From Parahoeflea alexandrii (GTDB lineage Bacteria > Pseudomonadota > Alphaproteobacteria > Rhizobiales > Rhizobiaceae), in NCBI RefSeq assembly GCF_027214025.1, contig NZ_JAPWHB010000012.1:1-45385 (forward strand): a stretch of 45,385 nucleotides of DNA. The letters run 5' to 3'. The translations under genes and the position numbers were made by a program. Below are positions 1 to 45,385 of the stretch, in pieces (the stretch's first letter is position 1; the number at the start of each line of letters is the position of its first letter). The notes beneath the pieces are model-generated. The model was not told the origin of the DNA. It did not search any database and worked only from the letters and a program-made list of their open reading frames with translations.

Positions 1-810
1 TGGACCGTGTCTGCATCAGTACCGACTACGTTCAAATCGTTGCTCCGGCAATCGGTGGGAATTAGCGTGACAACTCCGAACGAGGGTCAGGCCAACCAGT
101 TCGCCATGGCCAAGGCGATTGCGTCCGGCGACGAACGTCTGATGCAGAAGGCTGGGCTTGAAGCCGATATCGCCCGGCTGGAGCGTCTCCGCGCCGCCCA
201 CGGCGATGATCTCCATGCGGTCCGTCGGCAGATCCGCGACGCCGAGCGAGAAATCGACACAGCCACCAGGCGAATTGGCGAAATCGGCAAGGACATCGAA
301 CGCCGCATTCCGACGTCAGGGGATGCCTTCGCAATGACCGTGATGGGCAAACCGCACACGGAGCGCAAGGATGCCGGCCGAGCCCTGATGAAAGAGATCC
401 TCACCCTTGTTCAGCTTCAGAGGCAAGGCGAGGTGCAGATTGCATCAATCGGTGGCTTCGATCTCGTGTACGCGGGTGAGTGGTCCGGCCGGGGCGACGG
501 CTATCACTACCAGACCCTGCTCCAGCACACCGGCGCGGATGGCGAGATCGATCTGTCCGTGACCGTCACACCGCTCGGCGCGATCTCCCGCCTTGAACAT
601 GCGCTCGGTGGTTTCGCGGAGGAACAGCATCAATACCGCCAGCGGCTTGATGCGGCGCAACGGCGGCTTGCGTCCTACCGATCGCGCGAAGGTGGGTCGT
701 TTTCGTTCGCGGACGAATTGGCAGAAAAGCGTCAGAAGCTGCGGGAGATCGAAGAGGCGCTCGCGACATCGGCCCGGCGGGATGCCGGGGCGGAGAATAT
801 TGCCGCTTAG
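1..810 (+). CDS. C-terminal part of a large helicase/DNA methylase-type plasmid protein (5' end outside window)
   Basis: The frame is open from the first base, so the gene begins upstream; 269 residues are visible. What is seen is a coiled-coil-prone stretch rich in Leu, Arg and Glu, a compact middle part containing IGGFDLVYAGEW, and a second helical stretch before the stop. This matches what I know of the C-terminal tail of the very large (over 1,500 residues) Snf2-type helicase/N6-methylase fusions on rhizobial plasmids and in phages, related to DarB-like antirestriction proteins, which carry FAMAKA-ASG and ARLERLRAAH signatures as here. No catalytic motif lies inside the window, so the assignment rests on tail resemblance. 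If correct, it would protect incoming plasmid DNA or modify it. Confidence 0.55.
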   Translation, partial: WTVSASVPTTFKSLLRQSVGISVTTPNEGQANQFAMAKAIASGDERLMQKAGLEADIARLERLRAAHGDDLHAVRRQIRDAEREIDTATRRIGEIGKDIERRIPTSGDAFAMTVMGKPHTERKDAGRALMKEILTLVQLQRQGEVQIASIGGFDLVYAGEWSGRGDGYHYQTLLQHTGADGEIDLSVTVTPLGAISRLEHALGGFAEEQHQYRQRLDAAQRRLASYRSREGGSFSFADELAEKRQKLREIEEALATSARRDAGAENIAA

Positions 811-855
811 CTCTATGTTTCGGGCCAGAGATCGTCTCAGATCGGCCGACCGAAG

Positions 856-1152
856 TTAATCGCCGAACAGGAGAGCGCCATAGTCGGTGGCGCCATGCAG
901 GACATGGACGATGACCACCTTCGCGTTTTCGACGCGGTAGAAGATCAGATAATTGCCATGAACGCGCCGGCGGATACCATGGTGTTCATACCGGGGTACG
1001 AGGGCGAAGCCGTTCGGCCTGTTGACGAGATCCTCACACTTGCTCCGCAGCTCCCGGACGAATGAAAGGGCGCGCCGGGGATTGTCCTTGGCGATATAGT
1101 CGGCGATCTGCTCAAGATCGTTTTCCGCCTCGCTGGCGAACTCAAGGATCAT
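856..1152 (-). CDS. parE: ParE/RelE-family toxin
   Basis: A 98-residue protein with the RelE/ParE fold pattern: N-terminal helical LEQIADYIAKDNPRRA, a central RPNGF segment, then the C-terminal strands IRRRVHGNYLIFYRVENAKVVIVHVLHG. ParE toxins act on DNA gyrase; RelE relatives cut ribosome-bound mRNA. The IADYIA helix and the HGNYLIFYRV block favour ParE. It follows its antitoxin with a 4-base ATGA overlap (1149-1152), so the two are translationally coupled. The pair probably stabilises the plasmid by post-segregational killing. Confidence 0.85.
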   Translation of the reverse strand: MILEFASEAENDLEQIADYIAKDNPRRALSFVRELRSKCEDLVNRPNGFALVPRYEHHGIRRRVHGNYLIFYRVENAKVVIVHVLHGATDYGALLFGD

Positions 1153-1415
1153 GCCAATTTTTCGGCCTGATCAGCCATCGCACGGTATTTGGTCTCAAGT
1201 CGGTCGAAAACGTCGCTCGCCGGCTTCGTTCGGCCCGCGTCGGCATCGGCAATGCCGCGCATGATGGAGGCATCCAGTGCGGCAAGACGGGTTTCGCGGT
1301 CCTGGACCAGTCGTACACCTTCCCGCAGGACTTCGCTTTTCGAGCCATAACGACCGGTGTCGACGAGTTGCTGGATATAGCTTTCGAGCTGCTTTCCCAG
1401 TTCGGCACTAATCAT
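1149..1415 (-). CDS. parD: ParD-type antitoxin (CopG/ribbon-helix-helix)
   Basis: An 88-residue protein beginning MISAELGKQLESYIQ, the usual start of ParD antitoxins, followed by the ribbon-helix-helix segment TGRYGSKSEVLREGVRLV and a C-terminal toxin-binding tail. A longer reading frame starts at 1463, but its extra residues do not look like ParD, and 1415 gives the family length. The N-terminal domain should bind DNA and repress the operon; two TTATCAAC repeats lie just upstream. It is the first gene of the parDE pair. Confidence 0.87.
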   Translation of the reverse strand: MISAELGKQLESYIQQLVDTGRYGSKSEVLREGVRLVQDRETRLAALDASIMRGIADADAGRTKPASDVFDRLETKYRAMADQAEKLA

Positions 1416-1456
1416 GCTGCACTCCATCTGATGTGATTGAGAACAAGATAGGTCTT

Positions 1457-1474
1457 TTATCAACTATTATCAAC
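1457..1474 (-). promoter_or_regulatory. Direct repeats upstream of parD, probable ParD operator
   Basis: TTATCAAC occurs at 1457-1464 and again at 1467-1474, a spacing of 10 bp (one helical turn), 42 to 59 bp upstream of the parD start. On the minus strand they read GTTGATAA, which includes a -35-like TTGATA. Tandem sites on one DNA face suit cooperative binding by a ribbon-helix-helix repressor. The repeat is seen; the function is inferred. Confidence 0.45.
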
Positions 1475-1625
1475 CCGCTTCGCGAGCACTCTTGTTCCGA
1501 AAGTGGGAGTGGAGACAGGAAAGTGGAAAGGTAAAAGGAAAAAGAGGGAAACCCCTCTCGCAGAACGGTCATGCCGTCGCCGCTATCGCTCAACCGCCCC
1601 CTCCTCACCCCTGCCCGTCGTTCTC

Positions 1626-1778
1626 GCAAGGCTCCGCCCCGCTCGCCCTGACGGACAGAGCTGCTCGCGCGCAGTTGCGCCGCTCTTCCCGCCCTGCGGT
1701 CTGGAAGATGTCTTCGAAACTATGAAGACAGGAAGGGGTGGCGACCGCCGCTCCATGACCCCGGAAGGAGCAAATCCC
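1626..1778 (+). promoter_or_regulatory. GC-rich leader of the ParB-like gene
   Basis: This untranslated stretch starts with GCAAGGCTC (1626-1634), 145 bases before the ATG at 1779. The same nonamer occurs 151 bases before the gene at 5017 and 127 bases before the gene at 5917. A GTGGAAAGG-like purine-rich patch lies further upstream (about 1520-1550), and a similar one precedes the leader at 5782. It is probably a shared promoter or 5' UTR element of unknown function. Confidence 0.35.
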
Positions 1779-3548
1779 ATGCAGATTATGAAACTCGATC
1801 CCCGTGCGCTGAAGGACAATCCTGACGACGCGCGCCGCTCGAAATCCTCACCACAGTCCGACGCGCTGCTGCTGGCAACGGTCAAGGCGGTCGGCATTCT
1901 TCAGCCACCGGTCGTATCGCCCGAACCAGATGGCGGAAATGGCTATGTCATTCAGGCGGGCCATCGTCGTGTACGACAGGCTGTTGCCGCCGGACTGGAG
2001 GAAATCGATATCCTCATCGTTGAGCCTGCCAACGACAACGGCGCCATGCGCTCGATGGTAGAGAACATCGCCCGTGAGCCCCTCAACCCTGTCGATCAAT
2101 GGCGCGGTATCGAACGGCTTGTTGCGCTGGGCTGGACCGAGGAAGCGATTGGTGTCGCCCTTGCCCTGCCCGTGCGCCAGATACGCAAGTTGCGTCTGCT
2201 TGCCAATGTGCTCCCGGCTATGCTCGATCAAATGGCCAGGGGCGACATGCCGAACGAGCAGCAGCTGCGTACGATCGCGGCCGCATCGTTTGCGGATCAG
2301 AAAGAGGTCTGGAAGGCCCATAAGCCGAAGAAGGGTGACACCGCGCAATGGTGGTCGATCGCCAACGGCCTTTCAAAGACCCGCATGTTTGCCCGTGACG
2401 CGAGCTTTGACGATGATCTTCGTGAAGCTTATGGCATCGAATGGGCCGATGATCTGTTCGGGCCAGCCGACCAGGACAATCGGTTCACGACCAATGTCGA
2501 GGCATTCCTGGGCGCTCAACAGGAGTGGATGACCAACAATCTGCCGAAAAAGGGCGCCATCGTCGAGGTAAACAATTACGGCCAGCCCGACTTGCCCAGG
2601 AAGGCGGAGCGGGTCTACGGCAAGCCGGGCAAAGGTGACCATACCGGCCTTTATCTCGATCGCGACGGCAAGGTGCAGACCGTTCACTACCGGATGCCGC
2701 AAGCAAAAGCGGCCAATGGTAAGACAACGAAGCATGGAGATGACCAGATCGCGGATGATACGACTGCCATCAAGACCCGCCCTGATGTGACCCAAAAGGG
2801 CCAGGACATGATCGGAGACTTCCGCACCGACGCGCTTCACACCGCGCTCTCCCGCGCGTCGATCGAGGACGACATGCTGATGGCACTGCTCGTGCTCTCA
2901 ATCGCCGGCCAGAATGTGCGCGTCGATTCCGGCGCCAGCGATACCGTGTTCGGACCAAACCGGTTCCGCCGCCATGCCGCCCGCCTGTTCTCGGAAGAGG
3001 GCAAGCTCGCCTTCGACATGGAGACGGTGCGCATCACCGCCCGCTCCACGCTGATCGACGTCCTGTCGTGCCGACGCGGCATGTCGGACAGCGGTGTGGT
3101 TTCCCGCGTTGCCGGAGACGCCATCGGCGCTGACGGGTATCTTCCGAACATGGGCTCCGAGGACTTCCTGTTGTGCCTGTCAAGGCAAGCGCTGGAAGCT
3201 GCCGCCGGGGAGGTGAATGTGTCTCCACGACAGAAGGTGCGGGAGACACGTGCGGCTCTGGTCGAGCATTTCAAGGAACGGCATTTCGTGCATTCGTCCG
3301 CCAGCTTCGCGCCGGATCCCACCGATATCGCAGATCTCATCAGGCATGCAGATACGCTCGATGATGAGGAAGCCGACGCTGACGCCACAGAGGGCTGCAT
3401 TGATGGCGAGACCTCCGAAGGCTCTGGCACTGACGATGAATGTCTTGATCCGGTCGAAGACGAGGACGATCTGCCCGGCACCTTCGATGTTCCGGCGGAA
3501 ACCGATCCCGGCGGTGACCAGGATGCCTACGCGATCGCGGCTGAATAA
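1779..3548 (+). CDS. ParB/Spo0J-like nuclease-domain protein (accessory, not the partition ParB)
   Basis: A 589-residue protein. Residues 1-100 hold a ParB-like N-terminal domain with the GHRR motif at 61-64 and VENIARE at 94-100; a helix-turn-helix-like stretch (WTEEAIGVALALPVRQIRKL) follows at about 119-138. The last 75 residues are strongly acidic. The ATG at 1779 is preceded by GGAAGGAG with 8-base spacing, whereas the upstream extension to 1503 is low-complexity leader. Large ParB-like proteins of this kind are common in rhizobial plasmid accessory blocks and are distinct from RepB, which is also present (36570). No ParA partner is adjacent. A role in DNA binding or nucleotide hydrolysis is expected from the fold, but the real function is unknown. 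Confidence 0.75.
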   Translation: MQIMKLDPRALKDNPDDARRSKSSPQSDALLLATVKAVGILQPPVVSPEPDGGNGYVIQAGHRRVRQAVAAGLEEIDILIVEPANDNGAMRSMVENIAREPLNPVDQWRGIERLVALGWTEEAIGVALALPVRQIRKLRLLANVLPAMLDQMARGDMPNEQQLRTIAAASFADQKEVWKAHKPKKGDTAQWWSIANGLSKTRMFARDASFDDDLREAYGIEWADDLFGPADQDNRFTTNVEAFLGAQQEWMTNNLPKKGAIVEVNNYGQPDLPRKAERVYGKPGKGDHTGLYLDRDGKVQTVHYRMPQAKAANGKTTKHGDDQIADDTTAIKTRPDVTQKGQDMIGDFRTDALHTALSRASIEDDMLMALLVLSIAGQNVRVDSGASDTVFGPNRFRRHAARLFSEEGKLAFDMETVRITARSTLIDVLSCRRGMSDSGVVSRVAGDAIGADGYLPNMGSEDFLLCLSRQALEAAAGEVNVSPRQKVRETRAALVEHFKERHFVHSSASFAPDPTDIADLIRHADTLDDEEADADATEGCIDGETSEGSGTDDECLDPVEDEDDLPGTFDVPAETDPGGDQDAYAIAAE

Positions 3549-3577
3549 CCGCCCAATTCATCCTTACCCAACTGTCT

Positions 3578-3611
3578 CCGCCGCCGGCCACAACCGGCGG
3601 CGGTTTCGTTT
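3578..3611 (+). terminator. Rho-independent-type terminator after the ParB-like gene
   Basis: Perfect 10-bp arms, CCGCCGCCGG (3578-3587) and CCGGCGGCGG (3594-3603), enclose a 6-base loop and are followed by TTTCGTTT. It lies between the stop at 3548 and the next start at 3644. Confidence 0.65.
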
Positions 3612-3643
3612 CCAGCAACCACAGAACTGACAAGGACAATCCC

Positions 3644-4120
3644 ATGTCTGCATCCCTGATTTATGATCTTGCCCCGATTGGCTCCATTGTCGCCTGGTCG
3701 GATGGCGCCCCTCGCCCGCCCGAGCGGCACAAAAAGAAACTCGCCACCTGGAAGACCCGCAACAGCCAGGGCCGGCTGATCCGCAAGGAGGGTCCGCGTA
3801 CGCTTGGCACCTACACCGCGCCCGCCTCCTTCACCCTGCATGAAGGCAATATCGGCAGCGGAAACACCATCATGGTCACGATCCTCAGAACATTCGGGCT
3901 CGACAGCAGCCTCGCTTTCAAGGTCCTGGAACGCCCGCCGCTCGGTGCGGTCAGGATATTCGACCGTCCCGGTTCCTCCCGAGAACTGGTCTATCTCGCC
4001 GAGAGCCACACCGCGGCCGAAGCATGGCTGAAGGAACATCTGTATCCGCTTGCGGTTCTGGAGGAGGTCACGGCTGACGAGATTGCCGTCGATTGCGTGG
4101 AAGGGAGGGCTGCGGCGTGA
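3644..4120 (+). CDS. Conserved hypothetical rhizobial plasmid protein
   Basis: A 158-residue protein that I recognise only as a conserved rhizobial plasmid hypothetical. It has a basic N-terminal third (PPERHKKKLATWKTRNSQGRL) and an acidic C-terminal part with a helix around AAEAWLKEHLYPLAVLEE. There is no signal peptide and no membrane segment. It sits between a terminator and a tiny reading frame that overlaps its stop in a GTGA arrangement, within the accessory block that also carries the ArdC-like and DUF736 genes. The coding call rests on GC-rich third positions and lack of competing frames; the function is unknown. Confidence 0.65.
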   Translation: MSASLIYDLAPIGSIVAWSDGAPRPPERHKKKLATWKTRNSQGRLIRKEGPRTLGTYTAPASFTLHEGNIGSGNTIMVTILRTFGLDSSLAFKVLERPPLGAVRIFDRPGSSRELVYLAESHTAAEAWLKEHLYPLAVLEEVTADEIAVDCVEGRAAA

Positions 4121-4275
4121 CGGCTCCTGTTATTTCGGACGACACAAGCGCTTTCACCCGTGACCATGCTGGGGTGGAGTTTGGCGCGAGCGCAGACGGT
4201 TTACCTGTCGCCCGGCTATGCCAGGCGTGGTCGTTTCGGCTTCATCATCAATCCAAAGCGTTTTGCCGTCCATGA
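4117..4275 (+). CDS. Small open frame overlapping the preceding stop (doubtful)
   Basis: A GTG at 4117 overlaps the TGA of the upstream gene and opens a 52-residue frame beginning VTAPVISDDTSAF. The overlap is typical of translational coupling. I recognise no family, and the same frame resumes after the stop at 4297, so this may be the first piece of an interrupted gene. Confidence 0.3.
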   Translation: MTAPVISDDTSAFTRDHAGVEFGASADGLPVARLCQAWSFRLHHQSKAFCRP

Positions 4276-4296
4276 CGGTTCATCCAGCTTCATCGG

Positions 4297-4616
4297 ATGG
4301 CAGCCAGGGACGACTTCGGCATGAAACCCGTCAGTTCCCATATTCTGCTTTCCCGCATGGAGGCGGCGCGTCGCGAGACGCGTCATCACCTGGACCTGGT
4401 CTGCCGGCAGATCGCGGGCCGGGCCGAGCGCATCACGATCTTGCAAAAGACCAACAACAGGTCCTCCAAACGAGCGCAATCACGCTGGACCCGTTGGGAC
4501 GAGATGCAGTTCCGGTCTCAGTGATCAGGCGCTCGCCCGCAAACTGGCGCGTCAGAACGCGGCAATCCAGGCACTGCAGACAAAACTCAACGCTTCAATA
4601 CGGCGCTGTGCGGCAT
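4297..4616 (+). pseudogene. Possible frameshifted small coiled-coil gene
   Basis: Frame 1 (4297-4524) encodes HILLSRMEAARRETRHHLDL and a helix up to KTNN, then degenerates into Arg/Trp-rich residues and stops at 4524. Frame 2 at once continues a helix-like segment, SDQALARKLARQNAAIQALQ (from 4520), to a TGA at 4616. Both segments look like parts of one small helical protein separated by a frameshift near 4460-4520. No homologue is recognised; an intact relative would settle it. Confidence 0.3.
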
Positions 4617-4857
4617 GATGACTGGAATCGTCGGCGCGTCTTAATCTGGTCTTGCCCTATCTGGCTCCGGTGAACAGGGCGGAGAAGCGTGTCTTGCCTG
4701 TGCTTTTGTTCGTTTCTGGCAATTTGGCCCGATCCCTTGGCCGATCTACCCTTCGGTTTTGTTGCGGTCTGAACCGGCGGCCGGGTGTTTCAAGGCCGCT
4801 GGCGCGCCGCAGGGCGGCCGGCCATGCCGCTTGTCGCAAAGCAGGCACGCGGTCTTC

Positions 4858-5016
4858 GCAAGGCTCTCGGCCTCGCTTGCCCGCGCACCGGCTTCGCTCC
4901 ATCTGGCCTGCCCGGACCTGGAAACCCCCGTCCCTTGCCGGTTCCTTTTGACCGCACCGAAGGGCAGACCGGCCAAGGGGCCGGAACCGCTTCGGCAAGC
5001 GAACAAGGAAACCACC
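4858..5016 (+). promoter_or_regulatory. GC-rich leader upstream of the gene at 5017
   Basis: The 400 bases from 4617 to 5016 contain no convincing gene. They carry GCAAGGCTC at 4858-4866, 151 bases before the ATG, in a Cys/Pro-codon-like GC-rich context like the leader at 1626. The long minus-strand frame across this stretch is a shadow. Confidence 0.35.
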
Positions 5017-5616
5017 ATGGCAAAGCCCGCAACCCAGTCCCGTCAGTCCGCTCGCAACCCAGCCCGCGTCCTCCAGCTCCGCAAGGGCGCCACCATCGAG
5101 GTTGTCCGCCTGACATGCCCGGATGAAGCGCAGGCGCTCAAGATCGCTGAGAGCTTCGCGACCGCAATCGTCGACAGTGACGGCATCCGCGACCTGCATG
5201 AGCGCCTGATCACTGAGACCGCCACAGCCCTTTCCGACGGCCTCGCGGAGCGGGCGATGCAGATCCATCTCCAGCGCATCGTCGGCGCCTATGTCGGATC
5301 CGCCCACGGAGCCGGTCAGTTCTATAGCCGCGCAGTAACCGAAGCGCGTGACGCAACCGCCAAGGGAGCTGGAGACGCCCGCGACGAGGATCTCGATGGT
5401 CCCGTCGGCTATGACAGCGCCGCCCAGCGCAAGCGGGAGTTCGCAGCTGACATTGGTATCCAGGCGCACGCGCTCCGGATGGCCGCTGAAGGCGCGGTCG
5501 CAGCCTACAAACAGATCGTCGGCGAGGCCTGGAAGCCCTTCAACCGCCCGGTCGAAAATCCCGGCCAGTCAATTGATCGCAAGGCGGCAACCGCGCAGCT
5601 ATCAGCTTTCGATTAA
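5017..5616 (+). CDS. Conserved hypothetical rhizobial plasmid protein, 199 residues
   Basis: The ATG at 5017 follows AACAAGGAAACCACC (AAGGAA as ribosome site). The protein starts with a basic, Ser/Gln-rich tail (MAKPATQSRQSARNP) and is otherwise mainly alpha-helical (DEAQALKIAESFATAIVDS, LADGLAERAMQIHLQRI-like segments), with no membrane segment or known motif. I recognise the type as a plasmid-borne rhizobial hypothetical but cannot assign a function. It is followed by a strong terminator and has its own long leader, so it is probably a single-gene transcription unit. Confidence 0.65.
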   Translation: MAKPATQSRQSARNPARVLQLRKGATIEVVRLTCPDEAQALKIAESFATAIVDSDGIRDLHERLITETATALSDGLAERAMQIHLQRIVGAYVGSAHGAGQFYSRAVTEARDATAKGAGDARDEDLDGPVGYDSAAQRKREFAADIGIQAHALRMAAEGAVAAYKQIVGEAWKPFNRPVENPGQSIDRKAATAQLSAFD

Positions 5617-5642
5617 GCCGACACCCCCAATCCGATATCGAG

Positions 5643-5669
5643 GCCGTCTCCGCCAGGGAGGCGGCTTTT
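5643..5669 (+). terminator. Rho-independent terminator
   Basis: GCCGTCTCC (5643-5651) and GGAGGCGGC (5657-5665) pair over 9 positions with one T-G wobble across a 5-base loop, followed by TTTT (5666-5669), 27 bases after the stop at 5616. Confidence 0.75.
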
Positions 5670-5781
5670 GCATGTCGGTTCATGTGATCGTTACGCCACT
5701 GGAACGCGGGCAAGGAGTGGAAAAGGGGAAGGCGCGCTTCTCGTGACCCCGTCCCGCGCGCCGGTCCTGCAGGAGCCGGTG

Positions 5782-5916
5782 GCAAGGCTCAACGGCTACG
5801 CCGTCCTCCACTTTCGTTCCGGCCGTTCCGGTGCGCCAGCCCCCTGGTCGCTCCTGCCATTGGACCTGCGTGACGGGGTCGCGATTGACGCGGCCCCCAG
5901 CCAAGGAGGTTTGGAA
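5782..5916 (+). promoter_or_regulatory. GC-rich leader of the ArdC-like gene
   Basis: It contains GCAAGGCTC at 5782-5790 and GCCGTCCTCCACT at 5800-5812. The latter ends about 105 bases before the ATG, and an identical GCCGTCCTCCACT occurs at 7481-7493, about 102 bases before the DUF736 start. It therefore links the leaders of otherwise unrelated genes. Confidence 0.4.
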
Positions 5917-6846
5917 ATGAGCAATAAATCGAACAATAGCCCGCGAAGCGACATCTATACGCGGATCACGGAACGCATTGTCGCAGATCTGGAAAAGGGC
6001 GTACGTCCCTGGGTGCAGCCCTGGAGCGCCGGCAATCTGGCCGGTCGGGTGAGCCGGCCGTTGCGCCATAATGGCCAGCCCTATACCGGGCTTAATGTGC
6101 TGCTGCTTTGGTCTGAAAGCATTGCTTGCGGCTACACGTCGGCGTCCTGGATGACGCTCAGGCAGGCAAATGAACTCGGCGCCCATGTTCGCAAGGGTGA
6201 GAGCGGTGCGACTGTCGTCTATGCCAGCCGTTTCACCAGGGCCGAGAAGGATGCGAGCGGCGGCGAGGTTGACCGCGACATCCCCTTCCTCAAAGCCTAC
6301 ACCGTATTCAACTGCGACCAGATCGACGGTCTTCCTGACCAGTATCAACTCCCTCCGGAGCCTGTTGCCGAGCCCTTCAACCGCATTGAGCATGCCGATC
6401 GCTTCTTTACTAACACCGGAGCGGTGATCCGGCACGGGGGAGGCCAAGCTTTTTATCAGCCATCGACCGATACCATCCAGATGCCGGGATTCGAGACGTT
6501 TCGGGATGCGGAGAGTTTTTACGCGGTCCTCGGCCATGAGGTAACGCATTGGGCCGGCGCAAGCCACCGGCTGAACAGGGATCTCAGCCGCTATCACAAG
6601 GATCGCACCGAGCGCGCCCGAGAAGAATTGTGTGCCGACATTGGCGCCAGTTTCCTTTGCGCAGATCTCGGCATCGTGCCCGAGCTGGAGCCGCGGCCGG
6701 ATCACGCAAGCTACGTGGCCTCGTGGTTGAAGCTCCTCGACGGCGACCGCAGGGCGATTTTCCAGGCGGCGGCACATGCGCAACGCGCCGTCGCCTATCT
6801 GCACGATCTCCAGCCAACGGCTGAAATTGCAGAAGAGGCCGCCTGA
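5917..6846 (+). CDS. ardC: ArdC-like antirestriction protein (ssDNA-binding domain plus zinc metallopeptidase-like domain)
   Basis: A 309-residue protein. Residues 10-135 match the ArdC N-terminal ssDNA-binding domain (YTRITERIVADLEKG, RPWVQPW, PYTGLNVLLLW). Residues 155-300 form the metallopeptidase-like domain with HEVTH at 207-211 and a downstream EELCADIG (about 236-243) that supplies the third zinc ligand. ArdC proteins on conjugative plasmids protect incoming DNA from type I restriction. The start at 5917 is fixed by a perfect AAGGAGGT at 5903-5910; the longer upstream frame is leader. It belongs to the same accessory block as the helicase/methylase tail at 1-810, suggesting an anti-defence island. 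Confidence 0.85.
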   Translation: MSNKSNNSPRSDIYTRITERIVADLEKGVRPWVQPWSAGNLAGRVSRPLRHNGQPYTGLNVLLLWSESIACGYTSASWMTLRQANELGAHVRKGESGATVVYASRFTRAEKDASGGEVDRDIPFLKAYTVFNCDQIDGLPDQYQLPPEPVAEPFNRIEHADRFFTNTGAVIRHGGGQAFYQPSTDTIQMPGFETFRDAESFYAVLGHEVTHWAGASHRLNRDLSRYHKDRTERAREELCADIGASFLCADLGIVPELEPRPDHASYVASWLKLLDGDRRAIFQAAAHAQRAVAYLHDLQPTAEIAEEAA

Positions 6847-6865
6847 GGCTTCCTGCTCGAATGCT

Positions 6866-6895
6866 TGAAGGGGCAGGGCGCGCCCTGCCCCTTCA
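6866..6895. terminator. 30-bp perfect palindrome downstream of ardC
   Basis: TGAAGGGGCAGGGCG is followed directly by its exact reverse complement, with no spacer. As RNA it would form a very GC-rich hairpin, so a terminator role is likely, although the following tract (GATTTCG) has few U residues. Confidence 0.5.
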
Positions 6896-7480
6896 GATTT
6901 CGATACTCATGAGTGAGGACTGCCACTGTCCTGCTTGTCCTCTCCCGTCGCAACCGAAGGGTCGCCCGAAACAAGGCCCCTTGCGTGGACAGAACAGCGA
7001 TGTCCGGTCAGGGTTTTGGCTTCATCGCGCCTGAGCAGCAGGTTGTCGTGTCATTCACCGTCGACAAAGCCGGAATCGAGGTGGTTGCATGATGTGTCAG
7101 CGATCTTGCCCAAGGTGCGCGGCCATCCGAGAAGTCACAGTCGCTACAGTGATCAACATAACCATCAACCGTCAGCGGCAGGTCGTGGAGACGTCATCAA
7201 GGCAATCCTGGATTCCAGATAGCCCTCCAGCATGGCATGACAGGAGCACCAATGCAGGTCAGCCACCATGTTGCCGTCGGCAGCGTCTGTACCGAAGAAC
7301 TACCGCCATTTCCGAATCCTTTGCGGTTGGGGATTGCCGGCGCGGCCACCACGTCCTCGATGTGGCATGTCTGATCGAAGAGCGGCTACGCCTCGATCGT
7401 TTCACCGCAACGACCGCGCCCAGTCTTTTTCCGCCGCGCGTGAACGCGCTTTGCACCGCGAAGCAAAAAGCCTGTGCCCG
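6896..7480. other. Intergenic stretch without a convincing gene
   Basis: Between ardC and the DUF736 leader I see no frame with a recognisable product. A 30-residue frame (7000-7092, starting MSGQGFGFIAPEQQ) overlaps a longer frame at 7089 by ATGA, but the latter has Arg/Ser/Pro-rich shadow composition. It may hold the remains of a lost gene. Confidence 0.4.
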
Positions 7481-7594
7481 GCCGTCCTCCACTCTGTTGC
7501 GGCCCCAAGGGGTGCGGCCCGATCGTCTCCGATCATTGTGACAGCCATCGAGGTCGCGGTGGTCGCGACCCGAACAACCGAAAGGATTACGACA
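7481..7594 (+). promoter_or_regulatory. GC-rich leader of the DUF736 gene
   Basis: It begins with GCCGTCCTCCACT (7481-7493), identical to 5800-5812 in the ardC leader and at nearly the same distance from the start codon. Both copies then continue with GTT-CGGCC and GGTGCG. The AAAGGA ribosome site is at 7581-7586. Confidence 0.4.
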
Positions 7595-7909
7595 ATGGCT
7601 ATCATCGGCGAATTCACCACCAACGGCAACGCAATCACCGGCAACGTCCGCACCCTCACCGTTCAGCTCAAGGCCCGCCTCAACCCCATCGAACGCACCT
7701 CGCGCGACGCCCCCGACTTCCGCATCACCGCCGGCGCAGGCGTTGAGATCGGTGCAGGCTGGAACCAGGTCTCAAACGACGGCGAACCCTACGTTTCGGT
7801 CAAGCTCGACGACCCGAGCTTCAATGCCCCGATCAACGCGGCCCTGTGGCCGGCCGAGAAAGACGGCGACTACACGCTGGTCTGGAACCGCCCCAAGCGC
7901 GACGCCTGA
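7595..7909 (+). CDS. DUF736 family protein
   Basis: A 104-residue protein beginning MAIIGEFTTNGNAITGNVRTL and ending LVWNRPKR, which fits the DUF736 family across its whole length (N-terminal IGxFT, central PDFRI, C-terminal NAALWP and LVWNR). DUF736 proteins are common on alphaproteobacterial plasmids, are small and mostly beta-strand by inspection, and have no established function. The ATG at 7595 has AAAGGA upstream; the upstream frame extension is leader. It stands alone between its leader and a terminator. Confidence 0.9.
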   Translation: MAIIGEFTTNGNAITGNVRTLTVQLKARLNPIERTSRDAPDFRITAGAGVEIGAGWNQVSNDGEPYVSVKLDDPSFNAPINAALWPAEKDGDYTLVWNRPKRDA

Positions 7910-7922
7910 TCGGCACGGCACT

Positions 7923-7950
7923 GGCCCCGCTCACCGAGCGGGGCCTTCTC
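7923..7950 (+). terminator. Rho-independent terminator after DUF736
   Basis: GGCCCCGCT (7923-7931) pairs perfectly with AGCGGGGCC (7937-7945) over a 5-base loop, followed by TTCTC, 14 bases past the stop. Confidence 0.7.
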
Positions 7951-8214
7951 CCCTGCTGATAGTGAAGCCTGGACCGGGCGTCGAGCCCGCTCTAGACTTT
8001 CGGTCACCATGCCGAGAGCTTGGGTGTCTGCTCAGATCGAACCGATCGTATCGCTCATGCAAGGCGGCCTCAAGGACGCGCGGTACCCCCAAAATACTGA
8101 CGCATTTCGGCTCCCCCACGCGCCGCCTCCGGCGGTCGCTGGTGCGATCCCTGACCCCGCCTCACCTTCCCGAATGCCGGTGTCATCTTTCTCAAACATC
8201 AGGAGATGACGACG
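7951..8214. other. GC-rich intergenic leader, no gene seen
   Basis: No frame is convincing. The stretch 8110-8160 (GGCTCCCCCACGCGCCG and following) resembles in composition the leaders at 1626 and 4858 and may be the 5' UTR of the small gene at 8215. Confidence 0.35.
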
Positions 8215-8379
8215 ATGACCATCGAACAGCACATTGAAGAACTGCTGGCTGAACTCAGGAACGCTTTCGACGCCGGGGAACGCCGCGAGATCGCGGTGGA
8301 CCTCGAACTTGCCGAGGCCGAGTTGATCGTTGCCAGGGCCGAACAGGAGGGTCGTATCGACGCGGGGCCGCCCTTCTGA
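8215..8379 (+). CDS. Small acidic helical protein, 54 residues
   Basis: The frame runs MTIEQHIEELLAELRNAFDA and ends AGPPF. AGGAG at 8201-8205 is spaced 9 bases from the ATG at 8215; the alternative ATG at 8206 would abut it. The sequence is a clear amphipathic helix (Glu/Leu/Ala heptads around EELLAELR and ELAEAELIVARAEQE), with codon use like its neighbours. I do not recognise the family. It may be a small DNA-binding accessory or a component of the downstream TA locus, but nothing shows this. Confidence 0.6.
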   Translation: MTIEQHIEELLAELRNAFDAGERREIAVDLELAEAELIVARAEQEGRIDAGPPF

Positions 8380-8572
8380 GGGCGGTAGATCATCCCCTTC
8401 GGGAAGCGGCCTACGACCAGTGTCACCACCGCGCGACACGATGCTCAGATTCCTTGTCGATGAAGTCATCGACATCGGGGATGTTGCAGCTCGTGCGTCT
8501 GGTCGCAATCTGTCACCGCCAGAATTTTCCCCGCTGCAACAGGTGTCATATCAAAAAGATAGGTTCGCCATA

Positions 8573-8605
8573 TACAGAATTTGCAGCAATGCTGTATTTG
8601 CTGTA
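8573..8605. promoter_or_regulatory. Imperfect palindrome upstream of the Phd-like antitoxin, probable operator
   Basis: TACAGAATTTGCAGCA (8573-8588) and TGCTGTATTTGCTGTA (8590-8605) are inverted repeats matching at 12 of 16 positions around 8589. The site lies 63 bp upstream of the antitoxin ATG, in the only AT-rich patch nearby, as expected for Phd/YefM autoregulation. Confidence 0.5.
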
Positions 8606-8667
8606 AGATCTTTGTGGTGGGGATATGTATCCAGTTCACCGTGATTTCACCGCGAGGAGATACGCAG

Positions 8668-8934
8668 ATGACGAGCAGAACCGGTTCCTATACGACAAGT
8701 GACCTCTCGCGGAAGTCAGGCGACATCATCGCCGAGGCCTTGCGCCATCCTGTTACCATCACTCAGCGCAACAAGCCGCGGCTGGTGTTGCTCAACATCG
8801 AAGACTATGAACGCCTGATGCGCCAGTCCGATATGCGTGCTGCCGGCACGCTTGAGACCATGTCCGATGCACTGCTCGCCGAATTCGAGGGCGCGGTCGA
8901 TGCTTACGCCGACAGTGATGAGACGAGCCGATGA
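8668..8934 (+). CDS. Phd/YefM-family antitoxin
   Basis: An 88-residue protein with the Phd/YefM N-terminal DNA-binding fold: YTTSDLSRKSGDIIAEALRH, then PVTITQRNKPRLVLLNIEDYERL, followed by a C-terminal toxin-neutralising tail. GAGGAGA (8654-8660) precedes the ATG at 8668. It overlaps the next gene by ATGA (8931-8934), the standard antitoxin-first arrangement. An inverted repeat at 8573-8605 is the likely operator. Confidence 0.85.
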   Translation: MTSRTGSYTTSDLSRKSGDIIAEALRHPVTITQRNKPRLVLLNIEDYERLMRQSDMRAAGTLETMSDALLAEFEGAVDAYADSDETSR

Positions 8935-9347
8935 GTGGATATGACGAGATCCAGACAGCGGCGATCATCCGTTATCCCTATCTATGGAGCCGTGAAGCCG
9001 GAAAGGGTGAAACAGAGGGGCGCAAAGACCGACCGGTGGCAGTCGGCGTCCGGATCCCGCGAGCGGACGGGGATCTCGTATTGTTCTTTCCCATCACGAC
9101 GAAGCAACCCCGGCCAAACCGGTTCGCGGTGGAAATACCAGCCATTGAAAAACGCCGGACGGGCCTCGATGTCGACTTGCGTCTCTGGATCATCCTTGAC
9201 GAGTTCAATAGCGACATCATCGGGCGGTCGTTCTACCTAGAACCTGAGCCTCCGATCGGTCGCTTCAGCAAGGCGTTCTTCTTGCCTATCCTGAGGGAAT
9301 TCCTAGCGCGCCGAAAGTCATTGGCCGAGGTCAACCGTTCCAGATAG
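8931..9347 (+). CDS. Putative PemK/MazF-like toxin partner of the Phd-type antitoxin
   Basis: A 138-residue protein directly coupled to the upstream antitoxin. It shows an N-terminal IIRYPYLWSREAGKGETEGRKDRP-type segment and then RPVAVGV-like and VLFFPITTKQP strands, compatible with the small beta-barrel of PemK/MazF-type ribonucleases (basic loop, then KDRP and the ITTK/Q step). Resemblance is to plasmid growth inhibitors of the PemK-like group, but the catalytic residues cannot be fixed by eye. Position and overlap are the strongest evidence that it is the toxin. Confidence 0.65.
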   Translation: MSGYDEIQTAAIIRYPYLWSREAGKGETEGRKDRPVAVGVRIPRADGDLVLFFPITTKQPRPNRFAVEIPAIEKRRTGLDVDLRLWIILDEFNSDIIGRSFYLEPEPPIGRFSKAFFLPILREFLARRKSLAEVNRSR

Positions 9348-9411
9348 CGCCGTATCGCAACGAGGCTACCAGCTTTAATCCTGAGTGGTTCTTGGTGTCA
9401 TGGCGTTCAGA

Positions 9412-9693
9412 CTATGTGTGTGTATGAGATCGGGTTTTGCGGCTTTCACAGCCAGCGGGTCGATAGCCTCTGGCTCGCTTCTGGCGAAGGAGATCGAGAA
9501 ACAGGTCCACTGCTTCTTCTTCCCGCTCGAAATGATGGTTCATGCTCTGGCCACGTTTCCCGATACGTCCCCATGACCGCGTCAGACAGGCCTCTCCGAA
9601 CAGTGTCATCGAGATTTCCATGGCGTAATACCGAGCCATGTTCCTTGAGGGGTCGCTGCGTTCGACATACAAATGGTAGGGCTGCGCGATCAT
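9412..9693 (-). CDS. WGR-domain protein
   Basis: A 93-residue protein starting MIAQPYHLYVERSDPSRNMARYY and containing SWGRIGKRGQ at about 50-59, the defining WGR signature. The domain covers the whole protein, as in the many stand-alone WGR proteins of rhizobia. In larger proteins WGR domains accompany PARP or polymerase/kinase domains and are thought to bind nucleic acid. A longer upstream start (9729) exists but adds non-conserved residues. There is no operon partner; it converges with the preceding TA pair. Confidence 0.85.
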   Translation of the reverse strand: MIAQPYHLYVERSDPSRNMARYYAMEISMTLFGEACLTRSWGRIGKRGQSMNHHFEREEEAVDLFLDLLRQKRARGYRPAGCESRKTRSHTHT

Positions 9694-10005
9694 AGTGGCA
9701 GGATCGGAAATTCCCCTGTCCGTGTCCAACGAGAGTTATGAATCGGATTGGCCTGATCGATTCACGTTGGTGATGAGAGTTTGGGCGGTCCGCCTGTGGC
9801 GTACGGCTCTATTCGCTGAAGCGAACGAAGCCCACCTGTGGTCTTCGCCGATTCCGGTGACGTTCCTCCCGCGATAGCCGAAGGGCATCAATCAGGATCC
9901 GGGATTGCCGAGATGCGGCATTCCTCGATCGCTTCGTCCGCCGTAACATGTGACTCGCGCGCATCCCAATATTTCATCGCCGGATTCCTGGAGGTCTATC
10001 GTTCC
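9694..10005. other. Intergenic stretch between the WGR gene and traG
   Basis: It holds no long gene. A 29-residue minus-strand frame downstream of traG is listed separately; the rest shows nothing I can support. Confidence 0.4.
9888..9977 (-). CDS. Tiny frame downstream of traG, possibly the remnant of a small gene
   Basis: MKYWDARESHVTADEAIEEC begins at 9977, 28 bases after the traG stop, with CAGGAA ahead of the ATG. The composition looks coding. After its stop at 9888 a +1 frame continues with a helix-like ILIDALRLSREERH, suggesting a frameshifted small gene co-transcribed with traG. No family is recognised. Confidence 0.3.
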   Translation of the reverse strand: MKYWDARESHVTADEAIEECRISAIPDPD

Positions 10006-11943
10006 TCAAACCGGTTTCTCCGTTGCTTCACGCTTCCCGTGGAAGCGGTTTTCGGCAACGCAGGATTTCATGTCGTCGCGGCGGAACCACATGGCACGGC
10101 CACACCGAAGCGGCGCATTTCCAGCGGTGAACACAATCTGTTCGTCGCCGCGCATGCGCAAAACTTCGTGTGGCTGGATCAGCGGGCGGCTGGCCAGCTG
10201 CTTTGATCGGGTTCGTGACGATCCCCTTGCCTGGAAGCTGCGGCTGACCTGATCGATCTCGACCGTCGTCGTTCCGCAGCGCCGGGAAATATATTCCGCC
10301 GTTTCCGGATCGTTGATCGCCGAAAAGCTGATCCAGCTTGCGCTTTCAAACCATTTGCTAGTGGCGTCACGGCCACCATAGGTTTCGCGCATCTGGCCGA
10401 TCGACTGATAGATCATAAGAAGCGTGATCCCGTACTTGCGTCCGGCATCGCGTGCTGTCTCGAGGATCCGCATGAAACCCAACCGCGCGACCTCATCGAG
10501 CAGAAACAGAGTGCGTCCCGGCATCGCACCGTCGCGATTATAGATGGCGTTCAGGAATGAGCCGATAATCACCCGCGCGAGACCGGCATGGGTCTCCAGC
10601 GTTTTAAGATCCAACGCGACAAATACATCGGTCTTCCCGATGGCGATGTCGTCGGTGGAAAAGGTCGATCCGGACACGAGACCGGCATAGTTCGGATAGC
10701 TCAGCCAATGCGTTTCCTTGATCGCATTGGCATAGACGCCGGAGAAGGTCTCGGGCGTCATGTTGACGAAAGCCGCGACATTCTCCTTTACGAAATCGGA
10801 TTCCGAATTGTCATAGATCTCTTGCAGCCGAGCCCTTAGTTTTGGCTCCGGTTCTGAGAGGTTCATGCGCACCGTCCGTAGCGTCTGCTCTCGTTTTTCT
10901 GTACCACCCGAAAGGCATACATCGGCGATGATCGCAGTCAGCAGCTGCAGGCCGGACGCACGGAAGAAGTCGTCACGCACGCCACTGGCGCGGCCGTTCT
11001 CGCTCATGATCCATGAGGCAACGGCGGCAATGTCCTCTTCCTTCGTCCCACCATGCTGACCGATCCAGTCAAGTGCGTTGAACCCGACTTCCGGGTGTTT
11101 AGGGTCGAGAACAACGACATCACGACCGGCATTTCTCCGGTGGGCCTTGACCATCGGCGCCACCTCGTTCGATGGATCGAGCGCGATCAGCGTGCCGCCC
11201 CATTTCAGCGCTGTTGGCACCGTAACCGACGTCGTCTTGAACCCGCCCGAGCCGGCAAAGACGATCCCATGAGACGAACCGAAGGAGCCATCAAAGCAAA
11301 GCAGCGGTGACCTGCCGCCGCTGCCCCATGTCTGAGGATTATCGGCACGAAAAGTGAGTGCTGCCGTGCTGTCCCGGTCGACACGATAACGTTCGCCGAT
11401 GACGATACCGCCACCCTCCCCGAACAACTTTTTGGCAGCCGGCAACTTCATCCATTCCGCCTCGCCGTGCAGCGCGCGCTTGCCGCGAATACGCTTCGGC
11501 TCGGAACGTGCAAATGCGGCGTTGCCGATCACCGCGATGCGAAGCGCGAAGATGCCGCAGATCAAAACTGCCGCCCCGCCGCCCATCGTTCCCGGATCCA
11601 GATAGGACAGGATCGCATTGCCAGTGGGAATCTGCTCCGCGAATTGCGAAAGCCGCGTCCCTTCCCGAATGGCGGCCAGCACAATGACGGCGCCCGATCC
11701 AGCCAAAACGCCCCATCCTGCCGTCTTGATGTTGAGCGATCCGTTGGCAGAAAGAAGAACGATCAGCCCGATCGTAGCGCTTGTGACATAGGGCAGTGAC
11801 AGACCGATCCGACTGAGCGTCATTTTCGCATCTGCCGTTTTTCCGAACGTCGCGAGCCACTGTTCGACCCCTGGTAATGCGAGTGCGATGGCAATCATTA
11901 TCAGTGGCGGCACAACGGCGAGCAGAACCCTATTTGCCGTCAT
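10006..11943 (-). CDS. traG: Conjugal transfer coupling protein TraG (VirD4/TraG family ATPase)
   Basis: A 645-residue inner-membrane ATPase that links the relaxosome at oriT to the Trb channel. Membrane segments lie in the first 150 residues, Walker [10 protein letters not shown] at about 231-239 and Walker [10 protein letters not shown] at about 479-487; the blocks [16 protein letters not shown] and [14 protein letters not shown] near the end are characteristic of Ti-type TraG. The start [14 protein letters not shown] at 11943 agrees with Ti TraG, whereas the frame extends further upstream inside traD. It is the last gene of traCDG and overlaps traD by 14 bp. Confidence 0.95.
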
Positions 11944-12145
11944 CGCCGAATGCCTCCGCGCCGATTGCGATGAGCCGTGATCGCTCCGTCTCATCACCCC
12001 TGATCCTTTTCTTCGCTTCGATCAGCACACCGAGCAGCAGCGCGCGCTTCTCATAGCGCAGCCCGGCTTTGACAATCAGGCCGCCCAGCTCGATCTTCTC
12101 GCGGGCATCCTTTTTTCGAGCCTCTGTCGTCGTTAGCCGCTGCAT
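11930..12145 (-). CDS. traD: Conjugal transfer protein TraD (small Ti-type accessory protein)
   Basis: A 71-residue protein containing [19 protein letters not shown] and ending [12 protein letters not shown], as in the 71-residue TraD of Ti plasmids (unrelated to the F-plasmid coupling protein of that name). The ATG at 12145 gives exactly the family length; the frame upstream of it is the shadow of traC. It lies between traC (4 bases away) and traG (14-bp overlap). It is thought to assist relaxosome function, but its molecular role is not settled. Confidence 0.9.
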
Positions 12146-12149
12146 GCGC

Positions 12150-12458
12150 TCAAGACTCGCCAGCCTGGCCCGTAGCAGCGCCAGAGCCGATCGGCGCGGT
12201 TTCCGACGTTGCGCGTGAGCGAGAGCTGCCCCTTTCCTTTCCTGTTGATCCAGCCTTCCCTGATCCTGGGCTTCCGCAAAACCGTTTCGCCACGTCCTCG
12301 AACGCCGCCTGAAGAGCCACGTCTTCGATCTCGATTTCGCCAAGGCCTGCCTTCAACGCGATGCGGCCGATACGTTCGGCATCGCGTGTTTCGGCTTGCT
12401 TCAGCTGTTCCTGCAGACGGGCAAGTTCTTCGCGGATCTTCGACGTAGGCTTTTTCAT
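12150..12458 (-). CDS. traC: Conjugal transfer protein TraC (relaxosome accessory)
   Basis: A 102-residue protein beginning [20 protein letters not shown], then a helical [20 protein letters not shown] segment and a Gly/Ser-rich basic tail. This is the TraC of Ti-type plasmids, which acts at oriT with TraA. The ATG at 12458 matches the family start; the frame runs further upstream without similarity. It is the first gene of traCDG, about 70 bp downstream of the palindrome at 12528-12545. Confidence 0.92.
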
Positions 12459-12527
12459 CGGGATGCAATCTCCAGTGAGGTCTGAGGAATTCCTGAAGGA
12501 GAGTTCCCGATTTTTCCCCGGCAGGAC

Positions 12528-12545
12528 AGGTACAAATTTGTACCT
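12528..12545. promoter_or_regulatory. Perfect 18-bp palindrome, candidate tra box for traCDG (and possibly traAFBH)
   Basis: AGGTACAAATTTGTACCT is a perfect dyad located between divergent traC (ATG 12458) and traA (GTG 12711), the place where Ti plasmids carry the TraR binding site. The sequence differs from the canonical Ti tra box. The same dyad, with one mismatch, lies upstream of trbB at 34977-34994. Length and symmetry fit a LuxR-type regulator site. Confidence 0.65.
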
Positions 12546-12584
12546 CGCCAAAGCGCAAGCATTTGGCGAATGATCCCGCCGTTC

Positions 12585-12631
12585 CGAAGGAGCGGATCCA
12601 AGGGCGCAATTATACGTCGCTGACGCGACGT
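12585..12631. other. oriT: Origin of transfer (oriT), IncQ/Ti type
   Basis: The top strand reads CCAAGGGCGCAATTATA (from 12598), followed by inverted arms ACGTCGC (12614-12620) and GCGACGT (12625-12631) around TGAC. On the bottom strand this is a hairpin followed by TATAATTGCGCCCT, the RSF1010/Ti-type nick region. The location between divergent traCDG and traAFBH is the same as in Ti plasmids. Confidence 0.85.
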
Positions 12632-12710
12632 GCTGTTTTGGCCTTTGGCCGAGGCCAACCCGCTCTAGACGAACCGGTTGATTTCGTTTGTAAGAAGGAG
12701 CGCCTTGCCT

Positions 12711-15700
12711 GTGGCAGTCCCGCATTTCTCCGTCAGCATCGTCGCGCGTGGCTCTGGCCGCAGCGCCGTACTGTCTGCGGCCTATCGGCACTGCGCCAGG
12801 ATGGACTACGAGCGCGAAGCGAGGACGATCGACTACACCCGCAAGCAGGGGCTGCTCCATGAGGAGTTCGCGGTCCCTGCCGATGCCCCAGACTGGCTAC
12901 GCGCCATGATTGCCGACCGCTCGGTCGCCGGAGCCTCGGAAGCTTTCTGGAACAAGGTCGAAGCGTTCGAGAAGCGTATCGACGCGCAACTCGCCAAGGA
13001 CACCACGATCGCTCTGCCGATCGAACTCTCAGCCCAGCAAAATATCGCGTTGATGCGCGACTTCATTGTCGAGCACATTACCTCGAAAGGTATGGTCGCC
13101 GACTGGGTTTATCACGACGCGCCCGGCAACCCACATGTTCACTTGATGACCACGCTGCGGCCTCTGTGCGAGGATGGATTCGGCGCCAAGAAGGTCGCCT
13201 TTCTCGGTCCAGCCGGACAACCCATGCGCAATGACGCCGGTAAGATCGTTTACGAACTTTGGGCTGGTGGCGCCGAGGACTTCAAGGCCTTTCGTGATGG
13301 ATGGTTTGCCACCCAGAACCGGCATCTCGCCCTTGCCGGCCTCGATATCCGCATCGACGGCCGGTCGTTCGAAAAGCAGGGCATCGACCTGACGCCAACG
13401 ATCCATATCGGCGTCGGCGCCACCGCGATTGAACGCAAATCGGAGACGCAGAAAGCGTCAGCCCCGACCTGGTCACCGAAGCTCGAGCGGACCGAGCTGC
13501 AGGAGGCGCGGCGCGTCGAAAACATCAGGCGCATTCAGCGCAATCCAGGTGTTGTACTCGACCTCATCACCCGCGAGAAGAGCGTGTTCGATGAACCTGA
13601 CGTGGCAAAGGTTCTACACCGCTATGTTGATGACGCCGGTCTCTTCCAAAGCCTCATGGCGCGGGTCATGCAGGATCCGGACGTGTTGCGTCTCGACCGT
13701 GAGCGGATCGACTTCAGTTCCGGCGTCCGCACGCCAGCACGCTTCACGACGCGCGAGATGATCCGGCTCGAGGCAGAGATGGCCAACCGGGCGATCTGGT
13801 TGTCTGGGCGCAACTCCCATGGCGTCCGCGCAGCCGTGCTCGAAGCGACGTTCTCGCGCCATACGCGGCTGTCTGATGAGCAAAAAGTGGCGATCGAGCA
13901 CGTCGCGGGGCCTGAGCGGATTACAGCCGTCATCGGTCGTGCAGGTGCGGGCAAAACCACAATGATGAAGGCCGCACGCGAGGCGTGGGAGGCGGCCGGC
14001 TATCGTGTCGTCGGCGGCGCGCTGGCAGGCAAAGCGGCGGAGGGTCTTTCGAGCGAAGCGGGGATTCCGTCCCGGACGTTGTCGTCCTGGGAGCTACGCT
14101 GGAACAACGGTCGCGATCATCTCGACGACAAGACAATCATGGTCCTTGACGAAGCCGGCATGGTGTCTTCGAAACAGATGGCGCTCTTTGTCGAACGGGC
14201 GACATTGCGGGGAGCGAAGCTCGTTCTGGTCGGCGACCCAGAACAGCTGCAGCCGATCGAAGCGGGCGCCGCATTCCGTGCGATCGCCGATCGTATCGGT
14301 TACGCAGAACTTGAAACCATCTATCGCCAGCGCGAGCAATGGATGCGCGATGCTTCACTCGATCTTGCCCGCGGCCATGTCGGTAAAGCCGTCGCATCCT
14401 ATCGCGCCAATGGCAGGATGATGGGTTCGACCTTGAAGTCTCAAGCAGTCGAAAATCTCATCTCCGATTGGAATCGGGAATACGATCCGGTCGGGTCCTC
14501 GCTTATCCTCGCCCATCTTCGCCGTGATGTGCGGATGCTGAACACGATGGCGCGCGCCAAGCTGGTGGAGCGTGGCCTCGTCGAGGCCGGTCACGCCTTC
14601 AAAACGGAAGACGGGATCCGCCGGTTTGCCGTCGGCGATCAAATCGTCTTCCTCAAGAACGAAGGCTCGCTCGGCGTCAAGAACGGAATGCTGGCAAAGA
14701 TCGTGGACGCCGCTCCGGGCCGTATTGTTGCCGAGATTGGGCAAGGCCAACACCGGCAATCGATCACGGTAGAGCAGCGCTTCTACAACAACGTCGATCA
14801 TGGATACGCGACCACGATCCACAAGAGCCAAGGGGCAACGGTTGACCGGGTCAAGGTACTTGCCTCGCTCTCGCTCGATCGTCACCTGACATATGTGGCG
14901 ATGACCCGCCATCGTGAGGATCTCGCAGTCTATTACGGCAGTCGTTCCTTCGCCAAGTCTGGCGGTCTCGTCGAGCTCCTATCCCGCAAGAACTCGAAAG
15001 AGACAACGCTCGATTACGAAAAAGGCACCTTCTATCGCGCGGCTCTTCGTTTTGCCGACGCGCGCGGCCTGCATCTGGTCAACGTCGCCCGCACCCTCGT
15101 TCGCGATCGCCTCGACTGGACCGTGCGGCAGAAAGAAAGGGTCGTCGATCTCGCCGCTCGACTTGCGACGATCGGCGTGCAGCTCGGGATCAAGCGGTCG
15201 AATACTCGGGCGACCCCGGAACCCGTCATGGAGACAAAGCCAATGGTATCAGGCATCACGACTTTCCCGAAATCGATCAACCATGCCGTCGAGGATCGTC
15301 TCGCCGCCGATCCCGGTCTCAAAAGGCAATGGCAGGAGGTTGCAGCACGCTTCCACCAGATCTTCGCCGAGCCGGAGACCGCGTTCAAGGCGGTCAATGT
15401 CGATGCCATGCTCAAGGATCCGGCAAGAGCGCAGACAACGCTCGCAAAGATCGCAGCTGAGCCGGCAAGTTTTGGAGCACTAAAGGGCAAGACCGGCATC
15501 TTCGCCGGCCGCACGGAGAGGGCGGCGCGCGATACGGCGCTTCTCAACGCGCCCGCCTTGGCGCGCAACCTTGAGCGTTATCTGACCGTACGAGCAGAAA
15601 CTGAGCGCAAGCATGAAACCGAGGAGCGGGCAGTCCGCCTCAAAGTTTCCGTCGATATCCCGGCGCTCTCTGCATCGGCCAGGCAGATGCTTGAGCGGCT

Positions 15701-16034
15701 GCGCGATGCGATCGATCGAAATGACCTACCTGCCGGTCTCGAGTTTGTGCTTGCCGACAAAATGGTCAAGGCAGAACTCGAAGGTTTTGCCAAGGCCGTA
15801 TCGGAACGTTTTGGAGAACGAAGCCTGTTGCCGCTGTCGGCAAAGGATGCAAACGGTGAAACCTTTCATAAGCTGACGGCAGGCATGAGCCCGATCCAGA
15901 AGAGCGAGGTGCAAGCAGCTTGGAGCAGCATGCGCACAGTGCAGCAGCTCGCCGTGCACGAGCGCACTACGCTGGCGCTGAAGCAAGCGGAGACGGCACG
16001 TCAAACTCAGACCAAGGGACTTTCCCTCAAATGA
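12711..16034 (+). CDS. traA: Relaxase/helicase TraA (MobA/MobL family relaxase fused to a TraI/RecD-like helicase)
   Basis: A 1,107-residue protein that nicks oriT and unwinds the transferred strand. The N-terminal relaxase has the conserved tyrosine region AAYRHCARMDYERE (Tyr at about 25) and the metal-binding histidine motif HVHLMTT (about 142-148). The helicase part has Walker A GRAGAGKTT (about 409-417), DEAGM (about 480-484) and the UvrD/RecD-like KSQGATVDRV. The C-terminal 250 residues match the tail of Ti TraA. The GTG at 12711 has AAGGAG at 12695-12700 and gives VAVPHFSVSIVARG, matching the family N-terminus; a TTG at 12705 is less likely. It overlaps traF by ATGA. Confidence 0.95.
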   Translation: MAVPHFSVSIVARGSGRSAVLSAAYRHCARMDYEREARTIDYTRKQGLLHEEFAVPADAPDWLRAMIADRSVAGASEAFWNKVEAFEKRIDAQLAKDTTIALPIELSAQQNIALMRDFIVEHITSKGMVADWVYHDAPGNPHVHLMTTLRPLCEDGFGAKKVAFLGPAGQPMRNDAGKIVYELWAGGAEDFKAFRDGWFATQNRHLALAGLDIRIDGRSFEKQGIDLTPTIHIGVGATAIERKSETQKASAPTWSPKLERTELQEARRVENIRRIQRNPGVVLDLITREKSVFDEPDVAKVLHRYVDDAGLFQSLMARVMQDPDVLRLDRERIDFSSGVRTPARFTTREMIRLEAEMANRAIWLSGRNSHGVRAAVLEATFSRHTRLSDEQKVAIEHVAGPERITAVIGRAGAGKTTMMKAAREAWEAAGYRVVGGALAGKAAEGLSSEAGIPSRTLSSWELRWNNGRDHLDDKTIMVLDEAGMVSSKQMALFVERATLRGAKLVLVGDPEQLQPIEAGAAFRAIADRIGYAELETIYRQREQWMRDASLDLARGHVGKAVASYRANGRMMGSTLKSQAVENLISDWNREYDPVGSSLILAHLRRDVRMLNTMARAKLVERGLVEAGHAFKTEDGIRRFAVGDQIVFLKNEGSLGVKNGMLAKIVDAAPGRIVAEIGQGQHRQSITVEQRFYNNVDHGYATTIHKSQGATVDRVKVLASLSLDRHLTYVAMTRHREDLAVYYGSRSFAKSGGLVELLSRKNSKETTLDYEKGTFYRAALRFADARGLHLVNVARTLVRDRLDWTVRQKERVVDLAARLATIGVQLGIKRSNTRATPEPVMETKPMVSGITTFPKSINHAVEDRLAADPGLKRQWQEVAARFHQIFAEPETAFKAVNVDAMLKDPARAQTTLAKIAAEPASFGALKGKTGIFAGRTERAARDTALLNAPALARNLERYLTVRAETERKHETEERAVRLKVSVDIPALSASARQMLERLRDAIDRNDLPAGLEFVLADKMVKAELEGFAKAVSERFGERSLLPLSAKDANGETFHKLTAGMSPIQKSEVQAAWSSMRTVQQLAVHERTTLALKQAETARQTQTKGLSLK

Positions 16035-16597
16035 CGGCTGCGGGGATGGAACCAGGCACGATGCACCGTCAACGACGCTTTGCATTCTGCACTTTGTCAC
16101 TGGCTTGCGGCCTGTTGATCCTCCTTTTGGTCGCAGGTTATATCGGTGGTTTGCGGATAAACATGACGCCGAGCGAGCCGCTCGGCCTTTGGCGCATTGT
16201 TCAGATCACCCGTTCGATCCGGCCCGGTGAAATGGTGTTCGTTTGTCCGCCGGACAACTCCGCCCTGCGCGAGGCGCGCCGACGTGGATATCTGCGTTCG
16301 GGTCTTTGCCCCGGCGGGTTCGGGCCATTGATCAAGACCGTTGTGGCCGTCACCGGACAGCGCGTGGCAGTCACCGATCTCGTCGCCATTGATGGCGTAC
16401 CAATCCGCAACTCCCGCATTTTCGAGAAGGACGGACAGGGGCGCTCTCTTCGTCATGGTCAAAGTGGAATGTTGCTACCAGGAGAAGTGTATTTGCACTC
16501 GGACTTTATCGGCTCATGGGATTCCCGGTATTTCGGGCCGGTTCCGGATTCCGGTGTTCTCGGTCTAGCGCAAGAGGTGTTGACCTATGCGCCGTGA
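16031..16597 (+). CDS. traF: TraF, S26-family signal-peptidase-like pilin maturation protease
   Basis: A 188-residue protein with an N-terminal membrane anchor (about 17-42), then MTPSEPLGLWR with the likely catalytic serine at about 48 and PLIKTVVAVTGQRV with the likely catalytic lysine at about 102; HSDFIGSWDSRYFGPV is the typical C-terminal S26 block. In RP4 the homologue processes and cyclises the TrbC pilin, and trbC is present here (33571-33957). It starts by ATGA overlap with traA (16031) and overlaps traB by 11 bp. Starts at Met6 or Met11 are also possible. Confidence 0.92.
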   Translation: MTAAGMEPGTMHRQRRFAFCTLSLACGLLILLLVAGYIGGLRINMTPSEPLGLWRIVQITRSIRPGEMVFVCPPDNSALREARRRGYLRSGLCPGGFGPLIKTVVAVTGQRVAVTDLVAIDGVPIRNSRIFEKDGQGRSLRHGQSGMLLPGEVYLHSDFIGSWDSRYFGPVPDSGVLGLAQEVLTYAP

Positions 16598-17753
16598 CGT
16601 TATGATGACTGCCGTTCTCGTCCCCCTCGCCGTCGTTATTGGTACGATCGGCTGGAGCGGCCAGGCGCCCCTGCTGCCTGCGGCAACCTTCTTCCCGCTT
16701 CTGTGGGCGCGATCACCGACGCGCATCGCCGCAGCCCTGGTCGCGGCCGGCTATTTCCTGGCGGCGTCACGAGGATTGCCTGTCGGCGTCGGCCAGTTCT
16801 TTTCAGCGGATCTCTGGGTCGGGCTCTGCTTCTGGATCGTGGCGGCATCGTCTTTCGTTGCTGTCCATGCGGCACTCTGGACGGCGCGATCAGGCTCGGC
16901 AAAAGCAGGGCGCTATCTCCTGATCTTGGCTCTCACCGGTCTGCCGCCGCTCGGCATCACAGGCTGGGCGCATCCGCTGACGGCGGCCGGCATTTTGTTT
17001 CCGGGATGGGGATGGTGGGGGCTTCTCGCGTTGACAGCCGGCCTGATCGGTCTCGTAACCCGGATCGGGCCGGCTATCGCCATTGCCCTAACAGGTCTAT
17101 GGCTTTGGTCCGCCGCATCGGGGACAAATCAGATCCTATTGGAGGGGTGGCGTGGTGTCGACCTCGAAATGGGTTCGAGCCTTGGCCGCGATCGCTCGCT
17201 TGAACGTCAACACCAATTGATCGGCCTCGTTCGGGAGGCTGAGGGAGCCGGCGCAGCCGTCGTGGTTCTGCCTGAAAGCGCGCTGGGTTTCTGGACGCCT
17301 ACTCTTGAACGTCTCTGGCGGGAAGGATTGCGAGGGACCGTTGTGACGGTAATCGCCGGCGCGGCAGTGATCGACGCTGAGGGTTACGACAACGTCATGA
17401 TGGCCATCGATTCCGATGGCGGAAATGTCCTCTATCACGAGCGCATGCCCGTGCCGGTGTCGATGTGGCGTCCCTGGGAGCGATGGACCGGGCAGACCGG
17501 CGGCGCCCGCGCCAGCTTTTTCGCAAACCCCGTTGTCGAGATCGCTGGCAAGAAGATCGCGCCTCTCATCTGCTACGAACAACTCGTGCTGTGGCCCATT
17601 CTCCACTCGATGATTTATCGGCCCGACGCGATTGTTCTGATGGGCAATGGCTGGTGGGCAACTGGCGGCAACATCGTCGCCATCCAACGCGCGAGCGCGA
17701 AGGCCTGGTCCGACCTGTTTGGCGTCCCTCTTGTGATTTCCTTCAACACCTGA
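16587..17753 (+). CDS. traB: TraB, membrane protein with a C-terminal nitrilase-like domain
   Basis: A 388-residue protein with five or six hydrophobic segments in the first 175 residues and a carbon-nitrogen hydrolase domain from about 185, the architecture of apolipoprotein N-acyltransferase. The nucleophile region KKIAPLICYEQ (Cys at about 329) and the glutamate region VVVLPESA (Glu at about 230) are present. At the position of the catalytic lysine the sequence reads LYHERMPVPVSMW, so Glu or Arg replaces Lys. Ti-type TraB raises conjugation efficiency by an unknown reaction. It lies between traF (11-bp overlap) and traH (17 bp apart). Confidence 0.93.
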   Translation: MRRDVMMTAVLVPLAVVIGTIGWSGQAPLLPAATFFPLLWARSPTRIAAALVAAGYFLAASRGLPVGVGQFFSADLWVGLCFWIVAASSFVAVHAALWTARSGSAKAGRYLLILALTGLPPLGITGWAHPLTAAGILFPGWGWWGLLALTAGLIGLVTRIGPAIAIALTGLWLWSAASGTNQILLEGWRGVDLEMGSSLGRDRSLERQHQLIGLVREAEGAGAAVVVLPESALGFWTPTLERLWREGLRGTVVTVIAGAAVIDAEGYDNVMMAIDSDGGNVLYHERMPVPVSMWRPWERWTGQTGGARASFFANPVVEIAGKKIAPLICYEQLVLWPILHSMIYRPDAIVLMGNGWWATGGNIVAIQRASAKAWSDLFGVPLVISFNT

Positions 17754-17770
17754 ACTTTGGAGCCTTCGTC

Positions 17771-18382
17771 ATGGATGCTGCCTTTATCGAACAATGTGCT
17801 GATCCCTTGTTGAAACCCGCGATCGTTGAGCAGTTCGTATCTGCGGTCGGTCCTGGCGACCCGCTGGCCGTCACGGTGAAATCCGGAGGGCGGCTCATCC
17901 TCATACCTAAACCGAAAACACCCGACGAGGCGATGGAGGTCATACGCCAGTATGTCGGACAAGCTGTCGTGCGGGTTGGTCTGACACAGTTTCCGGCGGG
18001 TGTGGGCGTAAAGGACATATCCGAGCTGAAATCAGATCTGGTCGATCCTTGCGAAAACCTTCGCATCGGGACGAATATGTTCGCAAAGATCATGCGCATT
18101 GTCGCGGAATGGTATGGCAACCCCAAGAGCACAGAGGTGTTTCCCCTGATGTTCGAAGATGCTGTTTATGCTTGGAACTCCGGCCAGTTCGAGGGGCAGA
18201 GCGTGTTTCAGGCGGAGGACCCAGGCGGAGCAATCGTCGATCGAAAAGAATCTGTTCCAGACATCACGGACGCACCGGCTGGAGCTACGCTCTCCCAGAG
18301 CGAAGCGGAGCGCTCAGACGAGAAAGAGATTGGGGCTGCGGGAATTCGGGTCGATTTGTCCCGGATCGGTGGGCAGAAGTAG
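17771..18382 (+). CDS. traH: Conjugal transfer protein TraH
   Basis: A 203-residue protein beginning MDAAFIEQCADPLLKPAIVE with a conserved KDISELKSDLVDPCENLRIG block, as in Ti-type TraH, the fourth gene of traAFBH. No signal peptide or membrane segment is visible, and the last 45 residues are polar and probably disordered. The ATG at 17771 is 17 bases after traB; the frame upstream is a shadow. Its biochemical role is not established. It is unrelated to F-plasmid TraH. Confidence 0.9.
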   Translation: MDAAFIEQCADPLLKPAIVEQFVSAVGPGDPLAVTVKSGGRLILIPKPKTPDEAMEVIRQYVGQAVVRVGLTQFPAGVGVKDISELKSDLVDPCENLRIGTNMFAKIMRIVAEWYGNPKSTEVFPLMFEDAVYAWNSGQFEGQSVFQAEDPGGAIVDRKESVPDITDAPAGATLSQSEAERSDEKEIGAAGIRVDLSRIGGQK

Positions 18383-18414
18383 CGCTGGATTCTACCTTGA
18401 AGACAGGCAAGACA

Positions 18415-19035
18415 TCAGGGATCCGGTTCGATAACTGCGACATTGAGGTCGTTGAGCACATCAGCCAGACCGGGAGCAAGGATCAGCTTTTTCGTCCCGA
18501 CCGCCTTCAGTTTTTCGATGGCTCGATCGAAAACTGCAAGGTTCGTGTGGCCGTTGAGCCGAGACGGGTAGATAACACCGTCCACTTGTGTACGGTGTTC
18601 ATGGAAGGCGACCGCCCATTGCCGTGCGAGGGATTGCTTTGAGCCCTTCGAGACATCCGTCGGCACACCCATTTTGATCGGCCCATCGTCGCGAAGATCG
18701 ACCATCGTCAATGGCGTAGTGACCTCGATCTCCGCGAAATGACGGTCATATAGTTCGGACTCAGCGATCGGTAGGTCGCCGAGGATCCCATCGCGCTGGT
18801 CGCGCAGAACGGCTTCGAGAAAGCAAACCTTCACCGTATCGCCCAAATAGAGCAGCCCGAACCGGTTGGCGAATTTGCGCCGCCGGGGATCGCTGAAACG
18901 GCTCGGCGTCTTCCCAAAGCCCAGCGGATCGGGGTATCTGCCCAGATAGATGCGACCGTACCGAAGCCCCGCCGCGACCGTGTGCAGGTGAAGGCTTGCA
19001 TTCGCAAAGCCGGGAGGCGGCAGAGCACCTGCCAT
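18415..19035 (-). CDS. RES-domain toxin
   Basis: A 206-residue protein with the RES signature residues: Arg in GRIYLGRYPDPLGFGKTPSR, Glu in LGDTVKVCFLEAVLRD and Ser in VDGVIYPSRL. RES toxins degrade NAD+ or transfer ADP-ribose and usually pair with an Xre-type antitoxin, as here. The ATG (19033-19035) lies directly next to the stop of the antitoxin gene (19036), implying coupled translation. Confidence 0.88.
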   Translation of the reverse strand: MAGALPPPGFANASLHLHTVAAGLRYGRIYLGRYPDPLGFGKTPSRFSDPRRRKFANRFGLLYLGDTVKVCFLEAVLRDQRDGILGDLPIAESELYDRHFAEIEVTTPLTMVDLRDDGPIKMGVPTDVSKGSKQSLARQWAVAFHEHRTQVDGVIYPSRLNGHTNLAVFDRAIEKLKAVGTKKLILAPGLADVLNDLNVAVIEPDP

Positions 19036-19791
19036 TTAGCGGAAATCTCGACCAATGCTCTCGGCAACCTCGAGCGCTTGCTCGGCCCGTCCCCGCTCCA
19101 ATGCCTCGCGGCCTGTCAATCCGTCTAGCTCTCCGTGGGGCTGGACCAGGAAGCGATAAACCGCCCAGGCTCCGCCTAGTCGTTCATAGAGCGTTGCAAG
19201 CGCTGCAAAGGGCTTTCCATCGGCATCGATCTGCCAATCCGGGAACCGAAAGCCGCGTTTCGCGCCATCTAGTCCCAACACCAGTCCGCTCTGACGCTTT
19301 GAATTCACCGTTACCCGTGTTGTGCCAAGCAGCTTGGCGAATTCGTCGGCATTCAGCATGTCAGTGCCGCTGAGGACCTCAGCAGCCTTTAAGCGTCCCC
19401 GCGCACGCGCGGCCACCAACGCCTGCTCCAACTCCGGTTCCAGTGCATCTTCTTCCTCCGCGACAGGCGCAGTTGTCCTTTCCACCTCCTCAACGGGAGT
19501 AACAACCATCTCGCCTTCGGAATCGACATCGACACGGAAGCTGACCGGGCGGCCAGCAGAACGGCTTTTTGCTATCGCCTGCCCGTATTCCTGGAGGAGC
19601 GCCCTAACGCGATTGGGATTGCCGGTCAGCGCTTTTGATGCGTTGTCCGGGATCTTGATCTTGAAAGCGGCTCTCCCCTTCGCCAGCGGGGCGGCGCCTG
19701 TGGTCAGGAAAAAAGCCATGGATTCTGCGCCCGGTTTGTCGCGCCCACTTGCACCGTCGCGTAGGTTGGTTTTTGACTTCAGAGATGCCAT
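19036..19791 (-). CDS. Xre/MbcA-like antitoxin of the RES toxin
   Basis: A 251-residue protein, long for a DUF2384/Xre antitoxin. Residues about 145-190 hold a DNA-binding-like segment (NADEFAKLLGTTRVTVNSKR) followed by GLDGAKRGFRFPDWQI; the C-terminal part (GGAWAVYRFLVQPHGELDGL, then TGREALERGRAEQALEVAE) matches the Xre antitoxin toxin-binding domain. The first 130 residues are basic then acidic and resemble nothing I know; they could be a second DNA-binding region. An internal Met25 is an alternative start. It is the first gene of the pair. Confidence 0.75.
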   Translation of the reverse strand: MASLKSKTNLRDGASGRDKPGAESMAFFLTTGAAPLAKGRAAFKIKIPDNASKALTGNPNRVRALLQEYGQAIAKSRSAGRPVSFRVDVDSEGEMVVTPVEEVERTTAPVAEEEDALEPELEQALVAARARGRLKAAEVLSGTDMLNADEFAKLLGTTRVTVNSKRQSGLVLGLDGAKRGFRFPDWQIDADGKPFAALATLYERLGGAWAVYRFLVQPHGELDGLTGREALERGRAEQALEVAESIGRDFR

Positions 19792-19812
19792 GTCTCACCC
19801 TTCGTTCAGAAG

Positions 19813-19856
19813 ACTATATATGGCAAGGTTGGTTAAGTTCGTCAAGTTGGTAAAGT
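19813..19856 (-). promoter_or_regulatory. Promoter and repeat operator of the Xre/RES pair
   Basis: On the minus strand TTGACG (19845-19840) is 17 bases from CATATA (19822-19817). The region carries two related repeats, AAGGTTGGTTAAG (19825-19837) and AAGTTGGTAAAG (19844-19855), overlapping the promoter, as expected for autorepression. Confidence 0.55.
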
Positions 19857-19935
19857 GCTGCGTGCTCGTTTTATGTTGGGCCAGACTGGCTTAACTGAAG
19901 CGGACGCCAGCAGGTTGCGTCTCAGGATCGAAATG

Positions 19936-20381
19936 TCACGGGTGAGAAGGCAGTAGCGACGCGTTGAATTTCGTCGCTTGCACGGCTAAGCGAACTGCGA
20001 CCTCAATATCGGTGTGTATGAATTCATCGCCGTTGACAACAAAGGAACTGACAGGCTCTTTGCGAGTGCATTGGACGCGCAGTCGGCAAGATTGAGCCTG
20101 GATTTCGGATCTATGCCCTTGCCGTATCGTCCGAACGCTTCGGATGCCTTTCTAGGTGCTCCTCATCGAAGGGAGCGATCTGAATGCCGTTATCGGCCAG
20201 AAAGATCCAGATGATCTGCTCACCCTCTGGGCCTCGCCTACGACGTAGAACGACGGCACTCGTGAGCTTTAACGGCCGAGACGGTGAGATCGTCAGCGTC
20301 CTGAATGACATGAGCATAAAGAAGACGGTCAGCTTCCTCTTCCAGGATGGGGACCACAGCAGAAGAATCGACGACGATCAT
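19936..20381 (-). pseudogene. VapC (PIN-domain) toxin broken by three frameshifts
   Basis: The ATG at 20381 overlaps the vapB stop. The PIN start MIVVDSSAVVPILEEEADRL continues to SAVKAHECRR in frame and stops at 20238. The second frame picks up at RRRRGPEGEQIIWIFLADNG to about 20125, a third continues YGKGIDPKSRLNLADCASNA to about 20040, and a fourth gives NGDEFIHTDIEVAVRLA to a TGA at 19936. Together they rebuild a normal PIN protein of about 140 residues, including the RxNxADC acidic block. Three shifts make programmed frameshifting unlikely; the toxin is dead. Confidence 0.8.
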
Positions 20382-20629
20382 AGTTCGTTCAGATCGTCTA
20401 TAATCTCTTCTGGGGAGCGCGGATCGAGCAGTGGCAGGGCGGTGACTTTCTTGCCAAGAGCGATCATCTGTTCCACCGTCATCCGCTGTTTGCCGGGCTG
20501 ACCGTGATAAACGCCGAGCGCCTTCGCTTCACGCTCAAGCGCCGCGCGGATGAGTTGCTCAGGTCTGAGGCCTACACAGGCCGCCACCTTGCGGGCGAGC
20601 TGTTCGGTGTCGTGTGTGAGCTGCAACAT
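20378..20629 (-). CDS. vapB: VapB-type antitoxin (intact, partner toxin broken)
   Basis: An 83-residue protein, MLQLTHDTEQLARKVAACVG..., with a ribbon-helix-helix-like N-terminus (THDTEQLARKVAACVGLRPE) and the Rv0623-like tail ending DPRSPEEIIDDLNEL that binds PIN toxins. The ATG at 20629 is preceded on the minus strand by GGAGAAA; the longer frame to 20755 lacks family support. Its TGA overlaps the vapC ATG (20378-20381). Because vapC is frameshifted, this survives as an orphan antitoxin. Confidence 0.8.
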   Translation of the reverse strand: MLQLTHDTEQLARKVAACVGLRPEQLIRAALEREAKALGVYHGQPGKQRMTVEQMIALGKKVTALPLLDPRSPEEIIDDLNEL

Positions 20630-20801
20630 GAACTTTCTCCAAAAACCTTCAAGGTATGGTGCATTTTCCGAGGCAATGACAGATGAAAGCGCCGCCCGGG
20701 GCAAAGACAGAGTCAATGCGTCGTCTTTCTGCCACAGGTTTCCGCGAGTGAACAAAATCGGAGGTTTTCAATCTCGCGAAAACAAAATAGAAAACCGTTC
20801 C

Positions 20802-20838
20802 TTGACGATCAACTTACGCGAGTGAATATGCCTCACTC
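20802..20838 (+). promoter_or_regulatory. Putative traR promoter and dyad
   Basis: TTGACG (20802-20807) is 17 bases from AATATG (20825-20830). GAGTGA (20820-20825) and TCACTC (20833-20838) form an inverted repeat over the -10. CGCGAGTGAA also occurs at 20743-20752 and 20817-20826. Confidence 0.35.
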
Positions 20839-20932
20839 TTTACAAGGTCGCTGTTCGCGTGCGTCGCGGGCCTTCTGACTGCAGCCGCATTCCGCCACCG
20901 CGGGAAGGGTGCGCTTCACAGGGAGAGTATGG

Positions 20933-21637
20933 ATGTCAAACTGGGTCGAAAAGCTGTTGGATGTCACCGCGATCGGAAACGATCAGTCCATGGTGAAGGG
21001 CGCGCTGGCCAATCTCGCTGAACGGTTCGATTTCGCAGGCTATGCCTTCGTCAATGTTCGTCCTGGCCAGACCTACGCGGTGTCAAACTACGATTTCGAA
21101 TGGCAGAAAATCTACGACAGGCTGGACTACCGGTTCATCGATCCGGTCATGCGGCAGGCGCAACTCATAAGACGCGCTTTTGCCTGGTCCGGCGAGGCAG
21201 ACAAGAGTTCGCTCTCCAAAGAGCAGACGAACTTCTTTTCAAGAGCCGCTGATTTCAACATTCGCTCCGGTGTTTCCATTCCTGTCGCAACCGCCAACGG
21301 CGCCATGTCCATGTTGACCTTCGCATCGGCGAAGCCGTCGCTGGCCGGTGATGTGGAAATCGATGCGATCACAGCGGCATCAGCGGTCTCCCAGCTTCAC
21401 ACGCGTTTCGAGCATTTGCGGGTCACGCCGTCCATCGAGGAAAAAATTGTTTTGACCCCGAAGCAGGCGACCTACATTCGCTGGCTCTCACTTGGCAAGA
21501 CCGTCGAAGTGATCGCTGAACTGGAACAGGCAAAATATGCCGGCGTCCGCTCGGCGATTGACGATGTAAGAACACGATACAATCTGGCCAATCATGCGCA
21601 GGTGGTGGCGCTGGCAATTCGGCGGGGATTAATTTAG
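20933..21637 (+). CDS. traR: TraR-type quorum-sensing activator of conjugation (LuxR family)
   Basis: A 234-residue protein, the length of Ti TraR. The N-terminal autoinducer-binding domain has the conserved WQKIYDRLDYRFIDPVMRQA and RAFAWSGE blocks (Trp, Tyr, Asp of the AHL pocket) and IRSGVSIPVATANGAMSM. The C-terminal LuxR HTH (about 172-234) reads LTPKQATYIRWLSLGKTVEV and ends ALAIRRGLI, close to TraR. The ATG at 20933 has GGGAGAG at 20921-20927. It is followed by convergent traM. Expected role: AHL-dependent activation of tra and trb. Confidence 0.9.
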   Translation: MSNWVEKLLDVTAIGNDQSMVKGALANLAERFDFAGYAFVNVRPGQTYAVSNYDFEWQKIYDRLDYRFIDPVMRQAQLIRRAFAWSGEADKSSLSKEQTNFFSRAADFNIRSGVSIPVATANGAMSMLTFASAKPSLAGDVEIDAITAASAVSQLHTRFEHLRVTPSIEEKIVLTPKQATYIRWLSLGKTVEVIAELEQAKYAGVRSAIDDVRTRYNLANHAQVVALAIRRGLI

Positions 21638-21651
21638 GGCGGTCCGGCGGT

Positions 21652-21951
21652 TCAGACCTTTGGCGTGTAGCCCAGAATGTGAAGCAGGGTCGTCAAGGCC
21701 GACATTTGCGCGTGCAACCTGATGGTTGTTTCGAGATAGGCAACATGGGCATTGCTACCAGCTTCCTTGCCGGCTTTGACCTCAGCGGGCAGTTCATTGA
21801 ACAGGTTTTCAGCCTGCTCCAACAATGTGCGATGCTCGTGGATTGCATCGACCGTGAGGCGCTCAATGATTGATGACGGAAGCCCATGCAGGAGCCCTAC
21901 CAGCGGCTTCAGATCGATTGTCTCACCATTCAACCGGTCATCGGCGTCCAT
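21652..21951 (-). CDS. traM: TraM, anti-activator of TraR
   Basis: A 99-residue helical protein ending AYLETTIRLHAQMSALTTLLHILGYTPKV, the conserved C-terminal block of Ti TraM, with LKPLVGLLHGLPSSIIERLT near the N-terminus. TraM binds TraR and keeps it from DNA until the AHL level is high. The ATG at 21951 gives the family length; the frame to 22074 is not supported. It is convergent with traR, 14 bp between stops. Confidence 0.92.
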   Translation of the reverse strand: MDADDRLNGETIDLKPLVGLLHGLPSSIIERLTVDAIHEHRTLLEQAENLFNELPAEVKAGKEAGSNAHVAYLETTIRLHAQMSALTTLLHILGYTPKV

Positions 21952-22289
21952 GTTAAGCTCCCAAAAGAGGAATGCGCGGTGCGCCCCCGCATAGTTCCTG
22001 ACCCCTGGCGATCGGGGAGTTTGTAACCGAGCACACTCAGCCCAAGGACCTTTAGTTCCGAGGAACCTGGACATACGTCCATGGCTCCCCGACCATAGAT
22101 CGAGGAATTCGGTGCCCTAACGGCGGACACCAAACCGGTGTGCTTCGGGTTACAAAGCCCGGAGACAGCGCGTACTGCCTCATCAGCGCTTATAGCGGCC
22201 GATCCTCCTTGGCGCCACCGTAGATTTGTTGGCGCAGGCGATCGGCTCGTTCGGGAAAATTGAAAATCGTTTGTCACCATTGCAGTTCG
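21952..22289. other. Intergenic stretch upstream of traM, no gene seen
   Basis: I see no convincing frame. A short dyad GTTCC-GA-GGAAC lies near 22055. The traM promoter must lie at its left end. Confidence 0.4.
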
Positions 22290-22395
22290 GCGTCAGGCCT
22301 GAGGCCTTAATTGAGCGCCAATTGGAACAGATCATGGTCGACACCACGGTCAAAGCGGTAGCACATCCAACTGGCAGCCATCTGATCCGGCGATC
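22290..22395 (+). pseudogene. IS5-like transposase fragment
   Basis: The frame reads IERQLEQIMVDTTVKAVAHP followed by TGSHLIRR, the conserved D(S/T)T-AHPT-S-L block of IS5/IS1182-type DDE transposases. It is only about 35 residues long, then passes in another frame directly into a HEPN-like fragment. It is a truncated remnant without inverted repeats. Confidence 0.65.
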
Positions 22396-22482
22396 TTTGC
22401 AGAACGCGCCAAGTTGCCTGAAACAGCTTTACAACTCCACCAAGCCACAGAGCGACAGTATCACTGCGTTCTTGTGGTTATT
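22396..22482 (+). pseudogene. Remnant of a HEPN domain
   Basis: In frame from 22396: FAERAKLPETALQLHQATER then QYHCVLVV, the core helix of PF05168-type HEPN domains. The intact gene downstream has the equivalent FTLHQAAERAYTCFLLV. It breaks off after about 29 residues, so it is a decayed second copy next to the intact MNT-HEPN gene. Confidence 0.5.
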
Positions 22483-22645
22483 GCTATTTGCAGTCCCTTC
22501 TGCCGAGTGGTCGCGGTATGTCGCCGTTTGCCATCAACATCACGGTTATCGGCTCGGCATAGTTTTAAGTATCCGATCTGGGGACACCGACGCGCATTTG
22601 CTGCAATAAGGCCTTGCCACCGGACGTGAAGACAGCGAGAAACCG

Positions 22646-23554
22646 ATGATGAGAAACGATGTGGATCATCTTCCGCCGGTCCAGCAGGAAGAACTGGCGC
22701 GAGCGACGCGGATATTGATGGACGAATTTGCCGTCGCGATCTCGCGCGCGACGCAGCCGTGGAAGAAGAACGGCAAAGTCCAGAAAATTATCCTTTTTGG
22801 GAGCTATGCGCGCGGCGACTGGGTTGACGAGCCTGAGAATGGCTATCAGTCCGATTATGATCTGCTGATCATCGTCAGCCACGCCGACCTCACCGATATC
22901 GCGGACTGTTGGTATGTCGCGGAGGACAAGATCCTGCGCGATGCTGCGATCGCGCGGCCTGTGAACATCATCGTGCATACGCTCGATGAGGTGAACCGCG
23001 GGCTGAAGCGCGGGGAATATTTTTGGGTCGACATCGCGCGCGACGGCATCACGCTCTACAGCCTGCCCGGAAGCGAACTGGCCACCCCGATGCCGCTGAC
23101 GGCGTCGGATGCATATACGATGGCCAACGGCTATTTCGTGGACTGGTCGGCGAAGGTGAACGATGCGCTCGAAATAGCGGAATTTTGCATCGAGAAGCGA
23201 AAATTTAACGATGCGGCGTTCACCCTGCACCAGGCAGCGGAGCGGGCCTACACCTGCTTCCTGCTCGTGCGCGGCCAATATGTTCCGCGCTCGCATAATC
23301 TGAAGTTTTTGCGCTCGCTGGCAGAGGACCGCGAACCGCGTCTTACCCAGATCTGGCCGCGGGCAACCAAGCTCGACCGCCGACGCTTCGAACTGACGAA
23401 ACGCGCCTATGTCGAGGCCCGCTACTCGGTGAGCTACGATATAGGCAGCGACGATCTGAAGGCGATCCGGGCCGCGGTGACCATGTTGCGCGACGCGGTC
23501 GCGGCGGTGTCGTGCGAATGGCTGGATGGGCTTCGGCAGAAAGCCGACCTCTGA
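22646..23554 (+). CDS. Fused nucleotidyltransferase (MNT) - HEPN protein
   Basis: A 302-residue protein joining two domains usually encoded by separate genes. The N-terminal MNT domain has KIILFGSYARGDW followed by SDYDLLIIV, the GSx..DxD motif of minimal nucleotidyltransferases. The C-terminal part has AAFTLHQAAERAYTCFLLV, VPRSHNLKFLRSL and ARYSVSY, matching PF05168 HEPN. Split MNT/HEPN pairs (MntA/HepT) are TA systems in which the MNT partner AMPylates the HEPN RNase. The fusion could be a self-neutralising TA or a defence protein. The start may be the second ATG (22649). Codon use is less biased than in the tra genes and remnants of mobile elements flank it, so recent insertion is likely. 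Confidence 0.85.
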   Translation: MMRNDVDHLPPVQQEELARATRILMDEFAVAISRATQPWKKNGKVQKIILFGSYARGDWVDEPENGYQSDYDLLIIVSHADLTDIADCWYVAEDKILRDAAIARPVNIIVHTLDEVNRGLKRGEYFWVDIARDGITLYSLPGSELATPMPLTASDAYTMANGYFVDWSAKVNDALEIAEFCIEKRKFNDAAFTLHQAAERAYTCFLLVRGQYVPRSHNLKFLRSLAEDREPRLTQIWPRATKLDRRRFELTKRAYVEARYSVSYDIGSDDLKAIRAAVTMLRDAVAAVSCEWLDGLRQKADL

Positions 23555-23612
23555 TCGGCGCTGTGACACCGGCTACTAGGCGTAGAGAGGGACTTCCGAT
23601 GAAAGATAGTTC

Positions 23613-23800
23613 CTTGTGGTGACCAGGCTGGACCGCCTAGCGCGATCAACGCAGTATCTTCAGGACATTGGGCGCACAACCGAAATCCGTGGCGCAAGAC
23701 TGAAATCGCTTGCCGATGCACGGGCGCACATAACGCGGACTGGCAACTCTTTCGAACTGTTTTGGGCGATTTGCCTTTTCTCGTCGAGAAGTTGCGTTGA
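23613..23800 (+). pseudogene. Tn3-type resolvase/invertase (serine recombinase) remnant
   Basis: LVVTRLDRLARSTQYLQDIG from 23613 is the hallmark VTRLDRLARST block of Tn3 resolvases, followed by KSLADARAHITRTG. A frameshift near 23757 restores TVLGDLPFLVEKLR (compare TVLGGLAEFERELI), stopping at 23798-23800. The catalytic N-terminus and the HTH are missing. It is a decayed transposon fragment. Confidence 0.8.
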
Positions 23801-23858
23801 TCTCCGAAAACAATCGGACTAAAGCAGCGGTTCCTGAATATCTGCATCTCTGCGGAAC

Positions 23859-23878
23859 TCGTATGATCGATCATACGA
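23859..23878. promoter_or_regulatory. 20-bp perfect palindrome overlapping the second luxR start
   Basis: TCGTATGATCGATCATACGA is a perfect dyad centred at 23868/23869. The likely ATG of the LuxR gene (23863-23865) lies inside its left arm. The size fits a LuxR-type operator, which would make the gene autorepressed. Confidence 0.5.
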
Positions 23879-24639
23879 TCTCCGCGGCGATTGTCGGGCC
23901 GCAGTGCTGGAAACGTATATTGACCGGATCCCCCACCGATTTTTCCAGCGTCAAAGAGCGCTTTACGAGGGCAGGCACAGTCAACGAAGCCCTCCATTTG
24001 ATACAATCCATTTATCGCGTGGATTTCGTTACCTACCATCTCGCGTCGACAGTGATAGGTGATTTCGACGCCCCGTTCGTGCGGACGACCTACCCGGCTG
24101 CGTGGGTGTCCACTTACTTGCTCAAGGGCTATGTCCACATCGATCCGGTGGCGCGGGAGGGATTTCTGCGCCAGCTGCCATTCGATTGGCGAGAGCTCGA
24201 GTTCGCGTCCGAAACGCTCACGTTCTTAGAGGACGCAATGCGCCATGGTGTCGGCCGCTTCGGCTTCTCCATTCCGATTTCGGATAAAGCCGGCCGGCGC
24301 GCCATTCTGTCTTTCAATTCGAACACGTCCGCTGAAGACTGGAACGTTCTGCTCGATCTGCATCGGAGCGAATGGGTCGATCTCGCATATCTCGTGCACC
24401 AGATGGCAGTCTTCGAGCTGCACGGAGAGAGTGATCCGATCCCGGCCCTGAGCCCACGGGAGCGTGAGTGCCTGTATTGGAGCGGGCTCGGCAAGGATTG
24501 CAAGGACATCGCGCTCATTCTTGGCCTCTCGCACCATACGACTCGCAGTTACCTAAAGTCGGCCAGGACGAAACTCGGTTGCGGGACAGTCTCTGCGGCG
24601 GCCACCCTTGCCCTGAAGCTGCGCCTGATCTCGATATGA
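23863..24639 (+). CDS. LuxR-family autoinducer-binding regulator adjacent to luxI
   Basis: A 258-residue protein. The N-terminal autoinducer domain contains YRVDFVTYHLAS, YPAAWVSTYLLKGYVHIDPV and FDWRELEF (Trp, Tyr, Asp and Trp of the AHL pocket); the C-terminal HTH reads LSPRERECLYWSGLGKDCKD then IALILGLSHHTTRSYLKSAR, a standard LuxR HTH. The first in-frame codon with support is the ATG at 23863; a TTG at 23797 lies inside resolvase debris. It is 117 bases upstream of luxI on the same strand, so it is the probable cognate receptor. It is clearly different from TraR, so two LuxR proteins act in this window. Confidence 0.85.
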   Translation: MIDHTISAAIVGPQCWKRILTGSPTDFSSVKERFTRAGTVNEALHLIQSIYRVDFVTYHLASTVIGDFDAPFVRTTYPAAWVSTYLLKGYVHIDPVAREGFLRQLPFDWRELEFASETLTFLEDAMRHGVGRFGFSIPISDKAGRRAILSFNSNTSAEDWNVLLDLHRSEWVDLAYLVHQMAVFELHGESDPIPALSPRERECLYWSGLGKDCKDIALILGLSHHTTRSYLKSARTKLGCGTVSAAATLALKLRLISI

Positions 24640-24756
24640 GCTGACCGCTGCGTAGTTCTGACAATACCCGCATTTGAGTGTGCCCATGTGCGGGAATTTC
24701 GTGAGCTGCGGCAAGCCGCCATTTTCCGGCAAAGATCAACAGCTGGAGGAAAAACC

Positions 24757-25557
24757 TTGTTCATTTTGATTCAGGCGCATCAATACAACCGTTACAAGTC
24801 CCTCATGGATCAGGCGTTTCGGCTGCGCAAGCGCGTATTTCATGACCAACTCGGTTGGGCCGTTACGATCGAGGGGGATTGCGAACGCGACGAATATGAT
24901 GACCTGCGGCCGGCTTATTTGATGTGGTGCAATGATCGCGCGGATCGTCTTTATGGAACGCTACGACTGATGCCAACAACGGGGCCCACGCTTCTCTACG
25001 ATGTCTTCCGCGACACTTTCGCGGGAGCAAGCCTGATTGCGCCTGGCATTTTCGAGGGAACAAGAATGTGTCTCGATGAGAAAACGCTCTCCAAGGACTT
25101 CCCAGGATTGGAAACAGGGAGGGCTTTCGGCATGCTGCTGCTGGCGTTGTGCGAATGTGGGTTGAGCCATGGCATCCAGGCGCTGGTCTCCAATTACGAA
25201 CCGCACCTGGCGCGGGTCTATCGCCGGGCGGGCCTGGCTGTTGAAGAAGTTGGACGTGCTGACGGGTATGGTCGCTCTCCGGTTTGCTGCGGTATCTTCG
25301 AGGTTTCTGAGACCGTTCGCGCACTGATGCAGCAGGCGCTCGGTGTCTCAGTTCCCCTCTATGCAGGTTATTGTCCGCGCAACAACACGCCATCAACCAC
25401 TGTATTGTCCGGGGAAGACGATATCCTGGTCAACCAGAACATTGAACTTGTAGCCTGGTCTGATCCGGATCGTGGGCTGCACATTCAGGCTCTTGGTGAT
25501 GGTCTGCTCGGCGACGCGGCCGAAGGTCTCCGCGAAATTACGCCGGGCTGCGTCTGA
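24757..25557 (+). CDS. Acyl-homoserine-lactone synthase (LuxI/TraI family) with C-terminal extension
   Basis: The family core is FRLRKRVFHDQLGWAV, then DEYDD, YGTLRLMPTTGPTLLYDVF and EGTRMCLDEKTL, containing the invariant Arg, Phe, Trp, Asp, Asp, Arg, Glu and Arg residues of LuxI enzymes, which join an acyl chain to S-adenosylmethionine. A TTG at 24757 is preceded by GGAGGA (24745-24750) at 6-base spacing and fits the family N-terminus, so the ATG-like starts further upstream are unlikely. The protein is 266 residues, some 50 longer than usual, because its frame runs 165 bp into the 3' end of convergent trbI. In Ti plasmids traI instead heads the trb operon. Confidence 0.85.
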   Translation: MFILIQAHQYNRYKSLMDQAFRLRKRVFHDQLGWAVTIEGDCERDEYDDLRPAYLMWCNDRADRLYGTLRLMPTTGPTLLYDVFRDTFAGASLIAPGIFEGTRMCLDEKTLSKDFPGLETGRAFGMLLLALCECGLSHGIQALVSNYEPHLARVYRRAGLAVEEVGRADGYGRSPVCCGIFEVSETVRALMQQALGVSVPLYAGYCPRNNTPSTTVLSGEDDILVNQNIELVAWSDPDRGLHIQALGDGLLGDAAEGLREITPGCV

Positions 25558-26688
25558 AGCTGTATCCTGGGTAGCGAGCGTGGAGCTCTCGGCAACCGCC
25601 ATGTCGATACCCGTCCCGATCAGTGCGACGAGCGCTGCCGATCCGAAGGTGCGAAGATAGTGGTTGTTGACCTTGTCGGCGAAGCCGCTGTACCCCTTCG
25701 AGTCCGCACCAGCCATTCCGCCGATCTGCAACGTCGAGCCATTCGGGAAGATAATGTCCGTCCAAACCACGAGAACCCGGCTCTGGCCAAACGAAACCTT
25801 GCTGTCATAGCGACCGAACAGTTTGGTCCCCTGCGGGATCAACAGAAAGTGGCCGGTGGCGCTATCGTAGACGTGCTGGCTCACCTGCGCTGTGATCCGG
25901 CCCGGCAAATCGGAAATGATGCCGGTAATCATCGTCGCCGGGATGACTGAGCCGCGCTTTAGCTCATAGCGCGACTGTTGGGGAACCACCCGGTTCGGCA
26001 GGTAACCAAGATCCTTGATGTCGGCGTTGAAGAAGTCTTGTTTCGAAGTCTGGCCGTTCGGATCGACGTTCTGACCCATGAGACCGGATTTCATGGCCGT
26101 GGCATAGAGATCAGAGGCGCTGCTGGTGCTGGTCGGTTGCCGGTCAGATGTCCGTGTATCGGTCGGGATATTTCCGAGTTCCGAGATTTTGACCTTGAGC
26201 GGCGAGTCCAACGCCGTTGCGCGGGCCTGGAGGCTCGCCATGCGTTGGCGCTGCTGTTCACGAAGGACCTGCTCGCGTTGTTCGCGACGAAGCCTCTCCA
26301 GCCATTCTTCCTCCGATTCCATCCGCGGCCGGCGTTCTTCCCGGACCTGCCGCTTTATCTGCTCTTCCTCAACCGGCGTGGTTTCCACCTTTGTCTGGGT
26401 TGGGGGCGCGGGCTGGAATACGGGCTGCTCTTCGCGATCGCCGATGATGCCGTCTTTCACCCCACGCTTCATCTGATCAGCGAAGGTCGAAGCCGGGACG
26501 TTTGAGCCTGCTTCACTTGGGTTTTTTTCGCCAAACCGCAGTCCACGGGAAGAGATGCCGTAGACCAGTACGGCGGCCACGACCACCGTGATGCCAATCC
26601 CGAAGAAAACCGGCAGACGGTTGAGCCTTTTCATGCCTTTTTCTTGCGTGGTGTTGCTCGGATTGCCGAGCTGGAGCGACTGTACCAT
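25393..26688 (-). CDS. trbI: Conjugal transfer protein TrbI (VirB10-like)
   Basis: A 431-residue cell-envelope-spanning protein. A single membrane segment follows at about 27-48 (MKRLNRLPVFFGIG and following), then a Pro/Glu/Arg-rich periplasmic linker (residues 90-160) and a C-terminal VirB10 barrel domain from about 215 (LKRGSVIPATMITGIISDLP, then GRITAQV; ends NVLVDQDIVFPG). It starts MVQSLQLGNPSN, as in Ti TrbI. It is the last gene of trb; its 3' end overlaps luxI on the other strand. Confidence 0.95.
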   Translation of the reverse strand: MVQSLQLGNPSNTTQEKGMKRLNRLPVFFGIGITVVVAAVLVYGISSRGLRFGEKNPSEAGSNVPASTFADQMKRGVKDGIIGDREEQPVFQPAPPTQTKVETTPVEEEQIKRQVREERRPRMESEEEWLERLRREQREQVLREQQRQRMASLQARATALDSPLKVKISELGNIPTDTRTSDRQPTSTSSASDLYATAMKSGLMGQNVDPNGQTSKQDFFNADIKDLGYLPNRVVPQQSRYELKRGSVIPATMITGIISDLPGRITAQVSQHVYDSATGHFLLIPQGTKLFGRYDSKVSFGQSRVLVVWTDIIFPNGSTLQIGGMAGADSKGYSGFADKVNNHYLRTFGSAALVALIGTGIDMAVAESSTLATQDTASDAARRNFAETFGRVAEQTITKSLNVQPTIRIRPGYKFNVLVDQDIVFPGQYSG

Positions 26689-26700
26689 GATCGCCTTTCC

Positions 26701-27144
26701 TCAGCTTCGCTTCATCAACGAGAGCGGGCTCGACGGCGTGGCGCCGCTAGCCGAGATCGCATAAGCCCGGCCAAGCTCGAGCGTTTCAGTGGATAGTCTC
26801 GCCAGAACCTGTCCGTCGAAGTCGACCAGGGAATACGCCAACTCGATCGGTTTGGTGTTGTCGTTCCCTGAATCAGCCGTGTCATCCGTCAAGACAGTAA
26901 AACCCCAGCCCTTCAGCGCGGCTTCAAGCGCAGTCGAAAAATCCGATGTGTCCGTATGCAGCTTGATCGCGGTGGTGGTGGACCCGGCCTGCTCGGCAAA
27001 GCGTCCGGCCAGATCGCCAGCGATTGCGCTTGCTGCCGGGCCGGACACAGTGGAAGGCGCAGCACTCGTCGTCAGGGCGTCGTTCCCGGTCTGACAACCT
27101 GATAGGATAAGGGCGGCAACGAATGGCAAAAGGTTCAAGCGCAT
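26701..27144 (-). CDS. trbH: Conjugal transfer lipoprotein TrbH
   Basis: A 147-residue protein with the lipoprotein signal MRLNLLPFVAALILSGC (lipobox LSGC, Cys17). The mature part is Ala/Thr-rich, then contains TTTAIKLHTDTSDFSTALEA and a C-terminal VDFDGQVLARLSTETLELGR segment. It is an outer-membrane component that presumably stabilises TrbG, in the way VirB7 does VirB9. It lies between trbG (3 bp) and trbI (12 bp). Confidence 0.9.
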   Translation of the reverse strand: MRLNLLPFVAALILSGCQTGNDALTTSAAPSTVSGPAASAIAGDLAGRFAEQAGSTTTAIKLHTDTSDFSTALEAALKGWGFTVLTDDTADSGNDNTKPIELAYSLVDFDGQVLARLSTETLELGRAYAISASGATPSSPLSLMKRS

Positions 27145-27147
27145 CGG

Positions 27148-27978
27148 TCAGTCTCCCCGCCGGATAGTGATCTTCTGCTGGCGCCAGCCGACGCCCGAAA
27201 CAAGAATGGCTTTGTCGACGTTGTAATCGACAATCATCATGTCGTTCTTCATGCGGTAGTTGACGATCCGGTTTTTCCCGCCCGAAACCACGAAGAGAAT
27301 CGGCGCGTCCTGGCCAGAGAGGATGCGCGGAAACTGGATGTAGGTCTTCTGACCATCCGAAAAAACGCGCTTTGGCTTCCAGGGCGCGCTGCCGCTCAGC
27401 GCATACGAGAAAGCGAGGTGCTCCGGTGGCACGCCACCGTCCGGATTTGTCATCGTTTGGATGCGGGCGTTGATATCGGACAGCTTCGTTGCGGCATCTT
27501 CAGGATACTCGAAGCCGACGCGGGCCATGTACTGGTTTGGGTGCGATTTAAGCTGGATGTGATAGGTGCGCCTTGACGTTGTCACCACCATCGATGTGAT
27601 CAGACCCGGTTCCGACGGTTTGACGATCAGGTGAATTGCCTGACCTCCTGCAGCACCTGATGTTGCCGGTTCGATTTTCCAGCGCACTGTGTCGCCCACG
27701 AGCACGTCGCGTACAATCTCCCCGCCTTGTAGTTCGATGTCACAAACCTGCAATGGTGAGCAGACAACAGAAGGCTGCGTTTCACCGAAGAGGAAGATGA
27801 CTTTTCCATCAGCGCCGGTTGTCACCAGTCCCCGCTGGCCGCGCCATTTGTTGGAAAGGGTAGTTCCCTTCGCTTCATTGGTTGTCAGGCTTTGTGCAGA
27901 GCCCGATGTCGTTCCCACACTCCAAAGAGCGAACGCCGTCACGCAGCAGAGTGCTGCCCGGTGTATCCTTGTATTCAT
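27148..27978 (-). CDS. trbG: Conjugal transfer protein TrbG (VirB9-like)
   Basis: A 276-residue periplasmic/outer-membrane protein with an N-terminal signal peptide ending near TTSGSAQS. The VirB9/CagX domain is recognisable by the C-terminal [35 protein letters not shown] and [13 protein letters not shown] blocks, and by [10 protein letters not shown] in the middle. It forms the outer core with TrbI and TrbH. Confidence 0.95.
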
Positions 27979-27993
27979 TGAATTCCCCTGCCC

Positions 27994-28656
27994 TTACAGT
28001 TGCGCGGTCCAGTCGAAGTCCTTGACGTAAAGGCCGATCGGATTGAGCCGTATCGTTGCCTCGTCCTGGGGTGCAGTGATCGCGACAGTCGCTATGCCGC
28101 GAAATCTGCGTTTGGCGATTTCCTTGCCCTTTCGATCCCGCTCATACTCGGTCCAGTCGATCTGGTAGGTCTGGTTCGACAGTGCGACGATGTTGTTCAC
28201 CTCGATGGCGACGGTGGCGTTCACCGCCTTTTCGAACGGAGAATTGCCGCGGAACCAGGCGTTGATCTTCTGGGTCGACGGATCGCTTGTTCTCAGAAGC
28301 GCATAGGTTCTGTCGATATATTGTTTCTGGACGACGGCATCCGGGGTTATGGAGCGGAAGCTCGTAATGAAGCTTCCGAGCGTCGCCCGGATGACCCGGG
28401 CATCGGCATATTCGATCTGCTGCGGAAATCCTGCCGAAACGGTGTTCCCGAGTTTGTCGACCTCGACGATGTACGGCACGAGTTTGACCTGTGTGCTCAG
28501 GTAAAGTGCGTACCCAAAGCCGATTACGGCCATGCCGAGGCTCAGAATTCCGACCGTTCGCCAGGCCGAGGCCGCTCTGACATAAGAGCCGTATCGTTCT
28601 GACCACTCTTGCCGTGCGGCAAGGTACGGGTTTTCCGGGGCGCGTGGCGCTGCCAT
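27994..28656 (-). CDS. trbF: Conjugal transfer protein TrbF (VirB8-like)
   Basis: A 220-residue inner-membrane protein: a short cytoplasmic N-terminus ([18 protein letters not shown]), one membrane segment (about 34-54), then a periplasmic VirB8 domain with [26 protein letters not shown] and [15 protein letters not shown]. It is a core nucleation factor of the mating pore. It starts [11 protein letters not shown]; the gene is 15 bp upstream of trbG. Confidence 0.95.
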
Positions 28657-28680
28657 ATGAGTTTCCTTGTCTACAGATTA

Positions 28681-29859
28681 CTATTTGTCCTGGCGTTCAG
28701 GCGGTTGGCCCGGCAAAGATCCCTTGCCACGGGCTTGATCCAGTTTCGCGTTGGCGAGGCCCAGGATTGAACCAGCATAGGCGCCGGGTGAACCAATAGC
28801 CTTCTCCTTTGCCGCGGATCCTGCGGCTTTTGCACCGGATCCAAAGCTGGCGCCGATTCCGCGAAGAGTAGCGCCGGCGACGGATGATCCACCTGCACGC
28901 GCCGACTGTGCTGCTGCGAATCCAGCTCCCGCAGCACCCGCCGTCAGAAATGCGGCGCCGGTCGCAAAGGAGGCTGTCTGCCCGCCATGGCGGATGGTTT
29001 CCATTCCGCCTGTGACTGACGCGCCTTGGACCACGCCCTGGATGATATTTGGCACATACATCGCGATGATAAATACCACGACAGCAATGCCGGCGATCGC
29101 GAGCGCAGTCTGAAACTGGTCTCCGACATTTGGTTCGTTCGCAAGTCCGATGAGAACCTCGGAGCCGATGCGGGAGATCATCACGAGCGCCATCAGTTTC
29201 ATGCCAACCGAAAAAGCATAGACCAGATAACGGACGGCGAAATCCTTGGTGAAGGATGAACCGCCGAGGCCAAGCATGATCATGCCCGCAAGAAGTCCAA
29301 GATACATCTCGACCATGACGGAAACAAAAATTGCGGCGACGAGAGAAAAAGCAATGACCGTGACAACCATGGCGAATGCGGCCGAGATCGCCAGCGCATT
29401 ATCCTCGAAAAGGCCGAACTGCACCTTCTCAGACATTTTCGTCGCCACTGTCAGGCCAGCATTGAAAACGTCCGCAGGAGAAGCCGTCCCTCCGCCGGCG
29501 CCAATCTGAAAGAGGCTGTCGACGACAGCCTTGGCGAAGGCTGGGCCTTGAGAGAGGACGAACGCGAAGAAGCCGACAAACATGATTCGGCGAACAAGCT
29601 CGGCGAACCAGCTATCAAGGGATGCTGCCTGCAATGCCAGCCAGACAGCGGCAAGTCCGATCTCGATAGTGGCGAGGATCCAGAATAGCGATTTCGCCGC
29701 ATCCATGATGGTGGTCTCCCATCCCTTGGCAGCGGTAGTTATTTGCGTTTGGAGCGATGTCAGAACCGAGCCTTCCTGCGCAAGCGCAGGGTGAGTAATC
29801 ATGACAGGAATGGTGACAAGAAGCAGAGCCAGCCGCATTTCGCCGATGGAGGTTGTCAT
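28681..29859 (-). CDS. trbL: Conjugal transfer protein TrbL (VirB6-like)
   Basis: A 392-residue polytopic inner-membrane protein: signal-like N-terminus (LALLLVTIPVMITHPALAQ), six or so membrane segments between about 55 and 285, and a Gly/Ala-rich C-terminal tail ending GSLPGQPPERQDK. This is the VirB6/TrbL arrangement. The ATG at 29859 is 4 bp after trbK; an ATG at 29838 (MRLALLL) is an alternative. TrbL forms part of the inner-membrane channel. Confidence 0.93.
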   Translation of the reverse strand: MTTSIGEMRLALLLVTIPVMITHPALAQEGSVLTSLQTQITTAAKGWETTIMDAAKSLFWILATIEIGLAAVWLALQAASLDSWFAELVRRIMFVGFFAFVLSQGPAFAKAVVDSLFQIGAGGGTASPADVFNAGLTVATKMSEKVQFGLFEDNALAISAAFAMVVTVIAFSLVAAIFVSVMVEMYLGLLAGMIMLGLGGSSFTKDFAVRYLVYAFSVGMKLMALVMISRIGSEVLIGLANEPNVGDQFQTALAIAGIAVVVFIIAMYVPNIIQGVVQGASVTGGMETIRHGGQTASFATGAAFLTAGAAGAGFAAAQSARAGGSSVAGATLRGIGASFGSGAKAAGSAAKEKAIGSPGAYAGSILGLANAKLDQARGKGSLPGQPPERQDK

Positions 29860-29863
29860 TGGT

Positions 29864-30040
29864 TCACCATTCGATCTTCATCTTCTCTCCGCCGGTAGTC
29901 GGATAGGATTTCGACGAATCGAAAAACTCCACGCGGCGATGCTGTGCCTCCTGTTTCTCCGAAATCACGAACCAGAAGCCGGTGGCGCCAATGGCGAGCA
30001 ACGATGCGATTGCAATCAGAATGAGTTTCGTTCTCACCAT
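29864..30040 (-). CDS. trbK: TrbK, entry-exclusion type protein, 58 residues
   Basis: A 58-residue protein with one membrane segment (KLILIAIASLLAIGATGFWF, about 5-24) and a short periplasmic tail; it has no cysteine, so it is not a lipoprotein. Position between trbJ (7-bp overlap) and trbL is that of trbK. TrbK in related plasmids mediates entry exclusion of identical plasmids. Its tail, PTTGGEKMKIEW, almost repeats the tail of TrbJ (PSTSGGEKMKVEW). Confidence 0.85.
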   Translation of the reverse strand: MVRTKLILIAIASLLAIGATGFWFVISEKQEAQHRRVEFFDSSKSYPTTGGEKMKIEW

Positions 30041-30840
30041 TCCACCTTCATCTTTTCCCCGCCGGAGGTGGACGGTGCTGTGCTGCTGAAGAATTCCTCG
30101 CGCCTAGTCTGCGCGAGATCCTTGTCGGTCTGCTCGCTTTGCAGCCAGGTTCCCATCATTGTCATCTGCTGGGAAACCAGGCCCCGCAGCTTCTGCATCT
30201 GCGCAACCTGCTGTGCTGCAATCTCGTGGCCGACCTGAAGGGCTTTCACCTGACCGTTGGCCGACTCCGACATATTTCGAAGCGAGCTCATCGTGCTTTC
30301 CTCGCTGTCGAATTGATCGGCCGTCAGGCTTGCTGCTTTCAGCGTACTTGCGACGGTGTCGCGATTGGTTTCGGACCAACCTGCGTAGTACGACGACAGG
30401 TCGGTTCCATTGCTGGCTGCGGCTTGCAAATCGGCATAGGATTGAAAGCGCTGTTTCAGGATGTCGTCCGCGTTTGCCATCGAAAACGAAATGCTCTGAC
30501 CCTGATCCACGATACTGCGAAGTCTATTGAGGTCGCCCTCGACCTGCCCCCATATGTGCTCAGGCAACTGCGCTGTATTTTGCAGCATGTTCTCGTAAAT
30601 CCTCATCTGGTTCTGGATTTGCTCGGCCAGCTGGCTGATCTGCGTCAGCTGATTGTCGACCTGCAGACCGGAGCTTTTCAGAAGGTCGACGAGCTGTGCA
30701 TTGTTGGCAAGCTGTGTCCACTCGGTTGCTGCGCCGGTCGCCGTGCCGGCAAACGCCGGCGGCGAAGCGCCGATGGCGAGAGCTGTCACAATCGCGACGG
30801 TTACGGTTCCCTTTTTCAGCGATAGCCTGTGGTCAAGCAT
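30034..30840 (-). CDS. trbJ: Conjugal transfer protein TrbJ (VirB5-like)
   Basis: A 268-residue periplasmic protein with a signal peptide (LSLKKGTVTVAIVTALAIGA, then SPPAFA) and long helices rich in Gln and Asn (NQLTQISQLAEQIQNQMRIY, EIAAQQVAQMQKLRGLVSQQ), typical of VirB5/TrbJ pilus-tip adhesins. The ATG at 30840 overlaps the trbE stop by 8 bp; the longer frame to 30903 is inside trbE. The C-terminus GGEKMKVEW is shared with TrbK. Confidence 0.92.
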   Translation of the reverse strand: MLDHRLSLKKGTVTVAIVTALAIGASPPAFAGTATGAATEWTQLANNAQLVDLLKSSGLQVDNQLTQISQLAEQIQNQMRIYENMLQNTAQLPEHIWGQVEGDLNRLRSIVDQGQSISFSMANADDILKQRFQSYADLQAAASNGTDLSSYYAGWSETNRDTVASTLKAASLTADQFDSEESTMSSLRNMSESANGQVKALQVGHEIAAQQVAQMQKLRGLVSQQMTMMGTWLQSEQTDKDLAQTRREEFFSSTAPSTSGGEKMKVEW

Positions 30841-33268
30841 AGCGATTGATCCCTCTTTCGATGAGCCACTGGGTCGGCCAGGCTTTGACGTGAATGGAGA
30901 CAAGTTCGCGGATACGAGCGAGGTCGGCTTTGCCTGACGCTCCCACGAAGGAAAGGGTGACTGGTCCGAGAGCCATGTCGAACAGCCGGCGCCCGTCAGG
31001 AGAGGTCACGTAATATTCCCGCTTGGGAATAGCGGCCGAAACAATCTCGATTTGACGGGGATTGAAGCCGATGCGTTCGTAGAAGTCGCGGGTGCCAGCC
31101 TCGCGCGCAGCACCGTTTGGGAGGCATATCTTCGTTGGGCAGGATTCTTTCAAGACGTCGATAATCCCCGAGCGCTCCGCATCCGAGATCGATTGGGTGG
31201 CGAGAACGACGGCGCAGTTGGCCTTGCGAAGCACTTTCATCCACTCGCGGATTTTGTCACGAAAGACGGGGTGGCCGAGCATGAGCCATGCTTCGTCGAG
31301 AATGATGAGGCTGGGCGCCCCCGTGAGCCGCTTTTCGATCCGGCGAAACAGATAGGTCAGCACCGGCACTAGATTTCGCTCGCCCATGTTCATCAGTTGC
31401 TCGATCTCGAAGCACTGGAATAGATCGAGGGTGAGCGCATCCTGTTCGGCGTCGAGAAGCTGGCCCATGGGGCCATCGACCGTGTAGTGGTGGAGCGCAT
31501 CTTTGATTTCGCGCATTTGCACGCCGCTTACGAAATCCGACAGCGACCGGCCTGGTGCTCCCGCCATTAGACTGATTTGCCGCGATATGGCGTTTCGATG
31601 ATCCGGGGTCACCGCAACACCCTGCAGCGAGATGAGCGTTTCGATCCATTCGGAGGCCCAAGCTCGGTCTGTGTCGGTTGAGAGGTCTGAGAGTGGGCAA
31701 AAGCAAAGGCCTGCCCCCTCCCCCTGATCACCGCCGATTTCGTAATGATTGCCGTGGACCGCGAACGTCAAAGGCAGCATGGAGTTGCCCTTGTCGAAGG
31801 CGAAAACCTGCGCTCCGTCATACCGGCGAAACTGCGCCGCGATCAGCGCAAGAAGTGTTGATTTGCCCGAACCGGTAGGGCCGAAAATCAAGGTATGCCC
31901 CACGTCGTCGACGTGAAGGTTCAGTCGGAACGGTGACGATCCGGAAGCCACTTGTGTGAGTGGCGGCGCGTCGGGTGGATAAAACGGGCACGGCGCAATT
32001 GGACTGCCCGACCATACGGAGTTGAGCGGGATGAGGTCGGCAAGGTTTCGCGTATTGATCAGCGGTTCCCGGATGTTGCAGTACCAATTGCCCGGTAAGC
32101 TGCCGAGGAAAGCGTCGGTGGCATTCAAGGTCTCGATCCGCGCGCCAAATCCTTCGGCCTGGATTAGCCGTCGAACGGACTCGGCTTTGTCGCCCAGGTT
32201 TTCTCTACTCTCGTCGAACAGAATGATGACCGGCGTGTAGTAGCCAAAAGCGACAAGCTGCGAGGAAGCCTCTGCAATGGCGTCCTCCGTTTCCGCAACC
32301 ATGGCCATGGCGTCCTGGTCAACCGATCGGCTCTGGGTCTGGAAGAGTTGGTCGAAAAACGGCCGCACCTTTTGTTGCCATTTTTTGCGCGTCCGCTCCA
32401 ACCGTTGCTTTGCTTCCTCGGCATCAAGGAAGATAAAACGCGACGACCAGCGATAGGTGAGTGGCATGAGATCGAGGCTGTTCAAAATGCCGGGCCAACT
32501 CTCTGCCGGTAATCCGTCGATAGCAATCACGCCGAGGAATCTGTTTTCAACCTTCGGGGTGAGGCCGTGTTCAAGCTCCGCTGTTGCCAGCCAGTCGAGG
32601 TACATCGGGATTTCGGGCAGGCGCACCGGGTGGTTCTCACCGGTAATGCAAAACCGGATGAACTGAAACAACTCATCATAGCGGGCAATACGGGCGCCAT
32701 CGCGCTCTGGCGCCTCGCGCGTTCGCATGCGCTCGATGGAGATGACGTTGCCGAGATACTGCTCGATCTCCCGGATGGAGCGCCGGAAGCTGTCGAGGAC
32801 CGTATCGGCATAGGTCGCCGTTCGGCTCTCCGTATCCGAATAAATGTAGCGAGTGACGCCCGAACGTCGGCGCTCAGGCGGGCGATATGTAAGGACGAGC
32901 GCATGCCGGCTCTCGAAATGCCCACGCTCTCGTTCGAAGTGTTTGCGCCGCTCGTCATCGATCATGCGTGTCACGAGATCGGGAAAATGACTGCGCTCAG
33001 CGGAGGGATAGTCAGTCGTTGGAATGCGCACGGCTTCGACCTGGATCATCCAGCCGGAACCAAGCCGTGAAAGGATCGTGTTGATCTGGCGGGAGAGTTC
33101 GCTGCGCTCAAAATCCGTTGCGCTCTCAGAGTCCGGGCCGGCAAAGTACCAACCTGCCATAAGACTTCCGTCCTTGAGGAGAATGATGCCGTTGTCGACC
33201 AGTCCGGCATAGGGGACAAGATCAGCGAATGAAGGCGCTGACGGGCGAAGGGAACGCAAAGCAACCAT
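30833..33268 (-). CDS. trbE: Conjugal transfer ATPase TrbE (VirB4-like)
   Basis: An 811-residue ATPase that powers assembly of the mating channel. Walker A GPTGSGKS at about 463-470, Walker B SLIILDEAW at about 653-661, then KANCAVVLATQSISDAERSG and RDFYERIGFN blocks typical of VirB4/TrbE. The N-terminal third is the usual CagE/TrbE domain. The ATG at 33268 has GAGG on the minus strand; a GTG one codon earlier is possible. It overlaps trbJ and follows trbD by 10 bp. Confidence 0.95.
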   Translation of the reverse strand: MVALRSLRPSAPSFADLVPYAGLVDNGIILLKDGSLMAGWYFAGPDSESATDFERSELSRQINTILSRLGSGWMIQVEAVRIPTTDYPSAERSHFPDLVTRMIDDERRKHFERERGHFESRHALVLTYRPPERRRSGVTRYIYSDTESRTATYADTVLDSFRRSIREIEQYLGNVISIERMRTREAPERDGARIARYDELFQFIRFCITGENHPVRLPEIPMYLDWLATAELEHGLTPKVENRFLGVIAIDGLPAESWPGILNSLDLMPLTYRWSSRFIFLDAEEAKQRLERTRKKWQQKVRPFFDQLFQTQSRSVDQDAMAMVAETEDAIAEASSQLVAFGYYTPVIILFDESRENLGDKAESVRRLIQAEGFGARIETLNATDAFLGSLPGNWYCNIREPLINTRNLADLIPLNSVWSGSPIAPCPFYPPDAPPLTQVASGSSPFRLNLHVDDVGHTLIFGPTGSGKSTLLALIAAQFRRYDGAQVFAFDKGNSMLPLTFAVHGNHYEIGGDQGEGAGLCFCPLSDLSTDTDRAWASEWIETLISLQGVAVTPDHRNAISRQISLMAGAPGRSLSDFVSGVQMREIKDALHHYTVDGPMGQLLDAEQDALTLDLFQCFEIEQLMNMGERNLVPVLTYLFRRIEKRLTGAPSLIILDEAWLMLGHPVFRDKIREWMKVLRKANCAVVLATQSISDAERSGIIDVLKESCPTKICLPNGAAREAGTRDFYERIGFNPRQIEIVSAAIPKREYYVTSPDGRRLFDMALGPVTLSFVGASGKADLARIRELVSIHVKAWPTQWLIERGINRYA

Positions 33269-33278
33269 CACAGCACCT

Positions 33279-33578
33279 CTAGAAACGTCGCCACGGCGAC
33301 GACGTGGGCAGGTAGTGATGGCGGTAGCGCAGATGCCGCACGTAGACCTGACGCATGAGGGGGTCGGCCTTTGCCATCATGCGCAATGCACCGACGATCA
33401 CGAACCAGATGGCAATGCCGAACAGCGCCGAATACAGGGTCAGGACGACGAAGATCAGGATGATCGCCACCAACCCTGTGACAAGCAGGAGCTCGCGGTC
33501 TGCTCCCATCAGCAGGTTCGGCCGAGAGAGCGCGCGGTGAATGCGATTGCGTTGGAGTGTGGATTGCGGCTCACTCAT
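33279..33578 (-). CDS. trbD: Conjugal transfer protein TrbD (VirB3-like)
   Basis: A 99-residue inner-membrane protein: basic N-terminus with [20 protein letters not shown], a membrane hairpin (about 30-65) and a C-terminal [20 protein letters not shown], the classic VirB3/TrbD pattern. It overlaps the trbC stop by 8 bp. Confidence 0.95.
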
Positions 33579-33957
33579 GTGCCCCCTCCCCTCTTATCGA
33601 CCTCTGCGAAAAATCACCTTGTGCACCCGTCCCAGCAATGCCGATCGAAGCTCCGGTCGCACCGAACAGCCCGACGATCGTCGTGGCTCCCAGCAGGATA
33701 CCGGCGACAAGCACGATGTAGACAAGTCGGCGCGCGAAATCGTTGAGTTCGCCGCCAAATATCAGCATCCCGCCGGCAATCGCCATGGCGGCCAACGCAA
33801 TCGCTCCCGCAACCGGCCCCGTGATGGATTCCTGGATCTGTTCAAGCGGGCCTTCCCACGGAAGACTTCCCCCGGAGCTGGCGAGTGCCGGCGCTACGGC
33901 GACGGCGCAGAAGGAAGCAGCGAGCAGGCCCAGGTGCAAAGTGCGATTATGCGGCAT
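33571..33957 (-). CDS. trbC: TrbC, conjugative pilin precursor (VirB2-like)
   Basis: A 128-residue protein with a signal peptide ending APALAS, a mature region with [20 protein letters not shown] and two hydrophobic segments (about 50-100) separated by [11 protein letters not shown], which fits TrbC/VirB2 pilins; a polar C-terminal tail follows. TraF (16031) is the likely processing enzyme. The ATG at 33957 overlaps trbB by 11 bp. Confidence 0.93.
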
Positions 33958-34912
33958 GAATGTCCTCGTATATTTGAGCATAATGTTCTGTCTGATACCG
34001 AGTGCCGTTGAAGCCCTCGACATTGATTACATCCTTCACTCGCCTTCCCCGCCCCGCGCGTTCGATCGAGATGACGAGATCGACGGCCTCCCCGATTACC
34101 GCCTGCATTGGCTGTTGGCTGACCTCGGCTGTCAGTTGCTCCAATCGGCGCAAAGCAGACATGGCGGTGTTGGAGTGGACCGTGGTTACGCCACCGGGAT
34201 GGCCTGTGTTCCAGGCCTTCAACAGTGTCAGCGCGGCGCCATCGCGGACTTCGCCAACGATGATACGGTCAGGACGAAGCCGCATTGTGCTCTTGAGCAG
34301 CCGAGCCATGTCGATGGTGTCACTTGTATGCAGGCAAACCGCGTTTTCTGCAGCGCAGCGGATTTCTGCGGTATCTTCAAGGATGACCATTCGATCGTCC
34401 GGCGCTGAGGCAATGATTTCTGCAATCACTGCATTGGCGAGTGTCGTCTTGCCAGAGCCCGTGCCGCCAGCAATCACGATGTTGAGGCGGTTCGCGATCG
34501 CGTTTCGGATCACCGCGGCCTGTGCTTCTGTCATCACGTTGTCAGCGACATAGTCGTTGAGCGGAATGAGCTGAGACGCTCGCCGGCGGATCGTAAAGGT
34601 TGGTGACGCCACCACAGGCGGCAAGAGGCCTTCGAAGCGGTGCCCGCCAATTGGAAGTTCGCCTGATATTATCGGGCGCCCATGATCGGCTTCGGACTGG
34701 AGGGCATGGGCAACTGAGCCGACTACGGTTTCTGCAACGCCTGGCGCCATCTCGCCAGCTTGAGCGATACCTTGGCCCAGCCTTTCTATGAAGACCTTTC
34801 CATCAGGATTGAGCATGATCTCCACGACACCTGGATCGTCAAGTGCGTCACATAGGCGGTCACCCAAGGCTTCCTGCAGTTTGCGGACAAGGCGGGAATG
34901 CGATTGAAGCAT
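33947..34912 (-). CDS. trbB: Conjugal transfer ATPase TrbB (VirB11-like)
   Basis: A 321-residue hexameric ATPase: Walker [10 protein letters not shown] at about 149-157, then [13 protein letters not shown] (Asp box), [20 protein letters not shown] (Walker B) and [14 protein letters not shown] (His box), all diagnostic of VirB11. The ATG at 34912 gives the family length; a GTG at 34921 is a possible alternative and is nearer to the GAGGAG ribosome site. It is the first gene of trbBCDEJKLFGHI. The palindrome at 34977-34994 lies 65 bp upstream. Confidence 0.95.
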
Positions 34913-34976
34913 TTGAAGCACTGTCTCCTCGTTGATTGGTTCGCGAGGAAAAAAGCCTGACCCAGCGGTCTTGTCC

Positions 34977-34994
34977 ACGTACAAATTTGTACCT
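34977..34994. promoter_or_regulatory. Candidate tra box upstream of the trb operon
   Basis: ACGTACAAATTTGTACCT, core GTACAAATTTGTAC at 34979-34992; it is the same dyad as the perfect one at 12528-12545, with one mismatched arm base. Placed at about -42 from a start of transcription near 34943, it would suit class II activation by a LuxR-type protein. Confidence 0.65.
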
Positions 34995-35196
34995 CGCGAT
35001 TCTCCCGCGGTTCCGTCACGGTTACGCAAATCATCGAGTCAGCGGCGTTTTGGACGCATTTAAGCAGGCATTGGCTGTGGGGGCCTTTCGTATGGAGAGG
35101 CGCAGTAGGGAAGCTAACGGTATGAAAATGCAGGTGGAATATAAACCAGAGCTGGATAGAAACGATTGCGTTAAGATTCTGTTAACCTTAAATTTC

Positions 35197-35259
35197 TTGC
35201 AGCTATCGCAGAATCAGAACTATAGTTGCGCAAATTTCAGCGCATAGGGCAAATTTGCG
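35197..35259 (+). promoter_or_regulatory. repA promoter with operator dyad
   Basis: TTGCAG (35197-35202), 18-base spacer, TATAGT (35221-35226). Immediately downstream CGCAAATTT (35229-35237) and AAATTTGCG (35251-35259) form a perfect inverted repeat placed over the expected start of transcription, fitting RepA/RepB autorepression of repABC operons. A further GTTAA/TTAAC dyad lies at 35170-35186. Confidence 0.6.
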
Positions 35260-35291
35260 AAAATGTCCTCTTATGGGAACTAGTTCACGAA

Positions 35292-36482
35292 ATGAATGAT
35301 CATGCTGCAAACCGTTTCGATTTCGAAATCGCGGAACAGGGTACCAAGATTTCGAATGCGCTGAATATGCTGAGAATGCAGCAGTATCCACCTGATGCAC
35401 GCAAGGGATTGCGAAAGTTTCAGATTGCTGAAGTAGCCGATCTAATTGGCGTTACACAAAGCCACCTGAGGCAACTTCATATTGAAGGCAAAGGCCCAGA
35501 GGTCGAAACGATAGGTGGGCGCCGGTTTTACACTGCTAGCCAAATGCTCGAACTTCGCGATTATCTTGAATCCAATAAGAAATCCGATAAGAGATTCTAT
35601 GTTCCGCGACGGAAAGAGGGCGAGCCTCTCCAAGTCATATCCGTTGTCAATTTTAAGGGTGGCAGCGGGAAAACTACGACGGCGGCACACCTCGCCCAAT
35701 ATCTTGCTCTGACAGGCCATAGGGTTCTTGCGATAGACCTCGACCCACAAGCATCGCTCACGTCAATGTTCGGCATTCAGCCGGAGCTTGATGAGACCGC
35801 TTCATTGTACGAGGCGCTGCGGTTTGATGACGAGCGGAAACCGATTGCTGAAATTATCCAGAAGACGAACGTGCCGAACCTGAACATTGTCCCGGCGAAC
35901 CTTGTTTTGCAGGAATATGAATACGATGTGCCTTTGGCCATCTCAGGAAAAAAGGGGGAGCAGGGCCGCCTCTTTCACATGCGTATTGTAAATGCCTTAA
36001 AGGAGGTGGATTCCGATTATGACGTAGTGATTATCGACTGCCCTCCCCAACTCGGCTATCTGACCATCACTGCTTTGATGGCTTCCACGGGTATTTTGAT
36101 TACCATCCATCCTCAGATGCTCGATATCATGTCAATGAGCCAGTTCTTGACTATGCTCGGTGGGATCCTGACATCAATTGCCGAAGTCGGTGCAGAGATT
36201 CGGGTGAAGTGGTTTCGCTACTTGATAACGCGCTTTGAGCCGACAGACATACCGCAGGCTCAGATGGTGGGCTTTATGCAGTCCATGTTCGCTCAGAACA
36301 TGCTGAATTGCCACGTTCTGAAATCGACTGCGATTTCGGATGCTTCTATCAGGAAACAGACTTTATACGAAGTTGACAGAACTGATTTCGTTCGCGCGAC
36401 ATATGACCGAGCGATGGAGAGTTTGAATGCATCAAATGGGGAGATTGCAGATATCATCCACAGCTCATGGGGGCGCAGATGA
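35292..36482 (+). CDS. repA: Plasmid partition protein RepA (ParA family ATPase)
   Basis: A 396-residue protein. An N-terminal winged-helix/HTH region (FQIAEVADLIGVTQSHLRQL at about 43-62) precedes the ParA domain with deviant Walker A KGGSGKTT (about 122-129), DLDPQASLT and IIDCPPQLGYLTITAL. RepA segregates the plasmid and represses the operon. The ATG at 35292 fits RepA N-termini (short MNDHAANRF lead); the frame upstream runs through the operator. Confidence 0.95.
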   Translation: MNDHAANRFDFEIAEQGTKISNALNMLRMQQYPPDARKGLRKFQIAEVADLIGVTQSHLRQLHIEGKGPEVETIGGRRFYTASQMLELRDYLESNKKSDKRFYVPRRKEGEPLQVISVVNFKGGSGKTTTAAHLAQYLALTGHRVLAIDLDPQASLTSMFGIQPELDETASLYEALRFDDERKPIAEIIQKTNVPNLNIVPANLVLQEYEYDVPLAISGKKGEQGRLFHMRIVNALKEVDSDYDVVIIDCPPQLGYLTITALMASTGILITIHPQMLDIMSMSQFLTMLGGILTSIAEVGAEIRVKWFRYLITRFEPTDIPQAQMVGFMQSMFAQNMLNCHVLKSTAISDASIRKQTLYEVDRTDFVRATYDRAMESLNASNGEIADIIHSSWGRR

Positions 36483-36569
36483 TGTTCTATTTGTCAGCCG
36501 GTTTTTTTGCTCTTTTTCTCAATGAAAGCTTATGTTTAGTGGATTTGACAGCAAAACGGGAGGTTATGA

Positions 36570-37562
36570 ATGTCTCGTAAGAACCCCTTCGATGCGATCG
36601 ATATTGCCGCTCTGTCCGGAGCGCAGTCTACGAAACCAGGATACGGTATGACGGGTGCTGCGAAGACTGTTGTGCGTTCAATCGAGGAAATGGCAGAGAA
36701 TACTAAGAAGCTTATGGATGGGGAGATAATTATCGATCTCGATCCTACGCTGCTTGATGATTCATCCGTATCGGATCGCCTCTCAACTGAGGACGACGAA
36801 TTTGAGGAGTTGAAGAAAGCAATTAGGGATCACGGGCAGTCCACCCCAATATTGGTGCGCCCGAACCCGAATGATGGTCAACGCTATATGGTCGTCTTCG
36901 GGCACCGTCGTGCACGGGTGGCCAAAGATCTTGGGATCACGGTAAAGGCGGTCGTGAAAAGGCTCGATGATATCGCGTCCGCGGTCGCACAAGGACAGGA
37001 GAACTCTGCACGATCTAACTTGTCCTTTATCGAGCGAGCATTTTTCGCTCAAAATTTGCTTTCGCGCGGAATGACCAAGGATGTCGTAAAGTCCTCTATC
37101 GGGATTGATGACGCGATGTTGTCAAAAATGCTCAGTGTCATCGAAACCGTCCCTGCCGAGATGCTGACGATGTTGGGTGCTTCAAAGAAGATTGGCCGCG
37201 ATAAATGGCTGAACTTGAGGCAGATGATACTGAACCCGTCCCATTTGAGTGCTGCGCAGGAATACATTTCAAGCGCGAACTTCGTTCAAATGGCCGAAGA
37301 TAATCGTTTTGATGCGCTTAGTGATTATCTTCGCCGCTACAAAGTGAAGTCCGCAGCGAAGACTCCGAAGAAGACCCAGAGCTCAAAGTCCTGGACTTCT
37401 CCCGATAGCTCCGTGAACTTTGTAATGAACTCGCGGTCGAAGAAGGTCGCAATGGAGTTTACTAACTCCGAAGCGAGACCTTTTGGCAACTGGCTGTCAG
37501 ATCATCTTGATCGCTTGTATGATGAATACCGGCGGTCCAAACCTCAACATAATGGAGACTAA
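36570..37562 (+). CDS. repB: Plasmid partition protein RepB (ParB family)
   Basis: A 330-residue centromere-binding protein. The ParB N-domain has TPILVRPNP and VVFGHRRARVAKDLG (GHRR at 111-114); an HTH follows (MTKDVVKSSIGIDDAMLSKM), and the C-terminus carries NFVMNSRSKKVAMEFTNSEA as in RepB of repABC. GGGAGG at 36558-36563 precedes the ATG. It forms an operon with repA (87 bp apart). Confidence 0.95.
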   Translation: MSRKNPFDAIDIAALSGAQSTKPGYGMTGAAKTVVRSIEEMAENTKKLMDGEIIIDLDPTLLDDSSVSDRLSTEDDEFEELKKAIRDHGQSTPILVRPNPNDGQRYMVVFGHRRARVAKDLGITVKAVVKRLDDIASAVAQGQENSARSNLSFIERAFFAQNLLSRGMTKDVVKSSIGIDDAMLSKMLSVIETVPAEMLTMLGASKKIGRDKWLNLRQMILNPSHLSAAQEYISSANFVQMAEDNRFDALSDYLRRYKVKSAAKTPKKTQSSKSWTSPDSSVNFVMNSRSKKVAMEFTNSEARPFGNWLSDHLDRLYDEYRRSKPQHNGD

Positions 37563-37570
37563 ACCGCAAA

Positions 37571-37624
37571 AGAAAAAGGCCCCCAAACGGCAAACCGTGG
37601 AAGCCTTCCTCGTCATCTGTAGCA
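37571..37624 (-). ncRNA. Antisense RNA (incA/ctRNA) between repB and repC
   Basis: On the minus strand TTGACT (37659-37654), 17-base spacer, GATTCT (37636-37631) with an extended TGC ahead, predicts a start near 37624. The RNA would end in a terminator whose stem is AGGC...ACGG / CCGT...GCCT (37606-37577), followed by TTTTTC. The resulting length of about 54 nt matches known repABC ctRNAs that control RepC and incompatibility. Confidence 0.7.
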
Positions 37625-37669
37625 AGATCGAGAATCGCACTTCCACGAAACCTAGTCAAGAGTCTTTGG

Positions 37670-37691
37670 CGCCGTTTTGGCGAGAGTTTTT
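37670..37691 (+). terminator. Possible attenuator in the repC leader
   Basis: CGCC (37670-37673) and GGCG (37679-37682) form a small stem followed by AGAGTTTTT. In repABC plasmids binding of the ctRNA promotes formation of a terminator in the repC leader; this is the only candidate here. Confidence 0.4.
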
Positions 37692-37718
37692 CTATTGCCT
37701 TTAGAAAGGTGAGAGAAA

Positions 37719-38957
37719 ATGCAGATAACGAACGTGACGACGCCCTTTGGGCGGCGGCCGATGGCGCTTGCCCTTTTCAAAAGGCAGCTTCAGACGGCTG
37801 AATTCAAACCTGGCAAGCCGGTCGAGAAATGGAAAGTGTTCCGTGATGCCTGCGAGGCCCGGGAACATCTGGGACTTCAAGACAGAGCGCTCGCGGTCCT
37901 CGACGCGCTGCTGACATTCTACCCGGAACCGGAACTCAATTCCGAGCATGGGCTCGTGGTGTTTCCCTCGAATGCTCAGCTCTCGATCAGAGCTCACGGC
38001 ATCACCGGAACAACACTACGCCGACATCTGGCAGCACTGGTTGAAGCGGGGTTGATACAGCGCCGCGACAGTCCCAACGGAAAACGCTACGCCCACCGCG
38101 ATCGCGAGGGGGAGATCGAACAGGCGTTCGGTTTCGATCTGACGCCGCTCCTGGCAAGGGCTGCTGAGCTTGCAGCGCTCGCCCAGGAAATTGCCGCGGA
38201 GCGTTTGCGTCTCCGGAGAACCAAAGAGGCATTGACGATCTGCCGGCGAGACGTCCGCAAGCTCATCACCGCAGCCATAGAGGAGGGCGCAGAGGGCGAC
38301 TGGGACGTCATTGAGGCCATGTATGTCGGGCTCATCGACCGCTTGCCACGCAATCCGGACCGCACTCAGGTTGAGGCCATCCTCGATGAAATGCAGCTTT
38401 TGCTCTCTGAAGTGATCAACATCCTGGAAAGTCAGGTAAAATCTGAAAATATGGATGGCAATGCTAGCCAGAATGGATGCCACATACAGAATTCAAAACC
38501 AGAATCCATCAATGAATCTGAACCTAGCTCTCGAAAAGAGCACGAAGAGAGAGCGCTGCAGGAACAGCATGCGCAGAACAGCGCGAAACCGGTACCGGTA
38601 GCGGAACAAATGAAGGTGTTCCCGCTGGCCATGGTGCTTCGGGCTTGCCCGCAGATCACTGACTACGGGCCGAATGGGGCGATTTCGCATTGGCGCGAGT
38701 TGATGACCGCGGCCGTGGTGGTTCGTTCGATGCTGGGCGTCAGCCCCTCAGCCTACCAGGAGGCGTGCGAAGCCATGGGGCCTGAAAATGCGGCCACTGC
38801 CATGGCCTGCATCCTTGAGCGAGCCGGGCATATCAACTCGGCTGGCGGTTATCTTCGTGATCTGACACGCAGGGCGCGTCTTGGGGAGTTCGGGCTTGGG
38901 CCGATGCTGATGTCGCTGATGCGAGTGAATTCTGGTGAGGAGCGCCAAACGGCATGA
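37719..38957 (+). CDS. repC: Replication initiator RepC
   Basis: A 412-residue initiator. The N-terminal half reads GRRPMALALFKRQLQTAEF, LLTFYPEP and NAQLSIRAHGITGTTLRRHL, a winged-helix region universal in RepC; the C-terminal half has LAMVLRACPQITDYGPNGAI and AGHINSAGGYLRDLTRRA. A poorly conserved, AT-richer centre (about 38430-38530) is the usual location of the repABC replication origin within repC. AAAGGTGAG serves as ribosome site. The separation from repB is 156 bp and includes the ctRNA. Confidence 0.95.
   Translation: MQITNVTTPFGRRPMALALFKRQLQTAEFKPGKPVEKWKVFRDACEAREHLGLQDRALAVLDALLTFYPEPELNSEHGLVVFPSNAQLSIRAHGITGTTLRRHLAALVEAGLIQRRDSPNGKRYAHRDREGEIEQAFGFDLTPLLARAAELAALAQEIAAERLRLRRTKEALTICRRDVRKLITAAIEEGAEGDWDVIEAMYVGLIDRLPRNPDRTQVEAILDEMQLLLSEVINILESQVKSENMDGNASQNGCHIQNSKPESINESEPSSRKEHEERALQEQHAQNSAKPVPVAEQMKVFPLAMVLRACPQITDYGPNGAISHWRELMTAAVVVRSMLGVSPSAYQEACEAMGPENAATAMACILERAGHINSAGGYLRDLTRRARLGEFGLGPMLMSLMRVNSGEERQTA
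38430..38530 (+). other. Probable replication origin (oriV) inside repC
   Basis: This is the most AT-rich stretch within repC, encoding the variable Asn/Ser/Glu-rich linker. In repABC plasmids oriV maps to the AT-rich centre of repC. Only composition supports it here. Confidence 0.4.
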
Positions 38958-39195
38958 AGCGGCGGTCAAACGTGATCACGGCATGGCGCATCGGCATATT
39001 TGTCGAAAGGTGCAATGCGAGCATCGCTTCGCCTATCAACTGCTCAAGGTCGGTTTGATTTGCGTCGTGGCTACCGACCCTTCAGAACCGAGAAGCCTTG
39101 TGGTTTCGGAAAAACATTGCTGCTGAATCACAACGAAGCGAGTTGCAACGTTGGATTGGATGCGAGAAGTTGACGACACGCCATCGGCAGCCATC

Positions 39196-39224
39196 TTGAT
39201 GGCAGTTGATTTTTACCCTATATT
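39196..39224 (+). promoter_or_regulatory. Promoter of the vapBC (FitAB-like) pair
   Basis: TTGATG (39196-39201), 17-base spacer, TATATT (39219-39224), with AAAAGGAGC and the ATG at 39246 just downstream. The 240 bp between repC and this promoter hold no gene. Confidence 0.6.
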
Positions 39225-39245
39225 CGGTGTCAAAAGGAGCTCGAT

Positions 39246-39494
39246 ATGGCTGAACCACAACTTTCTGTTCGAAGCTCGAAGGCGCGAGATCTGGCCCACC
39301 GGCTTGCCCGGCGCGAAAACCGCTCGATTGCCGATGTGGTCGAGCGTGCGCTCGAATCCTATGAGGTTCGAGAAGCAGGTCGTGAACCCGCTTCTCTCTT
39401 CTACTCGCGCCTTACGACGCAATCTGGCACAGACATCAATCTGGAGTCAGTTGTCCGCGAGAACAGGCAACCGCATCAGGCTGTCGAGCTTTGA
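39246..39494 (+). CDS. vapB: FitA/VapB-like antitoxin
   Basis: An 82-residue ribbon-helix-helix protein: QLSVRSSKARDLAHRLARRE followed by NRSIADVVERALESY, the typical DNA-binding part of plasmid VapB/Phd-like antitoxins, then a variable toxin-binding tail. AAAGGAGC precedes the ATG. It overlaps vapC by a TTGA junction (39491-39494). Confidence 0.85.
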   Translation: MAEPQLSVRSSKARDLAHRLARRENRSIADVVERALESYEVREAGREPASLFYSRLTTQSGTDINLESVVRENRQPHQAVEL

Positions 39495-39904
39495 TATTTC
39501 TCGACACCAATGTCGTTTCCGAAACCCTGAGGAAGGCACCCAACGAGGCGGTTATCGCCTGGCTGGTCCGACACGATGCAGAACTCGCGTTGTCGACGGT
39601 GACGATTGCCGAGATCGCCTATGGCATCCAGAAGATAAAGCCGGACCAGAGAGCCGATGGACTGGAGCGGGGGCTTGACGATTGGCGACGTCGTTTTGCG
39701 GATCGGATTTTTGGTTTGACCGAGGAAGCAGCCCTTGCCTACGGGGAACTCATGGGAAGTGCTGCACGTCAGGGACGAGGAATGTCGGCACCTGACGGGA
39801 TGATCGCAGCTATTGCCCGCGTCAATGGCGGTCGCCTGGCAACTCGTAATCTGACCGATTTCGAGACGACAGGGCTTGATCTTACATCTCCGTGGGATTT
39901 CTGA
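39491..39904 (+). CDS. vapC: FitB/VapC-like PIN-domain toxin ribonuclease
   Basis: A 137-residue PIN protein starting at TTG (39491): IFLDTNVVSETLRKAPNEAV (first Asp), ELALSTVTIAEIAYGIQK (Glu), MSAPDGMIAAIARVNG (Asp) and LATRNLTDFETTGLDLTSPW, all FitB-type features. It is a metal-dependent RNase. Unlike the vapC at 19936, it is intact. Its location after repC suggests a plasmid maintenance role. Confidence 0.9.
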   Translation: MIFLDTNVVSETLRKAPNEAVIAWLVRHDAELALSTVTIAEIAYGIQKIKPDQRADGLERGLDDWRRRFADRIFGLTEEAALAYGELMGSAARQGRGMSAPDGMIAAIARVNGGRLATRNLTDFETTGLDLTSPWDF

Positions 39905-39959
39905 AGCCTTTTTGGGACCCTTCCGTCGTGACCAGGGCAGGGTAGGGCGCGCGTGGTCT

Positions 39960-41162
39960 CTACAGTCCCGCAGCTTTTGTCAGGTTGACTCGGAACCGAT
40001 CACGCCGTCTTTGGTATTTGCGGGTCATTTCCGCACTTGCATGGCCGAGTTGTTTCTGGACGTAGCGCTCATCGACTTCGGCTGACGACGCTAGACCGGC
40101 GCGCAACGAGTGTCCGGCGAATTTATGTCCGCGTTCAGTTTCCGATAGATCACCGCGCACACCGGCGGCCAGGGCAGTCTTCTTGACCAGCCGCGCAACT
40201 TCCTGATCGTTGAGGCGATCCGGCCCGACATCCTTGCCTTTGCCCGTTACCCGGCGAAAAAGTGGCCCCTTGGCCAGTTTGGCGAATTTGATCCAGGTCT
40301 CGATAGCGACGACCGGGCAGGTGGCGTCAGACGAGCCGCGGCCGACCTCAACCTCGCGCCAACCGGTCTTGCCCCGCAGGGTGATCAACAATCCTTTCTC
40401 AAGCATCTCAGTCCAACCGCGGCCATCGTCTGTGTGGTCGCGGCCGAGATCGAGTCCGGTGATTTCTGAACGGCGTAAGCCACCTGCAAAGCCGATCAAC
40501 AGCATCGCCCGGTCGCGCAAGCCACGCAATGAACCACGATCAAGCGTTTCTAGCATGGCAATCAGATCTTCCGGTAGCAACGCTTCTTTCTGCCTGGGTG
40601 GGGCTGCGTGGGTGTTGCGAATACCGGCCATCACCGTCGCAATGGCGCGATCCTTGCGATCGAGCATCATGCCGCGTTGGGTACAGTTCCAGCCGATCGC
40701 AGCCAGGCGCCGCTCGATGGTCGAGACGCTGTTGGGCTTGCCGCTCCGGTTGCCCAAGGCACTGCCTGAGGCACAAGCTGTGATGTAGAGACCGACGACT
40801 TCTGGATCCGGGGGGAGGGGGGCCAGATTCTGGCGGCGGCACCAAGCCGCAAAATGCTTCCAGTCGCTGGCATAGGCGCGGCGCGTGTTTGCGGAAGACG
40901 CCGCCTCGACATAGGTGCGGGCGCGATCGGTCAGGTCGCGGAGATGAGCCGGCACGCCGGCATTGATCTCTGCAAGAGGGGAGGGGAGCCCGGCCGGCGC
41001 CTGTGCCGCCGGAACTTCACCGGAAACCGCCGTGCTGTCAGACGGCGCTGAGCACTCCTGGGCGTCATTTTTGGTGTTTTGCTCGACGATATGGGCTGTC
41101 GTTCGCGTTTTATCAACGGACGGCAACTCATTGATCTCGCACGAATCAGGTTTTTGGTTCAT
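39960..41162 (-). CDS. Tyrosine recombinase/integrase
   Basis: A 400-residue site-specific recombinase. The core-binding domain (about 75-170: SSANTRRAYASDWKHFAAWC) precedes the catalytic domain with Arg230 (FAGGLRRSEI), His351-x-x-Arg354 (GHSLRAG), His374 (QLGHASAEMT) and nucleophile Tyr383 (RKYQRR), so all catalytic residues are present. The first 70 residues are polar and not part of the fold. It is divergent from the TniQ-like gene over a 70-bp intergenic region. No att site was identified. Confidence 0.93.
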   Translation of the reverse strand: MNQKPDSCEINELPSVDKTRTTAHIVEQNTKNDAQECSAPSDSTAVSGEVPAAQAPAGLPSPLAEINAGVPAHLRDLTDRARTYVEAASSANTRRAYASDWKHFAAWCRRQNLAPLPPDPEVVGLYITACASGSALGNRSGKPNSVSTIERRLAAIGWNCTQRGMMLDRKDRAIATVMAGIRNTHAAPPRQKEALLPEDLIAMLETLDRGSLRGLRDRAMLLIGFAGGLRRSEITGLDLGRDHTDDGRGWTEMLEKGLLITLRGKTGWREVEVGRGSSDATCPVVAIETWIKFAKLAKGPLFRRVTGKGKDVGPDRLNDQEVARLVKKTALAAGVRGDLSETERGHKFAGHSLRAGLASSAEVDERYVQKQLGHASAEMTRKYQRRRDRFRVNLTKAAGL

Positions 41163-41232
41163 TTCCGGATTCTAGCCGAATCAGCGGATTTTTTGTAATA
41201 TTCGAGCGGACGAACTTTACGGCGAGGCCGCT

Positions 41233-42456
41233 GTGGTTCACGGACCTGACAAAGATACCATTGATGATGCCTCCTGGAGTGAGGCGGTCGCAAGGGAAGT
41301 TGTGATCCGAACGCTGGTTTCGATCGATAGCCCAAGCCGGTCCGATTTCCTTCGAGCTTGTCATGAGCTCGGCCTCAAGCGAACCCGGCTTTATGAGCTG
41401 ATCAAAGTGTATAGGCCGTCACCATTGCCTATTGATGACAGGGTTCCAGCGGCTGGCCAGACGAAGGTTTGGGCACAATTCTGCGGTGTCGATCCCAATC
41501 GGCTGTATCGTTTGTCATTGAACTGGCTTTACCCGCGACGCACTCGAGCTTGGTACATGAACACTGGACCGGAATGGATACCGTCGACGCTAACCGGGTC
41601 GACCCCGGTTTGTCTGCGCTGTTTCGCTGCCGATCAATCCGCAGGGCGCGACGGCTATTTGCGATCCGGCTGGGTGCTCGCCGAACGCTGCATCTGCTCT
41701 GTTGATGGCGAGCTGCTGCTTGATCGCTGCCAGTCGTGCCATCGGCATCTTTTTGTTGCTTTTCGCCTCCTTGAGGGGCGCGCGCAGCCAGTCTGCGGCT
41801 CTTGCGGCTCGATTTTGGCCGACAGGGGAGGGGTGCGCGACCGACTGCACGACCAAAACCTGATGCTCAGCACGCTCGCCATCCAGCAGCGGATCACGGC
41901 GAGTGTGGATCGTGGATATCCTGAACAGCAAAGGTTTGAGGAGGCGCTTGCGATCCTCTGGGCGCCGCTCGATCATCCGGCCGCCGCGCGGCCCGTATTG
42001 GCGCTGTGGCTAAAAGAAGCGGGCTGGCGCTGTCCCTACGATGTCCGGCATGCAGTTGGCGCCGCAGCTCCGCTCGGTCAGTTGCCAGTGCGCTGGCGTC
42101 TGGTGACGCTGCTTGCTCTCAACGACTGTTTCGGCACTGATTTGGCCGGGGACGGGGAAATGCCACCTTTGGCCGTTCAACTGGTCCGGCGCGCCGCGCC
42201 GCGGCAGTGCCGCCTCCCAAGGCCAGGCCGACGGCCGCATGTTCAGGCGCTGAAGCGCTCCCCGGCCGAGTATGAGCGCCTGGCAATGCAAATCATAGCT
42301 GATCCGCGTTGGATCGCCGCGGAAAAACTATCCCGGCGAAAACGCGAGGGTGTCCGGGCACTCCTGATCGATGCTGCGCTTGCCGGGAACTTGGCGGCAG
42401 CGCACGGACCAACATTGTTGTCCCAGTCGAGCAACGGAGAGGAGATTCAGATTTAG
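41233..42456 (+). CDS. TniQ-like zinc-finger protein
   Basis: A 407-residue protein. The middle contains CLRCFAADQ, YLRSGWVLAERCICSVDGEL and LLDRCQSCHRHL, then CGSCGS: paired Cys motifs spaced like the zinc ribbons of TniQ, where the sequence runs C-x-x-C, Trp, C-x-H-G, L-x-x-x-C-x-x-C. TniQ proteins direct transposition (Tn7-like, Tn5053-like) or, in IS and plasmid settings, have unknown roles. The GTG start at 41233 is preceded by GGCGAGG. No TniA/TniB is present. The gene is paired with the divergent tyrosine recombinase and followed by the DUF1403/ScpB genes. Confidence 0.7.
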   Translation: MVHGPDKDTIDDASWSEAVAREVVIRTLVSIDSPSRSDFLRACHELGLKRTRLYELIKVYRPSPLPIDDRVPAAGQTKVWAQFCGVDPNRLYRLSLNWLYPRRTRAWYMNTGPEWIPSTLTGSTPVCLRCFAADQSAGRDGYLRSGWVLAERCICSVDGELLLDRCQSCHRHLFVAFRLLEGRAQPVCGSCGSILADRGGVRDRLHDQNLMLSTLAIQQRITASVDRGYPEQQRFEEALAILWAPLDHPAAARPVLALWLKEAGWRCPYDVRHAVGAAAPLGQLPVRWRLVTLLALNDCFGTDLAGDGEMPPLAVQLVRRAAPRQCRLPRPGRRPHVQALKRSPAEYERLAMQIIADPRWIAAEKLSRRKREGVRALLIDAALAGNLAAAHGPTLLSQSSNGEEIQI

Positions 42457-42827
42457 TGAGACTGCGCACTTTAACCGGGAGTCTCACGAATTCCGACTCA
42501 TCCAGTCTCACAATGGTGCGCCAGATTTCGTCCGGGAGATGATTTACGTTGATTTCAGCCTTCTGCTCGACGACAGAGGCCATCCTCGGCCAGCAGTCCG
42601 GGAATTGGCCGCAAACCCGGTCCGCTCAATGAACGCGAATTCTCGTCAATCTGACGCTCAAAAGGGGCTGTCCGCCGGTGAAAAACGAGCGACATGGGCC
42701 ATTCCCTCTATAAAGAGCATAATGAACGATAATACAATCTTATCATTCATAAAAGGATCACGACATGCCGTGCGGATAATGTTGAAAATGATAGCCTAAA
42801 CCGCACGTATGGTGTAGCGTCACGGAT
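42457..42827. other. Intergenic stretch between the TniQ-like and DUF1403 genes
   Basis: No convincing gene is seen; the only feature is the dyad at 42722-42750. Confidence 0.4.
42722..42750. promoter_or_regulatory. Inverted repeat upstream of the DUF1403 gene
   Basis: ATGAACGATAA (42722-42732) and TTATCATTCAT (42740-42750) pair at 10 of 11 positions around a 7-base spacer. The AT-rich patch contrasts with GC-rich flanks. It is a probable operator or promoter region for the DUF1403-scpB pair, 78 bp upstream of the ATG. Confidence 0.45.
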
Positions 42828-43781
42828 ATGGATTCGCTGCCGCCAGCCATATCATCAGACCGTTTCTGGTCGCTCCGCCTCCCGAGCTGGGCGTTGTCGC
42901 GGGGTCGTGATGTGACCGAGACGGACGCCGCGTTTGCTGCCGGCATCGCCCTGAAATCGCTTGACGATCTGGTTCGGCTGGATCCCGTCTGGGCCGGCTG
43001 CTGGCGCTCGCGGCAGGCGCTCAAATGCGCCGCCGCCGCCGTACGGCTGATGGGCCGCAACGTGGACGAACACGCTTTGCGTGACGCCACGTTGTTGACC
43101 GCTCCGGGGGATGATCCCGGACCTGCCGGAAACCTGTTTTTGGCCATGCAGAAGGTGTCTGGCCGGACCGGCGGAGTGAGGACGGCGTTCGTTGAGGAAC
43201 TAGCAGGCCTTTTTGCCCTTAGATGGGATGACGCTCTTGCCAGTGTTCCCGATCTGACGGATGCTGCCCTTCAGTCCGGTCGAGCGGCGCCTTTCGCAGT
43301 GGCGGACCTGATAGGTGCGATTTGTGCCGTTCGTCCCGACGCAGAGGTCTTGGCGTTCGCTCTCGCTGATCTCGTCCTGGCCAATAAACTCAACTGGTCG
43401 AGGCCCGTCCCGCTTCTGATGGCCGAACGGTATGGCCCAGCTTTCCGCACGATCGGGGGCAGGGGGCGCGTCCGCCCCGGCGAAGTGGCATTCGCCACGG
43501 CGATGTGTTTGGCGTTGGTCGACGGCACAGAGGCAGCCTTACGGTCAGCAACGGAAATTGCCCGCCGAGCTGACCAGCTATTGGCCGTAGCGCCAAAACT
43601 GCGAACCAAGGGTGCGGAGCCAGTGATACAGACATTGCTCGATGAGGATGCGATTGCAGCATCCGCACCCGGCAGTGGTCTGTCCCGTTGGGCGAGCACG
43701 CGTATGTTCGAACGGCTTCAGAGTTTTGGCGCTGTGAGAGAGCTGTCCAGCCGATCGTCCTTCCGGATTTACGGCCTATGA
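42828..43781 (+). CDS. DUF1403 family protein
   Basis: A 317-residue mostly helical protein: [40 protein letters not shown] and RTEEALRDA-type segments, ending [12 protein letters not shown]1403 proteins occur on rhizobial plasmids beside an ScpB-like gene, as here, but have no known function. It overlaps scpB by ATGA (43778-43781), so the two are translated together and probably form one complex. The helical, membrane-free composition resembles the kleisin-type ScpA only in general character. Confidence 0.75.
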
Positions 43782-44473
43782 CAATGTCCGAAGCCAAACC
43801 CGCAAAGTCGTCCCGCAGTAAAGAACAAACAAAACGGACAGCCGAATGGCTGTTTGATCGGGAGCTCGGGGATCTGCCGGCAGATCTGCGCTGGCGGGAA
43901 TGGATGATGCGGGTTGAGGCGGTGATCTTTGCCTCGGCCGAGCCAGTGACGCGTGAGACCCTGGCGCGCGTTGTCGGCAAGGATTGCAGTATTGATCTGC
44001 TGATCGACGATCTGCACGAGGAACTTCGTTCCCGGCCCTATGAATTGGTATCTGTCGCGGGTGGTTGGCAGCACCGAAGCCGTACGGCTTACGCGGATGC
44101 GATCCGGGCATCTCAGACGCCGACGCGGGGCGGGGCTGCGGCTCTGTCCGAGTTCGAGGCGATGGTGCTTATGGCGATTGCGTATTCCCAGCCCATAACG
44201 AGGAGCGAGCTGTCGAAGATTTTTGGCAGGGAGGTCAGCCGTGATGTCATCGCCTCGTTGCGCAGTGCGGGGTTCATTGCATCTGGGCCGCGAAGCCCGA
44301 CCCCGGGGGCACCCTATACCTATGTTACCTCAAAACACTTCCTGTCAGCCTTCGGCATGGAGACCTTGCGTGACCTGCCCGACATCGAGGCGCTGGAGGA
44401 CGCGGGGTTGCTGGATGCCCGTATACCCTTGGGCAAATGTTTTGCGGAAGAAAGTCCTGAAGAAGACGAGTAG
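43778..44473 (+). CDS. scpB: ScpB-like chromosome condensation protein (accessory copy)
   Basis: A 231-residue protein with the two winged-helix units of Scp[21 protein letters not shown] then [19 protein letters not shown], and [20 protein letters not shown] then [18 protein letters not shown], with a [20 protein letters not shown] tail as in ScpB. ScpB works with the kleisin ScpA and SMC; neither is in the window. Because it is coupled to a DUF1403 gene, it probably acts in a plasmid-specific complex. Confidence 0.85.
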
Positions 44474-44534
44474 GACGAGCCACCGCTTTCGGAAACGATG
44501 CGCAGCGGACCCAACAATCGCAAGAGGCCAGAAG

Positions 44535-44894
44535 TCAGTCTGCCAGATCGTCCAGTGTGACCCCAAGGGCATCTGCCAAAGCGCGCAGGGACGCGATCGA
44601 CCCCTGCTTGCGACCGGTCTCTATCTCGGCAATGGAGACGCGGTTCACACCGGCCTTTTCCGCCAGCGCCGCCTGGGTCAAGCCGCGCAGATCACGATAG
44701 ACGCGCAGTGGGCTTTCGCCATTCATCAGGCGGTTTGCAAAGCCTTCCGGGATCAGTTCGTCCTCGCCCGCTGCCAGCGCCGCTTTGGCGCGATCATAGG
44801 TTTGAAGGTCGGCCAGATCTTCGGCTGCCGCCTGAAGGCGATCATATTCTTCGCGGGGGATCGTCACCATCTCGTTCATGTCATACCCTTTCAA
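44535..44894 (-). CDS. higA: HigA-like antitoxin (XRE HTH)
   Basis: A 119-residue protein with a C-terminal XRE helix-turn-helix: RVYRDLRGLTQAALAEKAGV then NRVSIAEIETGRKQGSIASL, ending ADALGVTLDDLAD. The N-terminal 60 residues (MVTIPREEYDRLQAAAEDLA) form the toxin-binding region. It is the second gene: toxin first, antitoxin second is the HigBA order. The overlap with the toxin gene is ATGA (44891-44894); a start at 44879 is also possible. Confidence 0.87.
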   Translation of the reverse strand: MKGYDMNEMVTIPREEYDRLQAAAEDLADLQTYDRAKAALAAGEDELIPEGFANRLMNGESPLRVYRDLRGLTQAALAEKAGVNRVSIAEIETGRKQGSIASLRALADALGVTLDDLAD

Positions 44895-45142
44895 TCATAA
44901 ATGCCGCCGCGGGGGCCTATATCCAGAATGGCCAGGACATTGTCTTGTTCATCCATGATTACCCGCCAATCGCCCACGCGCAGTCGGATCCCATCTCGCC
45001 CCTTCAAGGACTTCACATTGTTCGCCTGCGAGGCCGGGTCTTGTGCATAGGCTTCGATCTTGGACCGGATCAGTTTAGCCTTGTTCACTGGCATCCGGCG
45101 CAAGACCCGAATGGCGATCTTCGTATAACTGATCTGCCTCAT
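44891..45142 (-). CDS. higB: RelE/HigB-like toxin
   Basis: An 83-residue RelE-fold protein: ISYTKIAIRVLRRMPVNKAK, IEAYAQDPASQANNVKSLKG, IRLRVGDWRVIMDEQDNVLA then ILDIGPRGGIYD, the last two being the RelE active-site strands (Arg and the C-terminal Tyr). Such toxins cleave mRNA on the ribosome. It precedes and overlaps its XRE antitoxin gene. Confidence 0.87.
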   Translation of the reverse strand: MRQISYTKIAIRVLRRMPVNKAKLIRSKIEAYAQDPASQANNVKSLKGRDGIRLRVGDWRVIMDEQDNVLAILDIGPRGGIYD

Positions 45143-45144
45143 TT

Positions 45145-45199
45145 TGTAGCTATGGGCGACATTCAGTCGAGAGTCAAGAGGTGGTCGCTAAAAGCTACA
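45145..45199 (-). promoter_or_regulatory. Promoter and inverted repeat of the HigBA-like pair
   Basis: On the minus strand TTGACT (45177-45172), 17-base spacer, CATAGC (45154-45149). Arms TGTAGCTATGGGCGAC (45145-45160) and GTCGCTAAAAGCTACA (45184-45199) are inverted repeats matching at 12 of 16 positions and bracket the promoter. Transcription would start almost at the ATG (45142). Confidence 0.5.
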
Positions 45200-45331
45200 T
45201 GTTCGCAGCAGATCCGACTGCGCAATGGATTGCTGGGCATCGTCAAGTTAGCCCGTGAATTTCTGTGATTTCAGTTTCATGAGGCGATGACTTGCTGATG
45301 ATCGACGGGGGGAGTGGGAAAAAGGTGGGGT
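45200..45331. other. Intergenic stretch, nothing recognised
   Basis: No frame or structure can be supported here apart from the operator to its left. Confidence 0.3.
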
Positions 45332-45385
45332 TCAAGCCGCAAGGGCAATCTTAGCTTGCTTGAGCCGACCATCGGCAACCGCTGC
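45332..45385 (-). CDS. C-terminal end of a minus-strand gene running out of the window
   Basis: On the minus strand the last codons read AAVADGRLKQAKIALAA and stop at 45332-45334. The 17 residues look coding (Ala/Lys-rich helix) but are too few to name a family. Confidence 0.3.
   Translation of the reverse strand, partial: AAVADGRLKQAKIALAA

Follow-up and report, generated by a model that had tools for sequence, protein, structure and literature searches.

Two matching palindromes at the conjugation promoters of a Parahoeflea alexandrii repABC plasmid are probable tra boxes of its own TraR

In this study, we analyzed a 45,385-nucleotide stretch of Parahoeflea alexandrii DNA (contig NZ_JAPWHB010000012.1, hereafter the window), and the results suggested that two palindromes in it are very probably cognate operators (tra boxes) of the plasmid's own TraR. 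A first-pass annotation had proposed a non-canonical tra box common to both conjugation promoters, and this proposal gained comparative support from conservation, from the slot occupied, and from covariation between box and recognition helix. Profile matches and the gene order of four annotated relatives showed that the window carries the backbone genes of a conjugative repABC plasmid, in the order traG/traD/traC (-), traA/F/B/H (+), traR, traM, a second luxR (LuxR2), a traI-like synthase gene, trbI to trbB (-), and repABC (Table 1).

Table 1. Features of the window that bear on the two boxes.
Feature	Position	Strand	Basis or remark
Box 1, AGGTACAAATTTGTACCT	12528..12545		perfect 18-bp dyad, traC-traA gap (oriT region)
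Box 2, ACGTACAAATTTGTACCT	34977..34994		between trbB (-) and repA (+)
traC-traD-traG operon, putative box 1 target	10006..12458	-	traG by Pfam; traC start; order from annotated relatives
traA-traF-traB-traH operon, putative box 1 target	12711..18382	+	traA by Pfam MobA_MobL; order from annotated relatives; 18382 marks where the frame listed for the traH region stops
trb operon, trbB to trbI, putative box 2 target	25393..34912	-	trbB by Pfam T2SSE; order from annotated relatives
repABC, divergent from trbB	35226..38957	+	perhaps also targeted by box 2
traR, 234 aa, recognition helix KYAGVRSAIDDVR	20933..21637	+	NCBIfam TraR equivalog
traM, TraR antiactivator	21652..21951	-	Pfam PF09228, 1.5e-27
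LuxR2, second LuxR, CinR-like	23920..24639	+	Pfam Autoind_bind and GerE; open frame from 23797, start common to relatives near 23920
traI-like AHL synthase	24757..25557	+	Pfam PF00765, 6e-31; outside the trb operon
Candidate LuxR2 operator CCCGCATTTGAGTGTGCCCATGTGCGGG in front of traI	24667..24694		predicted
AATGAT, possible traA -10	12569..12574	+	23 bases past the edge of box 1; predicted

Both palindromes were found where the first-pass annotation had placed them, 22 kb apart at conjugation operon promoters, with box 1 forming a perfect dyad; each is an 18-bp inverted repeat in a tra or trb promoter gap. They differ at one of 18 bases (position 2) and have 16 contiguous bases in common, and the 14-bp core described earlier is thus shared but understates the likeness. 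Between box 1 and the starts of traC and traA lie 69 and 165 bases, respectively, and box 2 begins 65 positions upstream, counted from the A of the trbB ATG, which agrees with the distance given before. Symmetry alone is weak evidence, because the window contains three perfect 18-bp dyads; the strong and non-random part is the repetition of the same letters at two operon promoters. Scanning the window with the 18-mer at up to three mismatches returned boxes 1 and 2 as the sole matches, and 100 dinucleotide shuffles returned none. The exact 14-mer core occurred in the 5.54-Mb assembly (68 contigs) only at boxes 1 and 2, and random recurrence of the dyad, the outcome that the first-pass annotation had named as contrary to its claim, did not occur; one extra place at two mismatches represents background, since the reversed control pattern gave four at two or fewer. 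When 397 genomes were sampled evenly across the order, the exact core turned up in a single one, Parahoeflea alexandrii itself; two genomes of the family that carry the exact core (G139 and G390) are absent from the genomes listed in this draw.

The boxes were conserved within the window's TraR clade. In the traC-traA gap, AGGTACAAATTTGTACCT was present in all 13 readable records of the clade (the window, pAt4, Ochrobactrum sp. MT180101, pSinA, P. gei p2, R. oryzihabitans p5, L009, L011-L015 and L022), which are possibly non-independent; L010 starts inside traA and hence stands outside this count. The inner ACAAATTTGT was preserved in 8 of 8 readable trb-rep gaps, window included. Three of these gaps (window, pSinA, L072) matched the 14-mer exactly, two with one mismatch and three with two mismatches, and the repA-side arm of box 2 read GTGGGT, not GTACCT, in three (L005, L070, L073), a change that speaks against the tra-box reading. 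Column identity across the eight gaps was 0.92 in box 2 vs. 0.69 and 0.76 in the left and right ungapped flanks, respectively. The nearest TraRs found outside the window were encoded on two Hoeflea MAG contigs (99.6 and 99.1%).

The traR product scored 283.9 bits against the NCBIfam TraR equivalog cutoff of 250, which places a TraR on the same plasmid as the boxes, and its alignment with the solved TraR (1h0m/1l3l) was gapless. The protein shares R at residue 206 with Ti TraR and has D at residue 210 in place of the Ti R; these two residues are described as being among the primary DNA contacts, and both are changed in the TraR of pAt15955 (PMC7856919). A total of 44 gaps were aligned, 43 of them with a TraR on the same piece, and 31 of the 43 carried a slot dyad in which 7 or more of the 9 positions pair. 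The 12 slots without such a dyad, which count against the tra-box reading, belong to ten distant TraRs (35-40%) and NGR234 (28.5%), all 11 of other TraR classes, and to L038, where TraR is Ti-like and the slot was unalignable; most of the distant-TraR loci have another dyad about 20 bp farther from traA.

Box letters and recognition helices fell into matching classes (Table 2). Position 5 of the half-site was compared over 35 loci, after five individually read plasmids had been added and one duplicate removed, and it was A in 12 of 12 loci with the helix KYAGVRSAID and in 0 of the 23 others, all of which have G. Within helix residues 198-213, positions 200, 203 and 204 fully split the A5 from the G5 loci. 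The same held at both slots in plasmids where both were read, with A in five clade plasmids and G in five other-class plasmids (L063, L096-L099). A control of position 5 by residue 210 was considered and rejected, because pAt1D1108b pairs D210 with G at position 5.

Table 2. Recognition helices of TraR and the boxes that accompany them.
Helix	Box
KYAGVRSAID	AGGTACAAATTTGTACCT
KYNTVRIALA	AGGTGCAAT[TG]TTGCACCT
KYSTVRITLD (pAt1D1108b)	AGGTGCAAATTTGCACCT
SYDNVRSKIR	AGGTGCAAATTTGCACGT
KYNSVRVKLR, KYNSVRVKIA (Ti)	A[TC]GTGCAGAT[CT]TGCAC[AG]T
KYNSVKSKL	A[TC]CTGCAGATCTGCAGAT

Box and helix distances were correlated (r = 0.73, n = 39; r = 0.82, n = 28 with dyad rows only). The partial Mantel correlation of box and helix given the N-terminal domain was 0.27 (n = 39) and 0.33 (n = 28), values reached by 0 of 2000 permutations, and that of box and N-terminal domain given the helix was 0.15 (119 of 2000 permutations), with 0.32 in the dyad set (0 of 2000). 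Partial correlations between flanks and helix were 0.19 and 0.27 (0 of 2000 permutations each). The position-5 sets were also separated by 19 of the 172 columns in the N-terminal part and by 9 of the 62 in the C-terminal part. An attempt to free the covariation formally from ancestry was given up: the partial Mantel results favor the helix, and ancestry remains in them. Shared ancestry is a real confounder, the helix change being tied to plasmid ancestry, and may yet be the cause of the covariation. Judged from these alignments, the sites and the TraR switch appear to have changed together.

As for the regulator, it had been suggested that either of the two LuxR proteins, or both, may read the site; the comparisons favor TraR over LuxR2, since the slot dyad persists in TraR stretches without LuxR2. 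We regard it as improbable that the CinR-like LuxR2, and not TraR, reads the boxes. LuxR2 has a LuxR-type HTH and a match in all 14 clade records searched, and the two regulators are consequently inseparable inside the clade, L011 perhaps excepted, where box 1 is intact and the LuxR2 match runs across two reading frames, possibly through a sequencing error. GTAC-type arms downstream of luxR also occur in some of the more distant CinR-like loci (about 45-49% identical), such as ACGTACATTTGTACGG in L087 and CCGTACAAATGTACGC in L088, both box-like save for their spacing, and LuxR2 thereby retains a small probability as the reader. On the other hand, a homologous box occupies the same slot in stretches without LuxR2, namely L063, L096, L098 and L099 as well as the Ti stretches L064 and L067. 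Two other examples carry less weight: LuxR2 is missing from the stretch of L097, but a 57.5% relative lies elsewhere on its plasmid (H176), and L023 and L071 have none, but the genome from which L023 comes (G390) has LuxR2 on another contig. Conversely, p42a of Rhizobium etli, which like the window pairs a transfer system and TraR with a CinR-like LuxR (55% to LuxR2) and TraI, has no window-type box in its 31-kb transfer stretch; ahead of its traI stands a 7-of-9 dyad of other letters, GTTGTAGAATCCTACAAG. Its TraR is of another class, 28% identical to that of the window and with another helix, and its traI heads the trb operon.

The gap in front of the window's traI likewise argues against LuxR2 at the boxes, with CCCGCA/TGCGGG arms and a motif that reads CA-N2-TG, in contrast to CA-N4-TG in the boxes. 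The motif pair seen there, CCCGCANNTG / CANNTGCGGG, is common to part of the other CinR-like loci, and we treat it as a candidate CinR-type operator; read as CA-N2-TG 16-mers, its halves form just 5 and 3 of 7 pairs. Within 220 bases past the luxR stop of 27 LuxR2-type loci, CANNTGNGGG occurred in 12 (0.35 expected from mononucleotide shuffles) and CCCNCANNTG in 14, and after removal of the window clade (6 of the 27) in 6 and 8 of 21, respectively, counts that are not an independent test because the motif was partly derived from some of the same loci. The window contains both strings, at 24667-24694. The motif usually stands before a synthase gene, downstream of LuxR2-type genes. Boxes 1 and 2 do not belong to this operator type, having other arms and another spacing. 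In the paper examined for a CinR motif, binding is mapped to a 100-bp promoter piece, with no motif given (PMC13295618). A perfect 18-bp dyad just upstream of the LuxR2 start common to relatives (CGTATGATCGATCATACG, 23860-23877) was also considered as an operator and was rejected, being unconserved in the four aligned relatives.

It is more doubtful still that both LuxR proteins bind, with two AHL signals converging on the boxes. On p42a, the AHLs that TraI produces are reported to act through TraR and CinR and are described as essential for transfer (PMC7449395); however, this alternative meets the same objections as LuxR2 alone, and the half-site and spacing likely to be used by TraR are unlike those likely for LuxR2. 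Least probable of all is that the dyads are sites of another factor (a relaxosome, nucleoid or Rep protein) or oriT architecture outside quorum sensing, for although box 1 lies in the oriT region beside another dyad and box 2 adjoins repABC, the same letters recur 22 kb apart in gaps that are otherwise unrelated, their slots are those reported for Ti tra boxes (PMC3907764), and the box letters follow the TraR class.

With TraR as the reader of the boxes, we infer binding, activation, a need for AHL and a division of labor between the two LuxR proteins from the sequence comparisons. From box 1, a TraR-AHL dimer would activate traCDG and, in the opposite direction, traAFBH; from box 2 it would activate trb and perhaps repABC. 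TraM would restrain TraR. The CinR-like LuxR2 and TraI would constitute a second module with its own operator ahead of traI. The half-site would have changed from the Ti form ATGTGCAGA to AGGTACAAA alongside a helix change from KYNSVRVKLRE to KYAGVRSAIDD. In class II promoters, the start is reported to follow the box at a distance of about 45 nt (PMC3907764), and the possible -10 AATGAT on the traA side would fit such a placement by its spacing. In the 11 loci compared, the promoter-like ATGATCCC around AATGAT kept its distance from the box to within one base, with ATCATCCC in its place in two; no clear -10 was found on the traC, trbB or repA sides of the boxes, a point against the tra-box reading.

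No TraR-type box was found before traR, traM, LuxR2 or traI in the window at up to three mismatches to the 14-mer core. The window's traI is thus without a recognizable TraR site, because the window contains no further core site within three mismatches, and another gene leads the trb operon; in Ti plasmids, by contrast, a tra box precedes the trb operon and traI comes first in it (PMC3907764). The synthase scored below both NCBIfam TraI cutoffs. We tentatively propose, as a model that as a whole is somewhat less likely to be right than wrong, that the circuit is split in two: TraR would drive transfer through a re-spelled box in which the position-5 change accompanies side-chain loss at 203/204, the CinR-like regulator alone would drive traI, so that TraR would no longer drive production of the signal it responds to, and TraM output would be set by a structured RNA leader.

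Compared with known systems, the window shares with Ti (pMP90, pTi932) the 18-bp dyad, the CA-N4-TG spacing, the traC-traA slot, a promoter-like element downstream, and the combination of a TraR equivalog with TraM. The first-pass annotation had stated that the sequence is not the Ti tra box, and its half-site indeed differs from the Ti one at positions 2, 5 and 8, in parallel to differences between the TraR helices at residues 203, 204 and 207-210. Ti letters nevertheless define the Ti class and not tra boxes at large, because those of other TraR classes depart from them as well: in Ti, pAt15955 and pRL8-type plasmids alike there is a slot dyad with CA-N4-TG spacing whose letters follow the recognition helix. 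Plasmids pTi15955 and pAt15955 provide a described precedent, with distinct tra-box consensuses and TraRs differing at 206 and 210, and pAt15955 resembles the window in pairing a second box consensus with a TraR altered in its recognition helix (PMC7856919). In the box letters read from our gap alignments, the pAt15955 half-site has C instead of the Ti G at position 3, together with K206 and E210, whereas the window is changed at positions 2, 5 and 8 and has retained R206 together with D210. Plasmid pRL8, assigned to group I-C (PMC7449395), its same-helix plasmids and pAt1D1108b resemble the window in having traR-traM followed by trb, with boxes at both gaps. Their half-site, AGGTGCAAA or AGGTGCAAT, is one or two bases from that of the window; they differ in G at position 5 and in the helix KY[NS]TVRI. 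Neither traI nor LuxR2 is annotated in the L063, L096, L098 and L099 stretches, in contrast to the window.

The window box is a further variant beside the divergent box/TraR pairs already reported (pTi15955/pAt15955), and it adds a class of TraR operator. Its core string was not found in the open-access literature searched, where the strings GTGCAAATTTGCAC, GTGCAGATCTGCAC, TGCAGATCTGCAC and GTACAAATTTG matched only under titles on unrelated subjects and pSinA together with TraR gave no match. The neighboring pAt1D1108b, with a box one base per half-site from that of the window and a TraR 60% identical, may serve as a natural experiment on the co-change of regulator and operator and on the insulation of signals between co-resident plasmids. 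Reading the boxes as TraR operators further yields predicted TraR targets for pSinA, a plasmid of arsenite oxidation with reported conjugative transfer (PMC6115938).

Several additional features were observed. A third dyad, CGGTGCAAAT[TC]TGCACCT, is present in pSinA (L007:1353-1370) and P. gei p2 (L008:1006-1023), 104-110 bp upstream of a DUF3991/toprim gene, and is near the pAt1D1108b tra-box type. The leader of traM (21952-22205, -) showed a mean column identity of 95% over 14 aligned records and folded much better than its shuffles on the traM strand (z -4.7; -1.7 on the other strand), and 6 of its 89 consensus pairs had both-sided changes that preserve the pair. No Rfam family matched the leader at the gathering threshold, the sole weak match being far below it; the leader is possibly a new cis-acting RNA ahead of the TraR antiactivator. 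Elsewhere in the window, Rfam matches were obtained for the Atu_Ti1 sRNA (17034-17125, -) and, both within repABC, for ctRNA_p42d (37566-37610, -) and the S-element (37654-37721, +). The traM-LuxR2 distance is only about 0.5 kb in L009 and about 1.2 kb longer in L010, and in the window an ORF for HEPN plus nucleotidyltransferase (22646-23554, +) lies between the traM leader and LuxR2.
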